Below, one piece after another: positions 1-64,000 of a DNA stretch of 64,000 nucleotides. How positions within the stretch are numbered: position 1 is the stretch's first letter; each line of letters opens with the position of its first letter. The stretch is from IMG/VR virus record IMGVR_UViG_3300030117_008341, positions 17,269-81,268 of that record. One strand, written 5' to 3'. Source of the DNA: a virus. The notes under the pieces are model-generated. The model made no database searches. It worked only from the letters and a program-made list of their open reading frames with translations, and was not told the origin of the DNA. A program made the translations under genes and the position numbers.

Positions 1-8
1 AATAAATA

Positions 9-458
9 ATGGCTCAAGGTTTAGCAGTAGCACTGCCGCTGGAATTAGACACGACTGACGGTCCGTATAAGTTACATAAGAACTTGACCGATATGGCCGC
101 ACAAAATTTAAAAATGGTTATTTTAACCTCCCCCGGCGAGAGAGTGATGATCCCAGAGTTTGGAGTTGGCATTAGAAACTTTCTTTTTGAGCCAAACAAT
201 AATGACACAAGAGAAAGAATTAGAAACAGAATTCAAGTTCAAGTTGAAAAATACTTACCATATATTGAGCTAGTAAGTCTTGAATTATACAAGCCACAAA
301 GCGCATTAGTGGGCGAGACAGAAGATAATGGTTTAGTCATAAGAATAAAATATTCAATACCAGCCGCAAATGTCGTCTCAGAGTTAACCATAGACGCAGG
401 CACCGGCGCCTCCACTTCTACTGGAGGTAGCTCTGGCGGTTCTGGCGGCGGCTATTAA
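9..458 (+). CDS. 25: Baseplate wedge protein, gp25-like
   Basis: Small wedge protein of the contractile-tail baseplate, of the GPW/gp25 family, which helps trigger sheath contraction. The family core is visible at residues 42-60 (PGERVMIPEFGVGIRNFLF), followed by a charged helix (RERIRNRIQVQVEKYLP). At 149 aa it is slightly longer than T4 gp25 (132 aa) because of a Gly/Ser-rich tail ending GGGY. The same kind of tail ends the 1256-aa protein at 14476. The gp6-like gene follows, as expected for a wedge cluster. ATG start; the upstream region lies outside the window, so a slightly earlier start cannot be excluded. Confidence 0.9.
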   Translation: MAQGLAVALPLELDTTDGPYKLHKNLTDMAAQNLKMVILTSPGERVMIPEFGVGIRNFLFEPNNNDTRERIRNRIQVQVEKYLPYIELVSLELYKPQSALVGETEDNGLVIRIKYSIPAANVVSELTIDAGTGASTSTGGSSGGSGGGY

Positions 459-485
459 TCTATGTGTTTAAATGTTTGTTTGAAT

Positions 486-493
486 ACTATTTA
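486..493 (+). promoter_or_regulatory. Candidate late promoter motif ACTATTTA
   Basis: ACTATTTA ends 19 nt before the ATG of the gp6-like gene, in the gap after gp25. It is one of eleven copies or near copies found just upstream of late genes. Promoter function is inferred from position only. Confidence 0.5.
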
Positions 494-512
494 AAGAGTG
501 GAGAAACACTAG

Positions 513-2309
513 ATGGCTAGAAGAAATGTACCCATAGATTATACCAGTAGAGATTTTGATTCCATTAGGGATGATCTCGTAAACTATGCAAAAAGATACT
601 ATCCTGATACTTTTAAAGATTTTAGCGAAGCCTCTTTTGGGTCTCTAATGCTGGATACAGTCGCCTACGTCGGTGACATTATGTCATTCTATCTTGATTA
701 TCAGGTCAACGAGTCATTCATTGACACGGCCGTCGATTTTAAAAATATCCTTCGATTAGCCAAACAAATGGGATATAAATATACCGGAGCCAAAACGACT
801 TCTGGTATGGTGTCTTTCTACGCCATTGTCCCAGCAACATCAATCGGGCTTGGTCCAAAAACAAGCCATATGCCAATCCTAAAAGCAAATACTGTAGTTA
901 AGTCAGATTCGGGCGCCTCGTTTATCTTGACAGATGATGTTCGTTTTGATGATCCATCTAACGAAACTGTAGCTGCACAAACAAATGCTACAACAGGAAT
1001 TCCAATAAGCTACGCTGTTAAAGCCGAGGGCCAAGTAATATCAGGCATATTTAATCAAACCACTCAAACTATAGGTGCCTTTCAGAAGTTTCTCCCAGTC
1101 CGTATAGACAATGCTAATTTGATAGAGATTGTTAGTGTGTTCGATTCTGAGGGTCATGAATATTTCGAGGTTGAATATTTAACACAAGATGTAGTTTACA
1201 AGGCTGTCCCCAATAGGGATGAAAATACAAGACAAAATGCCCCATCCCTTATGAGGCCATTCGTTGCCGCTCGACGATTTACAGTCGAAAGAGACATTAA
1301 CGGAGTTACTCTTACATTTGGACATGGCTCTGACTCGGAGTCAGGATCCCAGACGATTGCGGATCCGGCAAATGTTGTTTTGCAGAGAGCAGCAAAAGAT
1401 TATACCACCGATGAATCTTTTGATCCGTCAAACTTAGTTGGAAACGATAAACTAGGCATAGGCCCTGCAAACACTACTCTAACAATCAGGTACAGGGAAA
1501 ACACTGCCTCAAGTGCAAACGCTGCGATCGGATCGATCACTTCGGTGACAAGTCCTATCTTTGAATTTAACGACCCATCTATAGCAAACACGTCAGCAGC
1601 AAGAGATGTTGTTGCAAGTATAGAGTGTTCAAACGAGGAGCCATTGGTCGGCTCAACTGCTATCCCATCACGGGAAGAAGTGAGACAAGAGGCCATGATG
1701 GCCTTCTCTAGTCAGAATAGAGCGGTAACCTCACAAGATTATGAGGCTCTTGTTTATATGATGCCCGGTAAGTTTGGTTCTGTTAAGCGTGCGAGAGTGG
1801 TTAGAGACCAAGACTCACTAAAAAGAAATCTGAACATTTACGTTATTTCTGAAAACTCTTTTGGTAAGATGGCAGCTACAAACAGCGCGATCAAAGAAAA
1901 CTTGAAAGTTCACTTAAATAGATATCGCATGATTAACGATACGGTAGATATTTTAGATGCAAAAGTGGTTAACATAGCTATTGACTTTGAGGTTGTTTCT
2001 AGTGAAGAGGTTAATAAATATGAGGTCCTTGATTCCTGCATACAAGCACTCAGGAGAAAATATTCTTCTCCAATGTTTATAGGAGAAAGATTTTATCTTA
2101 CAGATGTGTATACAGAACTCAATAAAGTGCGCGGTGTCGTGGATACTTCTAGAGTCAAGCTTGTTAACAAATCAGGTGGCAATTATTCATCCTCGGCTCT
2201 TAATATAGATCAATATATGTCCCTCGACGGTAGATACTTATCAGTCCCAGACAATGTAATACTTGAGATCAAGTTCCCAAGAATAGATATTAAAGGAACT
2301 GTGAGATAA
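513..2309 (+). CDS. 6: Baseplate wedge protein, gp6-like (baseplate J family)
   Basis: Large wedge subunit that joins neighbouring wedges into the baseplate ring. The N-terminus (RRNVPIDYTSRDFDSIRDDL) and the segment SFGSLMLDTVAYVGDIMSFY are typical of T4 gp6/baseplate J proteins. Around residues 390-430 lies the other conserved block, with AFSSQNRAVTSQDYEALVYM and a PGKFGSVKRARVV stretch. Length is 598 aa against about 660 in T4. ATG preceded by GAGTGGAG. Its stop overlaps the next ATG by one base (TAATG), so the next gene is probably translationally coupled. Confidence 0.9.
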   Translation: MARRNVPIDYTSRDFDSIRDDLVNYAKRYYPDTFKDFSEASFGSLMLDTVAYVGDIMSFYLDYQVNESFIDTAVDFKNILRLAKQMGYKYTGAKTTSGMVSFYAIVPATSIGLGPKTSHMPILKANTVVKSDSGASFILTDDVRFDDPSNETVAAQTNATTGIPISYAVKAEGQVISGIFNQTTQTIGAFQKFLPVRIDNANLIEIVSVFDSEGHEYFEVEYLTQDVVYKAVPNRDENTRQNAPSLMRPFVAARRFTVERDINGVTLTFGHGSDSESGSQTIADPANVVLQRAAKDYTTDESFDPSNLVGNDKLGIGPANTTLTIRYRENTASSANAAIGSITSVTSPIFEFNDPSIANTSAARDVVASIECSNEEPLVGSTAIPSREEVRQEAMMAFSSQNRAVTSQDYEALVYMMPGKFGSVKRARVVRDQDSLKRNLNIYVISENSFGKMAATNSAIKENLKVHLNRYRMINDTVDILDAKVVNIAIDFEVVSSEEVNKYEVLDSCIQALRRKYSSPMFIGERFYLTDVYTELNKVRGVVDTSRVKLVNKSGGNYSSSALNIDQYMSLDGRYLSVPDNVILEIKFPRIDIKGTVR

Positions 2310-3823
2310 TGGCTATTAAAAGATACTATGCAAAAATAGACAATACTATAACTAACGCTTTCAAAGAAAATTTAGTTACTCGCGGCACAGGGTCTAATAT
2401 GGGGGCCTCAGATATTCTTGAGGTGTTTTCTATTTATGGTCAAGCTAGTTCGGCATCAGCCGAAGAGGCTAGAGTGCTTATTAAATTTAATTGTACAGCA
2501 TCAACAGATTCTATTAAAGCAGACAGAGATGCCGGCGTTCTACCAGCTAGCGGAAGTGTGAATTTTTATTTAAGACTTTACAATGCGCCTCATAGTCAAA
2601 CTCTTCCAAAATCTTATACAATGGATGTCTCTGCAATTTCCGGCGGATGGACAGAGGGCACCGGTCTTGATATGGAGGGCTATAAAGATATAGGAATATC
2701 TAATTGGGTGAATAGGATAGCTTCTCGATCTGCTGGCGACCACGCGTGGAGCACCACCGGTGGAGACTACTATTCAGACGCGTCGTCATCTTTTACTGCT
2801 TCTTTTGATGGTGGAGTCGAGGACATACAACTAGATATCACATCACTTGTCGAACAATGGATCGCGGCCGATAAAGAGGACGACGGCATAGGCATATTCC
2901 TGTCCAGCGAATACTCCAGCGCCGCTCGCTCTTATTACACAAAGAAGTTTTTTGCGCGTGGCACAGAATTTTTCTATAAGCAACCAAATATTGAGGCACG
3001 ATGGGATTCTTCTATAGAGGACGACCGAGGTAACTTTTATTATAGTAGTTCCCTAGCCACCGCCGGCGAAAACTTAAATACCATTTATTTCTACAATTAT
3101 TTTAGGGGCCGACTTCGTAATATTCCCGATATCGGAACAGGAAACATAGGTGTAAGTGTCTTTTCTGCAAGTGCTGGAACCCCCAACGGTTCGGCTATTC
3201 GTTTGGTTGCAGATGGCGCACATGTTCTATCAACCGGCCTGTTTGCTGTGACAGGCGGGCATGTATCAACAGGTATTTACTCTGCGTCTTTTGCCATGAC
3301 TGCGGCCACCACCCCTTTGCCCGTTGTTAATGATGTATGGTTTAAATTAGACAACGCAGTCGCCGATGCATCAACGGGTGTTCAATATGGCACTGGAACA
3401 ATCGAGCCTAGAACCATTACAAACATGTACAACGCCCCCACAAATGATTATGTGGTTACGATAACAAACTTGCGAGAAAAGTATCGCCCTGATGAGACAG
3501 CACGTTTTAGAGTCTACAGTCGCCAAAAAGATTGGACACCAACTATTTATACTAAGGCGGTAAGCACGCCAGAGGTTCAAATTGTTGAAAGCGGCTCTTT
3601 CGAAGTCTTCAGGGTTATAGATGATCTAAAAGTTATACCACACGGAACGGGAAGCACACCATATTATACTTTCCTTTCATACGACACATCCGGATCATAT
3701 TTTGATTTAGATATGGCACTCTTTGAGCCCGGATATGTCCACGGTATAAAACTAGCATTCTATAACGAAGATATAGGGAGTTGGGTTGAGCAATCAGAAA
3801 CCTTTAAATTTAGAGTTGAGTAA
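2309..3823 (+). CDS. Virion structural protein, baseplate/fibre region
   Basis: 504-aa protein of unknown exact role. It is rich in Ser, Thr, Gly and aromatic residues with alternating beta-strand character, as in phage adhesion or fibre proteins. The first half (AEEARVLIKFN, VNFYLRLYNAPHSQTLPKSY, LDITSLVEQWIA) resembles the DNRLRE-type beta domains of surface proteins. It stands right after the gp6-like gene, where T4 has gp7, but I see no gp7 similarity. Translation is probably coupled to gp6 through the one-base overlap. The next gene begins 16 nt later. Structural assignment is inferred from context and composition. Confidence 0.65.
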   Translation: MAIKRYYAKIDNTITNAFKENLVTRGTGSNMGASDILEVFSIYGQASSASAEEARVLIKFNCTASTDSIKADRDAGVLPASGSVNFYLRLYNAPHSQTLPKSYTMDVSAISGGWTEGTGLDMEGYKDIGISNWVNRIASRSAGDHAWSTTGGDYYSDASSSFTASFDGGVEDIQLDITSLVEQWIAADKEDDGIGIFLSSEYSSAARSYYTKKFFARGTEFFYKQPNIEARWDSSIEDDRGNFYYSSSLATAGENLNTIYFYNYFRGRLRNIPDIGTGNIGVSVFSASAGTPNGSAIRLVADGAHVLSTGLFAVTGGHVSTGIYSASFAMTAATTPLPVVNDVWFKLDNAVADASTGVQYGTGTIEPRTITNMYNAPTNDYVVTITNLREKYRPDETARFRVYSRQKDWTPTIYTKAVSTPEVQIVESGSFEVFRVIDDLKVIPHGTGSTPYYTFLSYDTSGSYFDLDMALFEPGYVHGIKLAFYNEDIGSWVEQSETFKFRVE

Positions 3824-3839
3824 CTAAGGTAGTTAAAGT

Positions 3840-6800
3840 ATGAGTATCAAAAAACTATTTGATTCAAATAAAACAAACGACATACTCGTCTCAACTAATC
3901 TAGAAGAAGAGGTAGTCAAAAACGTCCCCGAGCTTGAATCTGCGGATAACGTCAGAGAGCAGATCGAGAGGATCAATCGTTTTATACCACAGGTGGATTA
4001 TAGTGATCCAGCCAACTTTGCTGTTTATGGATCAGCCGAGCGATATTATAGGGATTCATTCCACAGAATCGCTACTCAATACCCGTATGATGGTTCCGAA
4101 GAAGAGATAACTCGCTACGACAACGAGTCCAACTATCTTGACCTTCATATCCTTGAGAATGAGTATCCTAGGACGCTTGGGCACGTTCGGTTTCCTTCAA
4201 ACAATCTTGGCCCAAACGCTACCGCTAACCAGTTTGGTCAGAACACCCACGCAGCAAACATTACATTTTTTGGTGGACCAAATGCTATAGCAGGTGGGAT
4301 GACAACTGGCTCATTCCACCTACAGTTCACTGGTTCCAACTATTACGATACAGATATTTATCAAACTGATGGTACGCTTGCATTAGACAGAGTTGGGTCA
4401 AGAGAAAGTAACTTAACTTATAACCTTCCTAGCAAAGGACTCACAGTTGAGTTTTGGCAAGGAACCGAAGGAAACCTGATAGGTGGGACCGGCGCGTTTG
4501 GCCGACAAGCCAGACACGCTTTGTTTGATTTGTGGAACGGAGAAGCCTCAAGTTCGGCTCAATATGGTCGCCTAACTGTATACGCTTCAGGTTCTACAAC
4601 AGCCTTTAAAGGCATTTATCTAAACGCATATTCAGGCACTGTTGGAATCCAAGAACTTAAGTTATTGGATCCTGCTGTAGCTGCTCAAATCCCACCACAA
4701 TATGTTGATACTTCATCTCCCACGCCGGGTCACTTGGCTTTTGCTTTTAGTTCTGGGTCAACTCTGGGCTTAACTGTTAAGACATATATTAATGGTGTTC
4801 TAACCACAACAACAGGCTCTTCAATCGCCCTAAATGAAGTCACTGGCGCCCTCCGAGGCCGTATTGGTGCTCTCCTAACGAATCCATCAGGCACTTCTAT
4901 AGGCACAGATATGGATGGTTATGGTACCAGTATTCGCAGTGCCTACGACGAGTTTAGGTACTGGAAAGCCGAGAGAACAGAAAAAGAAATACAACAAAAC
5001 TATTGGACACAAGTTCGTGGCGGCACAAATAACGAAATAGCAAACGCAGAACTTGGTGTATATTACAAGTTTAACGAGGGCATTACAGGGGACGCAACAA
5101 CTGATGCGACTGTTTTAGACTATTCTGGCCGTATTACAAACGGAACCATCACAAACTACGGCACTGATGCTACCAGTACGCTAGTAAGAAATGCCCATCC
5201 AGCCCCCGCACGCAGTTCGCTTATTGTTGCTGCTGGAGCAGCTACATCAGAGTTCAAAGACCCAATCATTTATGCAAGCCACCCGGATGTTGTCTCTGCA
5301 CTTGACAGATTGGTCGCATCTGGTAGCGTCCACGACTTTGAAAACCAAGCAAGCATAAAAGATTCTATCCCAAGCTGGATTATAGAAGAAGACGAAACAT
5401 CAGGCGGTGAAGAGTTAGGCAAGCTTACACAGATCCTCGGTTCCTATATGGATACTCTCAACCTGCAAATCCAGTCCCTGCCTACATTAGCAGACAATAC
5501 ATACTTAAGCGGCAGCGATAAGCCTACACCATTTATGAAAAATCTGTTAAGCTCCCGAGGCCTAGCAGTCCCAGAAATCTTTGTGGATGCTGACCTTCTC
5601 CAGCGATTCGCCAACAGAAGCGACACCGAAAGCTACACTCTTGATATTAACGATACCAAGAATCTTATTTACAAGAATATCTACAACAACCTTACTTACC
5701 TTTACAAGTCAAAGGGCACAGAAAAAGCATTTAGAAACCTTATCCGTTGTTACGGTATTGGCGAAGATGTCATTAGATTCAACGCATACGCAAGCAATCA
5801 AACCTTTGACATCCAAGAAACAAGACAAGACAGAGTTATTAGAAAGAACTATGTTGACTTTAACCACCCTGATAGGTTTGATGGCGTTGTTTACCAGAGA
5901 GGCAACAGCATTGTGCCAGAGGCAGATGGCATTTCTTTCTTCTCGGCATCCTCACCAGACGCCGCCTTTGCTCAAACCGCAGAACTAGAAGTTATATTCC
6001 CAAGAAAGTTTGAGTTCGCTAACTCACAATATTTTGATACACCTTTTGTTACAGCATCTCTCTACGGTAAAGCATCAGCATCAGCAGACCCAGCATCCTT
6101 TGACGCATCATTCAGTAATAACCCAGCCAACGCGCCTTGGCTTGTTGCTTATGCTGTTCGGACCCATCAGAATTCAAAGGACGCTTATTTTGTTCTTGAT
6201 TCTAACTTATTTACAAATCCGCTCACAAGTGATATTTACTCAAACATTTATGATAATCAGAAATGGAATCTGGCGATAAGAGTTAACTCTAAAGCTTGGC
6301 CATACGCAGCATCCTCCAGTGTTAACGGTGCGTTAGATGATCAAGACATAAGTTTTATTGGATATAATGTAGAGAACGGAGTCGTAAAAAATAGTTTTGT
6401 CTTAACAACTTCATCAGTGTCTTCCAACTTGGGGCCAAGTTTACCTTACCGCTACTTTGTTGGATCACAAATAACAAACTATACCGGTGCAGTAGACCAT
6501 CGAACTGATGTTTTGGCATCCTCACTGCGAGTGTATACAACCTACCTAGATGACGATGTTATCAAATCACACGCCCTTGATCCCGAAAACTACGGAACAA
6601 GAAACCCAAGCAGAAACTTTTTATTTTACAACGACTCTGGTCCCCAACTCGCGAGCGTTGTTGGAGGCATTAAAAACTCTATCCCAGAGTCTGTTTCTCT
6701 TGCTCTTAATTGGGATTATTCGCAGGTCACCACAACAGACCCCAACGGCCGCTTCATCGTCCAAGATGCATCATCTGGTTCAACAGGACTAACCAGCAGA

Positions 6801-9800
6801 TACCCGCAAGAGAATGTTCTTACAAATGTTAATAAACAGTTCGCAGGCCGAGGTCAGTTTGGGGCTAGCGCATACAGTTCAACGGATGTCATCTCCAAGC
6901 AATTTGTTCAATCAGCACAACAAAGACTACCCGAAGTTGTTAATACCAACGACGACGTAAACGTTCTATCCAGAGATGATGAACTTTATCCAAGAGATGC
7001 GTCTATTTCGCAGACCTACTACACCTTTGAAAAGAGCATGTACGGTATTGTTTCACAAGAAATGATCAATATGTTCTCGTCTATTGTTGAGTTCAACAAC
7101 CTTATCGGTGAAGTTGTCCATAAGTATCGTGGCGAGTACAAGAGTTTAAGGCTTTTAAGAGAACTTTTCTTCGAGAAGATTCAAAACAACCCTGACCTCG
7201 ACAAGTTTATTGATTACTATAAGTGGATTGATTCCTCACTCAATATTTTCCTACAGCAGTTTGTTCCTGCTTCTGCTGATGTTTCCGATGAGATTCGCAC
7301 TGTGGTTGAAGATTATGTTCTTAACCGCTCCAAATACCAGCACAAGTACCCACAACTAGATTATAAGGGCAACGCTCGCTTTGGTGGCGACGAGGCCAAG
7401 TTAGAAGGCAGAGTCAAGGGCATTAGAGAACTAGAGTACAACTGGCAGTTTGGCCACGCGCCAACAACTAACTCTCAGACTGAACATTCTACTTGGTGGA
7501 AAGAACGAGCAGAAAGAAACAACACAGCATTTAATACCGCTGCGCTTATTGATACAGCAAGAGAAGACATCCTCAACATCATCCAGCTATTCAACTCTGC
7601 AAGCGCCCCATCGCTTAATGACGGCACCGGAGCCTCTGGGGTATACGAAGGGTCCACTTACGCCACAAGACGCTTCACAAGGCAATATAAGCTTGATGCA
7701 GCCATCGTCCCTGACATCGGCGGTGGCTACAACTACCCAAGGGGCCATAAGCCGGATGCTATTTATTCTATAGTTTACGACCGGCCGGTCGACGTGTCAG
7801 GCCTGACAAACGAGGAAGCAATACAGTTTGAAAAACAAGCGACGTTCACGCTTCCAAGCGAGGAACTAAGGCCTGTCACAAAACAAGAAAAAAGAAGAGT
7901 CTCTGCCATTAATCCAAATGGCGTGTATTCCTCCAATTTGGGACCCCAAACGCCCGGAGGTGGATCAAAACTTGTTGCGCCTTTCATAGCGTTTAGCTCC
8001 TCTGTTTCTCCTGCTGGCGGTTACGGTACACAATGGCAAGAATACAATCGTAGACCAGACGTTAGTAAAGAAGAGTTGGCTGGGTACCATAATGATTCTT
8101 ATGGTGACGACTATGAAGTTCCAATGCAAGGGCCGTTTACTAATCAACACGTTGGAGGCAATAGGCACAGGCATACAGATTTAAATCAAGGTTCTGACAA
8201 TCTAAAAACTCGGGCCGAGGCTTGGCTCGTTGCCGGCGCCGGTAACGATGGCATCTTCGCGCCGGCCAAGACCGCCTTCGCCAACCCGCCTGCTCCATTG
8301 AACCCAACCGTACCCGGATCTAGCCCCAACTACCGCAGAGACCAAACAGCCAAGCGCCCTGTTAACATCAAAAACATCAAACACAGAACAGGCTCACTCG
8401 GAACCATCGCGATGGGCAACTATTCTGCAAGTTATGAAATCGTTCAAACAACCGGCAGAACTCAAAACAACTCTGCGTTTGTAAAGTCAGAAGGTATAAG
8501 AGACAACTTTACCATCTCTGTTGCAGGCGCTGATGAGGTTGGTTATATCGATCACGTCACAGACTACGCCAAGCCTACCCGCCGTAGAGCAGCCCATGTT
8601 ATAGTTAACCGCTTCTCCGCACCCGGCGGTCCTGAAACAGCAGGTGATAGTCAGGGTGGACCGGGCCTCGACTTTGAAGCAGCAGAGTTTAGCCCTTACA
8701 ACAACTTAAACTATAGAAACACTACAGTCCGAGATCCATTAAGAACGCTTTTGACCGACCACACAGCGTTTGGCGGTATTGAGTCTGGGTCTGCTGTCTC
8801 CGCGCTGAACTATACGGACGTTACGGCTAGTTATCACAAGGTTAATCGAAACCCGCTGCATCGTTTGGAAGGATATGATAACGGACAAGAAACGGCAGTT
8901 ACCGGAACAGTGTTCGATAATTATTTTGTGCAGCATATGATTCCAAGATCTGATTTTCAATATTCTTGGATAACAGCATCAACAGATAGATTTAATGCCG
9001 CCCTCGGCGCAGCAAATAATATATATGGATATTTTCCTTACGATGGACTTGCAAGAGTTTCAAGTTCTGCTAATGGCTTTAGGTACGAAGCAGCAGTTAA
9101 TTTTGCTAGCGCAAGCGAAGTAGGCTCTGGCAATCCATTAGGAGTCCAGCAAGCGACAAGGCAGATCAGATTGATAACAAGTGCGCTGATGCAAGATGCA
9201 TCATTCGTCCCAACTGACTTTGCTGGCATAAACTCAAATGTTATAGAGCCTATTAGCGCATCTGAATTTACTATTGGTTATCCTCTGGATGCGGATCCTA
9301 TGAATTATTATAACTACGGACCCTTTGGACAGGTTCCAGCCTTTGGTTCAGCTCATCGTGGTGGGTTTATAACTAGAATAAACTCTAATGTCGCCGCAAA
9401 CTTTAATGCATATTTTACTATGTTGATGGCTCATAGGGGAGGTAATGTTGGGCACCCAACTTGGAAACAGATCAGAGTCGGAGAGACTCAACTTGCACGA
9501 CACTATCGTAAAAATAACTTATATACTAATACTTATGAGCCTGTCATAGCATCAAGCGTGGCCGATTTGTCTGGGACAAGACAAAAAATTTCTTCAACGA
9601 CCGAAAGTGTTATACTAACTCAATCTGTTGTTACCGACCGATACTTCCCAGTCGTGTTTGAGGTTGAAGCAAGAGATGATGAGCAAAATAGTAAAGTCCT
9701 TAAATCATCAAATTTTGTTATTCGAACTTCTTTTGTGAATGATACTATTACTTTTGACGACGCCACTATAGTCAACAGGCTGCTAGACGAGAACGTTATA

Positions 9801-12800
9801 AGTAATGCGGCAAGAAAATCCTCATATAAACAAATCATTGATGATTTTAGCATTTATGATAGTTTCTTAGACGAACAGAAGCCTATACTTCAAATTAATA
9901 GTTTAAAATATAGAGAAACTGTGTTCCCTCCACAACTACATGCTTATACTAGTAAAATACGCGGAAGAACAAACTATGAAAATGATTTCTGGCGTGACAG
10001 CCGAACAGATAGGACTGCTAAGGGAGCCTTGAAAAAAGCCAAAAACAGTCAAGGTACCGCCGTTCTTCAAAGCGCGTGGTCACTTGATGGCCTAGAATCT
10101 AATACAAATTCTAATATTGCAACTGGCCTGATTGGATATCCAACAGGTGGCATCAACGCCAATAACGCAACTGGGTACAAACCCGGTGAACTTCAGAACT
10201 TATATACACATTTTGTAAGAGCACCTGACGGCCGAGATGTTAATTCCGAATTAAGGAATCAGTTGAGAACAGGCGCCTTATACTCTAGAAAGCATCTCAT
10301 GCCTTTTACTTCATCAGTTGTTGGTATGTCAGGGATGAGGAAACAAATCGGTATTGAACCATTTGTATACGGCGGCACAAGTTATTTGCTGTTAACATCA
10401 TCTATTGGGGCTGGTGAAGCTTTTTGGGACGCAGGAAACTTAGCAGGTAAATACGAGGGTACGTCTAGCATCTTTGTTACAACCCCAGCGAAACCATTTT
10501 ATGATGATTACGATCAATATTTTGCAGATATAAAAAATAAAAATCGAGGTAAAGCGATTTTGCCAGAGTTTAGAATAACAGAACATTTAGATTTTTATGA
10601 AAATGAGGGCAACAATTTTCTTGTTGAAAATGAAAAACTTTTTTCTTTCGCCGGAACCCCCTCGGGCTCTTCTTTGCCGCAAAATAGTTCAGAGGCAGAC
10701 TTTTTCTCGATTTACACAAACTCAGATTTTATGAAATATTTTGAAGTAGTGAGAGAGGATGGAGCCAAAGAGGGTGGCATTTTGGAGCCCACAGCAGTTA
10801 AATTGCGATGTAGGGGGATCAAAAAGTTTATTCCGTATGATGGCTTTTACCCTGCCGAAAGAACCATCCAATTGGCGAACGCATTTTCAGCGTCAATAGC
10901 ACCTACAACAGGCTTGACGGGCGATGACGCAGCAAAGCAAGTTGCTTTCCGTAGCATGCTCAAGCCTTTTTTCGCCCCCGGAATTGTATACAATACTATC
11001 AAGTCGGGTGTTGCTGTTGACTATCCAATAATGACTGGCTCTTTTAATAGAGCAAACTTAATCAACTCTGCTGCTAATGCGGGTATTAGATTTTGCACTA
11101 CAGCCTCTGCTGGAATATTTTCTAACTCAAGGGCTGTTTCGGTGACACCCTCTGGTGATGGTAGCGGCTTTGGAACGGTCTCACACAATGATGGTTGGGA
11201 TTATCGTGTGCCGTTTGAGGCTGTGGTTGATCCAGCAAAATATGTATACGCCAAAAACATTGTCGATGACGAGCCCAGTGCTTATGCTAATATTCACTCA
11301 ACAGCTTCGTGGGCCACCTCTCTGGCCACCAATAAATATAAATATATGATGCACAATTTCCTAGCTTCGTCTTTAGATTTCTTTATTAAAGACGGCAAAC
11401 CAACAGAAATTATATCAGCACCAGAAAGTGAATTTAAGTCTGTCACACCCGGCCAGCCTTACGGCCTACGCATTAAAATGTTTAAGAGTTATGAAACGGG
11501 CTCACAAAATCCGACCTCTGGTGACTGGGGCGACTTTTCTGTGCCTCAGTTTGTTAGTGGCTCACTATCAAACTTTACAATGTATAGTCGCCCCTCGGCC
11601 TTCGGTCCTCCCGTCTTGGCCGGCTCCGGATCTAGTACACTGGCACAACAAAAATACGTTGTCACAGGATCAAGAGAGATGACCCCGGCTCGCGGCCGCT
11701 ACCTGTCCCATACACCACCGTATTATGATGGTGAATCTTGGATTGATTTAATTTATTATCCGTACAAGTCTTTCGATACAGGATCCGGCGGTTTGCTTAT
11801 AGAAAACAATCAAACCAAAGTAGTGCGAATTGATGAACTACACAACCTTGCACTATCTGAATTTAACACTGGGTCAGCAATCTTACAAATAGAGGATTAC
11901 GAAGGCACTAGATTTGGAGGAGAGGGAACTTATGTTGTTCGCTGGCGTTTTGACCAAGAGGCCCTTCGAGTCGATCGGCCAGACCTTTCATCTTATCACG
12001 ACATTGGCAAAGACATCGGCCCTATGGGAGGCCCATGGGCAAACCGGTGGGCAATGCAACTAGATGCATCTCTCAATATCTTTACTAAGCTTCGTGGTGC
12101 CGGCAGTCTTGCGTCTGAGGCAGTCTCTGCTGATTTGGCAGGCCTCGGTGCGACCGGAGCGACCGAACCTCAAGATGATCGTTGGAGAATCCAAACTAAG
12201 TTTGAAACACCAATGTTAAATTTCCAACATGTAAAAACCGCCGATATAACAGTTAATGGCACTCTTGGTAGCTTAACACAATATCAAAAGGCAGTGAATA
12301 GTGTTATACCAAGAGGTATGTGGCACCAATTTGGTAGAATTCCAAAACCTGACGAAGGAGTATACTTGCAGGTAACAGATATTCCAGACGATTTTATAAA
12401 CAATCACCCATCATCAAGTATCGTGTTTGACCCAGCCGGTCATTTTGACTCAAGAAATAGTGCCTCAGAAGCAATAAAAGCTTTGGCTGATGTTAATGCA
12501 GGCGCAAATATACGCGATATAATTGCAAAAGATTTGAACGGATACAGGATACCTCAGAATTTACAAATACCCGCCTCTGCATTCTCTGTAGCCACCGACC
12601 GCCCACCAGCACCAACTACACCTCCCCCTTTATCACTTGTTGACATATGTGGCTTCCCCACAGATCCAGTAAAAATTGGAGAGTTGCCAGAAGCTAAAAC
12701 TGTTTATGAGGCTGTTGTTGCGGTGCCCTTTGTTGAGAAAGAAGGTGAAAGAGAGTTCTTTAAAATTATGTCTCCAAAACAAGGAGATATATTTGACGAT

Positions 12801-13397
12801 TATGCTGGCAAAAGTATTAAGAGACAAGCTGAGTTAATGGAGAAATATGTTTTTCCACCTACTTTTGATTTTGTTCAAAATATTTCTGTGGACCCAATAG
12901 CTATGTATATTTTTGAATTCTCACATAAGTTTACACAAGATGATTTATCTCACATGTGGCAGAACCTATCGCCAAAAGTTGGCACCCAAGCAGAAAATGC
13001 CATGGCAACAGTCTCTCATCCGCTCTTAGCTAATCAGCTTTTAAACTTTGATTTTGCAGAAGCACAGGATGCTTTTGAAGAATCCCGTAAGCCAGCAAAG
13101 GCCGAGTTCCCAGAAAATCTCCAGTGGATGGTTTTTAAAGTTAAGCAAAGAGCAAAAACAAATTATTATGAACAGATTGCTAGCACTGAATCTGCCGTAA
13201 TTCCATTTTACACTCAAAATTGGCCGTATGACTTCTTTTCTCTTATTGAGGTAGCTGAGATTGATGCTGAAGTTAATCTTAAGCCTACACAAAATAATTT
13301 AGATATGAAGACTCAACAACGCACCGCTGCTCAAGAAGCCCTGAATGAAGTGACAAGCAGGCAACAGCCGCTAGATATCGGACCAGCGGAGGACTAA
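3840..13397 (+). CDS. Giant tail/baseplate structural protein with LamG-like domain
   Basis: 3185-aa protein, the largest in the window. Residues about 195-435 look like a laminin-G/concanavalin-type beta sandwich: GLTVEFWQGTEGNL, then FRYWKAERTEKEIQQNYW and VYYKFNEG, a common ending of LamG_3 domains. Such domains usually bind sugars. Near residues 605-650 is a Lys/Tyr-rich helical stretch (NNLTYLYKSKGTEKAFRNLI) of a kind I associate with large structural proteins of environmental T4-like phages. A Pro-rich hinge lies near residue 2920 (APTTPPPLSLVDICGFP). The reading frame is intact for over 9.5 kb. Likely a very large wedge or side-fibre component; the exact place in the virion is unknown. 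Confidence 0.75.
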   Translation: MSIKKLFDSNKTNDILVSTNLEEEVVKNVPELESADNVREQIERINRFIPQVDYSDPANFAVYGSAERYYRDSFHRIATQYPYDGSEEEITRYDNESNYLDLHILENEYPRTLGHVRFPSNNLGPNATANQFGQNTHAANITFFGGPNAIAGGMTTGSFHLQFTGSNYYDTDIYQTDGTLALDRVGSRESNLTYNLPSKGLTVEFWQGTEGNLIGGTGAFGRQARHALFDLWNGEASSSAQYGRLTVYASGSTTAFKGIYLNAYSGTVGIQELKLLDPAVAAQIPPQYVDTSSPTPGHLAFAFSSGSTLGLTVKTYINGVLTTTTGSSIALNEVTGALRGRIGALLTNPSGTSIGTDMDGYGTSIRSAYDEFRYWKAERTEKEIQQNYWTQVRGGTNNEIANAELGVYYKFNEGITGDATTDATVLDYSGRITNGTITNYGTDATSTLVRNAHPAPARSSLIVAAGAATSEFKDPIIYASHPDVVSALDRLVASGSVHDFENQASIKDSIPSWIIEEDETSGGEELGKLTQILGSYMDTLNLQIQSLPTLADNTYLSGSDKPTPFMKNLLSSRGLAVPEIFVDADLLQRFANRSDTESYTLDINDTKNLIYKNIYNNLTYLYKSKGTEKAFRNLIRCYGIGEDVIRFNAYASNQTFDIQETRQDRVIRKNYVDFNHPDRFDGVVYQRGNSIVPEADGISFFSASSPDAAFAQTAELEVIFPRKFEFANSQYFDTPFVTASLYGKASASADPASFDASFSNNPANAPWLVAYAVRTHQNSKDAYFVLDSNLFTNPLTSDIYSNIYDNQKWNLAIRVNSKAWPYAASSSVNGALDDQDISFIGYNVENGVVKNSFVLTTSSVSSNLGPSLPYRYFVGSQITNYTGAVDHRTDVLASSLRVYTTYLDDDVIKSHALDPENYGTRNPSRNFLFYNDSGPQLASVVGGIKNSIPESVSLALNWDYSQVTTTDPNGRFIVQDASSGSTGLTSRYPQENVLTNVNKQFAGRGQFGASAYSSTDVISKQFVQSAQQRLPEVVNTNDDVNVLSRDDELYPRDASISQTYYTFEKSMYGIVSQEMINMFSSIVEFNNLIGEVVHKYRGEYKSLRLLRELFFEKIQNNPDLDKFIDYYKWIDSSLNIFLQQFVPASADVSDEIRTVVEDYVLNRSKYQHKYPQLDYKGNARFGGDEAKLEGRVKGIRELEYNWQFGHAPTTNSQTEHSTWWKERAERNNTAFNTAALIDTAREDILNIIQLFNSASAPSLNDGTGASGVYEGSTYATRRFTRQYKLDAAIVPDIGGGYNYPRGHKPDAIYSIVYDRPVDVSGLTNEEAIQFEKQATFTLPSEELRPVTKQEKRRVSAINPNGVYSSNLGPQTPGGGSKLVAPFIAFSSSVSPAGGYGTQWQEYNRRPDVSKEELAGYHNDSYGDDYEVPMQGPFTNQHVGGNRHRHTDLNQGSDNLKTRAEAWLVAGAGNDGIFAPAKTAFANPPAPLNPTVPGSSPNYRRDQTAKRPVNIKNIKHRTGSLGTIAMGNYSASYEIVQTTGRTQNNSAFVKSEGIRDNFTISVAGADEVGYIDHVTDYAKPTRRRAAHVIVNRFSAPGGPETAGDSQGGPGLDFEAAEFSPYNNLNYRNTTVRDPLRTLLTDHTAFGGIESGSAVSALNYTDVTASYHKVNRNPLHRLEGYDNGQETAVTGTVFDNYFVQHMIPRSDFQYSWITASTDRFNAALGAANNIYGYFPYDGLARVSSSANGFRYEAAVNFASASEVGSGNPLGVQQATRQIRLITSALMQDASFVPTDFAGINSNVIEPISASEFTIGYPLDADPMNYYNYGPFGQVPAFGSAHRGGFITRINSNVAANFNAYFTMLMAHRGGNVGHPTWKQIRVGETQLARHYRKNNLYTNTYEPVIASSVADLSGTRQKISSTTESVILTQSVVTDRYFPVVFEVEARDDEQNSKVLKSSNFVIRTSFVNDTITFDDATIVNRLLDENVISNAARKSSYKQIIDDFSIYDSFLDEQKPILQINSLKYRETVFPPQLHAYTSKIRGRTNYENDFWRDSRTDRTAKGALKKAKNSQGTAVLQSAWSLDGLESNTNSNIATGLIGYPTGGINANNATGYKPGELQNLYTHFVRAPDGRDVNSELRNQLRTGALYSRKHLMPFTSSVVGMSGMRKQIGIEPFVYGGTSYLLLTSSIGAGEAFWDAGNLAGKYEGTSSIFVTTPAKPFYDDYDQYFADIKNKNRGKAILPEFRITEHLDFYENEGNNFLVENEKLFSFAGTPSGSSLPQNSSEADFFSIYTNSDFMKYFEVVREDGAKEGGILEPTAVKLRCRGIKKFIPYDGFYPAERTIQLANAFSASIAPTTGLTGDDAAKQVAFRSMLKPFFAPGIVYNTIKSGVAVDYPIMTGSFNRANLINSAANAGIRFCTTASAGIFSNSRAVSVTPSGDGSGFGTVSHNDGWDYRVPFEAVVDPAKYVYAKNIVDDEPSAYANIHSTASWATSLATNKYKYMMHNFLASSLDFFIKDGKPTEIISAPESEFKSVTPGQPYGLRIKMFKSYETGSQNPTSGDWGDFSVPQFVSGSLSNFTMYSRPSAFGPPVLAGSGSSTLAQQKYVVTGSREMTPARGRYLSHTPPYYDGESWIDLIYYPYKSFDTGSGGLLIENNQTKVVRIDELHNLALSEFNTGSAILQIEDYEGTRFGGEGTYVVRWRFDQEALRVDRPDLSSYHDIGKDIGPMGGPWANRWAMQLDASLNIFTKLRGAGSLASEAVSADLAGLGATGATEPQDDRWRIQTKFETPMLNFQHVKTADITVNGTLGSLTQYQKAVNSVIPRGMWHQFGRIPKPDEGVYLQVTDIPDDFINNHPSSSIVFDPAGHFDSRNSASEAIKALADVNAGANIRDIIAKDLNGYRIPQNLQIPASAFSVATDRPPAPTTPPPLSLVDICGFPTDPVKIGELPEAKTVYEAVVAVPFVEKEGEREFFKIMSPKQGDIFDDYAGKSIKRQAELMEKYVFPPTFDFVQNISVDPIAMYIFEFSHKFTQDDLSHMWQNLSPKVGTQAENAMATVSHPLLANQLLNFDFAEAQDAFEESRKPAKAEFPENLQWMVFKVKQRAKTNYYEQIASTESAVIPFYTQNWPYDFFSLIEVAEIDAEVNLKPTQNNLDMKTQQRTAAQEALNEVTSRQQPLDIGPAED

Positions 13398-13400
13398 TAG

Positions 13401-14441
13401 ATGAAGTTTTTTAACCCAAAAGAGGAAGTGTTAGATATAAAGATGACCCAATATGGTCGCCATTTGCTTTCAAAAGGAGAGTGGAGACCAGAGTTTTATG
13501 CATTTTTTGATGATAATGTTCTTTATGATTCGCAGTACGCTGGCACCACCGAAAATAAAAATAGCACCGAGGGTAGGATTCAAAACGAAACTCCGTTGCT
13601 AAGAACTCAACATACTTTTACCGGCCGCGACGAGTATCTATTTGACGGGGCTAACGATATCGTTGATAGAGTTAGACTAAGCACTTATGAAAAACTTAAT
13701 GTTATGCCGATGTCCCTTGGCACTTCTGATTATGAGTCAACAAAAACTCCCGCCTTTCGAGCACAATTTTTAGCGGGGGAGATAAAAAGTTTAGAATATA
13801 ATCTTACGGGGAGTTCTAGAACGGTGTCAGGAGTCTCGTCAACAGCCCATCAACTACAAAAAATACCCCAGTTAGAGTTTGATATTGAATATAAAATACA
13901 AATAATCGATCCAGAGTTCCCAGACGAAGAAGTGGTTCAATTTGAGGTAGACCCAGCATTAACACCGGGCACAACATATAGCGACGGAAAGCAGGTTGTT
14001 GTCGGCCCAGAACAGATAATATTTACTCTTGAAGAACTAAATGCACCATTTGATTTTAAAAACTATGATATAGAGGTTTTTGAAATAACAGATGAATTTG
14101 GTGAGAGTGGAGAGCGAATATTAAATCCACTTAATTTTGTTAAACCTCTTGAGATGGTTGAGAACAATATATTGATAGATAAAAGAGATGCCGAAATAAA
14201 GGCTGGAAGAGTAGCAGGTTCTATACCTGAAACTGATCCAACTTTTGTTAGTTACTTTTTTGATATCAATGTGGACGACGAGATATCTGAAACCATTCTA
14301 TGCAAGTCAGTAAGCGAACTTAAAGCCAAAGGCAAAAGCCTATATACAGATATTGATATTAATTGTCCCGATCTCTCAATTCCTGTGCGTCAAAATATTT
14401 ACGGATCCGACGCACTTGACGAAGATTGTTCAGATTATTAA
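13401..14441 (+). CDS. Virion structural protein
   Basis: 346-aa protein with a distinctive N-terminus (KFFNPKEEVLDIKMTQYGRH) followed by EFYAFFDDNVLYDSQYA. I recognise this arrangement as recurring in structural clusters of environmental T4-like phages but cannot name a function. The middle has acidic stretches (IIDPEFPDEEVVQFEVDP) and the C-terminus is acidic with two cysteines (NCPDLSIP, DEDCSDY). ATG preceded by GGAGG, three bases after the giant gene's stop. Position between giant fibre or baseplate proteins supports a structural role; no catalytic motif is seen. Confidence 0.6.
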   Translation: MKFFNPKEEVLDIKMTQYGRHLLSKGEWRPEFYAFFDDNVLYDSQYAGTTENKNSTEGRIQNETPLLRTQHTFTGRDEYLFDGANDIVDRVRLSTYEKLNVMPMSLGTSDYESTKTPAFRAQFLAGEIKSLEYNLTGSSRTVSGVSSTAHQLQKIPQLEFDIEYKIQIIDPEFPDEEVVQFEVDPALTPGTTYSDGKQVVVGPEQIIFTLEELNAPFDFKNYDIEVFEITDEFGESGERILNPLNFVKPLEMVENNILIDKRDAEIKAGRVAGSIPETDPTFVSYFFDINVDDEISETILCKSVSELKAKGKSLYTDIDINCPDLSIPVRQNIYGSDALDEDCSDY

Positions 14442-14475
14442 TGGAAAACTACTTAGATATGTGAGGTTCTAGTTT

Positions 14476-17400
14476 ATGCGAATACAAGTCGATTTTCCAA
14501 GTATTTTTAATACGGCGCTTCCAAAAGTTTATATTAAAAGGGTGTCGTTGATGCCTACTGTTGAGGTAGGTAATAGAAATGGGGTGTCCTATGATCTAGA
14601 GGCTAACGATGGCCTCCGGACCAACAAATATGGAAAGAAAAAACCAAAAAGAACTTCTCCAAGATTTAACGCATCCGGCGAAAAAGGTAAAGCCCTAGAG
14701 GTAAAAACCGAGGTTACTATAAAAGAACGCATAAAAGAAGATGGTGACACAACTTGGTATGGCAATGACGAGTTTAGGAAGTTTTTAAAACTAAAAGTTG
14801 TGTTAGCAAAAAATAGAGGCGCCATAGAAGACCTTGAAGACGGCCGCTTTACACCTAGATTCTTGAGACGCCTCAAGGCGCGGAACTTTGTGATGGAAAA
14901 AATCATCACATTAAGAAAAGATAATACATCAATATTAAAACAAAAAATTGAAATAATAGATGGTAGAGAAGTTTATTGTACGACGTATGAAGTAAGTTTT
15001 GTCATTCCTAATTACAGGCCCCGGAACATGTCAGTTTTTGCTGCGACTTTTGTTGATCTTAGAGAATATTACTCATATAAATCACCGGGCACAAAATCTT
15101 CTCGACGTTTTTTGCAAGGCACTGCTGTGTCGCAAAAAATAATCAAAGCTGGCGATGTGATAACGGACGCAAACATTTATTTACTTCCTAACAATAAGCT
15201 TTGGGCCGGCCCTATACACTATCATGAAGGCACTGGGTACATGGCCGGCGCATTTCATTCGGCCAAACCTCACAGCACTCTTCAGCAGAGAAAAGTTCCT
15301 AATTTGGTCATCCGAGATTTTAGAATACTTGACACGGTGAGGAAGGCAAACTTTTTGCTACGTCCTGAAAGAAAAACTAGAAACAAAAAACTCGAAAATA
15401 AAAGGGCACAAGGAAATAGAAATATTACAAAAAATCTATACATATCTGAGCCCGACTATGCATTTGATGAAAAAAACGAACTTAGATTTATTTTTCATCT
15501 TGATATGCATAAATTAATAGCAGAAAAGTCCCAGTTTGGGGCTTTGTTTCGTCAAGCCGACGCAGCCGCGCAAAAACAAATTATGACGGACACAAAAATA
15601 AAAAACTTAGTTATTTTACGACGACGCGTAAGAGAGGGGTTATCTGATAAAGATATTATCATTGTTGATAACGCTGATCAAGATGAGACTGTGGCACAAA
15701 GCAGCGATGGTAAACGAAACCGGTTGAGGCCGCGAAGAACCACAAGACCCCTAAATCCTCAGTTGGTAGACTCAGAAAAAATATTAGTTGGCGGAATAAG
15801 AGAGGTAAAACTGGATGTTCCCGGCGCCGTAGGCATTAGAACTTTTACAGTTTCTGATTTTGGAATGTCAAGCAAAACTGACGGTATATTTTCATATAGT
15901 GTCGATTTTGATATACAAGATGGTACAATAACGTTTGTAAATGACCAGAAGAAAAAATTATCACAAGCTATTAATGCTTTGACAGAATATTATGATGTTG
16001 CGAAAAGGCCTGAAAATACAAATATCGCAACTGGCCTATTTACTGATGAATTTATTAAAATGATGGAAGAGCAGTATAGTATACCAGAGTTTGCATCAGT
16101 TAACATACCTAACCGCCGCCGGCGGCGCCGCATAGTTCAGTCGAGTATCGCAAAGGCGCCATGGCTAAATGCAATAGCAGTTTATACTGATGTTATGAAA
16201 AACTTAACAAATGTTCAAACAAATGACATAACACGCGCAGCTTTTCTCCTACATAGCTTAGTGGAGCCATCAAGCGGCACAGTGGGAGGGATTGAAATAC
16301 TGATGTCAACGTTGCAGGCCACTCAAAGCAAGATATCTACATCCGTTATAGGCGGAAAAAATAGATCTGGTTCTCCAACACCTAACACAAATATGCAAAT
16401 GGAGGACGAGGTTGATTACAATGCCAAAACTCCTGCCTTCAAAGGCAAAGCACCAAAATCAGAAATTCGACTTAAAAAGCATTTTAAAACAGTTCACGAC
16501 AGTAACATACAAAATTCTGTTGGATACGATTTTCTCAACTTACGTCGTTCAAAAAACTTAGGTTTAAGAGTGCTCACTACTGAGCAGTTATCTCAAAGAT
16601 TGTCATTAGAAAATCAGAAGTATTATAGTAGAAATATAACTGACGAGGCACCGGACGATGTAGCCGACAATACCACTCCAGAAGATTTTACTAGATTCAT
16701 TAATTTAGAGGATGCATATTATTCATATTTGACGCCTGCTAGGGTATTATATGGAAATAAAAGGCTTAAACTAATTAATCGCGGCCGTCGCTTGTGGAAT
16801 GTAAAACAATATCAGTCATTTATTTCGAACATAGAAAATTCAACACGAACAAGAGGCGGTCTTGCGTCCAAGGGTGGCCCTGCCGGCAGAACTCCAAGAA
16901 CAAGCCCATACATGCCGTCATTCCCAGTATTAGATTACGGTTCAGACTATGATAGAGGAAGAGCAAAAGTACGCGCCGAACAATATGAAGTAAATTCTAT
17001 TAATAGTGTTGTGGTAGCGAAGTATGGTGTTTCAATGTCTACAAAAAAAACCGAGAAACAGTTTGTTAGGTCAGAAAACAAACTAAATGGCATTGATTTG
17101 GAGGAGGCTGGAATCCTGACATCAAATCAATATCTGGGCGAAAGTTCTACTTTTGTATCAGGTGGGTTGAATGTTTTGGAAAATGTCTTAGAGAAAATTG
17201 ACGATTCGCAGCAAAAAGATTTTTCTTCAGTTTCAAATATATTTATTGGCGCCTCAAGAAAAGCGAAAAAGGATAAGCTTGCTGCAAAATCAAGCCTTAC
17301 AATTAAATCTTTTAGGCCCTCAGATGAAAATAACGTTATGGATCAAGAACTAGAAAAATACAATGATATGGAAAACCCAAACAGCAAAAAACAAAGGTTT

Positions 17401-18246
17401 ATTTCTAGAATTCCAAATCAGATAAAATCTATTTTCTTAGGAGATGATCCAAGAGTTAATAAGAATTGGTTTACTTTTTTAGAGGACAAAGGTCTTGATG
17501 TATCCAGTTCCTCTAGATATACGGGATTATATTATTTTAACTACAACCATATAAACCAAATAGAAGTGTTAGTTGGTTTTAAAGAGGACAGGGATGGAAA
17601 CGCACAAGTTTCTTCCCCATTATATAGGCTTATGACGAGAGAGGAATTTGATAAGATATCAAATTCAAATAGGCCGTATGTGTGCCGCATGCGTACCGCC
17701 AAGGTACCCTTTTTCAGCAAAAGTAGGAAACTTAATTTGCCAGAATACAATGAAACTTTTATTGTAGTGTCTAGAGCAAGTCAAGAAGATTTAACCGCTG
17801 ATGCAGAGATGATAGAACTGCAAGACGAAGCAGCAGAAGATTTTGATTTTGAAACAGAGCAAGAGTCTATATTTGTAAGCCGCTTAACGGAATATGAAGA
17901 CCTGAATACAACTGGTAGGAGAATACTTCGTAGGCTTATTCGAAGAAACACACGTTTAGGAGGATTAATGCCAGAGTTTACATCTACGGCTTTTGTGCAA
18001 CAACCAGAACGCATTTCAAGAACCGGAGCAACGTTTGGGGTTGACACAGAACAACAACGTGGTCAGAACGTGTCTAACGTCACTAGCGAGGCTATTACAA
18101 CCAGCCGACGCGTCCGGACCCCACGGGCCGCTCCCACTCAGGCACAAGCCCAGACAACAACAGCCGCAAGGAGAACTAGCACAATGCCTCCACGCCCACG
18201 CGTTACAACTTCGACGCCTTCTGGCGGCGGGGGAGGAGGCTACTAA
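14476..18246 (+). CDS. Large virion structural protein with Gly-Tyr tail
   Basis: 1256-aa protein, basic in several places (PNRRRRRRIVQ near residue 550, RRLIRRNTR near 1155), with no enzyme motif seen. The C-terminal ~80 residues are low-complexity, rich in Ala, Gln, Thr, Pro and Arg (APTQAQAQTTTAARRTS) and end in GGGGGGY, echoing the gp25-like protein's GGGY end. Weak SD (GTGAGG) 9 nt before the ATG. The stop overlaps the next ATG (TAATGG). A baseplate or tail role is inferred from context only. Confidence 0.6.
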   Translation: MRIQVDFPSIFNTALPKVYIKRVSLMPTVEVGNRNGVSYDLEANDGLRTNKYGKKKPKRTSPRFNASGEKGKALEVKTEVTIKERIKEDGDTTWYGNDEFRKFLKLKVVLAKNRGAIEDLEDGRFTPRFLRRLKARNFVMEKIITLRKDNTSILKQKIEIIDGREVYCTTYEVSFVIPNYRPRNMSVFAATFVDLREYYSYKSPGTKSSRRFLQGTAVSQKIIKAGDVITDANIYLLPNNKLWAGPIHYHEGTGYMAGAFHSAKPHSTLQQRKVPNLVIRDFRILDTVRKANFLLRPERKTRNKKLENKRAQGNRNITKNLYISEPDYAFDEKNELRFIFHLDMHKLIAEKSQFGALFRQADAAAQKQIMTDTKIKNLVILRRRVREGLSDKDIIIVDNADQDETVAQSSDGKRNRLRPRRTTRPLNPQLVDSEKILVGGIREVKLDVPGAVGIRTFTVSDFGMSSKTDGIFSYSVDFDIQDGTITFVNDQKKKLSQAINALTEYYDVAKRPENTNIATGLFTDEFIKMMEEQYSIPEFASVNIPNRRRRRRIVQSSIAKAPWLNAIAVYTDVMKNLTNVQTNDITRAAFLLHSLVEPSSGTVGGIEILMSTLQATQSKISTSVIGGKNRSGSPTPNTNMQMEDEVDYNAKTPAFKGKAPKSEIRLKKHFKTVHDSNIQNSVGYDFLNLRRSKNLGLRVLTTEQLSQRLSLENQKYYSRNITDEAPDDVADNTTPEDFTRFINLEDAYYSYLTPARVLYGNKRLKLINRGRRLWNVKQYQSFISNIENSTRTRGGLASKGGPAGRTPRTSPYMPSFPVLDYGSDYDRGRAKVRAEQYEVNSINSVVVAKYGVSMSTKKTEKQFVRSENKLNGIDLEEAGILTSNQYLGESSTFVSGGLNVLENVLEKIDDSQQKDFSSVSNIFIGASRKAKKDKLAAKSSLTIKSFRPSDENNVMDQELEKYNDMENPNSKKQRFISRIPNQIKSIFLGDDPRVNKNWFTFLEDKGLDVSSSSRYTGLYYFNYNHINQIEVLVGFKEDRDGNAQVSSPLYRLMTREEFDKISNSNRPYVCRMRTAKVPFFSKSRKLNLPEYNETFIVVSRASQEDLTADAEMIELQDEAAEDFDFETEQESIFVSRLTEYEDLNTTGRRILRRLIRRNTRLGGLMPEFTSTAFVQQPERISRTGATFGVDTEQQRGQNVSNVTSEAITTSRRVRTPRAAPTQAQAQTTTAARRTSTMPPRPRVTTSTPSGGGGGGY

Positions 18247-20687
18247 TGGCCAAAAAAACTACAAGATTAGCAAATCCAAGTGTTATGAATGCTCAAGATA
18301 GGTTTCGCCTGTTGTTTGGCAGGTGGACACAAAACACAGACGGAATAAGCTTTTCAGTTTTAGAAAATGATAACACGGTTCAGCTTGATAAAATATTTGA
18401 TCCCGTCCCACTAGAACCAGATCTTGCTACCGGTAATGTGTCGTTAACTGATGGCACGGAAAGTTTTACGGACGCTATAACAAGTACAAGTGACGAGAAC
18501 ACATCTCTCTTCCGTCCCACTGAAGAGATAGAGAGGCCACTCGGCTCGGTAAGCGATAGAACAGGAAACCCAATCCCATTTAATCCATATCCAACATTAG
18601 TGCCTACACATGTGCAAACAGTAAGATTGTTAGATACTAGGGATAAGAACACCACTACTCATCAATCTTGGGTGGATATTGTTAACAATTTGTTTGATCC
18701 CACCATAGTGTACGAAGATTATGTAACTTCTTTCGATGCGCCTGCTACAAAAGAGGAAATGCTAAACATAGAAGGTAGTCCTGTATCTGCACCAGCTACA
18801 ATTGATTATGTATACAATTTTAGCGACATTCCTTATGAGAGGGTCGCGGCTAATGTCACAAACCATGTTGTCTTGCCGAACTTATACTCTATGCTAGATG
18901 AAAGCACAAAAATAGGGACAACACCAGTAACAGATGATACAGATATTAATGTTCTTAGATCCCCTACTGCTAGGCAACTAAGGCGAAACATTAGAAATAG
19001 AAATCAAAGATTGGGCCTTCAAAACAAAATAGTGCCCATTGAAAATATGCCATTATTAGCTGACTATGAGGGCAGTAAGTATTTATTTCAAATGTATGTG
19101 AATATGAATATACCACTTGATAAGAATAAGAAATTTGCTGAGGTGATGAAAGACAGTACGATGGGGATCGCTTTAACAAGAGATGTTGAAGGGGTGCCAG
19201 ATGTCGCATCACAGCTAAAATCTGAACCTTTTGTTTTTTCTACGCAAGTCATAGCAAAACGATCTGGAGTAGAGGAGACTAACATCTCCGAAATACAAGT
19301 TAAAACATTAAATCTTTTAGATTGGACCCTAATAGATGCTCCCTCGTATGTCACCGAAACAGACACCCTGTATGAAGCTCCTTTTACTTTCAGCTTTGTC
19401 GGCGCCGACGCAGGATCATTCCAAGAGTTAGGCAATTTTAATTCTGTTTCTACTGCGATTGCAAATAACGATGCTTTTGCACTAGCATTAGAAAATTGCT
19501 ACGATGGGCTAAAAGATCTTGCGGACAACAATCGACGAACATTCCAAGACTTGATAGGCGGCAAAGAGGCATATTCTGAAATGCTCATGTACAAGGTGGA
19601 AAAGAGGCTAGGACCAGTCCAGCCAGTTTTGCAAGATCCAATACAAACATTTCATTTTATGAACTCTGCTGAAGTCGAAGAATTTTTATCAAATGAAAAT
19701 CAATTTAAGTTTGTTGATACACAGGTTAAGTATGGCACCGAATACATCTACACGGTGACCGGATACAGAGCAGTCATTGGAACTCGCTACCAGTATGGTA
19801 ACCCAACCACAGTCTCGGACTCGTTTGAGAATCCAAATAATCGCACTGCGTCGGTACCCGTATTTACCACCCCGATGATTAAGTTAGTAGAAGTGCCTCT
19901 TCTTTCTTCAACAGGTAGAATACTTGACAACCCACCTCTAAAACCAGAGGTAAGATTTTTTCCAGTTGTTGGCGATAGAAGTAGTATAAAAATGTTTTTC
20001 ACCACATCCACAGGGATGAAAGATGTTGAGCCTATAGCGTTCTCTCAAGAAGAAGCTAGCGAGCACGCACAAATTGCCATTAATCAAAACAGGAACGATG
20101 GTAAACTAACATTTAAAACCGATGACTCAGCCTCAGCTTTTGAGATATATAGAATATCGGAGCCTCCAGTCACTATTGATGATTTTGCGGAACAGTTGTT
20201 TGCAACAGTCTTAACCAGTTCTCCAACTAGTGTTCCCCTGAATGGCTCATCAGCCACAGCTTTAGTATCACAAATTCCAAATCAAAAGTATTATTATGTA
20301 TTCCGAACGGTGGACACGCACGGCCACAAATCAAATCCAAGTGCAGTTTTTGAAATAGAACTATATAATGATGGAGGGGCAGGATATCCAATCATAAGAC
20401 ATTATGATATGGCTTCACCTGATCCCACTACAACCACTAAATCAGCAAGGAAAATAATACAGATTATTCCAAGAATATCTCAAGTATATTTAAATGAGGC
20501 AGCATCTGGCTTGTTAAATGAAGACGGTCAAACACAGCCCGCCGGCGGAAATAGGAATATTCAACTTGGAACCGAGGACGAGCCTTTATTTGGCAAAAAA
20601 TTTAAGGTGCGGATAACATCTAGATCAACCGGAAAAAAACTTGATTTAAATATTGATTTTAAGACAAAACAACTCAAGAGTTCATAG
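18246..20687 (+). CDS. Virion structural protein with fibronectin III-like segments
   Basis: 813-aa protein, start overlapping the stop of the previous gene. Two stretches look like the G-strand ends of fibronectin type III-like beta sandwiches: GTEYIYTVTGYRAVIGTRYQ (about residue 498 on) and KYYYVFRTVDTHGHKSNPSA (about 680 on). Such domains decorate tail and fibre proteins of many phages. The C-terminus is basic (FKVRITSRSTGKKLDLNIDF). No transmembrane segment or catalytic motif is seen. Fibre or baseplate placement is inferred from neighbours. Confidence 0.6.
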   Translation: MAKKTTRLANPSVMNAQDRFRLLFGRWTQNTDGISFSVLENDNTVQLDKIFDPVPLEPDLATGNVSLTDGTESFTDAITSTSDENTSLFRPTEEIERPLGSVSDRTGNPIPFNPYPTLVPTHVQTVRLLDTRDKNTTTHQSWVDIVNNLFDPTIVYEDYVTSFDAPATKEEMLNIEGSPVSAPATIDYVYNFSDIPYERVAANVTNHVVLPNLYSMLDESTKIGTTPVTDDTDINVLRSPTARQLRRNIRNRNQRLGLQNKIVPIENMPLLADYEGSKYLFQMYVNMNIPLDKNKKFAEVMKDSTMGIALTRDVEGVPDVASQLKSEPFVFSTQVIAKRSGVEETNISEIQVKTLNLLDWTLIDAPSYVTETDTLYEAPFTFSFVGADAGSFQELGNFNSVSTAIANNDAFALALENCYDGLKDLADNNRRTFQDLIGGKEAYSEMLMYKVEKRLGPVQPVLQDPIQTFHFMNSAEVEEFLSNENQFKFVDTQVKYGTEYIYTVTGYRAVIGTRYQYGNPTTVSDSFENPNNRTASVPVFTTPMIKLVEVPLLSSTGRILDNPPLKPEVRFFPVVGDRSSIKMFFTTSTGMKDVEPIAFSQEEASEHAQIAINQNRNDGKLTFKTDDSASAFEIYRISEPPVTIDDFAEQLFATVLTSSPTSVPLNGSSATALVSQIPNQKYYYVFRTVDTHGHKSNPSAVFEIELYNDGGAGYPIIRHYDMASPDPTTTTKSARKIIQIIPRISQVYLNEAASGLLNEDGQTQPAGGNRNIQLGTEDEPLFGKKFKVRITSRSTGKKLDLNIDFKTKQLKSS

Positions 20688-20711
20688 AATAAGACAAAAC
20701 CTTTTTAATAT

Positions 20712-20719
20712 ACTATTTA
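20712..20719 (+). promoter_or_regulatory. Candidate late promoter motif ACTATTTA
   Basis: ACTATTTA in the 59-nt gap, 27 nt before the ATG of the 309-aa structural gene. The SD TAGGAGAGG lies between them. Confidence 0.5.
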
Positions 20720-20746
20720 TTATGATGCCTTTAGGAGAGGAAACGA

Positions 20747-21676
20747 ATGGCTTTTTTAGATAATTCGGGTGATATTATACTCGACGCTGTGCTGACCGAT
20801 ACTGGTCGAATGAGACTTGCAAGAGGAGACGGCAGTTTTAAAATTGAAAAGTTCGCCCTTGGCGACGATGAAATCAATTACGAACTTTACAATAAGAACC
20901 ATTCAAGTGGTTCTGCTTATTATGATTTAGAGGTTTTGCAGTCTCCTGTCCTTGAGGCTTTTACTGATAATGCAGCCTCCATGAAGTCTAAGCTTATTTC
21001 TATTCCAAGAAATAACCTGCTATATCTCCCAGTATTGGCACTTAATGAAGTTTTTGATACAACTGCAACAGCTAAACACACCTCTGGATTTTTTCTTGTG
21101 GCGGTTGATTCTGATACACAAACTGAGCTAGAGGTTAATACTTCTGGTGAGTCTGTGGCCGGTATCCTTTTTGGCGAGGATCCGGGCGCAAATGGCAATC
21201 GTATTCGAGTAGACCAAGGTTTGAACACAACAGCGATATCTCCGGGTAAAACTATTGGACCCCTATTACTTGAAACTCAATATTTGATTGAGATAGATAA
21301 CCGTCTTGGGTCTGTTTCTAACCTTAAGGGCGGTGAAGCATCACCATCATTTATTGACGACGATAACCTTGCGTCTTACTATCTTTCTAGGGGAACAGAC
21401 CGAGAATTTGTAACAAACAATACAGACACTACCAACTCTGCTAATCAGATTATTAGTGGCCCGCGCGGCACTATTCTTGTTTTTAAACTCGCCGCGTCCC
21501 TAGAATTGAATACGAGTGATTATTTGTTTGATACAATCGGCACTACCGAAACTATTTCTACTTCTAAGACCGCAAGTCAAAACTTTAAGACTATTAAGTC
21601 AAACATTAGAGTCACTGGCGTGAACACCGGATACCGTATCGATATCCCCGTCAAATTCTGCAAGAAGACAACCTAA
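20747..21676 (+). CDS. Virion structural protein, fibre region
   Basis: 309-aa protein with a recognisable N-terminus (FLDNSGDIILDAVLTDTGRM, then ALGDDEINYELY) of a type common in structural clusters of environmental T4-like phages. The rest is beta-rich and ends with a basic PVKFCKKTT. It opens a new transcription unit behind an ACTATTTA motif and a good SD (AGGAGAGG). The two paralogous proteins downstream follow with 11-16 nt gaps, so the three are probably expressed together. Function unknown; possibly a tail or fibre subunit. Confidence 0.6.
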   Translation: MAFLDNSGDIILDAVLTDTGRMRLARGDGSFKIEKFALGDDEINYELYNKNHSSGSAYYDLEVLQSPVLEAFTDNAASMKSKLISIPRNNLLYLPVLALNEVFDTTATAKHTSGFFLVAVDSDTQTELEVNTSGESVAGILFGEDPGANGNRIRVDQGLNTTAISPGKTIGPLLLETQYLIEIDNRLGSVSNLKGGEASPSFIDDDNLASYYLSRGTDREFVTNNTDTTNSANQIISGPRGTILVFKLAASLELNTSDYLFDTIGTTETISTSKTASQNFKTIKSNIRVTGVNTGYRIDIPVKFCKKTT

Positions 21677-21692
21677 AGGATAAGGATTAACA

Positions 21693-22805
21693 ATGGCTAC
21701 GACATTTAAAGATTTTCAAAGTAACGACTTAGCGAACACAAGAACCCTTCTCCATGAGGCGATTCCTATTACAGGGTCCATTGTGTCCGGAACATACGCC
21801 GAGACTAATATTAAAACATATGGACATGGAATGTTTTCGAGCGTATATGATTATCCTTTCCTAAGTTCTTCGGCAAACCATATCTTTGATACAACTCTCG
21901 GCATCTCAGCAACATCAAGCTTGTACGCCTCGGTTACTTCACAGAAAGCTAAAAAACTTAACATCTATAATCAAATGGCTCAAACTCTTGTTGGCTATGA
22001 TGATTCCGGAAACATTAAGAAGTTTGTGATCCCCGAAACAAACGCCACCATGCATGATGTTTATGTGATACCATTCAGTCGGCTTTTATCGAAGGACGAA
22101 ATTAAAAAAGGCTCTTTTAGTCTTGAACTTGCCGTGAGTGGTACTTTTGGCCATGGCGGACCTTTGTTCAACAAGCGCATTCAGTTATCTGATGCATCTG
22201 GATCAGATGGTTATTACGTTGACTCTCCAGCCGGCGAATATGGAGTTTTGTTTGCGACAACCTCTGCCCCCTCGGGTATTTCACTTATTGATGGTGAAGT
22301 TTCTTCAGCCGGTACTAGGCCAAGCGTTGGGCTTGTATACTATCAGGCGGGCATCGCTATTGTTTCATCTTCGGCATTTAACACTACGAGTAGTGGTGGT
22401 ATTTTGAAAGATATTGATGGTGATGATGAAACTGGTGTTGAACTAGGTAGTGGCTTGGGTCGTGTTGGATTCGCTGCCGCCACAGCATCTACAATCGCAA
22501 CTATGAACACTGGCTTGAGAAATCGTATTTATAATATATCATTCAATAATACAACTGAGCTTAACTCAACGATTTATTTCTGCCGCGCAGGACATACGGA
22601 CTTTAACTACAGTTCAAACCCAACTTATCTCAATGGCAGCGAGATCAGAGTTAAGACACGCCCATCAGACACACCCGTCGCATATTTTACAACAGTCGGA
22701 TTGTATTCCGCAGATAACGAGTTGCTTGCGGTTGCCAAGTTGTCTGAGCCGCTTCGTAAAGACCCCACGAACGAACTAACACTCCGAGTGAGGCTTGACT
22801 ACTAG
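21693..22805 (+). CDS. Virion structural protein, paralogue of the next gene
   Basis: 370-aa protein. Its middle and C-terminus match the following protein in order: a FSLELAVSGT strand against VSLEVYVTGT, NYSSNPTYLNG against NYTNNPTYIEF, and an ending GLYSADNELLAVAKLSEP...LTLRVRLDY against GIYDDKKKLIGVASVAKP...LTFKLKLDI. The shared end suggests a common assembly or attachment domain, with the N-terminal halves diverged. It probably arose by tandem duplication. Fibre or surface location is inferred from composition and neighbours. Confidence 0.6.
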   Translation: MATTFKDFQSNDLANTRTLLHEAIPITGSIVSGTYAETNIKTYGHGMFSSVYDYPFLSSSANHIFDTTLGISATSSLYASVTSQKAKKLNIYNQMAQTLVGYDDSGNIKKFVIPETNATMHDVYVIPFSRLLSKDEIKKGSFSLELAVSGTFGHGGPLFNKRIQLSDASGSDGYYVDSPAGEYGVLFATTSAPSGISLIDGEVSSAGTRPSVGLVYYQAGIAIVSSSAFNTTSSGGILKDIDGDDETGVELGSGLGRVGFAAATASTIATMNTGLRNRIYNISFNNTTELNSTIYFCRAGHTDFNYSSNPTYLNGSEIRVKTRPSDTPVAYFTTVGLYSADNELLAVAKLSEPLRKDPTNELTLRVRLDY

Positions 22806-22816
22806 GAGGTGCGAGC

Positions 22817-24157
22817 ATGCCTCTTTATAAGTTCGGGGCCGGGGATGTATTTTACAATCAGTTAAGAACATACCCCAGTTGTTCTTTTTTGATTATGTCG
22901 GGTAGCGAAACAGGCGCCGGCACAGTTTTTTATCAGGGAAAGTCAACAGAGCCCGGCTCAATCGTTGCAAATGTTAACGGTGTTCCTGTTGGTAATATAA
23001 GCTTATTTGAGCTTAATGTTGATCGTGCCGCAACTTCTACTGGTAGAGTTATCGGTTTGTCATCATCTGTTGGTACACAAAACGTTGTGGATAACGGAAC
23101 AATATATCCGTTTATAGAAAAAGGTTTGTCTAAAGTAGGCTTTAAGGGTCTTACAAGAGAACAGTTTATCAACGACTATGCCCAAGGCGACGTTATAACT
23201 GGTTCTTATTTTATGTCTGCCAGCTTAACAAGAAGAAAATACATTGCCTCCGCAGGTTTTAACGACGCTAATAGAGATGGCGCTGCTCTTAAAAACAGTC
23301 TAGATTTTGCAAAACGCCTCGGAGATCATTATGATTTCCCATCTGGATCATCTGGTACCACTACTACTATTGACATTCCATCTATATATTACGGATCAGG
23401 TATCAAGCCGGGTACTGTATCTCTCGAAGTGTATGTCACTGGAACTCTTCATACGCGATGTCGGGATTCTAGATACGATGGCGCATTGATACAAGATTTT
23501 GTGGTTGGGTCAGACCACGGCGCCTCCAGCACCCCAACTAATGGCACAGTTGTCGGTTGTATATTATATAAAGAGGGCGTTATAATACTGAACAATACTA
23601 CTAGCTTCCTCGGCCCTAGCACTAGTGTCCCCAACACACCCGGCACCGGTACCGAGAGCCGATATTCAAGCCCAGATAACCAATCTATTTCATCTACTGG
23701 TAACAATTGGAATTGGACAATATTTGGAGTGGGGATTCAGAATGGTCCTAACGTGCCGAAACTCGATACTCTCTCTAATGGATGGCAGGTAGCAAAAAAA
23801 GTTTATTATAAGATTAATTTCGCAGGCACCCACAAAATCCCAACCGTCACAATGCTTGCCAACGCAAACCGAGGCGAGTTAAACTATACGAACAACCCAA
23901 CTTATATTGAGTTTGGCCAAACGGCTTACAACCCAGTAACAAGTTCTACATTCTTTGGTGAGCAACAGTTAAATATCAAGAATATTCACTCTTCTTCCTA
24001 TTCAGATCCTACTGGGAGCTTAAAGAAGACCACATATATTACCAAGATTGGCATTTACGATGATAAGAAAAAGCTTATCGGTGTTGCTTCTGTAGCCAAG
24101 CCAGTCAAGAAAACTGAAGATAGAGACTTGACATTTAAATTAAAGCTTGACATCTAG
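22817..24157 (+). CDS. Virion structural protein, paralogue of the previous gene
   Basis: 446-aa protein, longer than its upstream paralogue by inserted segments in the middle (rich in Ser, Gly and Asn). N-terminus PLYKFGAGDVFYNQLRTYPS. It has a strong SD (AGGAGG, 7 nt before ATG). The conserved C-terminal block shared with the upstream protein ends in a short beta motif (LTFKLKLDI). The end of the gene holds the TTGACA box of the promoter driving the next two genes. Likely a fibre or outer tail protein; not identified further. Confidence 0.6.
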   Translation: MPLYKFGAGDVFYNQLRTYPSCSFLIMSGSETGAGTVFYQGKSTEPGSIVANVNGVPVGNISLFELNVDRAATSTGRVIGLSSSVGTQNVVDNGTIYPFIEKGLSKVGFKGLTREQFINDYAQGDVITGSYFMSASLTRRKYIASAGFNDANRDGAALKNSLDFAKRLGDHYDFPSGSSGTTTTIDIPSIYYGSGIKPGTVSLEVYVTGTLHTRCRDSRYDGALIQDFVVGSDHGASSTPTNGTVVGCILYKEGVIILNNTTSFLGPSTSVPNTPGTGTESRYSSPDNQSISSTGNNWNWTIFGVGIQNGPNVPKLDTLSNGWQVAKKVYYKINFAGTHKIPTVTMLANANRGELNYTNNPTYIEFGQTAYNPVTSSTFFGEQQLNIKNIHSSSYSDPTGSLKKTTYITKIGIYDDKKKLIGVASVAKPVKKTEDRDLTFKLKLDI

Positions 24158-24174
24158 CATAATCGTGTTATAAT
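24147..24174 (+). promoter_or_regulatory. Sigma70-like promoter for resolvase/primase
   Basis: TTGACA (24147-24152), 16-nt spacer, TATAAT (24169-24174): both boxes match consensus. The expected start of transcription, about 7 nt downstream, falls on or beside the ATG at 24180, and no SD is visible between, so the message could be leaderless. The -35 box lies inside the end of the upstream gene. Confidence 0.75.
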
Positions 24175-24179
24175 ATAGT

Positions 24180-24707
24180 ATGATATTAGGTTTAGACGTT
24201 TCCACAAGCATCACCGGATACACAATCGTAGATAACGGTAATATAATCCTTAACGGTGCTTGGGACACAAGAAAATACAAAAACTTTTTTGATAAGGTCG
24301 TTCACGTTAAAGACGGTCTTGATAAGATAAGGAAAGAATATGGAACACGGATTACAGCAGTTTACATCGAACAATCACTCCAATCATTTAGATCAGGGTT
24401 TTCATCTGCCAAAACTCTCTCGACTCTTTCTCGTTTTAATGGCATCGTCTCTTGGTTGGTTTTTGATCAATACGGAATCCAGCCAGAATACATTGCGGCT
24501 ACTTCTGCAAGGAAACTTTGTGGAATCAAAGTAAGCCGGGGACAAAAGGCAAAACAAGTTGTTTTAAATTTTTTACTTGACAACGAGCCTAGTTTCGTGA
24601 TAGAATATACTCGTAACGGTAATCCTAAACCCGAGTCCTATGACAAAGCTGACTCGATAGTGATTGCAAGGGCGGGGGCCATATGCGAGCAGAAAAACTC
24701 AAAATAA
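24180..24707 (+). CDS. RuvC-like Holliday junction resolvase
   Basis: 175-aa RNase H-fold nuclease that would cleave four-way DNA junctions before packaging, a job done by endonuclease VII (gp49) in T4. The RuvC acidic set is in place: D6 in ILGLDVSTSITGY, E64 in VYIEQSLQSF, and D155 and D158 in YDKADSIVIA. Length fits RuvC (about 170 aa). No SD precedes the ATG, which sits at the predicted transcription start of the promoter at 24147. Its end overlaps the primase start by 25 nt, suggesting coupled translation. Which junction structures it prefers cannot be told. Confidence 0.85.
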   Translation: MILGLDVSTSITGYTIVDNGNIILNGAWDTRKYKNFFDKVVHVKDGLDKIRKEYGTRITAVYIEQSLQSFRSGFSSAKTLSTLSRFNGIVSWLVFDQYGIQPEYIAATSARKLCGIKVSRGQKAKQVVLNFLLDNEPSFVIEYTRNGNPKPESYDKADSIVIARAGAICEQKNSK

Positions 24708-25612
24708 TAAAGAATGTTCTTGGACGAGGCTATCAGTCTGGTGAAGAGCATCTATTCAGTTGTCCATTTTGCGGCCATCACAAGAAGAAGATGTCTGTCA
24801 ATGTGGACAAATCTGTATTCAAATGTTGGATTTGTGACAAGTCAGGCCGAGATCTAGGCTACATTGTCCGCAAGTTTGGAACCAGAGAAGATCGTGACGA
24901 ATGGTCCAAGTATGATGACCGTGTTGAAATCACAGATTTTGACTTCTTATTTGCGGAGCCTGAAGCCCCTTCTGAGCAGCGCGTCTCTTTACCCGACCAA
25001 CTAGTCACCTTAACAGGTAAGACGCCTTCTGTGGCCTCACAGATTGCTTTAAACTACTTATCGAAGCGTGGGATCACAAGAGACGACATTCTCAAATGGA
25101 AGATCGGGTATTGCCCTGACGGAGAGTATGCTGGTCGTGTGGTTATCCCATCATTCAACGAGAACGGCTATGCAAACTACTTTATTGCACGCTCATACGG
25201 TGATGCTTGGCCAAGATATAAGAACCCGCCAGCCTCCCGTGACATTATTTTCAATGAACTGTATGTAAACTGGGATGAAGACATAGTTATAGTAGAGGGC
25301 GTCTTTGACGCCATAAAGGCCGGTAATGCAATTCCTCTTCTTGGATCAACGCTTCGTGAATCTTCTGCTCTTTTTCAAACCATTATTAAAAGCGGCTGCT
25401 CTGTGTATCTGGCTTTGGATGAAGACGCATCCAAAAAGACGCGCTCCATCACTCGCTTACTTATGAAATATGGGGTCGAGGTTTACGAGATAGACACATC
25501 CGGTGTTGAAGATGTTGGAGAAATGACAAAAGAAGAGTTTAAGCACAGGAAAAACAACGCGGCGATTATAGAAAAAGACAACTATTTATTGCAAAGGCTT
25601 TTTGCTGTTTAG
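24683..25612 (+). CDS. DnaG-type DNA primase (zinc finger plus TOPRIM)
   Basis: 309-aa primase that makes RNA primers for lagging-strand synthesis. The N-terminal zinc-binding domain shows C27, C30, then H32/H33, and C48, C51 (CPFCGHHKK, FKCWICDKSG). The TOPRIM centre is seen as DIVIVEGVFDAI near residue 200 and VYLALDEDAS near 245, with the metal-binding E and D residues. Length is close to T4 gp61 (342 aa) and half of bacterial DnaG, with no C-terminal helicase-binding domain. It overlaps the resolvase gene and probably shares its promoter. The end of the gene carries an ACTATTTA motif that may serve the following cassette. Confidence 0.85.
   Translation: MRAEKLKIIKNVLGRGYQSGEEHLFSCPFCGHHKKKMSVNVDKSVFKCWICDKSGRDLGYIVRKFGTREDRDEWSKYDDRVEITDFDFLFAEPEAPSEQRVSLPDQLVTLTGKTPSVASQIALNYLSKRGITRDDILKWKIGYCPDGEYAGRVVIPSFNENGYANYFIARSYGDAWPRYKNPPASRDIIFNELYVNWDEDIVIVEGVFDAIKAGNAIPLLGSTLRESSALFQTIIKSGCSVYLALDEDASKKTRSITRLLMKYGVEVYEIDTSGVEDVGEMTKEEFKHRKNNAAIIEKDNYLLQRLFAV
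25581..25588 (+). promoter_or_regulatory. Candidate late promoter motif ACTATTTA
   Basis: ACTATTTA inside the last codons of the primase gene, 33 nt before the first of the six leader-bearing genes. Because it is in coding sequence it could be chance, but the spacing matches the intergenic copies. Confidence 0.35.
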
Positions 25613-25621
25613 GGTCACAAA

Positions 25622-25849
25622 ATGAAAACCACCAAATCACAGTTAAAACAAATCATTAAAGAAGAAATGTCAAATGCCCTCAAGGAGCAAGACGGTGAAG
25701 AAATAATGTCTGCCATAGAGGACGTGCCAAAGGCAGCAGAGGACATAGCAGATAAGGTGCGTGATGAGGTTGAAAAAATGGCAGAGCCATCTGGCCTCGA
25801 CCCATCAGTTTTAATGCAGGCTATTGCAGCGTTGTTACAAGCAGATTAA
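25622..25849 (+). CDS. Putative internal virion protein 1 (capsid-targeting leader)
   Basis: 75-aa acidic protein. Its first 15 residues (MKTTKSQLKQIIKEE) are nearly the same as those of the next five genes, while the rest is unrelated. The leader resembles T4 internal-protein capsid-targeting sequences (MKT....FI.E) and ends I-K-E, fitting the (I/L)-x-E cleavage rule of T4 prohead protease. The remaining ~60 residues are helical and acidic (VPKAAEDIADKVRDEVEKM). No domain is recognised. It is first in a six-gene run with short gaps. Packaging into the head is inferred, not shown; the leader could instead be a binding tag for another partner. Confidence 0.65.
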   Translation: MKTTKSQLKQIIKEEMSNALKEQDGEEIMSAIEDVPKAAEDIADKVRDEVEKMAEPSGLDPSVLMQAIAALLQAD

Positions 25850-25862
25850 GGGAAAATAAACA

Positions 25863-26360
25863 GTGAAAACCACCAAATCACAACTGAGACAAATCATTAA
25901 AGAAGAAATAAGCAGCATGCTGAACAAACCAAGAACAGCAGACCAGTTTTTAGAAATGATTAAGTCTCAGTTTAGGCGGGCGGCAACAGAAAAAACTCTT
26001 GAAATGATGGCTAAATACTATGATGCAATGGTTAAGACCGCAGCCGAAAGAGCACCGCTTCAACCCAGCGACCCAAAAGAGATCGCAGCAGAGATTGGTA
26101 TTGCACAGGACAGTCCTTACCTACGGTGGGCTACTTTCCACCTAAACAAGCTTCAACAAGTACCCAGAGAGGCTTATGAAATGCTGCCCGCAAGTGACGA
26201 ACTTACCGCTATGCATTACGACCGCCTCGCAGCAAAAGAGAAAAAGCGAGCAGAGCGAGAGGCAGAGTTGCGCCGCCCGCGTACACCCGAAGAGAAAAAA
26301 GCAGCAGCAATCAAATTTGGTCAAGATATGGCCGCAGGCAAATACGGCCCGCTAGATTAA
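25863..26360 (+). CDS. Putative internal virion protein 2 (capsid-targeting leader)
   Basis: 165-aa protein starting with GTG, chosen because it restores the family leader MKTTKSQLRQIIKEE exactly in register. The first 45 bases are almost the same as those of the previous gene, so the leader was probably copied at DNA level. After the leader the protein is helical and charged, with no recognised domain; the C-terminal part is very basic and acidic (KEKKRAEREAELRRPRTPEE), suited to nucleic-acid contact or a coiled helix. The next gene starts 11 nt downstream. Confidence 0.65.
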   Translation: MKTTKSQLRQIIKEEISSMLNKPRTADQFLEMIKSQFRRAATEKTLEMMAKYYDAMVKTAAERAPLQPSDPKEIAAEIGIAQDSPYLRWATFHLNKLQQVPREAYEMLPASDELTAMHYDRLAAKEKKRAEREAELRRPRTPEEKKAAAIKFGQDMAAGKYGPLD

Positions 26361-26371
26361 GGAACAGTATT

Positions 26372-26953
26372 ATGAAAATCACAAGATCACAACTTAAACA
26401 GATTATCAGAGAAGAGTTGGAAGAAGGCGGTCTCGCTGGGCACTACGACAAGGATCGCGACATCGCCGTATCTGACGCTCTCGTTAATGCGGTGCTTGAC
26501 ATGCAGGAGATGCGTGGCGATGCGTATGCTGTAAAGGTTCTTAGAGAGATGGCTAACGACATTGAAAAAGAAATGGCCGCAAAAGACGGCCCCACTATGC
26601 AAGAGGAAGTGAAAAAACAAAGTATAAAGGCAATAATCAAGCCCATTGGTCGTATGACTCGGTACATCTTGAAAACACTCAATTATGATGAAGATCGCGA
26701 TGTTGACTACGGCATACCGGGGGAAGATCCGGGATTTGTAGATGATAAACAGTGGGTTGAACTTAAAAGTCTTGTTCAAACAACTCTTTCCAAGATTCCA
26801 AAGGCAGGAAGGGCCGATGCTATGTATGATGAAATTATGACCAACATTCAAAAACCTCGCCTTCATCGCACAGAGATTGCCGACTTTGCGTCTGCTTTTG
26901 ATGAGTATTTTATCGGGTTAGAGGCTATGGTAAGGGATGGAGATTTAAGATGA
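26372..26953 (+). CDS. Putative internal virion protein 3 (capsid-targeting leader)
   Basis: 193-aa protein with the leader MKITRSQLKQIIREELEEG; I-R-E fits the prohead protease consensus. The body is helical and acidic with a central basic helix (KAIIKPIGRMTRYILKTLNY) and no recognised domain. The SD-like AAGGAACAG lies upstream of ATG. Its stop overlaps the next start (ATGA), so translation is probably coupled. Whether the body acts in the newly infected host, as T4 internal proteins do, is open. Confidence 0.65.
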   Translation: MKITRSQLKQIIREELEEGGLAGHYDKDRDIAVSDALVNAVLDMQEMRGDAYAVKVLREMANDIEKEMAAKDGPTMQEEVKKQSIKAIIKPIGRMTRYILKTLNYDEDRDVDYGIPGEDPGFVDDKQWVELKSLVQTTLSKIPKAGRADAMYDEIMTNIQKPRLHRTEIADFASAFDEYFIGLEAMVRDGDLR

Positions 26954-27570
26954 AAATCACCAAAGAACTTTTAGAGCAAATGATTGAGGAAGCAGCATCG
27001 GAGTATGTCTATGGTGTTAAAAACCCCGGTCGTGTTGCTAATCAATACAAGATCAAAACAATCAAAAAAGTTATCTTTGAAGAGTTATCCGCAAACCTTA
27101 CTGAGGACGGACACGAAGATACATCCTCAGCTATAAGAAAGTTAAAGACTTCTATTGAAGACGCAGGAGAGATCCTACAAGGTCTCCAAGCACACCACGG
27201 TGATTTACCATCTTGGTGGATGGGCAAAGTAACTATCGCTGCTGACTATCTTAACAAAGCCAGAGACTATTTCCTTGTTTCCGGTGATGTGATGCAAGAA
27301 GAAGAGTTGGACGAGCGATGCCAGAAAGGTTACAAGACCCATCCAACACGCAAAACAAAAGAGATGTACGGCAAGACTTACCGCAATTGTATTAAAGCAG
27401 AAGGCGAGGAAGTTGAAGAGCGCAAACTAAAACCGGGCGAGAAAAGAAAACTTAAACGACTTGAAAAAGAAGTTCCCAAAAAAGACTTTACTGACCAGTA
27501 TGGAAAGGAAGGCGAATCTATTTATTATGCTACCTTGACTAAAATGGCGAAAAAGGATAAGAAAAAATGA
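26950..27570 (+). CDS. Putative internal virion protein 4 (diverged leader)
   Basis: 206-aa protein with a more diverged leader (MKITKELLEQMIEEAASEY); here M-I-E-E-A gives a possible cleavage after Glu, followed by Ala. A second leader-like stretch, IKTIKKVIFEELSANL, lies near residue 35. The C-terminal half has the module CQKGYKTHPTRKTKEMYGK and then YRNCIKAEGEE, with two cysteines 25 residues apart in a basic region, and ends in a Lys-rich tail (KMAKKDKKK). It overlaps both neighbours by ATGA. The basic half suggests DNA binding; not identified. Confidence 0.65.
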   Translation: MKITKELLEQMIEEAASEYVYGVKNPGRVANQYKIKTIKKVIFEELSANLTEDGHEDTSSAIRKLKTSIEDAGEILQGLQAHHGDLPSWWMGKVTIAADYLNKARDYFLVSGDVMQEEELDERCQKGYKTHPTRKTKEMYGKTYRNCIKAEGEEVEERKLKPGEKRKLKRLEKEVPKKDFTDQYGKEGESIYYATLTKMAKKDKKK

Positions 27571-28184
27571 AAATCACTAGAGAAAAACTAAAGCAAATCA
27601 TCAAGGAAGAACTTGAGAGTGCCCTTAGTGAACAACCACGCGCCATGATCGGCGCAGGTATACCCGGCATTATGAAACGCCTTAGCCCCGTTCCGGACCA
27701 TCTGGTACAAAGCTATAAAGGAAAAAAGAAAGTCTATAACACGAATAATGGAAATATTGTGGCATTAGATGATAGGGGCATTCCTTTTGTTGCATATGCT
27801 GATGAGATAGAGAAGAACCCCAATGCGGACTACCAATTCGCGATAGACACGCTTAAAAAAAATGGCTATGTAGAAGCTTCTCTAAGTGTCCCTATGTCTC
27901 CGGCAAATCTTGAAGCACTCACTCTCGGAGCTATCAAAGGGGAAGAGATCGACCGTGGCTATGTACAAAGAGCGCGCCCAAACTTTAAGAATCAGGACAA
28001 AGATATCCCCCGGATTAAACAAGTCATCGGCAAGAGAGAACTATCAGACCCAAGTATGCCTAACTGGGATCCCAGCAAAAATCAAATAGTTTACTTGGGA
28101 TCACGGACACTTCGTTCCGGAGATCAGGAAATCTACTTTAAGACATCAAATACTCACAAGTATTATAAAGCATTGTCCAGATAA
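27567..28184 (+). CDS. Putative internal virion protein 5 (capsid-targeting leader)
   Basis: 205-aa protein with the leader MKITREKLKQIIKEELESAL, start overlapping the stop of the previous gene (ATGA). After the leader it appears folded and mixed alpha/beta rather than low-complexity: VYNTNNGNIVALDDRGIPFV, then VEASLSVPMSPANLEALTLG, then NQIVYLGSRTLRSGDQEIYF. No family is recognised. This body could be an enzyme or inhibitor carried in the virion, but there is no catalytic motif I can name. Confidence 0.65.
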   Translation: MKITREKLKQIIKEELESALSEQPRAMIGAGIPGIMKRLSPVPDHLVQSYKGKKKVYNTNNGNIVALDDRGIPFVAYADEIEKNPNADYQFAIDTLKKNGYVEASLSVPMSPANLEALTLGAIKGEEIDRGYVQRARPNFKNQDKDIPRIKQVIGKRELSDPSMPNWDPSKNQIVYLGSRTLRSGDQEIYFKTSNTHKYYKALSR

Positions 28185-28197
28185 AGGGAATAACATT

Positions 28198-28647
28198 ATG
28201 AAAACCACCAAACAACAACTTAGACAAATCATCAAAGAAGAGTTAGAGGTCATCCTCACAAACGAGGAGGCAGGCGAACTCTTTGGCGAGGGTGTTGAAG
28301 CAGAGTTAGAAGAAGAGTTGAACGAAGATCTGACTACTATTATGCAGAATCTTACACCTGAGAATCTTGATTTGATTGTTAGGTCTATCATTCAGGTTGG
28401 CACAACATTTGGTGTTCCGATGCTCGCCGCCGCCCTTGGTAAGTTGGGCCTTGAAGCAGCACAGGCAGCAAGAACAGCCGGCAAGGCGAAAACGATGATT
28501 GGTGATAAGGATTCCGGCAGGTTAGTTGATTTTCTGTATCATGAAATAACAGGTTATAGAGATTTTAAAGGGCAGGATAAGCAGTCACTTGAAGATGCCG
28601 AAAAAGAGTTCCCAATGGCGCCCGCCCGTCCCCCTATGCCTAAATAA
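28198..28647 (+). CDS. Putative internal virion protein 6 (capsid-targeting leader)
   Basis: 149-aa protein with the leader MKTTKQQLRQIIKEELEV. An acidic stretch follows (GVEAELEEELNEDLTTI), then a hydrophobic segment about residues 60-85 (SIIQVGTTFGVPMLAAALGK) that could enter a membrane, and a Pro-rich end (APARPPMPK). It is last in the cassette; a consensus promoter for the next gene begins 11 nt after its stop. No domain recognised. Confidence 0.65.
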   Translation: MKTTKQQLRQIIKEELEVILTNEEAGELFGEGVEAELEEELNEDLTTIMQNLTPENLDLIVRSIIQVGTTFGVPMLAAALGKLGLEAAQAARTAGKAKTMIGDKDSGRLVDFLYHEITGYRDFKGQDKQSLEDAEKEFPMAPARPPMPK

Positions 28648-28657
28648 AAAATAATCC

Positions 28658-28686
28658 TTGACAACAAGTTTGTAACAGGTTATAAT
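28658..28686 (+). promoter_or_regulatory. Sigma70-like promoter for the gp47-gp46 fusion gene
   Basis: TTGACA (28658-28663), a 17-nt spacer, and TATAAT (28681-28686): a perfect match to the bacterial housekeeping promoter. It lies in the 65-nt gap before the TTG-started recombination gene, leaving a leader of about 20 nt with an AAGGGG SD. Confidence 0.85.
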
Positions 28687-28712
28687 ATATTATATTCAAG
28701 TAAGGGGTTACT

Positions 28713-31700
28713 TTGAAGATAGCACATATCGCGGATACACACATCCGCAACTATAAGTATCATAGAGAGTATCGTGAGATATTCGATCTTATCTATGATA
28801 GACTGAAAACAGAGAAAGTTGACTACATTGTTCACTGCGGAGATCTCGCACACACAAAGACACAACTTTCTCCTGAATACTTTGACTTGGCGACATCGTT
28901 CTTAAAGAACCTTGCCGACATTGCGCCGACCTACATCATTCTTGGCAACCACGACGGTAACCTAAAGAATGAACACAGGCAAGACGCAATCACGCCAATC
29001 GCAAACGCACTCCGACACCCGAATCTCAACCTGTTAAAGAACGCAGGCGAGACGATTGTCGAAGGCAACATAGCGTTTAACGTTCTTTCCGTCTTTGATG
29101 AAGAGAACTGGGTGAAGCCGACAAGCGACAAACGCATTAACATTGCGCTGTATCACGGCTCTGTGTCCGGTGTTACAACCGACACAGGCTGGGTAATGAC
29201 GCACGGCGACCACCCTATCACAGTCTTTGAAGGGCACGACTATGTGTTCCTCGGGGACATCCACAAAACAAACCAAATCCTCGATGACGAGGGACGTGTA
29301 AGGTATCCGGGCTCCACTGTTCAGCAGAACTTTGGTGAGACGGATGACAAAGGCTTCCTGCTCTGGAACATCCAAAGCAAAGAAGACTTTACTTGTGAAC
29401 ACGTTGTAATCCCAAACCCCAAGCCTTTTATAACAATAAACCTAACCCCCACTGGGCGTATGCCCAAAGGCTTGACCGTGAAGAAGGGTGCAAGATTACG
29501 ACTTGTGTCTAACAATAATCTATCTCTTGAAGCGATGCGAAAGGCAGTTGATGTCGCAAAGCAACGCTTCAAGCCCGATACTATTACATTCTTAAACCGC
29601 GCAGCAGGGGAGCGTGGTAATGTTGAAGAAATCACGGACAGTATTCAACAAGACGATATGCGTAATCCACAGATCCAAGAGGAACTTATCCGCGAGTATC
29701 TAGTAGATTACCAAGCCAGCGAAGAACTGATGAAAAAGGTTCTGGACCTTAATACTCTCTACATTAAGAAGGCAGAAGAGTCCGAGGAGATCTCTAGAAA
29801 CATCAAGTGGCGTATCAACGATCTACAGTGGGATAATCTGTTTAACTACGGTGAAGGCAATAGAATTGATTTTAATAAACTAAACGGAACAGTTGGTATC
29901 TTCGGTAAGAACTACTCCGGTAAATCCAGTGTGGTGGACAGCTTATTATATACTTTGTACAACACAACGTCTAAGAATGAGCGTAAGAATGTCAACATTA
30001 TTAATCAAAACAAGGACGAAGGCTCTGGCGAGGTTGTAATTACTATTGGCGATGAGCAGTATTACGTCCGTCGCGGCTCGTCAAAATACACAAAACGACT
30101 CAAGGGTGTGGAAACTCTTGAAGCCAAAACTGATCTTGACTTCTTCAAGGTCGGCCCAGACGGAGAAAAGGTAAGTTTAAATGGCCTCACAAGAAACGAC
30201 ACAGACAAAAACATCAGAAAGGTATTCGGAACTCTTGATGACTTCCTTCTCACTAGTTTGTCTAGCCAGTTGGATAGTCTTTCCTTTATTAGGGAAGGTA
30301 GCACAAAACGGAAGGAAATCTTGGCAAAGTTTCTCGACTTGGAAATCTTCGAGAAAAAGTTCAGACTAGCGAAGGAAGATGCATCTGATATGCGAGGTGC
30401 TTTGAAGCGCCTTGAAGGACGCGACTATGATACAGAGATCGAAGAAGCAGAACAAGAGCACACTCAATGTGAAGAGGAGTTGGATGACCAAAAGGTTAAG
30501 TGCGCCGACTTAAGGCAAGAAGTTATTGATCTTAGAGACAACATTACAGAGATAGAAGGTAAGATTGCATCTATCCCTGCTGAGATGATTGATATTGCAA
30601 AAGTCAAAATAGATATTAGACAAAGGCGTCTGGACCTCACCTCGGCACAAAAAGATCTTGAACAAGACAAGAAAACACTCAAAGATAAAAAGAAACTTAC
30701 CAAAGATATTGATAAGTTCTTGGCAGGTTATGACGTTACAGATCTTGGCGATAAAGAAAAGAGGTGCGATCAGCTAGGCTTTGAGATAATGGATTTGGAC
30801 AGAGAAATGATCCAGATCGTGAAAAAAGCTGCATCTCTCGACGATCCCGGCTTCTTGCGTGGTTGCAAGTGTTTGCACGAAGCAGAAGAAGCTTTAGCAC
30901 AGAAGCCAGACCTTGAACAAAAAATCGAAGAACTTTCTCAGGAACTTGAAGGGCTTGATGTTGAATCTGTCAAGAAAAGCCTTGAGCAGTATCGTTCGCT
31001 AGCAGATAAAAAGAACCAAACGACGAGAGATATCACAACCACAGAACTTGCTATTGCTCGTAACCAGAATACGATCAATCGTCTGGCCACAGAGTTGTCT
31101 AATCTAAAAGACAAAGAAACATCTTATGAAGACAACCGTGAAGCTATTGAAAACTTGGAAGCACTCCTGACTGAGAAAGACGGCTTAGACGCAGATATAT
31201 CTATTAAGGAAGGTAAGCTAGAGGCTTGCAAAGATAAAATTGTTGATTACCACAGAAGAGTTGGCTCGTTAGAGCAAAAAGTTATCAACATTAAGGATCA
31301 GAAGAACGACTATCTTGAGCTACGCGAACAGTTCGCAGCCTACGATCTTTACATGCGTTGTATGCACCCTAACGGTATCGCATACGATGTTATCAAGAAG
31401 AAGCTTCCAGTTATCAACCAAGAGATAGCAAAGGTTCTTACAAACCTAACAAACTTTGAAGTCCTTTTTGAAGAGGATGGAAATAAGCTTGATATCTTTA
31501 TCAAGCACCCGAAGCATGACCCTCGTCCACTCTCTATGGCTTCGGGAGCAGAGAAGACAATGGCCGCAATGGCTATCCGTCTTGCTTTCCTTGCAGTGTC
31601 AAACCTGCCTACAAGCGACATTATGGTGCTTGATGAACCGGGGACAGCATTGGATGAGGAGCACTTACAAGCATTTACCCAACTTTTGGACATGATTAAG

Positions 31701-31811
31701 GTGCATTTCAAGACAACACTTTTGATTTCCCATTTGGATTCTTTGAAAGATGTTGTTGATTTAACACTTGACATTTCCAAAAAAGAAGGTTATGCTTATA
31801 TAAACCAATAA
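28713..31811 (+). CDS. Fused Mre11-Rad50 recombination nuclease (gp47-gp46 fusion)
   Basis: 1032-aa single chain joining two proteins that are separate in T4 (gp47, gp46) and bacteria (SbcD, SbcC); the complex processes DNA ends for recombination-dependent replication. Residues 1-330 carry the Mre11 phosphoesterase set: D8 and H10 (ADTHI), D44 (CGDLAH), N79-H80-D81 (GNHD), H148, and GDIH at 181-184. The Rad50 ATPase begins near residue 380 with Walker A GKNYSGKSS (about 396-404), a long coiled coil, the ABC signature MASGAEKTM near 941 and Walker B MVLDEPGTALD near 970. The coiled-coil apex has CKC near 718 rather than the zinc-hook CxxC. TTG start with AAGGGG 6-12 nt upstream; the first residues MKIAHIADTH require it. 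Confidence 0.92.
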   Translation: MKIAHIADTHIRNYKYHREYREIFDLIYDRLKTEKVDYIVHCGDLAHTKTQLSPEYFDLATSFLKNLADIAPTYIILGNHDGNLKNEHRQDAITPIANALRHPNLNLLKNAGETIVEGNIAFNVLSVFDEENWVKPTSDKRINIALYHGSVSGVTTDTGWVMTHGDHPITVFEGHDYVFLGDIHKTNQILDDEGRVRYPGSTVQQNFGETDDKGFLLWNIQSKEDFTCEHVVIPNPKPFITINLTPTGRMPKGLTVKKGARLRLVSNNNLSLEAMRKAVDVAKQRFKPDTITFLNRAAGERGNVEEITDSIQQDDMRNPQIQEELIREYLVDYQASEELMKKVLDLNTLYIKKAEESEEISRNIKWRINDLQWDNLFNYGEGNRIDFNKLNGTVGIFGKNYSGKSSVVDSLLYTLYNTTSKNERKNVNIINQNKDEGSGEVVITIGDEQYYVRRGSSKYTKRLKGVETLEAKTDLDFFKVGPDGEKVSLNGLTRNDTDKNIRKVFGTLDDFLLTSLSSQLDSLSFIREGSTKRKEILAKFLDLEIFEKKFRLAKEDASDMRGALKRLEGRDYDTEIEEAEQEHTQCEEELDDQKVKCADLRQEVIDLRDNITEIEGKIASIPAEMIDIAKVKIDIRQRRLDLTSAQKDLEQDKKTLKDKKKLTKDIDKFLAGYDVTDLGDKEKRCDQLGFEIMDLDREMIQIVKKAASLDDPGFLRGCKCLHEAEEALAQKPDLEQKIEELSQELEGLDVESVKKSLEQYRSLADKKNQTTRDITTTELAIARNQNTINRLATELSNLKDKETSYEDNREAIENLEALLTEKDGLDADISIKEGKLEACKDKIVDYHRRVGSLEQKVINIKDQKNDYLELREQFAAYDLYMRCMHPNGIAYDVIKKKLPVINQEIAKVLTNLTNFEVLFEEDGNKLDIFIKHPKHDPRPLSMASGAEKTMAAMAIRLAFLAVSNLPTSDIMVLDEPGTALDEEHLQAFTQLLDMIKVHFKTTLLISHLDSLKDVVDLTLDISKKEGYAYINQ

Positions 31812-31818
31812 CTATTTA
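31811..31818 (+). promoter_or_regulatory. Candidate late promoter motif ACTATTTA
   Basis: ACTATTTA overlaps the stop codon of the recombination gene and ends 16 nt before the ATG of the small membrane protein. The SD TGGAGG lies between them. Confidence 0.5.
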
Positions 31819-31834
31819 TTACATTGGAGGAAAT

Positions 31835-32026
31835 ATGAATATGATTAAGGGAGCAGTCGATAAGACTTTGGAAAAGGTTGTATCGCGCAAGCTACTTGTC
31901 TGGGCAACTGCAACCGGCCTTGCGGCTGGTGGCTTTTTGACTAGCGGAGACTGGGTTGTCATCTCTTCGTTATACCTCGGTGGCCAAGCTGTCATCGATG
32001 CCGTTGTTAAGCTTAAGAGCGTATAA
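31835..32026 (+). CDS. Small membrane protein, holin-like
   Basis: 63-aa protein with a basic, amphipathic N-terminus (MNMIKGAVDKTLEKVVSRK) and two short hydrophobic stretches (LLVWATATGLAAGGFL and WVVISSLYLGGQAVIDAVV). The size, the two putative membrane segments and the two spanin-type neighbours suggest a holin, which would open the inner membrane for lysis. No endolysin is seen in the window, so this rests on topology and context. It has its own ACTATTTA motif and a strong SD, and its stop overlaps the next ATG by one base. Confidence 0.5.
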   Translation: MNMIKGAVDKTLEKVVSRKLLVWATATGLAAGGFLTSGDWVVISSLYLGGQAVIDAVVKLKSV

Positions 32027-32403
32027 TGCGAAGCCTTATGAGATTCATAAGCACCTACTGGAAGGAGATCGCTCTGGCGGGACTGCTATTTGCGGTCTCC
32101 TTCTTTTGGTGGCAAGACCACAAGGGTCTTGTTGATGCATACGACGCGTCCGTAGAAAGCTACGAGACAAGACTAAAAGAACTAAAAAAGAGCCACCAAC
32201 GCGAGACTGAGCGTAAGGAAAAGGCTCTGGAAGATTACAAAGCAAAGCTGGAGGAACTAGAAATGGAATACACAGAGTACCAGCAAGCAGTAGCAGAGGC
32301 AAAAGAAGAACGAGTACGAGACTTCGTTACACTACGACAAAGCAATCCAGATCAACTGATCGTGGAGATTGAGGCAAAGTTTGGTTTTGAACACGTTGAT
32401 TAA
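32026..32403 (+). CDS. Inner-membrane spanin-like protein (Rz-like topology)
   Basis: 125-aa protein with one N-terminal transmembrane helix (EIALAGLLFAVSFFWW, residues ~14-29) followed by a long charged coiled coil (LKELKKSHQRETERKEKALE and on to residue 95). This is the topology of i-spanins, which span the periplasm and fuse the membranes in the last step of lysis. A small phage membrane protein of another role is possible, since no sequence signature defines spanins. It starts at the stop of the holin-like gene and its 3' end overlaps the following gene. Confidence 0.5.
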   Translation: MRSLMRFISTYWKEIALAGLLFAVSFFWWQDHKGLVDAYDASVESYETRLKELKKSHQRETERKEKALEDYKAKLEELEMEYTEYQQAVAEAKEERVRDFVTLRQSNPDQLIVEIEAKFGFEHVD

Positions 32404-32818
32404 AACATTGTTTTTATTTCTCTTGATGATCCCCGTAGCTTACGGTGGCGATGGTAAGTTTACCCTCGTTCCGCAAGGCGGGGTTGTCCCATTTGAAGCA
32501 ACCTGTTTTGACACCGAGGCTACAGCCAAACTATTAACTTGGAAAGAGTTTCTGGCAGAGGAAGCTAAGACTCAATGTGAGTTTGAGAAGCGAGCCTTAG
32601 TGCTAGACTCAGAGTTAGTCATTAAAAATATGCAGATTACACTTGATGAGACACAGGTTCGCTATCAGGTAGAGATTGATACGAGGGACGAAGAGATCGA
32701 ATCCCTTAGAGACATTATCAAGAAAAACAAAAAACTAAATATACCCGTAGTCGTTGCAACCAGCGTGGCCGTTGGTTTTGGAGTTGGCTTCGGCACTTAT
32801 CATTTTGCGAGCCGGTAA
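32381..32818 (+). CDS. Secreted or membrane protein, possible spanin partner
   Basis: About 145 aa, with a signal-peptide-like N-terminus (TLIKTLFLFLLMIPVAYG), a helical periplasmic stretch and a C-terminal hydrophobic helix (PVVVATSVAVGFGVGFG). Two cysteines lie in the mature part. It overlaps the Rz-like gene out of frame, as o-spanin genes often do, but lacks a lipobox cysteine, so it is not a standard o-spanin. I chose the TTG at 32381 because GAGG lies 6 nt upstream; TTG codons at 32369 and 32396 are alternatives. Lysis role is inferred from location and topology. Confidence 0.5.
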   Translation: MVLNTLIKTLFLFLLMIPVAYGGDGKFTLVPQGGVVPFEATCFDTEATAKLLTWKEFLAEEAKTQCEFEKRALVLDSELVIKNMQITLDETQVRYQVEIDTRDEEIESLRDIIKKNKKLNIPVVVATSVAVGFGVGFGTYHFASR

Positions 32819-33216
32819 TGAAAAAAGATTTAGATTTAAATGACATTGCTAAGTTTGAAAAAGCGATCGCAAAGAAATACGGTCCAGAGGCCATAGAGAA
32901 CCCAAGGAAACATTGGAACGATGAAAAGGAAAAGTCTTATCAAGACCAGATTAAAAAGCTTGCCGAAAAAGAGCTTGCATTCGAAGAAAAGGACGATAAA
33001 GTAGAACAAGACGGCTTTTTAATCTCTAAAAAACTACTTAATAAAGACGCAACTAGGAGATCTTGTCCAGTTTGTAAAACATATTCTTTTAAAATAAAAG
33101 ATGATGTTTACATGAATAAGTTTGAATGTTGTGAAAAATGTTATGTACAGTGGGTTGAAAACCGAGAGGAACGCTGGTTGTCAGGCTGGCGTCCCAAAAA
33201 GCAGGAGAAAAATTAA
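32818..33216 (+). CDS. Zinc-ribbon protein of unknown function
   Basis: 132-aa protein. The N-terminal two thirds are helical and highly charged (KKDLDLNDIAKFEKAIAKKY). The C-terminal part has a four-cysteine zinc ribbon: CPVC near residue 82 and CEKC near residue 102, with an extra cysteine before the second pair, followed by YVQWVENREERW. This arrangement suits DNA, RNA or protein binding. The start shares a base with the preceding stop and the end shares a base with the next ATG, placing it just before the packaging genes. Not identified further. Confidence 0.6.
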   Translation: MKKDLDLNDIAKFEKAIAKKYGPEAIENPRKHWNDEKEKSYQDQIKKLAEKELAFEEKDDKVEQDGFLISKKLLNKDATRRSCPVCKTYSFKIKDDVYMNKFECCEKCYVQWVENREERWLSGWRPKKQEKN

Positions 33217-33830
33217 TGGCTACAACAATGGAAATCGTTCAAGGTATCTCGCAAGTAATGGCAAACAGTTACGATGGAGCCCTTGACGAAAATGGTGAGC
33301 CTATCAAGGTTGGCCTCAAAAGAGAGGAGGGTCACCCAATTTTAGACTCTCGCGTCATGGACGGGTTTAAAATTTCTTTTCATGGCAACAAACTTTGTAT
33401 CCACTATCATGCTGAAATTAAACTTAAAGATGTTTATGCGAATGGATTTGAGTCTGACTTGGAGCAAATGATTGAAGACATCGCTTCCTTTGTCAAGAAA
33501 GAATATAGAAAGGTTACTGGCAGTTCGTTAACTCTGACTAAAGATGGGGAAATGGATGCACTTGTGCAAAACACATCTAGAGTCCGCACTTTTGTCCAAG
33601 CCAAATGTTTCTATATCATTGGCGGATTAGATGATAGTACCGAGGGTATTAGCGATCCATCCGAAGATAAGCTTGAAGACAACTTCCGCAAGTTTTTAGA
33701 ACAGGACGCTGGCGATAAGAAGGCCAAAAATGACAAGCGCAAAGCACCTACCCCCGGCCAGCCCGTTTACGCAGGCAAGGGCAAAGTCCACGCTAGAAAG
33801 GATGTAAATAGCACTTACAAGGCTGAGTAA
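33216..33830 (+). CDS. Conserved phage protein upstream of terminase
   Basis: 204-aa protein, unidentified. The central part looks folded and mixed alpha/beta (DGFKISFHGNKLCIHYHAE, SDLEQMIEDIASFVKKEYRK), while the last ~50 residues are Lys-rich and disordered (DKKAKNDKRKAPTPGQ). It sits immediately before the terminase large subunit, the usual place of the small subunit, and shares a one-base overlap with it. I see no helix-turn-helix or the central coiled coil of gp16, so a small-terminase role is only a possibility from position. Confidence 0.55.
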   Translation: MATTMEIVQGISQVMANSYDGALDENGEPIKVGLKREEGHPILDSRVMDGFKISFHGNKLCIHYHAEIKLKDVYANGFESDLEQMIEDIASFVKKEYRKVTGSSLTLTKDGEMDALVQNTSRVRTFVQAKCFYIIGGLDDSTEGISDPSEDKLEDNFRKFLEQDAGDKKAKNDKRKAPTPGQPVYAGKGKVHARKDVNSTYKAE

Positions 33831-35416
33831 TGCCAGCGGGTCTATCCAAAAAAGAAACTGTCAAAGAGATAGTTAAGTGCGGTAAAGACCCGTCTTACTT
33901 TATCAACAACTATGCTAGAATCTCGCATCCCCTGAAAGGTTTGATACCATTTAAGACGTATCCCTTTCAGGATGAGTTGCTTGTAGATTTTAACGACTAC
34001 CGCTTTAATGTTATTCTTAAAGCTAGACAGTTGGGCATCTCAACTATCACAGCCGCATACATTGTGTGGCTTTTGCTATTTTATCGAGACAAGAATGTCT
34101 TGGTTATTGCAACTAAGTTCCAGACTGCTGCAAACTTGGTCAAGAAAGTCAAAAACATTATGCAGAATGTTCCCCCTTGGCTACGCATCGCAGACATTAA
34201 GATTGATAACCGCACGTCGTTCGTCCTGACTAACGGCTCCGAAGTTAAGGCTGCTTCTACATCTGGTGATGCTGGTCGTTCGGAAGCTTTGTCCCTTCTC
34301 GTTATTGACGAGGCCGCACACGTTGATGGGTTAGAAGAGTTGTGGACCGGCTTGTATCCTACGCTATCTACTGGTGGTCGCTGCATTGCTCTATCTACAC
34401 CAAACGGTGTTGGCAACTGGTTCCACAAAACCTATATTGAAGCCGAGCAAAATGTAAACGACTTTCATCCTACCAACTTACCGTGGAATGTTCACCCTGA
34501 CCGTGACGATGAGTGGTTTGAAAAAGAGACAAGAAATATGTCTCGTAGACAAATTGCCCAAGAGCTAGAGTGCAACTTCAACGCTTCGGGCGAAACTGTC
34601 ATACATCCGGAAGACTTAGAAAGACTAGTATTCGGCGCTACAGAGCCGATGTATAGAACCGGCTTCGATCGTAACTTGTGGCTTTGGGAGCAATACAACC
34701 CAGAGGCCACATACATGATGTCCGCAGACGTTGCCCGTGGAGATGGGGCAGATTTTTCTGTTTTCCACATAGTTAAATTAGAAACTATGGAGGTCATAGG
34801 TGAATATCGTGGCAAACCAAACCTTGAGGAATTTGCTTCTATTCTTGATTCCACAGGTAGAGAATTTGGCAATTGTCTGCTGGTGGTTGAGAATAACAGT
34901 CTAGGAATATCAATCCTAGAGAAGCTGCAAGACAGAGAATACCCCAATCTTTATCACTCGATAAAGGGTACTCATGAGTACATTGATCAGTTACGAGCAG
35001 AATCAATCAACAATTCAGTTCCCGGTTTTACTACTTCATCCAAGACTCGTCCACTTATCGTGGCGAAAATGGAGGAATTCATACGAAATAAACTAATTAC
35101 AATATATTCTTCACGCATAGTAGACGAGTTTAAGACATTTATATGGAATAACAACAAGGCACAGGCTATGAGAAGTTATCACGATGACTTAGTTATGGCA
35201 TTGGCAATCGCTTGTTGGGTTAGAGACACAGCCTTAGAGGTTAGCAAGAAAGACATAGAGTACAGAAGGGCTATGATGGATTCAATGAGGCTCAACACAA
35301 GACAAATCAAGACTACAATACCGGGAATGGAAGGGCACCAACAAGGCGTGTGGAGCGAAAAGGCTAAGAAAGAAATGCAACAACACAAAGATTTTATTTG
35401 GCTTATTAAGGGATAG
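33830..35416 (+). CDS. 17: Terminase large subunit, gp17-like
   Basis: 528-aa packaging motor that pumps DNA into the prohead through the portal and cuts the concatemer. The N-terminal ATPase shows an adenine-binding motif (FKTYPFQ, 41-47), Walker A-like KARQLGIST (64-72), Walker B LLVIDE (156-161) and the coupling motif ALSTPNG (187-193). The C-terminal RNase H-type nuclease has acidic residues at D300 (MSADVARGD), E354 (VVENN) and D452/D453 (YHDDLVMA), matching the T4 gp17 triad in order. Slightly shorter than T4 gp17 (610 aa). The portal gene follows after 4 nt. Confidence 0.95.
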   Translation: MPAGLSKKETVKEIVKCGKDPSYFINNYARISHPLKGLIPFKTYPFQDELLVDFNDYRFNVILKARQLGISTITAAYIVWLLLFYRDKNVLVIATKFQTAANLVKKVKNIMQNVPPWLRIADIKIDNRTSFVLTNGSEVKAASTSGDAGRSEALSLLVIDEAAHVDGLEELWTGLYPTLSTGGRCIALSTPNGVGNWFHKTYIEAEQNVNDFHPTNLPWNVHPDRDDEWFEKETRNMSRRQIAQELECNFNASGETVIHPEDLERLVFGATEPMYRTGFDRNLWLWEQYNPEATYMMSADVARGDGADFSVFHIVKLETMEVIGEYRGKPNLEEFASILDSTGREFGNCLLVVENNSLGISILEKLQDREYPNLYHSIKGTHEYIDQLRAESINNSVPGFTTSSKTRPLIVAKMEEFIRNKLITIYSSRIVDEFKTFIWNNNKAQAMRSYHDDLVMALAIACWVRDTALEVSKKDIEYRRAMMDSMRLNTRQIKTTIPGMEGHQQGVWSEKAKKEMQQHKDFIWLIKG

Positions 35417-35420
35417 ATAA

Positions 35421-37394
35421 ATGGCAGATCAAAATAGAAACCCAAGAAACCCAAGATCAGAATTGTTTAAGGCTCTGACTAGAGTTTTCTCTGGTCCACT
35501 AACAACTAGAAGAACACAGACCGGCCGTAGACTGAGAAGGTATCAACTGGACAAATTCCAGAGTAGATTTACTTCTGCTAGTGGTCAGTCTTTTAAAACC
35601 GCTCGTTCATATAATGCATACAATATGCAACTGGGGATTATGAACCAACACAACCGCACCGAGAGGTATGTTGATTTTGACCAGATGGAGTACACTCCAG
35701 AGATAGCGTCAGCCCTTGATATTTATGCTGATGAGATGACCACGCATTCCTCGTTACAGCCAATGCTTAATATTAAATGTTCGAATGAAGAAATTAAAGC
35801 GGTCCTTGATTCCTTGTATCACAATATTTTAAATATCGATCACAATCTTTTCGGCTGGTGTCGCTCTATGTGCAAGTATGGGGATTTCTTCCTGTATCTT
35901 GACATAGATGAGAAGTTCGGTATTAAGACCGGCATTGGACTGCCTTCTAGGGAGGTGGAGCGCCTCGAAGGTGAGGACGAGACAAATCCAAACTATGTCC
36001 AGTACCAGTGGAACACAGCGGGTATAACTTTGGAAAATTGGCAAATGGCCCACTTCCGAATCCTTGGGAACGACAAGTATGCACCATATGGAACGTCTGT
36101 TTTAGAACCTGCCCGTCGCATCTTTCGTCAACTAATTCTTTTGGAAGATGCTATGATGGCATACCGTATTGTTCGCTCTCCGGAGCGCCGAGTAATAAAA
36201 ATTGATGTTGGCCAGATCCCTCCTAATGAAGTAGAGCAGTATGTTCAAAAAGTCATCACATCAATGAAACGAAACTCTGTTGTTGACGAAAACACAGGCC
36301 GAGTTGATCTTCGATACAACCCTCTGTCTATTGAGGAAGATTATTACATCCCCGTTCGCGGAGAATCAAAAACAGAAATTACATCTTTACCCGGTGGAAC
36401 ATTTACCGGTGACATCGACGACGTTAAATACCTCAGAGACAAACTATTCTCTGCTCTTAAAATTCCTGCTTCCTATCTAACAAATGCTGAAGGTGCTGAG
36501 GAGGATAAAACAACGCTTGCCCAGAAAGATATTCGTTTCGCCAGAACAATTCAGAGACTACAGAGAGTTGTGGTGTCTGAGCTAGAAAAAATTGGTATTA
36601 TCCATCTTTACACTTTAGGATTTAGAGACGAAGATTTGTTAAATTTTGAGCTTGCACTTAATAATCCGTCCAAAATCTCGGAATTACAAGAGCTAGAGCA
36701 CTGGGATAAAAAGTTTGCAGTCGCGGGCGCAGCCACAGAAGGCTTCTTCTCACGCCGTTGGGTCGCCGAGCATCTATTCTGTATGTCCCACGAAGAGTTT
36801 GAAAGAAACCAAAGAGAAATCTTCTACGATCGTAAGTTTGATGCTTCGCTTGCAGCCGTTGCAGAGGCGATGCAAGAAGAGGCAGCAGGAGCAGGCCTTG
36901 GTGATCTTGGAGGCGATGAAGGCCTTGGAGATCTTGGGGATCTTGGCGATGAGGACCTTGGTGGCGATCTCGAAGATCTCGGCGGTGATGAGCCCGCAGC
37001 AGAGGAGCCAGCAGAACCTGAGATTGGTGATGACCCACTCTTAGCCGCCCCCGGTCGAAGAGAAGATGATGGTTATACGACCCCCGGATCCAAAGGTAAG
37101 GTTTATTATCCTGTTAAGAAAGGACGCGACAACAGGGCAAAAGGTGCCATGAAGCGTCACCGTTCATCTGTAGCAGGTACAAATATGGATCCTCGCAAGA
37201 CTTTCCCCGGTAAGAGTGGTTATGGAGGCTTAGATTCCTTAGCCAAGGGGATGTTTGAATCGAAAGAAACTAATTATGATAATGGTTTTAGAACCGAGGA
37301 AGAAAAGATACATAATACTAACTTTGAAGTCAAAAGACTATTGGAAAGTTTAGGTAACTCAACGGAGATTAGCAATGAAACTAAGGCACAATAA
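35421..37394 (+). CDS. 20: Portal protein, gp20-like
   Basis: 657-aa protein forming the dodecameric ring at the capsid vertex through which DNA passes. The N-terminal half has the T4 gp20-type sequence (YVDFDQMEYTPEIASALDIY, WQMAHFRILGNDKYAPYG, ILLEDAMMAYRIVRSPERRV). Residues about 490-525 form an acidic low-complexity insert of repeated GLGDLG units, absent from T4 gp20 (524 aa), followed by a basic region (KRHRSS). Directly after terminase, as is usual. The last 20 bases overlap the start of the next gene. Confidence 0.93.
   Translation: MADQNRNPRNPRSELFKALTRVFSGPLTTRRTQTGRRLRRYQLDKFQSRFTSASGQSFKTARSYNAYNMQLGIMNQHNRTERYVDFDQMEYTPEIASALDIYADEMTTHSSLQPMLNIKCSNEEIKAVLDSLYHNILNIDHNLFGWCRSMCKYGDFFLYLDIDEKFGIKTGIGLPSREVERLEGEDETNPNYVQYQWNTAGITLENWQMAHFRILGNDKYAPYGTSVLEPARRIFRQLILLEDAMMAYRIVRSPERRVIKIDVGQIPPNEVEQYVQKVITSMKRNSVVDENTGRVDLRYNPLSIEEDYYIPVRGESKTEITSLPGGTFTGDIDDVKYLRDKLFSALKIPASYLTNAEGAEEDKTTLAQKDIRFARTIQRLQRVVVSELEKIGIIHLYTLGFRDEDLLNFELALNNPSKISELQELEHWDKKFAVAGAATEGFFSRRWVAEHLFCMSHEEFERNQREIFYDRKFDASLAAVAEAMQEEAAGAGLGDLGGDEGLGDLGDLGDEDLGGDLEDLGGDEPAAEEPAEPEIGDDPLLAAPGRREDDGYTTPGSKGKVYYPVKKGRDNRAKGAMKRHRSSVAGTNMDPRKTFPGKSGYGGLDSLAKGMFESKETNYDNGFRTEEEKIHNTNFEVKRLLESLGNSTEISNETKAQ
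36894..36992 (+). repeat. Degenerate tandem repeat in the portal gene
   Basis: Imperfect short repeats of (g)gatcttgg and close variants, coding repeated Gly-Leu-Gly-Asp-Leu units at portal residues about 492-524. Likely expanded by slippage; produces an acidic flexible segment. Confidence 0.7.
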
Positions 37395-38202
37395 GAAAAG
37401 AAATACTGCTTTCTTGTATGAGGCGCTTGTTAAAGAGTTGACGAAGGCCATCGTTAATAAAGATATAAAAAAGAAAAACGCTTTAGTTTCCACGCTGAAA
37501 GAAAATTTCTCTACTGGGCAAGTTCTTCAAAAAGAGTTGGAACTGATTAGAACTTTGTCCGAGACCAAGAGAGTAGATATGTTCACAGCAGAGCGGTTGT
37601 TATCAGAATCGGTTTCTCGTTACTCCAAATTGGACGCAGACAAAATTTTTGAAGCACAGTCTAGACTTATAGAAAATATTAATAAAAACTTTGGTAAAGA
37701 AGTTTATAGCAATTTTGTACCAAACTACAAGCACCTCGCTACTATCTGGCAATTGTTTACACAAAATACTTCTGTAAAAGAAAAAGTTCTTTTAGAGAAA
37801 GCCTTAGTTTTTTCTATGACTACAAAAGGTAAAGAACCCGTTAAGGCAAAACAAATGCCCCATGTTGACAAGCTAGTGTTTAAAACTGTTATTGAAAATT
37901 TTAACAAGTCTTATGATGGTGAACTTTTAACAGAACAAAAACAATTATTAAATAACTATATTGTCTCGTTCGGCGCAAATGAAGTGGAATTCAAAGTATA
38001 CCTTAATGAAGAGCTTGGAAGGCTAAAAAACGAAATATCTTTACTTAAAGAAAAAGAAATAATGCTTGAAAATAAAGACCTTTTTAGCAAGTTAGGAGAC
38101 GTTAGAGTAACGCTTGATAAATTTCAAACTGAAAAAATTAATCCCACAATGCTAGAAAAAATTATGCAGGTGCAAAAACTTGTGAAGGAATGTTCTGAAT
38201 AA
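37375..38202 (+). CDS. Helical head-cluster protein of unknown function
   Basis: 275-aa, Lys/Glu-rich, almost entirely helical protein (basic N-terminus KLRHNKKRNTAFLYEALVKE; C-terminus NPTMLEKIMQVQKLVKECSE). It overlaps the portal gene end by 20 nt and the next gene by one base, so expression is tied to the head genes. T4 has small prohead core proteins (gp67, gp68) between portal and protease; a core or scaffold-associated role is possible from place and helicity alone. No specific motif is recognised. Confidence 0.6.
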   Translation: MKLRHNKKRNTAFLYEALVKELTKAIVNKDIKKKNALVSTLKENFSTGQVLQKELELIRTLSETKRVDMFTAERLLSESVSRYSKLDADKIFEAQSRLIENINKNFGKEVYSNFVPNYKHLATIWQLFTQNTSVKEKVLLEKALVFSMTTKGKEPVKAKQMPHVDKLVFKTVIENFNKSYDGELLTEQKQLLNNYIVSFGANEVEFKVYLNEELGRLKNEISLLKEKEIMLENKDLFSKLGDVRVTLDKFQTEKINPTMLEKIMQVQKLVKECSE

Positions 38203-38744
38203 TGGCTATCAAGATCACCGTTGGCTCCAAGCGACCACCAGAACCTAAAAAGCCGAACCCAATAGCAACGGTTGAACTTCAAATAAGAAGAACTGCTAAT
38301 GGTGATTATTATATTTCTGATCATGCTGATATTGACATCATAATAATGGCAAACAAAGTTTTGGCCATTGCAAAAGATGTTATGTCAGAAATGGTATACG
38401 GTGCCCAAGACAGGCTATTCTCTTTTCTGGTAAAAAAGGGTCTTATCTCGGCCGAATCTATACAGGGTGGTTCCGTATATGGCTCTATGGAAGGTGCTTT
38501 ACTACCATCTGACGAAATAAACGTCATCAATTTGACCATACTTAATATTTCAAAGTACATAGACGAAGAGCGTCCATACTTTGAGTTTGTTGAAAAGTTT
38601 GATGAAATGGAAACGGAGTACTTCACAGAGCCTGACGAAGAAGATTCAACTGAGCTTGGAGAAGTCCCACAAGAAGTTGAAAAGGGTACCTTGCGACCCG
38701 GTTACAGCTACGGCCCGTATTGGCAATCTTATACCTATGAGTAG
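38202..38744 (+). CDS. Head-cluster protein of unknown function
   Basis: 180-aa protein with a basic, Pro-rich N-terminus (KRPPEPKKPNPIATVELQI), a folded middle (DIDIIIMANKVLAIAKDVMS) and an acidic stretch rich in Glu and Asp (METEYFTEPDEEDSTELGE) before a Tyr-rich end (RPGYSYGPYWQSYTYE). It shares a base with the previous stop. Placement between portal and protease suggests a head or core role, but nothing in the sequence identifies it. Confidence 0.55.
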   Translation: MAIKITVGSKRPPEPKKPNPIATVELQIRRTANGDYYISDHADIDIIIMANKVLAIAKDVMSEMVYGAQDRLFSFLVKKGLISAESIQGGSVYGSMEGALLPSDEINVINLTILNISKYIDEERPYFEFVEKFDEMETEYFTEPDEEDSTELGEVPQEVEKGTLRPGYSYGPYWQSYTYE

Positions 38745-38752
38745 AGGTTAAA

Positions 38753-39058
38753 ATGGAATTATTGTGGTTTGCGCTCGCTTGCTACGGCTTGACTTATCTT
38801 GTCGTGTATGCGAGCATTTTTAATAGAATCCGACCAAGCAGAGAATGGCTTGGTGGTTTTGGCAAGTTATTTAACTGCACCCTGTGCTTTGGCTTCCACG
38901 CAGGCTGGTTTTTGTTTGTCATAAACCGTTGGACAGAACTATTTACTTTTGACTATACTATCGCAAACTTTTTTATTTGTGGTTGGGTAGGTGCTGGAGT
39001 TTCTTACATTCTTTCAATGATTGTTGGTGACGAAGGTATTCGGATAACAAAGGAGTAA
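38753..39058 (+). CDS. Small membrane protein with a CTLCFGFH motif
   Basis: 101-aa protein with three hydrophobic segments (residues ~2-22, ~45-60 and ~72-92). Between the first two lies NCTLCFGFHAGWF, resembling the CPxCLGFW signature of DUF1360-type membrane proteins. It is unusual among head-assembly genes. Its last codons contain AAGGAG, the SD of the 16-codon ORF that follows. A role at the membrane during prohead assembly (T4 proheads assemble on the inner membrane) is possible but speculative. Confidence 0.55.
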   Translation: MELLWFALACYGLTYLVVYASIFNRIRPSREWLGGFGKLFNCTLCFGFHAGWFLFVINRWTELFTFDYTIANFFICGWVGAGVSYILSMIVGDEGIRITKE

Positions 39059-39061
39059 ACA

Positions 39062-39112
39062 ATGCGACGTAGAAACATACCAGAGGTTCGACGCTGCTGT
39101 AGCGGCTCTTAA
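39062..39112 (+). CDS. Putative 16-codon peptide, possible frameshift ORF
   Basis: A 16-codon ORF (MRRRNIPEVRRCCSGS) with an ideal SD, AAGGAG, ending 6 nt before the ATG. The stop is followed by a GC-rich hairpin. The +1 frame across the same DNA stays open to 39194 and reads like coding sequence (TYQRFDAAVAALNSGGSRPP) but has no start codon. The region could hold a tiny peptide, a +1 frameshifted longer peptide, or a decayed gene or sequence error. The short ORF's reality rests on the SD only. Confidence 0.4.
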   Translation: MRRRNIPEVRRCCSGS

Positions 39113-39116
39113 CTCG

Positions 39117-39133
39117 GGCGGGTCGCGCCCGCC
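39117..39133 (+). promoter_or_regulatory. GC-rich hairpin before the protease gene
   Basis: GGCGGG-TCGCG-CCCGCC gives a 6-bp all-GC stem; a shifted pairing is also possible. There is no T-run, so it is not an intrinsic terminator. It lies 20 nt before the protease ATG and may modulate translation or stabilise a processed mRNA end. Confidence 0.5.
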
Positions 39134-39153
39134 AACGTCAATTGGAGATAACT

Positions 39154-39768
39154 ATGGGAAAATCACTTTTACGAGAATATTACGCACTTTGTGATGGTGG
39201 CGTCTGTCAAGACTTACTGACTGAAGAAGAAAAGAAGTTGATGTCCGCCGGCAAGAAGTTTTACATGACCGGCTGCATGCAGAAGTTTGATACACCAAAC
39301 GGAAACGGTCGCGTTTATTCCAAAGAGATCCTCCAACGCGAAGTAGAAAACTATTGGAAACTTGTCAAGGAGCGTAGAGCACTTGGTGAGTTAGACCATC
39401 CCGATGACTCTGTTATTAACTTAAAGAATGCATCTCACCTTGTAACAGACATGTGGTGGGACGGCCCCGCTCTTATGGGCAAGGTCGAGGTTCTAGATAC
39501 ACCATCAGGCAACATTTTAAAACAACTGGCTAACTCTGGTGTCACACTTGGCATTTCATCCCGTGGCCTTGGGTCAGTCAAAGAGGTTCGCGGAACTACA
39601 ATGGTCGAAGACGATTTTCAACTTATCTGCTTTGATTTCGTCTCGGAACCATCTACTCCCGGTGCTTTCATGCATTCCGATAAAAGAATGCGAGAACACA
39701 AAGAACCAAATATTTTTACAAAAGCAGATAAGATAAACAGAATCTTAAATAATATTTTGAGAGATTGA
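39154..39768 (+). CDS. 21: Prohead protease, gp21-like
   Basis: 204-aa serine protease of the T4 gp21 type, which cleaves the scaffold, capsid protein and internal proteins as the prohead matures. Catalytic His is H82 in GELDHPDD and catalytic Ser is in GISSRG (S135/S136), spaced as in T4 gp21 (212 aa). The N-terminus is a fair match too (MTGCMQKFDTPNGNGRVYSK). I use the ATG at 39154, with GGAG 6 nt upstream, rather than an in-frame TTG at 39142. It stands before the scaffold and capsid genes as in T4, and is the enzyme expected to process the leaders of the cassette at 25622-28647. Confidence 0.93.
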   Translation: MGKSLLREYYALCDGGVCQDLLTEEEKKLMSAGKKFYMTGCMQKFDTPNGNGRVYSKEILQREVENYWKLVKERRALGELDHPDDSVINLKNASHLVTDMWWDGPALMGKVEVLDTPSGNILKQLANSGVTLGISSRGLGSVKEVRGTTMVEDDFQLICFDFVSEPSTPGAFMHSDKRMREHKEPNIFTKADKINRILNNILRD

Positions 39769-39769
39769 G

Positions 39770-40198
39770 ATGAAAAGAACAGAACTTAAAAAATTAATAA
39801 AGCCATTAGTAAAAGAATGTGTCCAAGAGACGATTTTAAATGATGGTCTTTTATCAAATATAGTCTCTGAGGTAATGCAAGGAATGGGAAACCAGTTCCT
39901 CGTAGAAAATAAAGAACAGGTTGTTCCCACAATGTCTAACGAAAACAGTGTACAACTAGAACAACTAAAAGAAAGACAACAAGAGACTAGAAAACGATTG
40001 CTTGATGAAATAGGTCACGATGCTTACAATGGTGTTGACCTTTTTGAAGGCACGACGCCTATTAGAGATAGCGGGCAACCCTCCGCGACGGCTCAAGCGA
40101 ACCCAATGTTTGGTCAGGATCCTGACGATGCAGGCGTGGACATTTCATCGATCGTCGCATTAGGTGGAAAAAACTGGAAAGCTTTAGCGAGTAACTAA
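39770..40198 (+). CDS. Head-cluster protein, possible prohead core component
   Basis: 142-aa protein starting two bases after the protease stop. The N-terminal helix (MKRTELKKLIKPLVKECVQE) is loosely like the capsid-targeting leaders at 25622-28647 and ends with V-Q-E. The central helix is charged (LEQLKERQQETRKRLLDEIG). The C-terminal part is Gly/Asp-rich (GQDPDDAGVDISSIVALGG). Position between protease and capsid genes supports a core or internal-protein role. No homologous family is named. Confidence 0.55.
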   Translation: MKRTELKKLIKPLVKECVQETILNDGLLSNIVSEVMQGMGNQFLVENKEQVVPTMSNENSVQLEQLKERQQETRKRLLDEIGHDAYNGVDLFEGTTPIRDSGQPSATAQANPMFGQDPDDAGVDISSIVALGGKNWKALASN

Positions 40199-40205
40199 CT
40201 ATTTA
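40198..40205 (+). promoter_or_regulatory. Candidate late promoter motif ACTATTTA
   Basis: ACTATTTA overlaps the previous stop codon and ends 19 nt before the ATG of the 152-aa gene, whose SD (GGAAGAGAGGA) lies between. Confidence 0.5.
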
Positions 40206-40224
40206 AAGGAAGAGAGGAAAAACA

Positions 40225-40683
40225 ATGGCAACAGATCCCAAAACAGGACAGCAAATATTTGGTGGCTCTTATGGTGTAGGATTCAACAACGTCGGAAGCT
40301 ATCAGGCCAGCGCCAAACCATATATTCAGACAGAACTTGTAGTGCCAGCATCTTCTAGTAACGCAGGCACTGCACTCGAAGTCGCGTTCCCGAAAGTGAC
40401 AAAATTTATAACTGTACGAAATGATGGTACAGCATCGGAAGAAATTAGGCTTGCTTTTGCATCTGGCGGACTTGGAGTCAATAAGCTTGGGGCGACATCT
40501 GGTAACAACTACATCAAAATCGCACAATCTGCATCATTCTCAGCAGACTTTAGGGTTACAAAACTTTATCTAATGTCAGAGGATGGCCACACTCCAAACG
40601 CCACCGTCATTGCCGGCTTAACCCAAATAGATGCTACGCGACTTCCAGACTCTTGGAAGGGCGATAATGGTGTTGGCGATTAA
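40225..40683 (+). CDS. Probable head structural protein
   Basis: 152-aa beta-rich protein with no charged coils: GGSYGVGFNNVGSYQASAKP, then IQTELVVPASSSN, and a middle like a surface beta sandwich (VTKFITVRNDGTASEEIRLA). It has its own ACTATTTA motif and a strong SD, placing it with abundant late products. The composition and place before the scaffold and capsid genes suggest a head decoration or minor capsid protein. I do not recognise Soc, Hoc or gp24. Confidence 0.55.
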   Translation: MATDPKTGQQIFGGSYGVGFNNVGSYQASAKPYIQTELVVPASSSNAGTALEVAFPKVTKFITVRNDGTASEEIRLAFASGGLGVNKLGATSGNNYIKIAQSASFSADFRVTKLYLMSEDGHTPNATVIAGLTQIDATRLPDSWKGDNGVGD

Positions 40684-40697
40684 CACAAAGAGGAACA

Positions 40698-40973
40698 ATG
40701 AGCTACCATAATAGAAGAGGCAATCGAGGACGCAATCCAAAAAAGTTTTATTATAAGACAAGACGACCTGCCCACGTTGCTACCTACGCCAAAGAAGGCG
40801 AACATCCAGAACGCACTATAAAACGTTTCCTTAAGAAGTGTAAGAAGGAAAAAATCATAGAGCAAGTAAGAAAATACGATTATTACGAAAAGCCATCTGT
40901 TAAGCGAAAACGAGCTAGATCTAGACGCAAAGCGGTTCTAAAAAAGCTAAATGAGCAAAACAAGAAGACATAA
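40698..40973 (+). CDS. rpsU: Ribosomal protein bS21 homologue
   Basis: 91-aa very basic protein. Residues ~35-85 match bacterial bS21: RTIKRFLKKCKKEKIIEQVR lines up with E. coli [20 protein letters not shown], then YYEKPSVKRKRARSRRKAVL with [20 protein letters not shown]. The N-terminal ~30 residues (Arg/Gly-rich) are an extension. bS21 binds the small subunit near the anti-Shine-Dalgarno region and can exchange on ribosomes. Phage-encoded bS21 is known in marine phages; it probably biases host ribosomes towards phage mRNA. It lies within the late head cluster, which is notable for a translation protein. Confidence 0.9.
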   Translation: MSYHNRRGNRGRNPKKFYYKTRRPAHVATYAKEGEHPERTIKRFLKKCKKEKIIEQVRKYDYYEKPSVKRKRARSRRKAVLKKLNEQNKKT

Positions 40974-40994
40974 AGGTTTTTCTACAAATAGGGT

Positions 40995-41002
40995 ACTATT
41001 TA
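40995..41002 (+). promoter_or_regulatory. Candidate late promoter motif ACTATTTA
   Basis: ACTATTTA ends 40 nt before the ATG of the scaffold gene, in a gap with no other gene. Confidence 0.5.
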
Positions 41003-41042
41003 TTTATGACAAAATAAGTGTTTCCAACACGAGGATTAAGGT

Positions 41043-42014
41043 ATGCCAACACTCTTAGAACAAGCTATTATTGATGCACAAGAACTTAGAGACGCCGCGC
41101 TAAAGAACGCCGAGTCTACTATTCTAGAAAAGTATAACAACGAAGTGAAGAATGTTGTTGAAACCCTCTTGGAGCAGGAAGAGGAAATGATGGGGGCTAT
41201 GGAAGAACCTGCCTTCGCCGCTGCCGAAGAAGAGGAAATGTGTCCTTGCCCGGACAAGGAAGAGGAAGAGACCGTAATGTTCAGTCTTGATGACCTAAAA
41301 GCCATGGCTGATGAACTTGACGGTGATGCTCTTGGGACTCCCGAGGATCAAGAAGATCTTATGACTGATCTTGGAATGGAGCCCGAAGAAGAGGAAGACA
41401 CACTTCCCCTTCAAGAAGATCTTCAGTTGGTTGAAGAAGAAGTTGAACTCGATGAAGCTACAATCAAAGAACTTGTTGAAGAATTGGTTGTTGATGTTGT
41501 GCCTACCAAGAGTGGCTGGCTAGCAACTCCTCAAGGCGAGATGCAATATGCAGAAGAATTAGAATTGGCTAGACTGGCTAGCACAGAGGCCCAAGAGCAG
41601 ATTAAAGCTCTTAAGGATGCCCGTGACCGTCTAACCATCACAAACGAATCTTTGACAAGCGACAATAAGAAGCTTGTTGAGGGCATCTTAGCATTGAAAG
41701 AGAAGGTTGAACAAACCCTCTTGGAAAATGCGAAACTACTCTATATGAATCAGGCATTGAATAGTGCCTCCCTGAATGAGCGACAAAAGTCAAACGTTGT
41801 CGAGTCTATTCGCAAGGCTGATTCTGTTGAAGAGGCGAAGGTAATATTTGAAACCCTTCAAAGCGCAGCGGGCGATTCTACTCGTAGAAAGCCAAAATCG
41901 TTGAGCGAAGCAATCAGTAGACCTTCATCGACATTGCCAAGACGAAGAAAAGAAAGAGCACAAGGGGAAACCATTGTGAAGGATCGATTCCAAAGATTGG
42001 CAGGACTTAAATGA
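41043..42014 (+). CDS. 22: Prohead scaffold protein, gp22-like
   Basis: 323-aa helical, very acidic protein that forms the inner core on which the capsid assembles and is then digested by the protease. Glu/Asp-rich stretches run over residues ~40-140 (EEEMCPCPDKEEEETV, PEEEEDTLPLQEDLQLVEEE), followed by a long coiled coil (EQIKALKDARDRLTITNESL) and a basic C-terminus (RRRKERAQGETIVKDRFQRL). T4 gp22 is 269 aa with the same place immediately before the capsid gene. Assigned by position and composition; sequence identity with gp22 is not obvious. Two cysteines (CPC) are unusual for a scaffold. Confidence 0.85.
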   Translation: MPTLLEQAIIDAQELRDAALKNAESTILEKYNNEVKNVVETLLEQEEEMMGAMEEPAFAAAEEEEMCPCPDKEEEETVMFSLDDLKAMADELDGDALGTPEDQEDLMTDLGMEPEEEEDTLPLQEDLQLVEEEVELDEATIKELVEELVVDVVPTKSGWLATPQGEMQYAEELELARLASTEAQEQIKALKDARDRLTITNESLTSDNKKLVEGILALKEKVEQTLLENAKLLYMNQALNSASLNERQKSNVVESIRKADSVEEAKVIFETLQSAAGDSTRRKPKSLSEAISRPSSTLPRRRKERAQGETIVKDRFQRLAGLK

Positions 42015-42039
42015 CAGAATAATCCAATAAATTTAATAA

Positions 42040-42050
42040 AAGGAGGTGAT
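42040..42050 (+). promoter_or_regulatory. Perfect Shine-Dalgarno of the capsid gene
   Basis: AAGGAGGTGAT is fully complementary to the canonical 16S rRNA 3' end and stands 5 nt before the capsid ATG. It marks the most strongly initiated gene of the window and implies a host with a canonical anti-SD. Confidence 0.85.
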
Positions 42051-42055
42051 TAAAA

Positions 42056-43855
42056 ATGTCAGTATTAAATAAATTAACTGAAGGAATCGTTAACCGCGAT
42101 CTCCGTCAGGAAGGCGATGCTCTTATCTCCAAGTGGGAAAAGACCGGACTCCTCGAAGGCCTCAATAACGATGTCACGAAGAACGGTATGGCTCGTCTCC
42201 TTGAAAACCAAGCCAAGCAGCTTCTGAAAGAGGCTTCTTCTATGGCAGCAGGCGATGTGGAAGGTTTTGCTTCCGTCGCTTTCCCGCTCGTTCGCCGCGT
42301 GTTCGGTGGTCTTTTGGCCAACGATCTCGTTAGCGTTCAGCCGATGAGTCTCCCAAGTGGTCTCATCTTCTTCCTCGATTTCACTTACGAGGCTGGTAAG
42401 CTCGGCCTCGCCGCCGGCGAATCCGTCTACGGTGGTGGAGTTGTTGGTAAGGGCATCCAAACGGGTGTCACAGACATCACCGAAGAGGGTGGTGGCCTGT
42501 ATAACTTGCAGAATGGTTACTCGCAAGTAAGTGCTTCGACAACTGTTGCAACTACCATTGTTGCTTCTGGTAACGTCGGTGTGGGTGGTATTCCCGAGTT
42601 TGGTGATACAACTGTTTCTGGCTTTACTGCTGGTTATGACCTTGCTCGTCTTCTGAAGTTCGACGTGGACCTTGTGTCTGGTTCGGCTTTCGCAGCAGCA
42701 ACAGTGCCATTGGCTACACTCACAGCAGCAGGCGTGCGATTCAACGAGGATGACTTTGTTGATATCAAGCTTGCCGACCAAAGCATTGACGGTGGTCTCG
42801 GTACTCTTACTGATGGTCTTCAAGTTCGTCGCTTGACCCAGCTTGACCCAACTGAGAATGCAGCTTCGGCAACTAGGCTTCTGTTTGTTGTCGCCGCAAC
42901 TGGTTCGGAAACAACCGCGCAGATGACGACCTCGCTCAACGCTGTTGATCTTGCACTTCACACCATCGTGGATGACTTCATCGCTGGCGGCGCCATCGGT
43001 GCTGTTGTTGGTGATGATACTTGGGGTCTTGAAGAGCCTCAGTTCGGTACCGGCAATGCTGGTTCTACGACGGCTAAGAACGAGATCCCCGAGATCGACA
43101 TCAAGGTGGACTCGATTGCTGTTACGGCACAAACCCGTAAGCTGAAAGCTAAGTGGTCGCCGGAACTTGGTCAGGACTTGAACGCCTACCACAACCTTGA
43201 TGCCGAGGTTGAGTTGACTAGTGTTCTCTCTGAGCAGATTGCTCTTGAGATCGACCGTGAGATCGTTTCTGATCTTATTAACGGTGCAACTGCTGGTACG
43301 TTCTATTGGTCGCGCTCTCCGGGCATGTTCCTGAACCGCACAACCGGTGCAGAGATTGGCGCTTCAACCGCCGCTCCTGACTTCACTGGTACGGTTTCCG
43401 AATGGTACGAGACCCTTATCGAGACTGTTAATGATGTCTCGGCACAGATCCACCGCAAGACTCTGCGGGGTGGAGCTAACTTCATCGTGACCTCACCTGA
43501 AGTTGCTAACATCCTTGAGTTCACCGCTGGTTTCCGTGCAAGCGTCACCGCTGATGCTGATCGTGGCACCGCAGGTGCTGTGAACGTTGGTGCTATCTCG
43601 AAGAAGTTCGACGTGTACGTCGATCCTTACTTCCCTCGCAACGTGCTGCTTGTCGGCCGTAAGGGTGGTAGCTTCCTTGAGTCGGGCTATGTTTACGCTC
43701 CGTATGTGCCGTTACAGGTCACGCCGACTATCTTCGGTACCGAGGACTTCATCCCCCGCAAGGGCGTGATGACTCGCTACGCTAAGAAGATGGTCCGTCC
43801 TGATATGTACGGTCTGGTCATCTGTCGTGGCCTTCTCGGTGAGTCTGGCGCTTAG
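42056..43855 (+). CDS. 23: Major capsid protein, gp23-like
   Basis: 599-aa HK97-fold shell protein. The N-terminal segment is helical and removable; QLLKEASSM at residues 55-63 gives L-K-E followed by Ala, fitting prohead protease cleavage after E59 (T4 gp23 is cut after E65). The mature chain shows the gp23-type start (FPLVRRVFGGLLANDLVSVQ, then MSLPSGLIFFLDF) and end (VMTRYAKKMVRPDMYGLVI). Longer than T4 gp23 (521 aa). Codons are visibly more C/G-ending than in neighbours, as in very highly expressed genes. A strong terminator follows. Confidence 0.96.
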   Translation: MSVLNKLTEGIVNRDLRQEGDALISKWEKTGLLEGLNNDVTKNGMARLLENQAKQLLKEASSMAAGDVEGFASVAFPLVRRVFGGLLANDLVSVQPMSLPSGLIFFLDFTYEAGKLGLAAGESVYGGGVVGKGIQTGVTDITEEGGGLYNLQNGYSQVSASTTVATTIVASGNVGVGGIPEFGDTTVSGFTAGYDLARLLKFDVDLVSGSAFAAATVPLATLTAAGVRFNEDDFVDIKLADQSIDGGLGTLTDGLQVRRLTQLDPTENAASATRLLFVVAATGSETTAQMTTSLNAVDLALHTIVDDFIAGGAIGAVVGDDTWGLEEPQFGTGNAGSTTAKNEIPEIDIKVDSIAVTAQTRKLKAKWSPELGQDLNAYHNLDAEVELTSVLSEQIALEIDREIVSDLINGATAGTFYWSRSPGMFLNRTTGAEIGASTAAPDFTGTVSEWYETLIETVNDVSAQIHRKTLRGGANFIVTSPEVANILEFTAGFRASVTADADRGTAGAVNVGAISKKFDVYVDPYFPRNVLLVGRKGGSFLESGYVYAPYVPLQVTPTIFGTEDFIPRKGVMTRYAKKMVRPDMYGLVICRGLLGESGA

Positions 43856-43882
43856 TAGCTAGCCAGCCTTTCTAAGACTATA

Positions 43883-43911
43883 CCCCGCTATCTTCGGATA
43901 GCGGGGTTTTT
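43883..43911 (+). terminator. Rho-independent terminator after the capsid gene
   Basis: A perfect 10-bp stem, CCCCGCTATC (43883-43892) and GATAGCGGGG (43897-43906), with a stable TTCG tetraloop and a run of five T. It closes the scaffold-capsid unit. Confidence 0.93.
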
Positions 43912-43923
43912 GTTTATATACAA

Positions 43924-43931
43924 ACTATTTA
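43924..43931 (+). promoter_or_regulatory. Candidate late promoter motif ACTATTTA
   Basis: ACTATTTA lies 12 nt after the terminator T-run and 19 nt before the ATG of the Pro-Ala/Lys-rich gene, restarting transcription for the neck genes. Confidence 0.55.
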
Positions 43932-43950
43932 TTATTAGGAGGAATGTAAA

Positions 43951-44130
43951 ATGCACATTCGTAAAAGAAAGTGGCTTAGAGCCCAAGCAATCAAGAAAGC
44001 TGAAGCATCCCAATCGGTCGCCCCAGCCCCAGCCCCAGCACCAGTGGAGGCCCCAGCCCCAGCCCCAGCACCGGCTAAGAAGGCCAAAGCTACAAAAACT
44101 AAAAAAGCTACAAAAAAAACCATTAAGTAG
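43951..44130 (+). CDS. Small basic Pro-Ala-rich protein, histone-tail-like
   Basis: 59-aa protein with three blocks: a basic N-terminus (MHIRKRKWLRAQAIKKAEAS), a Pro-Ala linker (APAPAPAPVEAPAPAPAPA) and a Lys/Thr/Ala tail (KKAKATKTKKATKKTIK) like histone H1 or TolA-type tails. SD AGGAGG 7 nt upstream of the ATG, a dedicated ACTATTTA motif and a terminator just before it support a real, late, highly expressed gene. The likely role is binding DNA or another polyanion, possibly inside or on the head; this is inference from composition. The reading frame ends 14 nt before the neck gene. Confidence 0.75.
   Translation: MHIRKRKWLRAQAIKKAEASQSVAPAPAPAPVEAPAPAPAPAKKAKATKTKKATKKTIK
44020..44072 (+). 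repeat. 23-bp direct repeat coding the Pro-Ala linker
   Basis: Two exact 23-bp copies (44020-44042 and 44050-44072) separated by 7 bases, each made of GCCCCA-type hexamers. They encode the two (AP) blocks of the small basic protein and can grow or shrink by slippage. Confidence 0.85.
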
Positions 44131-44144
44131 AGGGAGAACTTTAA

Positions 44145-45461
44145 ATGGCAGTGCCTACACTAACGCCTGTTAGTACAACAAGCAAAGTAATATTAACTTC
44201 TACAGGTAGCACGACTACCGTAGGCAATGGTGCAGGCTCAACCACTCATTATCCTTTTGGCATGTATGTCACAACAACATCTGCCTTATATGATACAAAC
44301 TTTATTTCAGGAGCAGCCGATCAAGTCGCGTATACATACAAGAAGCTTGGCGGTGATGTGCTTGATATTGAACTAACAGTTGGGAATGTGTATGCGGCAT
44401 ATGAAGAGTCAGTGCTAGAGTACACTTATCATGTTAATAAACATCAGGCAAAAAATGTTCTTGGTAGCTTGTTAGGCTTTGCAACTGGCACATTTGATCA
44501 TGATGGTCAGATGACTGGAGGCGATGCATCCGGATCTGCTGTTAACCTTGCGTTTCCAAAATTTAAAGTGGAATATGCTCGTAAGGTTGGCGAGGGCTTC
44601 GCGGAAGAGGCAGGCATTGGTGGTGATAATACTTTTTACTCGGCATCATTTGCATTAACTGCCGGCGTGCAAGACTATGATTTACAGGCTATTATATCAA
44701 AGTCTGCCGCTGATAATTACGATCAAGCCGAAGCCGGCGGTCCAGTGCCATACGCTGACCTAGTTGGTAACAGAAAAGTAAAGATACAACGAGTATTTTA
44801 CAAAACACCGGGCGCAATGTGGAGATTTTACGGCTACTATGGTGGGTTAAATGTTGTTGGTAACTTAAATTACTATGGCCAATACTCTGATGATACTACT
44901 TTTGAGATTGTCCCCGTATGGCAGAATAAACTTCAATCTATGGCCTATGAAGACCACTTATTTACCAGATTGTCTCACTATTCATATGAATTGTTTAATA
45001 ATAAATTAAGAATTTTTCCTATTCCTCACGGCTTTGTTCCATTCATGCATGTCCAATTTACCATTGATAGCCAGCCATGGACCGAAGACGCTGACAGGAA
45101 GAATGGTACAGATGGTATTAACAACATGAGTACGTTGCCATTCGATAACATACCGTATGAGAATATTAACGCTATCGGCAAGCATTGGATCCGCCGCTAT
45201 GCTCTTTCGCTCTGCAAAGAGATGTTAGGTCAAATTCGTGGCAAGTTCGGTGGCGGTATCCCGATCCCCGGTGATAATGTTACACTTAACTCAGGTGATT
45301 TGCTTTCGCAAGCAAAAGAAGAACAAGACTATCTCAAGGAAGAATTAAAAACTATTCTGGATGAAATGACGTACAAAGCACTTGCACAACAAGACGCTGA
45401 AAAGATCGAAGCTATAGATAAGGTGAATGGTGGTATTCCATTAATGATTTATCAGGGGTAA
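44145..45461 (+). CDS. 13: Neck protein, gp13-like
   Basis: 438-aa protein assigned as a head-to-tail connector mainly from position: it follows the head genes and precedes gp14- and gp15-like genes and sheath, as gp13 does in T4. Supporting sequence includes VGNVYAAYEESVLEYTYHVN and a C-terminal region KHWIRRYALSLCKEMLGQIR followed by a helical QDYLKEELKTILDEMTYKAL, typical of head-completion proteins. Longer than T4 gp13 (309 aa). SD AGAGGGAGA upstream of ATG. The next gene starts 4 nt after the stop. Confidence 0.7.
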   Translation: MAVPTLTPVSTTSKVILTSTGSTTTVGNGAGSTTHYPFGMYVTTTSALYDTNFISGAADQVAYTYKKLGGDVLDIELTVGNVYAAYEESVLEYTYHVNKHQAKNVLGSLLGFATGTFDHDGQMTGGDASGSAVNLAFPKFKVEYARKVGEGFAEEAGIGGDNTFYSASFALTAGVQDYDLQAIISKSAADNYDQAEAGGPVPYADLVGNRKVKIQRVFYKTPGAMWRFYGYYGGLNVVGNLNYYGQYSDDTTFEIVPVWQNKLQSMAYEDHLFTRLSHYSYELFNNKLRIFPIPHGFVPFMHVQFTIDSQPWTEDADRKNGTDGINNMSTLPFDNIPYENINAIGKHWIRRYALSLCKEMLGQIRGKFGGGIPIPGDNVTLNSGDLLSQAKEEQDYLKEELKTILDEMTYKALAQQDAEKIEAIDKVNGGIPLMIYQG

Positions 45462-45465
45462 GTAA

Positions 45466-45960
45466 ATGTCAAATGAAAACAAATGGTCACAGCCTGATGC
45501 TCCACCCCCTCCCTTGTTCACAGGTAAAAAAGAAAGAGATCTTGTAAAACAAGTCAATGATGAGCTTATTGAGCGCGTCATAGGCCAAACCATCGCCTAT
45601 TATCCAATAGACACACAAACAACAAACTTTCATTCTCTTTATGGAGAAGCTATCCACAAGAACTTTTTGCCTCCAATCAGAGTTCAGGCCCTAGTCGAGT
45701 TTGAGGGGATAAATACAAAGTTTGAAAACAGTATTGGCTTAGACAAAGAAACTAATATTACAGTTCATTTTCATAAACGTCGCCTAACCGAAGATCAAGA
45801 CCTTTTTGTGCGAGAAGGTGACTTTGTAGCATACGGAAAGTTTTTCTACGAGATAGTTAGTTTATCGGAACCAAGACCACTCTATGGTCAAGTAGATCAT
45901 CTTTTAGAGATTTCTGCTAAATGTATCCGAGCACGGGAGGATTTATTCGATGCCAGCTAA
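45466..45960 (+). CDS. 14: Neck protein, gp14-like
   Basis: 164-aa protein. The second half has the gp14-type pattern FHKRRLTEDQDLFVREGDFV, then FYEIVSLSEPRPLYGQVDH, ending in a Cys-containing strand (LEISAKCIRA). T4 gp14 is longer (256 aa), so this may be a reduced form. It stands between the gp13- and gp15-like genes, as expected. The last 11 bases overlap the next gene, whose SD (GGGAGGA) is inside this one. Confidence 0.7.
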   Translation: MSNENKWSQPDAPPPPLFTGKKERDLVKQVNDELIERVIGQTIAYYPIDTQTTNFHSLYGEAIHKNFLPPIRVQALVEFEGINTKFENSIGLDKETNITVHFHKRRLTEDQDLFVREGDFVAYGKFFYEIVSLSEPRPLYGQVDHLLEISAKCIRAREDLFDAS

Positions 45961-46885
45961 AAAGCCCGACTACTCGTTCACAGACTTGCCAGATCACGGT
46001 GATGTATTGAAAGATTTAACTTTCATGCCCTCTACTGCTGAAAACATTGATCAGGCCATATTTAAATTTATCAATGAAGAGCTTGATTTATTTACAACCA
46101 CAAATAAAGGCAGAAAAAAGGTTCCTATTATTTGGGTTTCTGCCGAACGTGCTCATCAAATAAAAAACAATCGAGACCTAAGAGACAATAATGGTGTGTT
46201 AAAGCTACCACTTATTACAATTGAAAGAACGGGCCTAACAAAAGACCCAGCCTTCAAAGGCACTTGGCAAGCGCATATGCCAGACTTCGGAAAAACATAT
46301 CACAAAGTTAGAAGAGTTAATGTCCCGGCAGCAAGAAAAATAAACCATGAGAAGACATCAAACTTTGCGAATGCTTTTTCGGGCAGAAGATCAGGGGTTA
46401 ATAACAATGTTGGCATTGGCCAACAAAACTTTCCAGCCCAACCTAATAGGAAAAATCCAACTGTGCTAGAAACAATATACTTGCCAATACCAATCTGGGT
46501 TAACGCAACATATTCCCTAAAGCTAAGAACTCAATACATACAACAAATGAACGATTTAACACAGCCTTTTTATACTTTTACAGGACAGATGAATTCGTTT
46601 TTTGCGACTAACGAAGGTCACAGATATGAAGGGTTTGTTGAGGGCGACTTTGGTAAGACAAATAATATTGCTGATATGGGGGAAGAAGAAAGAACTTATG
46701 TAACAGACGTTACCTTAAAAGTTCTTGGCTATCTTATGGGCGAGGGTTCCAACGATAAGAAGCCTAAAATTACCGTGACTCAAAACTTTGTAGACGTAAA
46801 AATACCAAGGGAAAGAGTTATTGTTGGAGACATTAATGAGTTCTTAAGAGAGGACGAGGAAGGAAAAGGTTTTTATAGAGAGTAA
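45950..46885 (+). CDS. 15: Tail sheath stabiliser/terminator, gp15-like
   Basis: 311-aa protein that would cap the tail and join it to the neck. The segments KVPIIWVSAERAHQIKNNRD, LPLITIERTGLTKDP, and LPIPIWVNATYSLKLRTQYI with IQQMNDLTQPFYTFTGQ match the order in T4-type gp15 proteins (T4: 272 aa). Overlaps the gp14-like gene by 11 nt. It is directly upstream of the sheath gene's promoter region. Confidence is lower than for sheath and tube because the match is by pattern and synteny. Confidence 0.7.
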   Translation: MPAKKPDYSFTDLPDHGDVLKDLTFMPSTAENIDQAIFKFINEELDLFTTTNKGRKKVPIIWVSAERAHQIKNNRDLRDNNGVLKLPLITIERTGLTKDPAFKGTWQAHMPDFGKTYHKVRRVNVPAARKINHEKTSNFANAFSGRRSGVNNNVGIGQQNFPAQPNRKNPTVLETIYLPIPIWVNATYSLKLRTQYIQQMNDLTQPFYTFTGQMNSFFATNEGHRYEGFVEGDFGKTNNIADMGEEERTYVTDVTLKVLGYLMGEGSNDKKPKITVTQNFVDVKIPRERVIVGDINEFLREDEEGKGFYRE

Positions 46886-46906
46886 GGGTCTTTGCTTCTA
46901 TACAAT

Positions 46907-46914
46907 ACTATTTA
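46907..46914 (+). promoter_or_regulatory. Candidate late promoter motif ACTATTTA
   Basis: ACTATTTA in the 80-nt gap, 51 nt before the sheath ATG. The SD AAGGAGA follows near the start. Confidence 0.5.
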
Positions 46915-46965
46915 TAAAGTGAAAGGAACCATATCGAGACTATTTGGTTTTAAGGAGACATAGTA

Positions 46966-49947
46966 ATGCCATCAGACGCTAGAAAATTTAGATTCGTATC
47001 CCCCGGTATTTTCATTAATGAAATCGACCAGTCGCAGATCCCTGCACTCCCTGAAGCTGTAGGGCCTGTGATTATTGGCCGCGCAGAAAAAGGCCCCGGA
47101 ATGACCCCAACAAAGGTCGGCTCATTTTCTGAATTTGTTGAAAGATTTGGAAACCCACTCTCTGGTATAGGCACGGACGGTGATGTCTGGCGCTTAGGTA
47201 ATGGTTACGCTGCTCCGTCATACGGTGCATACGCCGCACAAGCTTATCTCCGCGCTGGTGTTGGTCCTGTTACTTTTGTTCGTCTTATGGGCACGCAGTC
47301 TCCTGATGCTACCACTGCCGGCAAAGCAGGCTGGACCACAACTGCTACTAGTCCCACTAGTCTTGCATCCACCAACGGCGGCGCATATGGTCTCTTCTTG
47401 TTCGAGTCTGCTTCAGCAGGCGGTACAACGACTGCACCGGGCACACTTGCCGCTGTTTGGTATTTGAATAGTGGCGCGATTGTCCTTTCTGGAAACGTTG
47501 CTGGCTCTACAGCGACAACTGGCGCAGCAGCAGTGGCAGTCAAAGCGGATTCCACTGGCAACTTCAAAGCGCAGATTTATAGCACTGCCGGCGTCCCACT
47601 TACGGGCGCAGGAAAACTAGAGGACATTACCTTTAACCTTACTGAGGGTAGTCGCCACTTTATCCGTAATGTGTTCAATACGAATCCCGAGAACGCCGGC
47701 GCAATGGCAGATACAACCACTTCCAAAAACTATTGGCTTGGACAAACGTTTGAAAGCTATGTTGCACGCGCTGGAACGGCTGGTGCATCCTTAGCAGGAG
47801 ACGCTGCTTCGTTTGGCGCAATTCTTGCGATCGCGAACAGTTCAGACGACAACGGCCCACATGAGCAAAGAATCCCTTACCGTGATGCACACTCTGGTTG
47901 GTTCTTTGCACAGTCTCTCAACGCCGACACCGCTTCATATACTCATGAAAATCAACAAAAACTTTTTAAGTTTGTTGGCATCAATGGTCACGGCGCATGG
48001 CTGCATAGAAACATTAAAATCTCTATCAATAACATCAAAGCACCAAGCAATGACAACGTGAAATATGGAACGTTCGATGTTGAAATTCGTAAAGCACAAG
48101 ACACCGACCTTGGTCCAGTAATTCTTGAAAGATTCTCTAACTGTAACTTGGACCCAAGAAGCGCCAACTTTATTGCTCGCAAGATTGGTGACATCTCCGT
48201 TGAGTTTGACAATGATGAAAAGAGATATAGAGAGTTTGGGGATTATGCCAACAATTCTGAATACGTTCGCGTCGTTCTACATGAGAATGTTGGTGTTATC
48301 GATCCAAAGTTCTTGCCATTTGGTGTCTTTGGGCCGCCAAAGTATCCGGGCTGGACTTCTACTGCTGCTACCGCACCGACCAACGGTAATGCAAGCACCA
48401 ACGCATTTGCTCTTGGCTCTAATGAGATCCCATTCTCTGCTTGCACAACTGCGAACTTCTTAACTGGTGGCGCAGATTCTGTTCTTGGTGCTTATGGTAC
48501 TGCTGATATTACATATCCTAATGTCCTGACCCGCTTAAGTTGCTCTAATGGTGGCGACGGCGCTAGCCCAACCACTAATGCCTATTTTGGGCTGCAAACT
48601 ACTAAGGCTAGAACTAGCACAGTGTTTGATAACGGGTATGTTGATTATCTTCGTCCTCTCGGAGCGGACGTTGTGAGTGACGCAGCTTGGGTAGATACTT
48701 TTGGAATCAGTGGCTACACTAGTCCGCTTATCCCACAGTTTAAGTTTACCCTTGATGAAGTGTTTGTTACTTACGATACAAGCACCTACTCCTCAACGAC
48801 CCCAACTCTCGGTATTCAAGACGCTGCATATATCTCTGGATCTTTTGCAAACGGCACCTCGTTTACCGCAACCAGTTCTGTTGGTGGTACAGCAAACTTT
48901 GAGAATATTCTTAATGCCAAGGTTAATCGTTTCACATCGCCTCTCTTCGGCGGCTTTGATGGTGTTGATATCACAGAGCGTGATCCGTTCCGCAATACTC
49001 TTATTGATGGCACCTCACCTACGGAAGAGACTAACTATGTGTTCTTCTCGCTCCGCAGAGCCATTAACACTATTGCAGATGCAGAGGTCGTTGAGATGAA
49101 TCTTGCTTCTCTCCCCGGTATTTGGCACGAAGAAACCACCAAGTATCTTATCGATACTTGTGAAGCTCGCGGAGATGCATTGGCCGTCATCGACCTTAAG
49201 GGTGGCTTTACCCCAAGGCACGAAAGCACTGATTCCAAGTCTACTAGAAAGGGATCGTTAGGTAATGTCCTAACCAACATTAAGGCTCGTAATCTTAACT
49301 CCTCCTATGGCGCGGCTTACTACCCATGGGTGAAGGTCAGAGACGATCAAAGTGGCACCATTGTTAATATGCCTCCTTCGGTTGTTGCCCTTGGTGTTCT
49401 TGCCAACACAGAGAGAGCAGCAGATGTCTGGTTCGCGCCAGCAGGTTTCCGTAGAGGTGGCCTGTCACTTGGAGCGGCTGGTCTAACTGTTAGCGGCGTT
49501 GAAACCAAATTAACTTCGCGCAATAGAGATGATCTCTACGAGGTCAATGTTAACCCGATTGCTTCTTTCCCCGCAGAGGGCATCGTGGTCTTCGGACAGA
49601 AGACATTGCAAGCCACTCAGTCGGCACTTGACCGTATCAACGTGCGTCGTCTGTTGATCTTCCTCAAGAGAGGAATCTCCAGAATCTCCAGCACCACGCT
49701 GTTCCAGCCAAACGTGCAAGCTACTTGGAATAACTTCAAGTCTAGAGCAGATCAGTTCTTGGGCGATGTCCAAACTAGATTCGGTCTCGATGACTTCCGG
49801 GTTGTTCTTGACGAAACCACCACTACTCCTGACTTAGTTGATCGTAACATCTTGTATGCTAAGATTTTTGTCAAGCCCACAAGAGCCATTGAGTTCATTG
49901 CTATTGACTTCATTATTACAAGGTCAGGTGCGTCTTTCGACGACTAA
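46966..49947 (+). CDS. 18: Tail sheath protein, gp18-like
   Basis: 993-aa contractile sheath subunit. The N-terminus (VSPGIFINEIDQSQIPALPE, then GPVIIGRAEKGPGMTPTKVG) and the C-terminal domain (SRISSTTLFQPNVQATWNNF, GDVQTRFGLDDFRVV, ILYAKIFVKPTRAIEFIAI) are the standard sheath ends. T4 gp18 has 659 aa; the extra ~330 aa are in the middle, with Ser/Thr/Gly/Ala-rich stretches, and are probably exposed surface domains. Codon use is more C/G-ending than in most neighbours, as in the capsid gene. Confidence 0.95.
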   Translation: MPSDARKFRFVSPGIFINEIDQSQIPALPEAVGPVIIGRAEKGPGMTPTKVGSFSEFVERFGNPLSGIGTDGDVWRLGNGYAAPSYGAYAAQAYLRAGVGPVTFVRLMGTQSPDATTAGKAGWTTTATSPTSLASTNGGAYGLFLFESASAGGTTTAPGTLAAVWYLNSGAIVLSGNVAGSTATTGAAAVAVKADSTGNFKAQIYSTAGVPLTGAGKLEDITFNLTEGSRHFIRNVFNTNPENAGAMADTTTSKNYWLGQTFESYVARAGTAGASLAGDAASFGAILAIANSSDDNGPHEQRIPYRDAHSGWFFAQSLNADTASYTHENQQKLFKFVGINGHGAWLHRNIKISINNIKAPSNDNVKYGTFDVEIRKAQDTDLGPVILERFSNCNLDPRSANFIARKIGDISVEFDNDEKRYREFGDYANNSEYVRVVLHENVGVIDPKFLPFGVFGPPKYPGWTSTAATAPTNGNASTNAFALGSNEIPFSACTTANFLTGGADSVLGAYGTADITYPNVLTRLSCSNGGDGASPTTNAYFGLQTTKARTSTVFDNGYVDYLRPLGADVVSDAAWVDTFGISGYTSPLIPQFKFTLDEVFVTYDTSTYSSTTPTLGIQDAAYISGSFANGTSFTATSSVGGTANFENILNAKVNRFTSPLFGGFDGVDITERDPFRNTLIDGTSPTEETNYVFFSLRRAINTIADAEVVEMNLASLPGIWHEETTKYLIDTCEARGDALAVIDLKGGFTPRHESTDSKSTRKGSLGNVLTNIKARNLNSSYGAAYYPWVKVRDDQSGTIVNMPPSVVALGVLANTERAADVWFAPAGFRRGGLSLGAAGLTVSGVETKLTSRNRDDLYEVNVNPIASFPAEGIVVFGQKTLQATQSALDRINVRRLLIFLKRGISRISSTTLFQPNVQATWNNFKSRADQFLGDVQTRFGLDDFRVVLDETTTTPDLVDRNILYAKIFVKPTRAIEFIAIDFIITRSGASFDD

Positions 49948-49960
49948 AAAACATTTGAGT

Positions 49961-49968
49961 ACTATTTA
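49961..49968 (+). promoter_or_regulatory. Candidate late promoter motif ACTATTTA
   Basis: ACTATTTA ends 24 nt before the tail tube ATG, in the short gap after the sheath gene. Confidence 0.5.
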
Positions 49969-49992
49969 AAATAGATAGGGAGACACTACAAC

Positions 49993-50562
49993 ATGGCAAA
50001 TAACTTCTGGACAAATGTCCCGGCTCAAGATCCAAAGAGAGGCTTTCGCTTCCGGGTTTTAATTCCCGGTATTGATTCTAACTTTCTTTGGTACGCTAAG
50101 ACTGCCACGAAGCCACAGATTTCTTTTGGCGAAGCATCACACTCTTACTTGAACCACACCTACTATTGGCCCGGCCGAGCAGAGTGGAATGAGGTGGATG
50201 TTACCCTTGTTGATCCTGTCGAGCCAAATCTCGCCGGAAACATGTCAGCCCTGATCGTTGCTGCTGGTTATGAGATTCCCTCTGATTCCAATCAGTTTAG
50301 TACAATGTCGAAAGCTAGAGCCTCACAGCCGCTTGGAGTTGTTACAATCGAACAAATTGATGAGAGTGGAAACACTTTAGAGAAGTGGAACCTGAATAAT
50401 GCTTGGGTGAAAGAACTCACTTGGGGAGAGCTTGATTACTCTAGTGATGATCTTACCGAGTGTACTATTAAGTTCCGATATGATTGGGCATCCCTTACTT
50501 CCGCAGCCGATGGTCCACAAAACATCAGTGGCCCCTTCTTCGCAGGACCTACAACCAGTTAA
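49993..50562 (+). CDS. 19: Tail tube protein, gp19-like
   Basis: 189-aa subunit of the inner tail tube. It has the typical gp19 start (RGFRFRVLIPGIDS, WYAKTATKPQISF), the central VDVTLVDPVEPNLAGNMSAL strand and the C-terminal WVKELTWGELDYSSDDLTEC with a following IKFRYDW. T4 gp19 is 163 aa. The next gene encodes a clear paralogue. Confidence 0.93.
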   Translation: MANNFWTNVPAQDPKRGFRFRVLIPGIDSNFLWYAKTATKPQISFGEASHSYLNHTYYWPGRAEWNEVDVTLVDPVEPNLAGNMSALIVAAGYEIPSDSNQFSTMSKARASQPLGVVTIEQIDESGNTLEKWNLNNAWVKELTWGELDYSSDDLTECTIKFRYDWASLTSAADGPQNISGPFFAGPTTS

Positions 50563-50575
50563 TAGAGGTGATTAA

Positions 50576-51520
50576 ATGGCTAGTGGTACAGATGGCAAGC
50601 CCGGTGAGAGGTTCGTTATACCCAGCCAAAGATTTCTGGAAACGGTCAATCGTATTGAAGGCGGGGGAACTTTTGACGCCTCTTCCATTCCAGACGCTGA
50701 TTTTGAACAAGCTTTTGGTTTACCTAGTGATGAAGAACTTGTAGCTGACGCACTACTTAGTTCGGCTAAAGCCACTACGAAAGCTAAGGATAAGGCACAT
50801 TTTTGGACAACGCCATCGGTATTTTTGGACTTTGATCCTAAATCACAGTTTCGTTGGAGAGTCCGCATACCGGGCCTGAATTTAAAAGATACCTCTGCTA
50901 GCCCCGACGAGGTTGATGTTGTACGCCGCTCTATACTTGCTGATGCAAGTGGTGATACAGTATGGTATGCGAAAACAATTGATAAACCAACTTATGCTGT
51001 GAAAAACATGGTTGACGGTAGATACCCTGTAGATGGTGTGTTGGCAACACCAAAGATAACCGCTACATCGCCAGAACTTAAGCCAGTAACAATGACATTG
51101 GTTGACCCTGTAAGTCCCGGCTCAACAAGAGCACTTGCTAGATATTTGCGTAACGCAGGGTTCCAAGAGAAAGCAAAACCTGACAACGCTACGCGAGCCT
51201 ATCTAGGGACCAACTATCCATCGGCTTTACCCGGAGGCCCAGAACCTACACACGGAGAGATGTATATAGAACAGCTAGATGCGAGAGGCGTTATTCTTGA
51301 ACGCTGGACACTTATCGATCCTTATCCGATTGAAGTGAACTTTGGAAAGCTTGATTACTCTAGTGATAATCTAGTAGAAATCTCCGTTACTTGGGGATAC
51401 AGAACATTTAAGGTATTTTTCCCAGCTATTGGGGATGAGCCAGAAATGGAATACTTTGCAGAAATACCAGCCGCCAATAGTTTGGGTGGTGGCGCCGCCG
51501 GCGGATTACCCGGCACATAA
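50576..51520 (+). CDS. Second tail-tube-fold protein, gp54- or gp48-like candidate
   Basis: 314-aa paralogue of the tail tube protein. An N-terminal extension of ~85 residues precedes the tube fold: FRWRVRIPGLNL, TVWYAKTIDKPTYAVK, VTMTLVDPVSPGSTRALARY, and FGKLDYSSDNLVEISVTWGY match the gp19-like protein in order. T4 has tube-fold proteins gp54 (320 aa) and gp48 at the tube-baseplate junction; the size fits gp54. The tail ends Gly/Ala-rich (GGGAAGGLPGT). The precise choice between tube initiator and additional tube subunit is unsettled. Confidence 0.75.
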   Translation: MASGTDGKPGERFVIPSQRFLETVNRIEGGGTFDASSIPDADFEQAFGLPSDEELVADALLSSAKATTKAKDKAHFWTTPSVFLDFDPKSQFRWRVRIPGLNLKDTSASPDEVDVVRRSILADASGDTVWYAKTIDKPTYAVKNMVDGRYPVDGVLATPKITATSPELKPVTMTLVDPVSPGSTRALARYLRNAGFQEKAKPDNATRAYLGTNYPSALPGGPEPTHGEMYIEQLDARGVILERWTLIDPYPIEVNFGKLDYSSDNLVEISVTWGYRTFKVFFPAIGDEPEMEYFAEIPAANSLGGGAAGGLPGT

Positions 51521-51541
51521 TAATTTTAACCTAGAGAGGTA

Positions 51542-52387
51542 ATGATGAGAGACAATAATAAGCGGCTATCAGCCGGTGCAGATCCAGCACCTGCCGTAGC
51601 TGATGATGCAAAGCCGTCCTTGGACTTTGCTACACCAACAGAGTTGGTGGACTTGCCATCAAAAGGCAAGTTTTATTCTGAAGGGCATCCCCTTTATAAT
51701 CAAGAAACAATCGAAATCAAGTATATGACAGCCAGAGATGAAGATATTCTAACATCTCCTTCGTTATTGAAGAAAGGTGTTGCCATTGATAGATTCCTAC
51801 AAAATGTTATTCGTAATCAACGGATTAACGTCAATTCGTTGCTATCTGGTGATAAAAATGCTATTCTTGTTGCATCGCGCATCAATGGTTTCGGAGCAGA
51901 CTATACAACTAAGGTAACATGTCCGAACTGCATGGCTGTAAACGAACATACTTTTGATTTGGATGCTGTTGAACAATATTCTGGAGATGTACACGATGGG
52001 TACGATATTGTTGCAACCGATCGTGGAACCTTTCTTGTTAAACTTCCAAGAACCGAACTTGAAGTTGAAGTGAGGCTGCTAACCAGTAAAGATGAAAATG
52101 AACTCGCTGCAAAAATGCAAGCAAACAAAAAACGTTCTAATGTGGTAGAAACGAACCTAACAGATCAGCTTAAAAAAGTGATTGTATCTATTAATGGTGT
52201 TGATGATATGCAATCAATCCATAAGGTTGTTAACAATTTACCGGCTTATGATTCTCGATATCTGCGTGGTGCCTTTGTAAGGATCACGCCCGGTTTGGAC
52301 ATGACACAAGATTTTACTTGTGATTCCTGTGGTTTCGAGAAGGAGGTAGATATACCGTTAACGGTTGACTTTTTTTGGTCTAAATAA
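51542..52387 (+). CDS. 26: Zinc-binding baseplate hub assembly protein, gp26-like
   Basis: 281-aa protein of the T4 gp26-related hub-assembly type, as suggested by DLPSKGKFYSEGHPL, IEIKYMTARDEDILTSPSLL, KNAILVASRINGFG. It has two CxxC pairs in a probable zinc site: VTCPNCMAVNEH near residue 130 and FTCDSCGFEKEV near residue 262. Longer than T4 gp26 (208 aa). The last codons pass through a run of seven T where a +1 slip would fuse the protein to the next frame. A second ATG three bases downstream is equally possible as the start. Confidence 0.7.
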   Translation: MMRDNNKRLSAGADPAPAVADDAKPSLDFATPTELVDLPSKGKFYSEGHPLYNQETIEIKYMTARDEDILTSPSLLKKGVAIDRFLQNVIRNQRINVNSLLSGDKNAILVASRINGFGADYTTKVTCPNCMAVNEHTFDLDAVEQYSGDVHDGYDIVATDRGTFLVKLPRTELEVEVRLLTSKDENELAAKMQANKKRSNVVETNLTDQLKKVIVSINGVDDMQSIHKVVNNLPAYDSRYLRGAFVRITPGLDMTQDFTCDSCGFEKEVDIPLTVDFFWSK

Positions 52388-52577
52388 CGAGTATATCGCT
52401 TCGGTATATGAAGAGTTATTTCTTTTAAAATATCATGGCAACTGGTCATTTATGGAGGCATATAATCTTCCGATTACTATTCGTAGATGGTTCCTTAAAC
52501 GCCTCAGCGACCAGATAGAAAAAGAAAACAAACAAGTCGAAGAGGCTCAAAACAAATCTAAGTCCGGAAGGCGTTAA
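52365..52577 (+). CDS. Small helical protein, possible frameshift extension of gp26-like
   Basis: 70-aa frame (70 codons from a TTG) beginning inside the end of the gp26-like gene in the +1 frame. The body is plausible: EYIASVYEELFLLKYHGNWS, MEAYNLPITIRRWFLKRLSD, then a charged tail (IEKENKQVEEAQNKSKSGRR). No good start is visible: TTG 52365 has no SD at a normal distance, and the next in-frame Met comes late (in SFMEAY). Either an unusual start or a +1 slip on the T7 run makes it. Before a tape measure region such paired products are known as tail chaperones (G/GT in lambda). Confidence 0.6.
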   Translation: MTFFGLNNEYIASVYEELFLLKYHGNWSFMEAYNLPITIRRWFLKRLSDQIEKENKQVEEAQNKSKSGRR

Positions 52578-52594
52578 TGTCTTCCGGTCTTTTT
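52564..52594 (+). terminator. Rho-independent terminator after the hub-assembly genes
   Basis: CCGGAAG (52564-52570) pairs with CTTCCGG (52581-52587) around a 10-nt loop that contains the stop codon of the preceding frame, followed by TCTTTTT. It precedes an ACTATTTA motif. Confidence 0.85.
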
Positions 52595-52604
52595 GCTTCT
52601 CGAA

Positions 52605-52612
52605 ACTATTTA
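52605..52612 (+). promoter_or_regulatory. Candidate late promoter motif ACTATTTA
   Basis: ACTATTTA starts 11 nt after the terminator T-run and ends 21 nt before the next ATG. Confidence 0.55.
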
Positions 52613-52633
52613 CATACAGGGAGAATATAGGCT

Positions 52634-53632
52634 ATGGACGATATTAGTGAACAAATAGATCTGGTTTTAGAATCATCTTTAGAAGAGTTTGTTAGAGCCG
52701 GTTCTCTCAAGGGAGCATCGAAGGCCAAACAATATGACCCTGATGCTTTTCTAAGAGGAGGGCAGAAGAGATTTGGCTTCTTGCCAACAACGTACAAGTC
52801 TCGCGCCACAAAATCTTTAGCTCGTACCGCCGCCGGCCCTTTAGCCCGAACGGATCGTCTCGTAGCAGCCGACGCAGCAGTAGATGTTGAGCCTAGAGAA
52901 CAGAGTCCAGAGAGGCTTGTCCCGACACCCATCCCCCCAAACCTTGAAAGAGATGGCGACAAGTGGAAGCCAAAAGAGGGATATATGTGGGCTATCCCTA
53001 GCAGTGACCCAGATTTTGAAGAGGCAGACGCGGAGGCATACTATGCAGTCGAGGAAATGCCAGAACTTGAACCATCACCAGAACCCGAACCAGATCCAGC
53101 ATCGGACACCGAAGATGATGATGACCTCTTACGCATGCTCGCAGACCTCATCGACGACGATGAAGATGAGGATACACCATCCACCCCTAGCCCGTCATCA
53201 ACTGCCACGCGCACATCCGGCGGTCTGGGTCCAGCGTTAGGCGGCGCCGCCCGAGCCATCCGAAACCGTTTCCGCCGCAACGAGAATGTTAACGAAAACC
53301 GCAAACCAGCCGATGACCTTGTTGAAATCGTGATTGATTTTGAAGAGCTAAAGAAACAAGAACTAAATGAAAGCTTTTTAGCTATGTTTGGTGGCTGGGT
53401 TGAACAGATATTGGGTTCTATATTCACAGGCCGTTCTTTACCGCTAGCTGTTAAAGGTAGCTCTAGAGATGTTAAGGCTTTTGCAAAAGCAATCGGTGGT
53501 GAAAAAGATTATATCGAAGCAGCCAGAAAGTATGGCCTCGATCACCCTACAACATATAAGAACAAAGCAAAACTCAATAACGCTATTAGAGGTTTTGAGA
53601 AAGACACTGGCTTAAAGTGGCCATTTAAATAG
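52634..53632 (+). CDS. Acidic tail-region protein of unknown function
   Basis: 332-aa protein before the tape measure. The N-terminal helix (DISEQIDLVLESSLEEFVRA) and basic stretch precede a long disordered acidic, Pro-rich middle (EMPELEPSPEPEPDPASDTE, LIDDDEDEDTPSTPSPSSTA). The C-terminal ~70 residues look folded (AFAKAIGGEKDYIEAARKYG, then AIRGFEKDTGLKWPFK). Possible partner of the tape measure or hub, inferred from place. No enzyme motif. Confidence 0.55.
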   Translation: MDDISEQIDLVLESSLEEFVRAGSLKGASKAKQYDPDAFLRGGQKRFGFLPTTYKSRATKSLARTAAGPLARTDRLVAADAAVDVEPREQSPERLVPTPIPPNLERDGDKWKPKEGYMWAIPSSDPDFEEADAEAYYAVEEMPELEPSPEPEPDPASDTEDDDDLLRMLADLIDDDEDEDTPSTPSPSSTATRTSGGLGPALGGAARAIRNRFRRNENVNENRKPADDLVEIVIDFEELKKQELNESFLAMFGGWVEQILGSIFTGRSLPLAVKGSSRDVKAFAKAIGGEKDYIEAARKYGLDHPTTYKNKAKLNNAIRGFEKDTGLKWPFK

Positions 53633-53643
53633 GAGACATTTAG

Positions 53644-55929
53644 ATGGCCTTAACACCAGAAGAAGCACGCGCCATAGCTAGAGCTAATGCTGAAATAGCC
53701 AGAGAACAACAAGAGAATGATGATCAAAGACTAAAGAGACTAGAAGACCAGCGCAACGAACTCGCTGGCCAAATTGAAGCTTTAGATGAGATAGCAAAAA
53801 AAGGTCAGACTGTTGTCGGCATTGGTGCCGAGCGCATTAAGCTTTTAGAAGCAAATCTAGAAATAGAAAAAGAGCTACTTAAACAAGGCGATGCAAGAGC
53901 AAAATATAACGCACAAGAGATTGCCGATTTAGAGCGCAAGCTTGAAATCCAGCGTCAGGGATATAATGATGCCGAAGGCTTTGCTAAAAAGTTTATGGGC
54001 ATCACCAGAGAGCCTTCCTCCGAGTTTGGTAAATTTATTGTTGGAGGTGGTGACAGGCTAGCCGGCCTTAGTGCTGGCCTAGCTGAGACCGTTGATACTC
54101 TGAGTATCATGACATCTACTATCGATAAGATTGTGGAAGCTTCCGTCGCGCTCGCCATCGAGCAAGATCAAGTAACGACCGGGTTTGCAAAGAACACAGG
54201 ACAAGTTGGTAAATTTGATAAACAAATTGTGGACCTTGAGAGAAATTTTGTTACTGCCGGCGTTTCAGTAGCAGAATCCGGAGAGGCATTCCAAAGTCTA
54301 TTTGATAATGTTAATGACTTTACTATGATGACGCAGGAGACACAAACCGAGCTTGCAGAAACGGCAGCTATTTTAAATGAGTTTGGTATATCTTCTGATC
54401 TAACTGCTAAAAACATTCAACTTTTAACAAAAACACTCGGTATGGCAGCGCCCGAAGCGGCGGAACTAACAAGAGAGTTACTAGATTTTTCACAAGCTTT
54501 AGGCCTTTCACAGCAGCAGGTAGCAGAGGATTTGTCTAACTTTGGGTCTATGTTAGCAGCATTAGGTCAAGAAGGACCAGAGGCTTTCCGTAAGCTGCAA
54601 GTTCAAGTCAAGGCTACAGGGCTGGAGATAAATGAGCTTCTACAAATAACAGACCAATTTAACAAGTTCGATACAGCGGCTCAGTCCGTTGGTAGGCTGA
54701 ACGCCCTCCTTGGCGGGCCGTTCTTGAATACACTTGAACTTGTGAATGAGACGAATCCAGCTAAGAGATTTGATCTTTTAAAGAGGAGTATAGATAAAGC
54801 AGGCCTATCTTTTGACACAATGGATTTTTATCAAAAGAAAGCCCTAGCCAGCGCGATGGGACTGAACGAGCAACAGTTAGCCCTTATGATGCGAGGCAGA
54901 ATGGATCTTGTGTCGGAGCCTGAACGATCTGCCCGAGAAATAGAAGAGTTGGCACAAGTAACAAGAGACTTTCAAAACCTTCAAGAAGAGATGATGCAAA
55001 CGTTTATGAGTTTGGCCGTCTCTTTTACACCCGCAATAAAACTTCTTAAAGAATTCTTAAATGTTATTCAAGAGCTAGCGCCTCAAATTCAGCTTATCAC
55101 CGCTCTATACGCTGGTTATAGGGTGGCCATGATGGCATTTAGTTTGCAAACGAAAATAGCCGCGATGCTTAGTTTTGATTTTACAGTAGCTGAATTTGGA
55201 AGGACAGCCGCGACCGGATCAAGTATTCCAGTTACCAATGCAGCAACAGGCGCTATGACTCTGTTTGGATTTTCTATGAAAGCGGCTTTTGGAATAGTTG
55301 GCATCCTCATAGCCGGATTGTTTGCTCTTGCACACGTTTTCCTTCATGATGCTGGCTCACCGGGCCTGATAACAATCTTAGGTATGGTCTCTGCTGCCCT
55401 TATTGCCATGGGTATTGCGTCAAGTTTATTTGGATTCTCTTTGGGTCCTGTGATGCCTATCTTGTTAGCTTTTGCGGCCGCAATAATGGCTGTTGGGGTG
55501 GGCATAGGTATTGCTTCGGCAGGACTTAGTTTGATGGTTAACTCTCTTGGCTCGTTTACTACAGGCATCGCAGAAAGTATGATATCAACCGCTATGGCCG
55601 TGCGAAGTATCGTTGATTCAATCAATGAAGTGAAGGCTGGAAAAGCAGTTATCTTTACCGCTGCAATGGCCCCTGTCGCCGCGATTGCAATGAGCCCCGT
55701 AGGAGCAGCAGCAGCAGTCGCTGGCATGGTTGGCGGCGCTACGGGGGGTGAAGCAGGTGGTGGAGCAGGTGGAGCGTCACCAACGATCAATATCACACTA
55801 AGTATTGATGGTGATGAGATATCAACCGCTGTAAATTCTGTTGAGGTATCTAAATACAATAAGGGTAGACAAAGTGATATGTACAACTCAATTGTCGCTA
55901 TGATCGAGCAAGGCTTGGTGAAGGGGTAA
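53644..55929 (+). CDS. Tail tape measure protein
   Basis: 761-aa protein that sets tail length and fills the tube. Residues 1-110 form a charged coiled coil (EQQENDDQRLKRLEDQRNEL, ELAGQIEALDEIAKK). The middle is helical and Ala/Gln-rich, and residues ~480-680 hold several strongly hydrophobic segments (FGIVGILIAGLFALAHVFLH, LAFAAAIMAVGVGIGIASAG), typical of tape measures and possible membrane-penetrating parts. A Gly-rich linker (GGATGGEAGGGAGGA) precedes a small C-terminal beta domain. T4 gp29 is 590 aa. Identified by architecture and place. Confidence 0.82.
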   Translation: MALTPEEARAIARANAEIAREQQENDDQRLKRLEDQRNELAGQIEALDEIAKKGQTVVGIGAERIKLLEANLEIEKELLKQGDARAKYNAQEIADLERKLEIQRQGYNDAEGFAKKFMGITREPSSEFGKFIVGGGDRLAGLSAGLAETVDTLSIMTSTIDKIVEASVALAIEQDQVTTGFAKNTGQVGKFDKQIVDLERNFVTAGVSVAESGEAFQSLFDNVNDFTMMTQETQTELAETAAILNEFGISSDLTAKNIQLLTKTLGMAAPEAAELTRELLDFSQALGLSQQQVAEDLSNFGSMLAALGQEGPEAFRKLQVQVKATGLEINELLQITDQFNKFDTAAQSVGRLNALLGGPFLNTLELVNETNPAKRFDLLKRSIDKAGLSFDTMDFYQKKALASAMGLNEQQLALMMRGRMDLVSEPERSAREIEELAQVTRDFQNLQEEMMQTFMSLAVSFTPAIKLLKEFLNVIQELAPQIQLITALYAGYRVAMMAFSLQTKIAAMLSFDFTVAEFGRTAATGSSIPVTNAATGAMTLFGFSMKAAFGIVGILIAGLFALAHVFLHDAGSPGLITILGMVSAALIAMGIASSLFGFSLGPVMPILLAFAAAIMAVGVGIGIASAGLSLMVNSLGSFTTGIAESMISTAMAVRSIVDSINEVKAGKAVIFTAAMAPVAAIAMSPVGAAAAVAGMVGGATGGEAGGGAGGASPTINITLSIDGDEISTAVNSVEVSKYNKGRQSDMYNSIVAMIEQGLVKG

Positions 55930-55932
55930 ACT

Positions 55933-56718
55933 ATGGCAGCTACAATAACCATAAAACATGTTGCAACCGGATTAACCACTACTTTGTCAAACTATTATAT
56001 GACCGAGTTTTCGGACAATATCAGTACAAGCTACAATAAAGTTCAAACCTTCGGGCGTATGGACCCTCTTGTAAACTATCAAGGCAGTACAAGAGATATA
56101 TCAGTTGGCTTACTGTTTACACTGACAGATCGAGCAGAACACGTTAGAATGCATAGGATTATCACAAAGCTACAGAAAATGCAATACCCAGTTTACGAAA
56201 ACAAAGCTAATGCACTCACCATTCAAAGACCTCCTCTTGTTGAGGTAACTTTTGGAAACTTGATTCGAGGAAACAGTGGCGGCGCTCTTCTTTGTGCAAT
56301 GGAAGGATTTTCATTTACACCCAAAGTTGGGTTCACCCCAGAAGATTCACCGTATGTGAGGTTTGGCGCCCCGAGAGGCCAGCAAAATGGCAAAGGCCAA
56401 AAAACAGATATTAATCAAGTGGGCACGGCAGATGAGATATTCTTCAAAGAATACTCATTCGCATTTAAGTTTACAGTTCTGCATCAGCAGCCAATGGGTT
56501 TTGCAATAGATTCATCTATGCGAGACAGAGAAACCGATTTGGGCAAAGACAGCAGCTATAGTGACAAGAATATGCGTTTTATCGGCGGCTATTACTTTGG
56601 ATCAGATGTCGAAGAACTCACAGCAGTTGGAGTGCAACCAGCAGCAGCGTCAACAGGGGCAGATGACCAACACGGCGCCGCCGAAGAAGCCGACGCAGTT
56701 GAAGGAGATAGTGAATAA
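55933..56718 (+). CDS. Tail/baseplate hub structural protein
   Basis: 261-aa protein directly after the tape measure. Sequence is beta-rich with a conserved-looking middle (YQGSTRDISVGLLFTLTDRA, RMHRIITKLQKMQYPVYEN, RPPLVEVTFGNLIRGN, MEGFSFTPKVGFTPED) suggesting a tube- or hub-junction role of the kind filled by T4 gp48/gp54 or P2-type tail hub adaptors. I cannot match it to one. The C-terminus is acidic and Ala-rich. The last base overlaps the LysM-type gene. Confidence 0.6.
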   Translation: MAATITIKHVATGLTTTLSNYYMTEFSDNISTSYNKVQTFGRMDPLVNYQGSTRDISVGLLFTLTDRAEHVRMHRIITKLQKMQYPVYENKANALTIQRPPLVEVTFGNLIRGNSGGALLCAMEGFSFTPKVGFTPEDSPYVRFGAPRGQQNGKGQKTDINQVGTADEIFFKEYSFAFKFTVLHQQPMGFAIDSSMRDRETDLGKDSSYSDKNMRFIGGYYFGSDVEELTAVGVQPAAASTGADDQHGAAEEADAVEGDSE

Positions 56719-57062
56719 TGCCAAGACACGGAACAGAAGATCTTATAACAAACAGAAACGAGTTCTATGAAGAGTTTTTTGAAGCTAGAGGTGTGGATAG
56801 GATTCGCCACTATCGATCCCCGATGTTACCTCCAATAACAGTCGATGTTATTAGAAGCTTTACAAGAGAGAAATATGTTTGGAAACTCGGAGATAAATAC
56901 TATAAAATCGCAGCAAGAGCATATGGCGATCCTAAGTTATGGTGGGCCATCGCTTGGTTTAATCAAAAACCAACAGAAAACGATGTAAAACAGGGAGATG
57001 TTATTTATATTCCAAGACCAGTAAACAAGCTCTTGACTTATTTAAATATGGGGTCGATGTAA
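56718..57062 (+). CDS. 53: LysM-type baseplate wedge protein, gp53-like
   Basis: 114-aa protein, shorter than T4 gp53 (196 aa). The C-terminal ~60 residues form a LysM fold: YYKIAARAYGDPKLWWAIAW, then NDVKQGDVIYIPRP, as in gp53 and other phage wedge/hub LysM proteins that bind neighbouring tail subunits. The N-terminal ~50 residues (HYRSPMLPPITVDVIRSFT) resemble the gp53 wedge segment. It lies between the tape-measure region and the hub protein and starts by overlap (TAATG). Confidence 0.75.
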   Translation: MPRHGTEDLITNRNEFYEEFFEARGVDRIRHYRSPMLPPITVDVIRSFTREKYVWKLGDKYYKIAARAYGDPKLWWAIAWFNQKPTENDVKQGDVIYIPRPVNKLLTYLNMGSM

Positions 57063-57063
57063 T

Positions 57064-60000
57064 ATGGCTGACAATTTAACGCAAGGCGAACAAGAGGCTC
57101 GCCAGAATGCGATTAATAATATTAACGACACACTGTCCGATATAAATGATGCACAGATCCAAGCATTAGCTGATATATATGGGATTGAGGTTGAAAGCAC
57201 AAGCGGAGATTTCATATCTTTAAGCAACACCGGTGCAAATATTGGTGGAATTCAGGCAGAGATTGGCAGTTTTAGGAAGGGAAAAAGTTTAGCAGAGTGG
57301 GCTGAACTGGGCGACGGTGGAAAAGAGAAATGGATCACAAATTATTATAAACAGGGGCGCGGCCGCGCAGGTGAAGCTAGAGGAATAGACGAAGGTCAAA
57401 TATTTGCGAATACCACACAACAGTTAGCTGCGGTTGTCCAAGCATGCAAAGAAGATCCTCCTGCACCCGGATCTGATAGAGCAGAACAATGTCGAATAGC
57501 CAACGAAACACTTCAAGCGAGTGTCGAAAAAGTAAATGAGGCATATGCAGATGCCGAAGGAGAGGGAGTTGATACTTCTGCTCTCCCTATCGGCGGACAA
57601 ACAACTATACAGCCTATTCTTGCAGCAAAAGCCGATGGACAGAATACTGATTCAGCGATCGCGGACGTAAACACAGATACTAATCAAGACCAACAAGACC
57701 GCGCCGAACGTGCTTTAGTTATTAGGGACGCTGTTAACTGTTGGCTTTTATATAATATGGAGGCTTTTGCAGAGTGGCACAAGAACAATATATCTGTTAA
57801 CGAAAAAGGTGATATAGATTCCCCCGGATTCATTGGAGTTAGGATGGACCCGGCAACACATGATCAAAGAATTATGTTAACAAATGAAGAAACACCCGGC
57901 ACAACTCTAGCAAGCAGGTTCCACTCTAGAAAAGGGTCTCTTAATTTTGTTGATATTGAGCCCCACCAATATGCTGATTTAATGCCAATGTTGCGGATAT
58001 TCAAAGTATACTTGGAGGAAGACAACTCAAGAACGACAGTTGAGATGGATTTTAGCAACCAAAGCTCATTGGATGGCATCGCGAGACAACTTGTATCTTC
58101 AAGCCCTTATGGGATTAAACAATCTCTTTATACCAGAGGGTCAGAGGTTGGAGTTAAGTCTTTTGAGTGGCAAATTCTTGGCACTGACCCATTCACAGCC
58201 ACTAAAGATGTTGAGGCAACTCTAACACTCACAGCACAAAACTTTGCCGCATTATCAAAAGTTCGTAAAGGCCGAACAAATAGTGCCAACCCTGTCACGT
58301 CTAGAGAGTATGATTATCGTTATCTTGACTTGTGTGTTATACCAGACTGCGAAGATGATTATTCTCCAACATGCTTTGAGGTAAGGGTTGATGTTGGGTA
58401 TGCAACCAATCCTGATTTTCCAAACATTGCCTCGCAAAAAGACATTCTTTATTTAACGCTCGTCGATCATGGCTTCACTATTAATGATGATGGTACACTT
58501 GATTTAACTATTAGCTACAGAGGCCGACTCGGCGGGCTAATGAAGAGCAGAAAAATGAATATTTTACTACCCGCCGGCGGTACAATGGCCAACGAATTTA
58601 GGTTTAGGGTCGAGGGTTTTGGTCTTTTATCAGCGCAAGAGTGCGAAGATAAATTAAAAAATTTAAGTAACAAAAGAAGACAAACCGAAAGAGATAAAAC
58701 TCAAATTAAAAATCTTGAAAAAGGCCTGTCAGATTTTTCTACTAAGTACAAACAATTGATTCATGGTGGAATTTTAGATAGGCTTCTAAAAGCTGGGAAA
58801 CTACACTTTTATAATGTGCCGGATGGTGAACTCACACAATTCAGAGAATTTATATCAGAATTAGAGAAGCCACCAAAGCTCCCAAAGCCCGCCACTTATG
58901 CGACACTTCAGAGTGGCATTAGGACCGCCTCGGGCGCGTCTTTCACAGGCGCCGAATCATCATTCGCAACCTTTGATGCAACCACCGCCGAAGAAGCTGA
59001 GGACGCTGTGGAGGAGGTCATTACTAGGCTAAACCGAACTAATCTCGCGAACCCTAATCAGGCTAGATTTTTTTTCTTAGGAGACCTATTAGGCATAGTT
59101 TTAGATCATGTAGTCGGTGCCAATACCATTGTTGGAGATATTGAAAGGAGAAAGCTACTAAAACTTATTAACGTTGGGACCGCGACAACCTCAAAAAATG
59201 TAACTGAAGTTAGAAAAGATTTAAATAAGCTTAGGATAATTATGGGCAATATGGATATAGATTCCAACAGAAGCCCTGCTGCTGTCGGTGTGAGCAAAGT
59301 AAACTTAGCACACATACCGATTTCTCTTGACCAATACAGTTCTTTTTTTCTAAATTCGGTACTCGCCAAAGAACGCACTAATTATCCTTTTTTTGATTTT
59401 GTTGATGATATTTTGTCTGAATTGATAATGGACCCTGCTACCAACGCTTGTTTCGGTGGCTTGTTTAATTTAAACTTTAACCCAAGAGTTCAAAAATACA
59501 CAGTCCCAAATGTGATTAATATGGAGGAACGCTATAGCAATTTTATTACTAACGGCGCGTTTGGATCAGGCTTATCTCGGTATAAGGCATTAAACTTTAC
59601 CGACGTAGGACCAAACAATCCTTTGTTCGAGTATGGAGCAGAGTCAACCTCGATAGATAAATTACACGAATATTTGATAATCTCGGCAGAGGCTACAAAC
59701 TTTGACGAACTAGAGGGTGACCCAGTTGCAGATCGATCCCAAGGCATTTTTCATCTTTATTTTGGTAATCATCGTGGGTTGGTAAAGAAAATTACTTTTA
59801 ACAGAACAGACCAAGAGTACCTGCCAGAGGCTCGTTATGCGGAAGAGGGCAATTTTATATTTAATCAGTTAGCAAATGTCTATGATGTAAACATTGAAAT
59901 GCTTGGTAATAACTTGTTTAAGCCGGGACAATATGTTTACATTGATACAAGCCTTATTGGTGCCGGCGAGTCGTGGGAGCTAAAACAAAATGCAAAAGGT

Positions 60001-60186
60001 GATGTGATTCACCGATCTTGGGCTAACCTTATGGGGCTTGGTGGGTACCATTTAGTAACTGAAATAGCACATTCTATATCAAACGATGGTTTTAACACTT
60101 CAATCAAGGCCCGGTGGGTTTCGTCTGGTCAACGTGGTGAGGATGAGCCCACAGGCTTAGTCTTTGATGATGAAGAATCCGACTAG
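57064..60186 (+). CDS. Baseplate hub protein
   Basis: 1040-aa protein, probable central hub. The N-terminal 200 residues are Glu/Asp/Ala-rich and helical, including CKEDPPAPGSDRAEQCR with two cysteines. A jelly-like beta region follows with SSLDGIARQLVSSSPYGIKQ. The C-terminal quarter resembles late-control D/gp27-type hubs: NHRGLVKKITFNRTDQEYLP, NVYDVNIEMLGNNLFKPGQY, then GLGGYHLVTEIAHSISNDGF. This is the usual fold that carries the membrane-piercing spike. A spike protein (gp5-like) is not seen separately in the window. ATG is one base after the previous stop (TAATATGG). Confidence 0.7.
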   Translation: MADNLTQGEQEARQNAINNINDTLSDINDAQIQALADIYGIEVESTSGDFISLSNTGANIGGIQAEIGSFRKGKSLAEWAELGDGGKEKWITNYYKQGRGRAGEARGIDEGQIFANTTQQLAAVVQACKEDPPAPGSDRAEQCRIANETLQASVEKVNEAYADAEGEGVDTSALPIGGQTTIQPILAAKADGQNTDSAIADVNTDTNQDQQDRAERALVIRDAVNCWLLYNMEAFAEWHKNNISVNEKGDIDSPGFIGVRMDPATHDQRIMLTNEETPGTTLASRFHSRKGSLNFVDIEPHQYADLMPMLRIFKVYLEEDNSRTTVEMDFSNQSSLDGIARQLVSSSPYGIKQSLYTRGSEVGVKSFEWQILGTDPFTATKDVEATLTLTAQNFAALSKVRKGRTNSANPVTSREYDYRYLDLCVIPDCEDDYSPTCFEVRVDVGYATNPDFPNIASQKDILYLTLVDHGFTINDDGTLDLTISYRGRLGGLMKSRKMNILLPAGGTMANEFRFRVEGFGLLSAQECEDKLKNLSNKRRQTERDKTQIKNLEKGLSDFSTKYKQLIHGGILDRLLKAGKLHFYNVPDGELTQFREFISELEKPPKLPKPATYATLQSGIRTASGASFTGAESSFATFDATTAEEAEDAVEEVITRLNRTNLANPNQARFFFLGDLLGIVLDHVVGANTIVGDIERRKLLKLINVGTATTSKNVTEVRKDLNKLRIIMGNMDIDSNRSPAAVGVSKVNLAHIPISLDQYSSFFLNSVLAKERTNYPFFDFVDDILSELIMDPATNACFGGLFNLNFNPRVQKYTVPNVINMEERYSNFITNGAFGSGLSRYKALNFTDVGPNNPLFEYGAESTSIDKLHEYLIISAEATNFDELEGDPVADRSQGIFHLYFGNHRGLVKKITFNRTDQEYLPEARYAEEGNFIFNQLANVYDVNIEMLGNNLFKPGQYVYIDTSLIGAGESWELKQNAKGDVIHRSWANLMGLGGYHLVTEIAHSISNDGFNTSIKARWVSSGQRGEDEPTGLVFDDEESD

Positions 60187-60188
60187 GA

Positions 60189-60196
60189 TCTATTTA
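60189..60196 (+). promoter_or_regulatory. Variant TCTATTTA motif
   Basis: One-base variant (TCTATTTA) only 4 nt before the ATG at 60201. The distance is too short for a usual leader, so it is a weaker candidate. Confidence 0.3.
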
Positions 60197-60200
60197 TATT

Positions 60201-61538
60201 ATGGCAATAACAATATCAGGAAATAATAATCTAGGCGCCAGAGACATGTACCTTCAAAGGAGCATGTACAATGGATATATTCTAACAGCACTTAATAAGG
60301 TCAACTCCCCGCAGATAGAAACAATACAAATAAAAGACTTCCTTAAGGATGAGAAGTTGTTAATTGGTCGAGTTGATCCGTTTGGTAACCCAATTTTGAT
60401 TGATAGGAATTATTTAAAAAGCTTCTCGTCAGGCGTCGGAGGCTCACAAGTAACAGCAGTGAACTTTGTCATCGACGCTTTTCAGGACATGCAGAACAAG
60501 TTTCAAAATGCTCTTCGTCTTGGAAAAGTTGATAATGACTCACAAGCACTGGGCGAACTTTCGGCTAAAAAAGGTTACAATGATCCATCGGATGGCTATT
60601 TTAAGCATCGGCAAAGACTTACCAAGATATTCAGAAGATACATACTTGGATCAGGTAAAATAGACGAAATAAGAGATTTTGAAACATTCGTTCCTATATT
60701 TTTAGATTTTGTGACTCAGATGACACCAAGGAATCCAATCACAGAGACGATGTATATATTAACAAGTAAAAGTTCTGTTTTGGATTCTGGCTTGGCAATA
60801 GAGATTTATGAAGGTGATTATGGCGATGATGTACTCAAGTATGATTTGTTTTATGATGACATTAATTTTGAGTATTTAAAAAACTTAGCTTATGGACACG
60901 GTTTTGTTATTGATAAACACATTCCGTGGAGACTTGTAGCCGATTTAAACTCCCCACAAATGGCTCCGTATATAGAGAATGCACTTACAGTACCGGGCGC
61001 CAAGGCTGGTTTTGTTTTGGAGGCCATGTATAATCGCCCTCATCTTGACGATATTGATAACGTAGCTGATATAATGCTAAAGATGTACAACATGGCTGCT
61101 AGACTTCGACCGCGATCGATTAAAAAAGCATCAAGTGCAACCACTTCTCTTGGATCTTCTAAAACCGTGTTTAAAAAATGCACCAGAAGTCAGTCTTTTG
61201 CGAGAAAATTGACATCTGCAAGAGAAGTAACACAACTGCCCCTATCGTATTGGATTGATAAATACGTTAAAGTCAGAAACGCTGAAACAGGACTTCGATA
61301 TGATAATGCTACTCTTGATGTTATCATTAAAAATGCAACTGATTTAGCGAATTCGCTTGACATCAGTGCGGCAGTGCGTTATACTGCTACTAAGTTCGAC
61401 AACTTTGAACACTTTAACGGCTCACTATTTCACGATGTTGTTAGGTTTGAGATGCGAGAAGATCCAAATGCGACCGGTGACTCGGTGGATGAAAGGGTGC
61501 AACGAAGTGTTCAGGCATCAAACTTTGTGATATACTAA
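60201..61538 (+). CDS. Virion structural protein, baseplate region
   Basis: 445-aa protein, unidentified, with no catalytic motif. It follows the hub gene and precedes the replication genes. N-terminus NNNLGARDMYLQRSMYNGYI; other features are TMYILTSKSSVLDSGLAIEI and FLDFVTQMTPRNPITE, and a basic C-terminal third (RLRPRSIKKASSATTSLGSS). The pattern recalls a conserved structural protein near baseplate genes of environmental T4-like phages. A structural role is inferred from context and from the lack of enzyme motifs. Confidence 0.6.
   Translation: MAITISGNNNLGARDMYLQRSMYNGYILTALNKVNSPQIETIQIKDFLKDEKLLIGRVDPFGNPILIDRNYLKSFSSGVGGSQVTAVNFVIDAFQDMQNKFQNALRLGKVDNDSQALGELSAKKGYNDPSDGYFKHRQRLTKIFRRYILGSGKIDEIRDFETFVPIFLDFVTQMTPRNPITETMYILTSKSSVLDSGLAIEIYEGDYGDDVLKYDLFYDDINFEYLKNLAYGHGFVIDKHIPWRLVADLNSPQMAPYIENALTVPGAKAGFVLEAMYNRPHLDDIDNVADIMLKMYNMAARLRPRSIKKASSATTSLGSSKTVFKKCTRSQSFARKLTSAREVTQLPLSYWIDKYVKVRNAETGLRYDNATLDVIIKNATDLANSLDISAAVRYTATKFDNFEHFNGSLFHDVVRFEMREDPNATGDSVDERVQRSVQASNFVIY
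61508..61536 (+). promoter_or_regulatory. Weak sigma70-like promoter before the polymerase
   Basis: Extended -10 TGATATACT (TATACT at 61531-61536) with only a 3/6 -35 match (TGTTCA, 61508-61513) at 17 nt. It would drive the polymerase/FtsZ-like pair but is much weaker than the promoters at 24147 and 28658. Confidence 0.3.
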
Positions 61539-61559
61539 TTATAGGTCCGTGGGGGACGA

Positions 61560-62747
61560 ATGTATTTTCAAACGCTCGACGATAAGGGCGAATGTGTAGG
61601 AGTGTATAAAGATGGAAACCTGTATTTCGAGGACATCCCAAGTGGGTGTGCCCGGACGTGGAAATACGCCGAATATCTTGAAAAAGATGATGTGGACTAC
61701 GGCAGTATTTTCTGCGGAAATCGGAGTCTTAATGACGCTTGTCCAGCTTTCCTGATCGACGATTGGGTTGCTGTTGAAGACAAGTTAAAGGCATTTTATC
61801 GCTCGTTTGTGTTGGCCAAGGTCAATATGGACGAGAATTGTTTTTTTGACCTTGTTCCAAAGCCATTTTTGCTTGAATATTGCGAAATACGCAACAAAAT
61901 CACGCAATATGTCTTTGAAAACTACGAAAAACCGCAAAACTATGACTTTATGGTCGATTTGACCAAGGTATTGGCACGCATACGACACCAAAGGCTAAAC
62001 ATTGATGTATCATCCCTCTCTAATCAGGCTCATTTGGCCAAGTTTCGGAAGGCAATGAAGAAGTTTAGCCAGATTGACCCGTATTGCCGCTACAACATCA
62101 ACGGAACCAAGACAGGTCGGCTAACAACCCAGAAGAACTCGTTCCCCGTTATGACAATGGACAAAGATTTTCGCTCTATCGTCAAACCGACTAACGACTG
62201 GTTCGTGGAGCTAGATTTCAATGCCGCAGAGGTGCGAACACTTATGGCACTAGGAGGCTCTGAGGTGCCCCTAGAAGACATTCACGACTGGAATGTGCGT
62301 AACCTATTTAACGCGCACACGACACGCGAGGAGGGCAAACAGAAGTTCTTTTCGTGGCTATACGATGAGAATAAAATCAACCCAAGACTCTCCAAGTATT
62401 ACGACCGAGATAAGGTGCGTGAAATGCACTGGGATGGGCAAGTTGTCAAGACTATGTTTGGACGAGAGATTGAAGCAGACCGCAAGCACGCCCTAAACTA
62501 CATTATTCAGAGCACCACAGCAGATCTTGTGCTCCGTCAGGTTATCAAGGTCCACGAAATGCTCCGAGATATGAAGTCTTTCATTGCATTTACGATTCAC
62601 GACAATATAGTGCTTGACATCGTAGACGAAGAGCGTTATATTATTCCTAAGTTAATTGAAAAGTTCTCTGATACTGACCTTGGCGAATATCTCGTAAATG
62701 TCAAAGCAGGAAAGAACTTCGGTAATCTAAGGACGTTAAATCTATGA
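61560..62747 (+). CDS. Compact family A DNA polymerase
   Basis: 395-aa DNA polymerase with only the polymerase domain of the Pol I type; no 3'-5' exonuclease motifs are seen in the N-terminal ~130 residues. TKTGRLTT lies at 183-190. Motif A is ELDFNAAEVRTLMALGG (D219). Motif B residues R256, K260, F264 and Y268 keep the spacing of E. coli R754, K758, F762 and Y766. NYIIQSTTADL matches the AxNxxxQGxxAD helix. Motif C is HDN at 347-349 (HDE in Pol I), so the catalytic Asp is kept. SD-like GGGGGA lies just before ATG. It overlaps the next gene by 4 nt. Whether it is the main replicase cannot be told; T4 uses a family B enzyme. Confidence 0.88.
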   Translation: MYFQTLDDKGECVGVYKDGNLYFEDIPSGCARTWKYAEYLEKDDVDYGSIFCGNRSLNDACPAFLIDDWVAVEDKLKAFYRSFVLAKVNMDENCFFDLVPKPFLLEYCEIRNKITQYVFENYEKPQNYDFMVDLTKVLARIRHQRLNIDVSSLSNQAHLAKFRKAMKKFSQIDPYCRYNINGTKTGRLTTQKNSFPVMTMDKDFRSIVKPTNDWFVELDFNAAEVRTLMALGGSEVPLEDIHDWNVRNLFNAHTTREEGKQKFFSWLYDENKINPRLSKYYDRDKVREMHWDGQVVKTMFGREIEADRKHALNYIIQSTTADLVLRQVIKVHEMLRDMKSFIAFTIHDNIVLDIVDEERYIIPKLIEKFSDTDLGEYLVNVKAGKNFGNLRTLNL

Positions 62748-63574
62748 ACATTATCGGTCTAGGACAAGCAGGCTGCAATATCGCGGACGCAATGGCGCAA
62801 TACCCACAATACAACATCTACAAGATTGATGTTGGATTGGAGGGTAAGAAATGCTTGGGCATTAAGCAACAATCTGGTCCCGAAGAGTACGAGGCCAATG
62901 CACCATCAATGAAAACTTTCTTCCGTAACATCAAGGGTGATACTCTTCTTATTGTTGGAGGTTCAGGGAGTATTTCTGCTATGTCTCTTCGTATTATGGA
63001 GACAATCAAAGACAAATGCAAGATAGATTTGCTTTATATCAAACCAGATGGAAGCCTCTTGACTGGAAAGCGCCAGATGCACGAAAAAGTAACATATAAT
63101 GTGTTGCAAAACTATGCCCGTTCTGGTGCCATCAGCCGGATGTATCTTATTTCAAACTCACAGTTGGAGAACATCCTCGGTGATGTGCCGATTATGGGCT
63201 ACTTTGATAAGTTGAACGAACTCATTGTTTCAACGATACATATGATTAACGTTTTTAAGAATTCTACCCCTGTTCTTGGTGGGCTCCGTGAGCCTGCTGA
63301 GACACGACGGATTTGCACAGTTGGAATCTACGATATGGAAAAAGATGAAGAAAAGTTGTTTTTTTCGCTTGACACCATCCGTGAGACGTGCTATATTTAT
63401 AGTGTTGGGGAAAGAAGACTGCGCGAAGATGGATCTCTTCACAAGACCATCATTTCGCAGATGAAGGGCAAGACAAATGATGAGACACCAAATGTCTCGT
63501 TTGGCGTCTTTCCTACCAACTACGAGACGGATTATGGGTATGTCATTGCTTATAGTCCCAATATACAAAACTAG
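62744..63574 (+). CDS. FtsZ/tubulin-like protein
   Basis: 276-aa protein with a tubulin-superfamily pattern. Residues 4-16 (IGLGQAGCNIADA) match the FtsZ N-terminal GVGGGGGNAV-type nucleotide loop. LIVGGSGSIS (69-78) stands for the GGGTGSG signature, with one glycine changed. YIKPDGSLLTGKRQMHEKVT (98-117) and MYLISNSQLENIL (133-145) line up with FtsZ VTKPFNFEGKKR and DSLITIPNDKLL. The T7-loop catalytic NxDxxD of FtsZ is not evident, so it may not hydrolyse GTP or may polymerise differently. Shorter than FtsZ (~380) and phage PhuZ (~315). Overlaps the polymerase by ATGA. Confidence 0.75.
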   Translation: MNIIGLGQAGCNIADAMAQYPQYNIYKIDVGLEGKKCLGIKQQSGPEEYEANAPSMKTFFRNIKGDTLLIVGGSGSISAMSLRIMETIKDKCKIDLLYIKPDGSLLTGKRQMHEKVTYNVLQNYARSGAISRMYLISNSQLENILGDVPIMGYFDKLNELIVSTIHMINVFKNSTPVLGGLREPAETRRICTVGIYDMEKDEEKLFFSLDTIRETCYIYSVGERRLREDGSLHKTIISQMKGKTNDETPNVSFGVFPTNYETDYGYVIAYSPNIQN

Positions 63575-63598
63575 TAGAACGGAAAATTTGCTGTTCTA
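63575..63598 (+). promoter_or_regulatory. Hairpin in the gp32 leader
   Basis: TAGAAC (63575-63580) pairs with GTTCTA (63593-63598) around a 12-nt loop, directly after the FtsZ-like stop and 24 nt before the gp32 ATG. There is no T-run. T4 gp32 mRNA is autoregulated through a leader structure, so this could have a like role; not demonstrated. Confidence 0.35.
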
Positions 63599-63622
63599 AC
63601 TTTATTAAGGAGAAAAAACAAA

Positions 63623-64000
63623 ATGGCTATTGATCTAAACAAGATGCGTGCAAAACTGACTGCACTTCAAAACCGAGGCGAAAAGAAGGATTCTGCTTTC
63701 TGGCGTCCAGAGGATGGCGAACAAACGATTCGTATCGTCCCGACTGCTGATGGCGACCCCTTCAAGGAGTATTGGTTCCACTACAACTTGGGTAAGAACC
63801 CCGGTTTCCTGTCCCCGAAGCGTAACTTCGGTATTGACGACCCGCTGAACGATTTCGTTCGTCAGTTGTTCAAGGATGGAACAGAGGATTCTATCAAGAT
63901 GGCGAAGAACCTTATGGCTCGTCAACGTTTCTTTGCTCCCGTGTTGGTTCGCGGTGAGGAAGAGAAGGGAGTCCGTATCTGGGGCTTTGGTAAGATGGCG
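63623..64000 (+). CDS. 32: Single-strand DNA-binding protein, gp32-like (partial)
   Basis: First 126 codons; the gene continues beyond the window. N-terminus IDLNKMRAKLTALQNRGEKK, then FWRPEDGEQTIRIVPTADGD and QRFFAPVLVRGEE are the gp32 core. gp32 coats single-stranded DNA in replication, recombination and repair. The T4 zinc ligands are partly lost: H53 remains, but the three Cys positions are S64, D73 and N76 (FLSPKRNFGIDDPLNDF). The fold may thus be stabilised without zinc. ATG has the SD AAGGAG 11 nt upstream. Replication-gene placement after the polymerase is consistent. Confidence 0.93.
   Translation, partial: MAIDLNKMRAKLTALQNRGEKKDSAFWRPEDGEQTIRIVPTADGDPFKEYWFHYNLGKNPGFLSPKRNFGIDDPLNDFVRQLFKDGTEDSIKMAKNLMARQRFFAPVLVRGEEEKGVRIWGFGKMA

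Follow-up and report, generated by a model that had tools for sequence, protein, structure and literature searches.

A shared N-terminal leader on six unrelated phage proteins and its likeness to capsid-targeting propeptides

The internal proteins of T-even phages are, according to a passage in PMC3012670, a highly diverse set of proteins that have the conserved capsid-targeting sequence (CTS) alone in common, and section 2.5 of PMC9026906 gives the cleavage rule of the gp21 protease as L/I-X-E. A comparable arrangement is described in PMC5694885 for the ejection proteins of the giant phages phiKZ, 201phi2-1 and SPN3US, which are internal head proteins with N-terminal propeptides that are removed by a prohead protease, in some cases by several cuts within one propeptide.

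Here, we describe a six-gene cassette in a window of 64,000 nucleotides, the whole stretch of DNA from an uncultured phage that was analysed (positions 17,269 to 81,268 of IMGVR_UViG_3300030117_008341). Like T4 IPI, IPII and IPIII, the six products are small, mutually unrelated proteins with little or no Cys that share an N-terminal peptide starting with MK; like the CTS of IPII and IPIII (MKTYQEFIAE|A), this peptide contains I-x-E when compared by eye, and as in T4, a gp21-type protease and a gp23-type capsid protein are found in the same phage. Unlike the T4 CTS, the leader reads MKITKSQLKQIIKEE, is longer, often has a second site and mostly has E at P1'. The leader departs from the pattern reported for the giant-phage ejection proteins in PMC5694885: SPN3US has A-X-E sites and several propeptides of more than 100 residues, whereas the leader has I-x-E within 14–22 residues, rather than A-X-E (or S/A/G-X-E) and mostly long propeptides.

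The cassette and its leader

The cassette (25622-28647) consists of six adjacent plus-strand ORFs with intergenic gaps of 13, 11, -4, -4 and 13 nt:

25622..25849, +, gene 1, 75 aa; leader MKTTKSQLKQIIKEE at 25622-25666; acidic body, pI 4.05
25863..26360, +, gene 2, 165 aa; GTG start; leader MKTTKSQLRQIIKEE; basic body
26372..26953, +, gene 3, 193 aa; leader MKITRSQLKQIIREE; acidic body
26950..27570, +, gene 4, 206 aa; leader MKITKELLEQMIEEA, the most divergent of the six
27567..28184, +, gene 5, 205 aa; leader MKITREKLKQIIKEE
28198..28647, +, gene 6, 149 aa; leader MKTTKQQLRQIIKEE; acidic body, moderately hydrophobic stretch

An earlier note on this DNA had described six near-identical leaders on consecutive genes, followed by unrelated bodies. 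Re-reading of the ORFs bore this out, giving the common form MK(I/T)T(K/R)xxL(K/R/E)Q(I/M)I(K/R/E)E(E/A), and so did BLASTP without the first 23 residues, where the best pair (genes 2 and 4) had E = 0.013 and the next 0.09; full-length matches among the six begin within the leader. The cleavage rule likewise fits all six leaders, as the note had stated for the group, with IKE, IKE, IRE, IEE, IKE and IKE in genes 1–6, and second sites follow in gene 1 (ALKE|Q, residues 20–22), gene 3 (LEE|G, residues 16–18) and gene 5 (ALSE|Q, residues 20–22). Two descriptions of individual bodies fared less well: the one called Cys/Lys-rich, gene 4, has just two cysteines, and the hydrophobic segment of gene 6, while moderately hydrophobic, reaches 1.45 and thus stays below the membrane-segment threshold of 1.6 (Kyte-Doolittle scale, 19-residue window).

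The pI is 8.8–9.2 in genes 2, 4 and 5, and 4.1–4.7 in genes 1, 3 and 6. Pfam and PHROG searches with the six bodies returned nothing above chance or cut-off, and genes 4 and 6 had no match among named phages. Bodies like that of gene 1 stand behind a leader in two relatives (L063, L059), while the sole relative of gene 2 among the fetched leader loci is an identical virus (L088). In body scans of the sequence collection, made for genes 3 and 5, both relatives of gene 3 (L024, L358) carry a leader; the whole body of gene 5 was matched by the identical virus only, with seven other loci matching in the leader region. Gene 4 has a mosaic body, whose modules are found apart behind leaders in other phages. 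Its interior contains a degenerate second leader (YKIKTIKKVIFEELSANLTEDGHED, about 27046-27120), and the module after it lies directly behind a normal leader in relatives such as L024 and L044.

Where two of the six leaders share an amino acid, its codons differ in 38% of pairs (54 synonymous, 89 same), so that conservation lies at the protein level. A degenerate DNA pattern for 15 residues of it (58.8 bits) matched at least 119 stretches in viral contigs exactly, some of which share a contig with another, and gave a single match among 84,980 prokaryote genomes. Besides about 24 leader genes, the contig of this lone match carries the protease and a gp23-like capsid site, and it looks like a misbinned phage; by this distribution, the leader appears virtually virus-specific. 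A 22-residue leader query against named phages returned one record at E = 2, in a search where the BLAST low-complexity filter may hide such queries, and our literature search found no published description of the leader or cassette.

For the residue pattern, 245 non-redundant ORFs were picked on residues 1–8, of which 84 match the search pattern by construction and 161 do not. Since the pattern used for fetching loci leaves residue 13 open but constrains 12 and 14, and the leader regex restricts residues 11–14, the analysis was repeated on the 161 alone; the full alignment and logo retain this bias. Among the 161, I12 and E14 each occur in 88%, residue 13 is loose (K in 43%), and 131 combine L/I at 12 with E at 14. 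I12 and E14 around a loose residue 13 thereby form a predicted cut site with the P3/P1 pattern of the gp21 rule. A second L/I-x-E lies within residues 17–28, which the pattern leaves free, in 141 of 255 leader proteins, compared with 15, 25, 26 and 30 of the 255 in four stretches further along the protein (p = 2e-26 by Fisher test against the stretch with 30). G, D and A are the commonest P1' residues of this second site, and E predominates at P1' of the invariant site at residue 14; in aligned capsid proteins, P1' is A, S, G, T, N or Q. The regex misses some leader genes (e.g. MKVTREHLQQIIREE in G025) and includes a spurious one in G033. The respective counts leave out leader proteins that contain X or fall below 40, 60 or 70 aa, as well as near-identical bodies, and the body set excludes proteins running off the locus end.

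The prohead protease and the head gene cluster

The protease and its substrates would be encoded downstream of the cassette:

39142..39768, +, prohead protease, gp21 type (PF03420, Peptidase_S77, E = 8.3e-30; phrog_207, E = 1e-52)
39770..40198, +, head-cluster gene directly after the protease; leader-like N-terminus MKRTELKKLIKPLVKE
41043..42014, +, scaffold-like gene, assigned by position between the protease and capsid genes
42056..43855, +, major capsid protein, gp23 type (PF07068, E = 1.4e-73)
42224..42232, +, predicted capsid-protein cut site LKE|A (residues 57–59, context NQAKQLLKE|A)

The GELDHP and GISSRGLGS blocks of the protease align with T4 gp21 and, with their conserved His and Ser, presumably carry the catalytic residues. 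In a MAFFT alignment, the capsid site falls on LTE65|A of T4 gp23. The scaffold-like gene has no Pfam match over the cut-off and contains 14 L/I-x-E motifs, against 8.7 in shuffles. The head-cluster gene directly after the protease found no match among named phages; its product is the second-best non-leader protein in a leader-matrix scan of the proteome, and in most of 20 relatives, proteins encoded close to the protease have similar N-termini.

Across records, the leader and the protease go together. Of 34 further leader-bearing records with at least 40 kb, 23 have the S77 protease, compared with 5 of 25 random-pattern records (p = 5e-4); all 12 leader records of at least 100 kb have it too. 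Gp23 was found in 16 of 35 leader-bearing records, G000 and the near-identical G027 among them, and all 16 have the protease. The 11 of 34 that do not have it also lack gp23 (11 of 11) and the portal (10 of 11); these records, whose T4 kinship is putative, may be fragments. A sheath search matched none of the 11, G000 itself being below the cut-off in this search. The expectation of the earlier note that the leader always occurs with a gp21-type protease thus met no clear counterexample. In G004, G021/G030 and G022, a strict leader gene is the immediate neighbour of the protease (4 strict leaders among 40 neighbours in 20 records), and by eye this also holds for G025. The same arrangement is seen in L014 and L080, loci that were fetched via leaders, so that nearness is partly selected.

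We also considered whether the leader mimics the propeptide of the capsid protein itself. In this record, the capsid site QLLKE|A has the top leader-matrix score among 63 non-leader proteins. Elsewhere, it is outscored by many of them (38 of 246 in G033, 44 of 152 in G014, 46 of 182 in G025, 77 of 256 in G005, 139 of 387 in the G060 contig and 132 of 228 in G002), and it ranks high in immuto (7 of 223) and Mel-JY01 (4 of 249), both of which are without a regex leader gene. The idea is true in this virus only, where the resemblance is weak support for a propeptide; dropping it as a general claim slightly lowered our confidence in a propeptide and in the wider reading given below for related phages. 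Covariation of P2 between leader and capsid site across phages was not supported by eye either, the immuto capsid site being QIVSE|A and its leaders reading IKE.

What the leader may do

In our view, the leader is likely to be a propeptide for capsid targeting, with the same mode of action as the CTS of T4 internal proteins. The 14–22 residues, probably an amphipathic helix, would dock the protein to the growing head, on its scaffold core or protease; cleavage by the gp21-type protease would follow I-x-E at residue 14 and, in many cases, also the second L-x-E near residue 22; the freed, unrelated bodies would stay among the packaged DNA and be injected along with it. Sequence supports this in that the leader behaves as a unit, fits the cleavage rule and is linked to the protease and the head cluster, and in that the proteins have a virion-like composition; targeting, cleavage and injection are inferred from the analogy to T4. 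Roles of the bodies in counter-defence or takeover are guesses.

The composition argument rests on cysteine. There are 2 Cys in the 993 residues of the six proteins, and with hand-assigned gene classes, structural genes of this phage have 0.29% and non-structural genes 1.54%, which makes the count improbable under the non-structural rate (p = 3e-5) and ordinary under the structural one (p = 0.44). Likewise, 80% of 265 leader proteins are Cys-free, compared with 25.5% of 826 other ORFs, some of which may be spurious. Leader proteins are thus Cys-poor like virion proteins; T4 IPs have zero Cys.

The equivalence to T4 internal proteins that the earlier note had proposed holds for the short leader, the unrelated bodies, L/I-x-E and the protease, and fails for the leader sequence and the body charge, the bodies here being mostly acidic (median pI 4.87; 55% of 274 below pI 5), unlike the strongly basic T4 IPII and IPIII. 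We found no body homology to T4 internal proteins. We count against a propeptide the departure from the T4 CTS sequence, the predominance of E at P1', the acidic bodies, the 11 protease-less records, the promoter context, the low rank of the capsid site in most leader-rich relatives and an immuto leader-like protein, MKKSQLREIIRKE, that breaks the cleavage rule.

The promoter context bears on a different, in our view unlikely, explanation, in which the leader is a docking helix that gathers diverse early or middle proteins at a phage complex or compartment, with neither packaging nor cleavage. The window contains two perfect sigma-70 consensus matches, against 0.04 expected:

24147..24174, +, perfect sigma-70 consensus promoter ahead of a RuvC-like gene (named by eye), the primase gene and the cassette
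28658..28686, +, perfect sigma-70 consensus promoter just past the cassette, before an Mre11-Rad50-like gene

Through the first of these, the cassette may form one unit with the RuvC-like and primase genes, and because of this promoter and the second one after the cassette, early or middle expression is possible. Moreover, weak structure models predict a helix at residues 5–21 of gene 4 (pLDDT 61, pTM 0.26) and 5–20 of gene 5 (pLDDT 40). Yet a docking helix leaves unexplained why L/I-x-E stands at residues 12–14 and again near 22, as well as the protease link, the protease-adjacent leader genes and the virion-like Cys content.

It is rather improbable that the leader proteins instead belong to the scaffold or core, as T4 gp67 and gp68 do, and that, having entered the prohead by way of the leader, they are degraded by the protease and largely lost, with no injection. 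Such a role would suit the leader-like gene of the head cluster, next to the protease in this virus and close to it in most of the 20 relatives, the acidic composition, and the cleavage of T4 gp22 and two other core proteins to multiple fragments, as given in section 2.5 of PMC9026906. Core parts, however, are expected to be conserved and few, whereas 393 bodies form 196 clusters, 134 of them single. Nor are the six enriched for inner L/I-x-E, for which z is 3.7 in the capsid gene, 2.2 in the scaffold-like gene and 1.2 in gene 4, with the other five outside the best 16 listed.

It is very improbable that the 5' end common to these genes acts at the DNA level, as a recombination hot spot or translation-control segment, and is coding by coincidence: although leaders repeat at the start of successive genes and gene 4 resembles two fused leader genes, we reject this because of the codon differences given above, and conservation tracks amino-acid positions and the L/I-x-E form.

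Leader genes in related phages

Leader genes occur elsewhere in runs of 5–9, and the richest records have about 24, unlike T4 with its three IPs and Alt. Among the 150 longest of 274 non-redundant leader proteins, scans found 20 undescribed PHROGs, two marginal PADLOC matches and 11 Pfam families, each with a single member. On balance, we lean towards a large, undescribed group of T4-related phages in which one short N-terminal label, perhaps with a second, T4-like one, loads the heads with dozens of proteins that are unrelated, change fast and mostly lack Cys, in which modules are swapped and fused behind the label, and in which the label would list the injected proteins directly from sequence. 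The scale of such cargo loading would be unusual. If the reading is right, the leader is a label, readable from sequence, for the proteins that a phage carries into its host; the bodies, almost without family match, become testable candidates for counter-defence or takeover; and T4-type cargo loading extends to an uncultured group, for which a packaging tag and a matching protease are supplied.

A second leader class, MKLLFENWRKFLNE, was found in 28 ORFs of the fetched contigs and is absent from the window; its regex fixes E6, W8 and E14. Like the first, it is a short N-terminal tag on unrelated bodies. It differs in sequence, with an FLxE end that is closer to EFIAE of the T4 CTS, and is less Cys-poor (10 of 28 without Cys). 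Three of 10 scanned bodies contain AAA_33, DUF192 and DUF2608, and a fourth has a nucleotidyltransferase match below the cut-off. Some bodies resemble ADP-ribosyltransferases by eye; there is no Pfam match to these, and we do not claim Alt-like enzymes. A PSAYASGALVKCRK module stands behind both leader classes (L009, L048) and behind neither in L314.

No leader genes were found in Microcystis phage Mel-JY01. The cultured Flavobacterium phage immuto, which grows on Flavobacterium sp. LMO8, has three leader-like genes by eye and matrix, and none by the strict regex; they lie at 102250, 102836 and 113144 of MW353176.1. Our literature search found no virion proteomics for leader-bearing phages, including immuto; as a cultured relative, it makes the idea testable. 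The body module of one of its leader-like proteins also occurs, without this leader, in Methylophilales phage Melnitz-3 and in Sinorhizobium phage phiM12, for which a virion proteome reportedly exists.

The leader and its six genes

The six genes lie in G000, the 81,268-base virus record of which the window forms positions 17269-81268, and are arranged with two promoters as follows:

24147-24174, perfect sigma-70 consensus promoter, preceding a RuvC-like gene, a primase and the six leader genes
25622-28647, + strand, six leader ORFs, head to tail
28658-28686, perfect sigma-70 consensus promoter, after these genes

All six ORFs start as the earlier note had described, and its view that their bodies have no common sequence also holds: once the first 23 residues are cut off, the best pairwise E-value is 0.013. 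A regular expression run over the whole record found the full leader on no further ORF. Another record, G027 (106,523 bases), has the same six genes, equal in length and identical over the 60 residues compared; judging by these sequences, it is the same virus or a nearly identical one.

Across 150 leader proteins, K2, T4, L8, I12 and E14 are each conserved at ≥90%. Because residues 12 and 14 were fixed in the pattern used to fetch the loci, we recounted on ORFs picked on residues 1-8, setting aside the 84 of 245 non-redundant ORFs that match the pattern. The remaining 161 have I12 in 88%, K13 in 43%, E14 in 88% and E15 in 66%, and 131 combine L or I at 12 with E at 14, which bears out the proposed fit to a gp21-type (I/L)-x-E rule. 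According to section 2.5 of PMC9026906, T4 gp21 recognizes L/I-X-E and cleaves after the E; the leader's fixed P3 and P1 and loose P2 (residues before the putative cut) have the form of this rule. Of 255 proteins, 141 have a second L/I-x-E between residues 17 and 28, whereas segments of equal length further along have one in 15, 25, 26 and 30; genes 1, 3 and 5 of the six carry this second motif. In the passages of PMC9026906 on these propeptides, T4 examples of the capsid-targeting (CTS) kind measure 10-19 residues, and experiments with truncations and amber mutants of IPIII assign targeting mainly to the N-terminal part and processing to residues 8 and 10.

In function, the leader is very likely the counterpart of a T4 capsid-targeting sequence. 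The suggested equivalence to T4 internal proteins stands as far as this CTS-like form is concerned, but by sequence the leader falls outside the T4 CTS family, and its cargo differs from that of T4 in charge and scale. Our literature search found no proteome of any leader-bearing phage (PMC7077304, in the part covered, does not mention the cultured relative Flavobacterium phage immuto), no paper with the exact leader strings or combining 'capsid targeting sequence' with 'metagenom', and, among the titles and abstract openings listed, no publication on such a leader.

Perfect TTGACA-16/18-TATAAT sites occur twice in the 64 kb window, where 0.04 are expected. Since they flank the stretch of RuvC-like gene (named by eye, without a Pfam match), primase and leader genes, the latter may be expressed early or in the middle of infection, a point against the capsid-targeting reading. 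The internal proteins of T4, too, are made early. At 28713-31811, a single 1032-aa gene joins an Mre11-type phosphoesterase (PF00149) to a Rad50/SMC-type ATPase (PF13476), functions that T4 encodes separately as gp47 and gp46.

Distribution of the leader and its bodies

The 15-residue leader pattern carries 58.8 bits. In viral contigs it matches at least 119 stretches; across a collection of 84,980 prokaryote species genomes it matches one. This sole match, NHDW01000006.1 (contig 5 of G060; locus L348; 305,838 bases), is binned as Methylococcaceae bacterium TMED69, but looks like phage, as it holds a prohead protease, a gp23-like capsid site and 24 or 25 leader genes, depending on the regular expression. 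A regular expression picked out 348 leader ORFs (301 distinct) in the fetched loci, and the longest unbroken runs comprise nine genes in G005 and seven in G060.

Leader genes per record, by regular expression
G000: 6
G027: 6
G025: 4
G014: 1
G002: 9
G005: 24
G060 contig 5: 24
G033: 5, one spurious
immuto: 0
Microcystis phage Mel-JY01: 0

Clustering of 393 bodies gave 196 clusters, of which 134 are single and the largest has 110 members. Gene 4 is a mosaic of a B module (EDGHED...WW) and an A module (CQKGYKTH...YRNC), which are found apart in loci L024, L044, L051, L065, L009 and others, mostly with their own leaders. Another module, PSAYASGALVKCRK, follows this leader in L009, a second leader, MKLLFENWRKFLNE, in L048, and neither in L314. 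The second leader (class 2; regular expression fixing E6, W8 and E14) precedes unrelated bodies in 28 ORFs, among them those at L110:2513-11131, L033:4267-4986, L044:3-1849 and L314:3198-8348; some of these bodies match the families AAA_33, DUF192 and DUF2608. This second leader may also target proteins to the head, as a label closer to the T4 CTS than the first.

Protease and capsid protein in leader-bearing records

39142-39768, gp21-type protease (PF03420, E 8e-30), its GExxHP and SSRG blocks aligning with T4 gp21
42056-43855, gp23-type capsid protein (E 1e-73)

Sampling every distinct record of ≥40 kb from leader-pattern and random 14-mer scans, we found PF03420 in 23 of 34 other leader-bearing records versus 5 of 25 drawn by random 14-mer; as the random set is unmatched for habitat or kinship, the excess reveals an association with T4-related phages, not a requirement for the protease itself. 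The anticipated co-occurrence of leader and protease holds in all 16 of the 35 leader records that have gp23 (some near-identical) and in 12 of 12 of ≥100 kb, but not in 11 of the 34, all of which also lack gp23. Ten of these lack a portal; the eleventh, G018, has one at roughly 2 kb from the end of its contig, which would put the protease off the contig at the spacing seen in the window. None of the 11 was matched by a tail-sheath profile, which hit even G000 only below the cut-off.

Around the protease of 20 relatives fetched at that gene, the strict leader expression matches 4 of 40 neighbours (G004, G022, and G021 and G030, which belong to one family); the neighbour in G025, MKVTREHLQQIIREE, is leader-like by eye, and laxer forms adjoin the protease in G007 and G032. 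Several genes past the protease have a W-rich N-terminus with L-x-E at its end. Ten loci fetched for leaders contain the protease; a leader gene is its direct neighbour in L014 and L080, and is no more than 250 nt away in L067 and L100. In L358, two genes with the leader and one of class 2 sit among homologues of the window's head genes.

MAFFT aligns LKE/A of the window capsid protein with LTE65/A of T4 gp23 (slash, known or predicted cut); P3 is L or I in 19 of 21 rows (some duplicates) and V in immuto, and the RM378 row lacks the motif. The capsid context NQAKQLLKE/A is similar to SQLKQIIKE/E of the leader, and among 63 non-leader G000 proteins none exceeds it under the leader matrix, the next being the head-cluster gene 39770-40198. 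The site also ranks near the top in two phages without regex leader genes, immuto (7 of 223 proteins above) and Mel-JY01 (4 of 249). This likeness is nevertheless weak evidence, because the site is not prominent in leader-rich relatives (proteins above: G033, 38/246; G014, 44/152; G025, 46/182; G005, 77/256; G060 contig, 139/387; G002, 132/228). In T4, the CTS EFIAE/A and the gp23 site SFLTE/A likewise resemble each other.

As to other genes, the 242 kb record G005 has a tandem pair of gp23-type capsid genes (139110-142965; L247, L261). The window encodes a 993-aa tail sheath protein (46966-49947), with Pfam sheath domains only within its last 300 residues, and a 276-aa protein without a Pfam match (62744-63574), whose GLGQAGCNIADA and VGGSGS motifs recall tubulin/FtsZ GTP-binding loops.

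Composition of the leader proteins

Cysteine content by hand-assigned gene class
G000: structural 0.29% (20 genes); non-structural 1.54% (15 genes)
immuto: structural 0.24% (13 genes); non-structural 0.98% (19 genes)
T4: structural 0.30% (11 genes); non-structural 1.65% (8 genes; two genome stretches)

The six leader proteins contain 2 cysteines in 993 residues (Poisson p = 3e-5 at the non-structural rate, 0.44 at the structural rate). Cysteine is absent from 80% of 265 leader proteins versus 25.5% of 826 other ORFs (70-300 aa, main strand), a gap also seen inside the acidic and basic subsets. Independently of the leader's form, this low cysteine content points to the virion. Leader bodies are acidic (median pI 4.87 versus 6.21), and 9 of 274 are membrane-like, versus 78 of 910. 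Among the genes compared, cysteine is roughly four to five times rarer in the virion proteins of T4, immuto and G000 than in other phage proteins, and cysteine content could act as a crude virion classifier.
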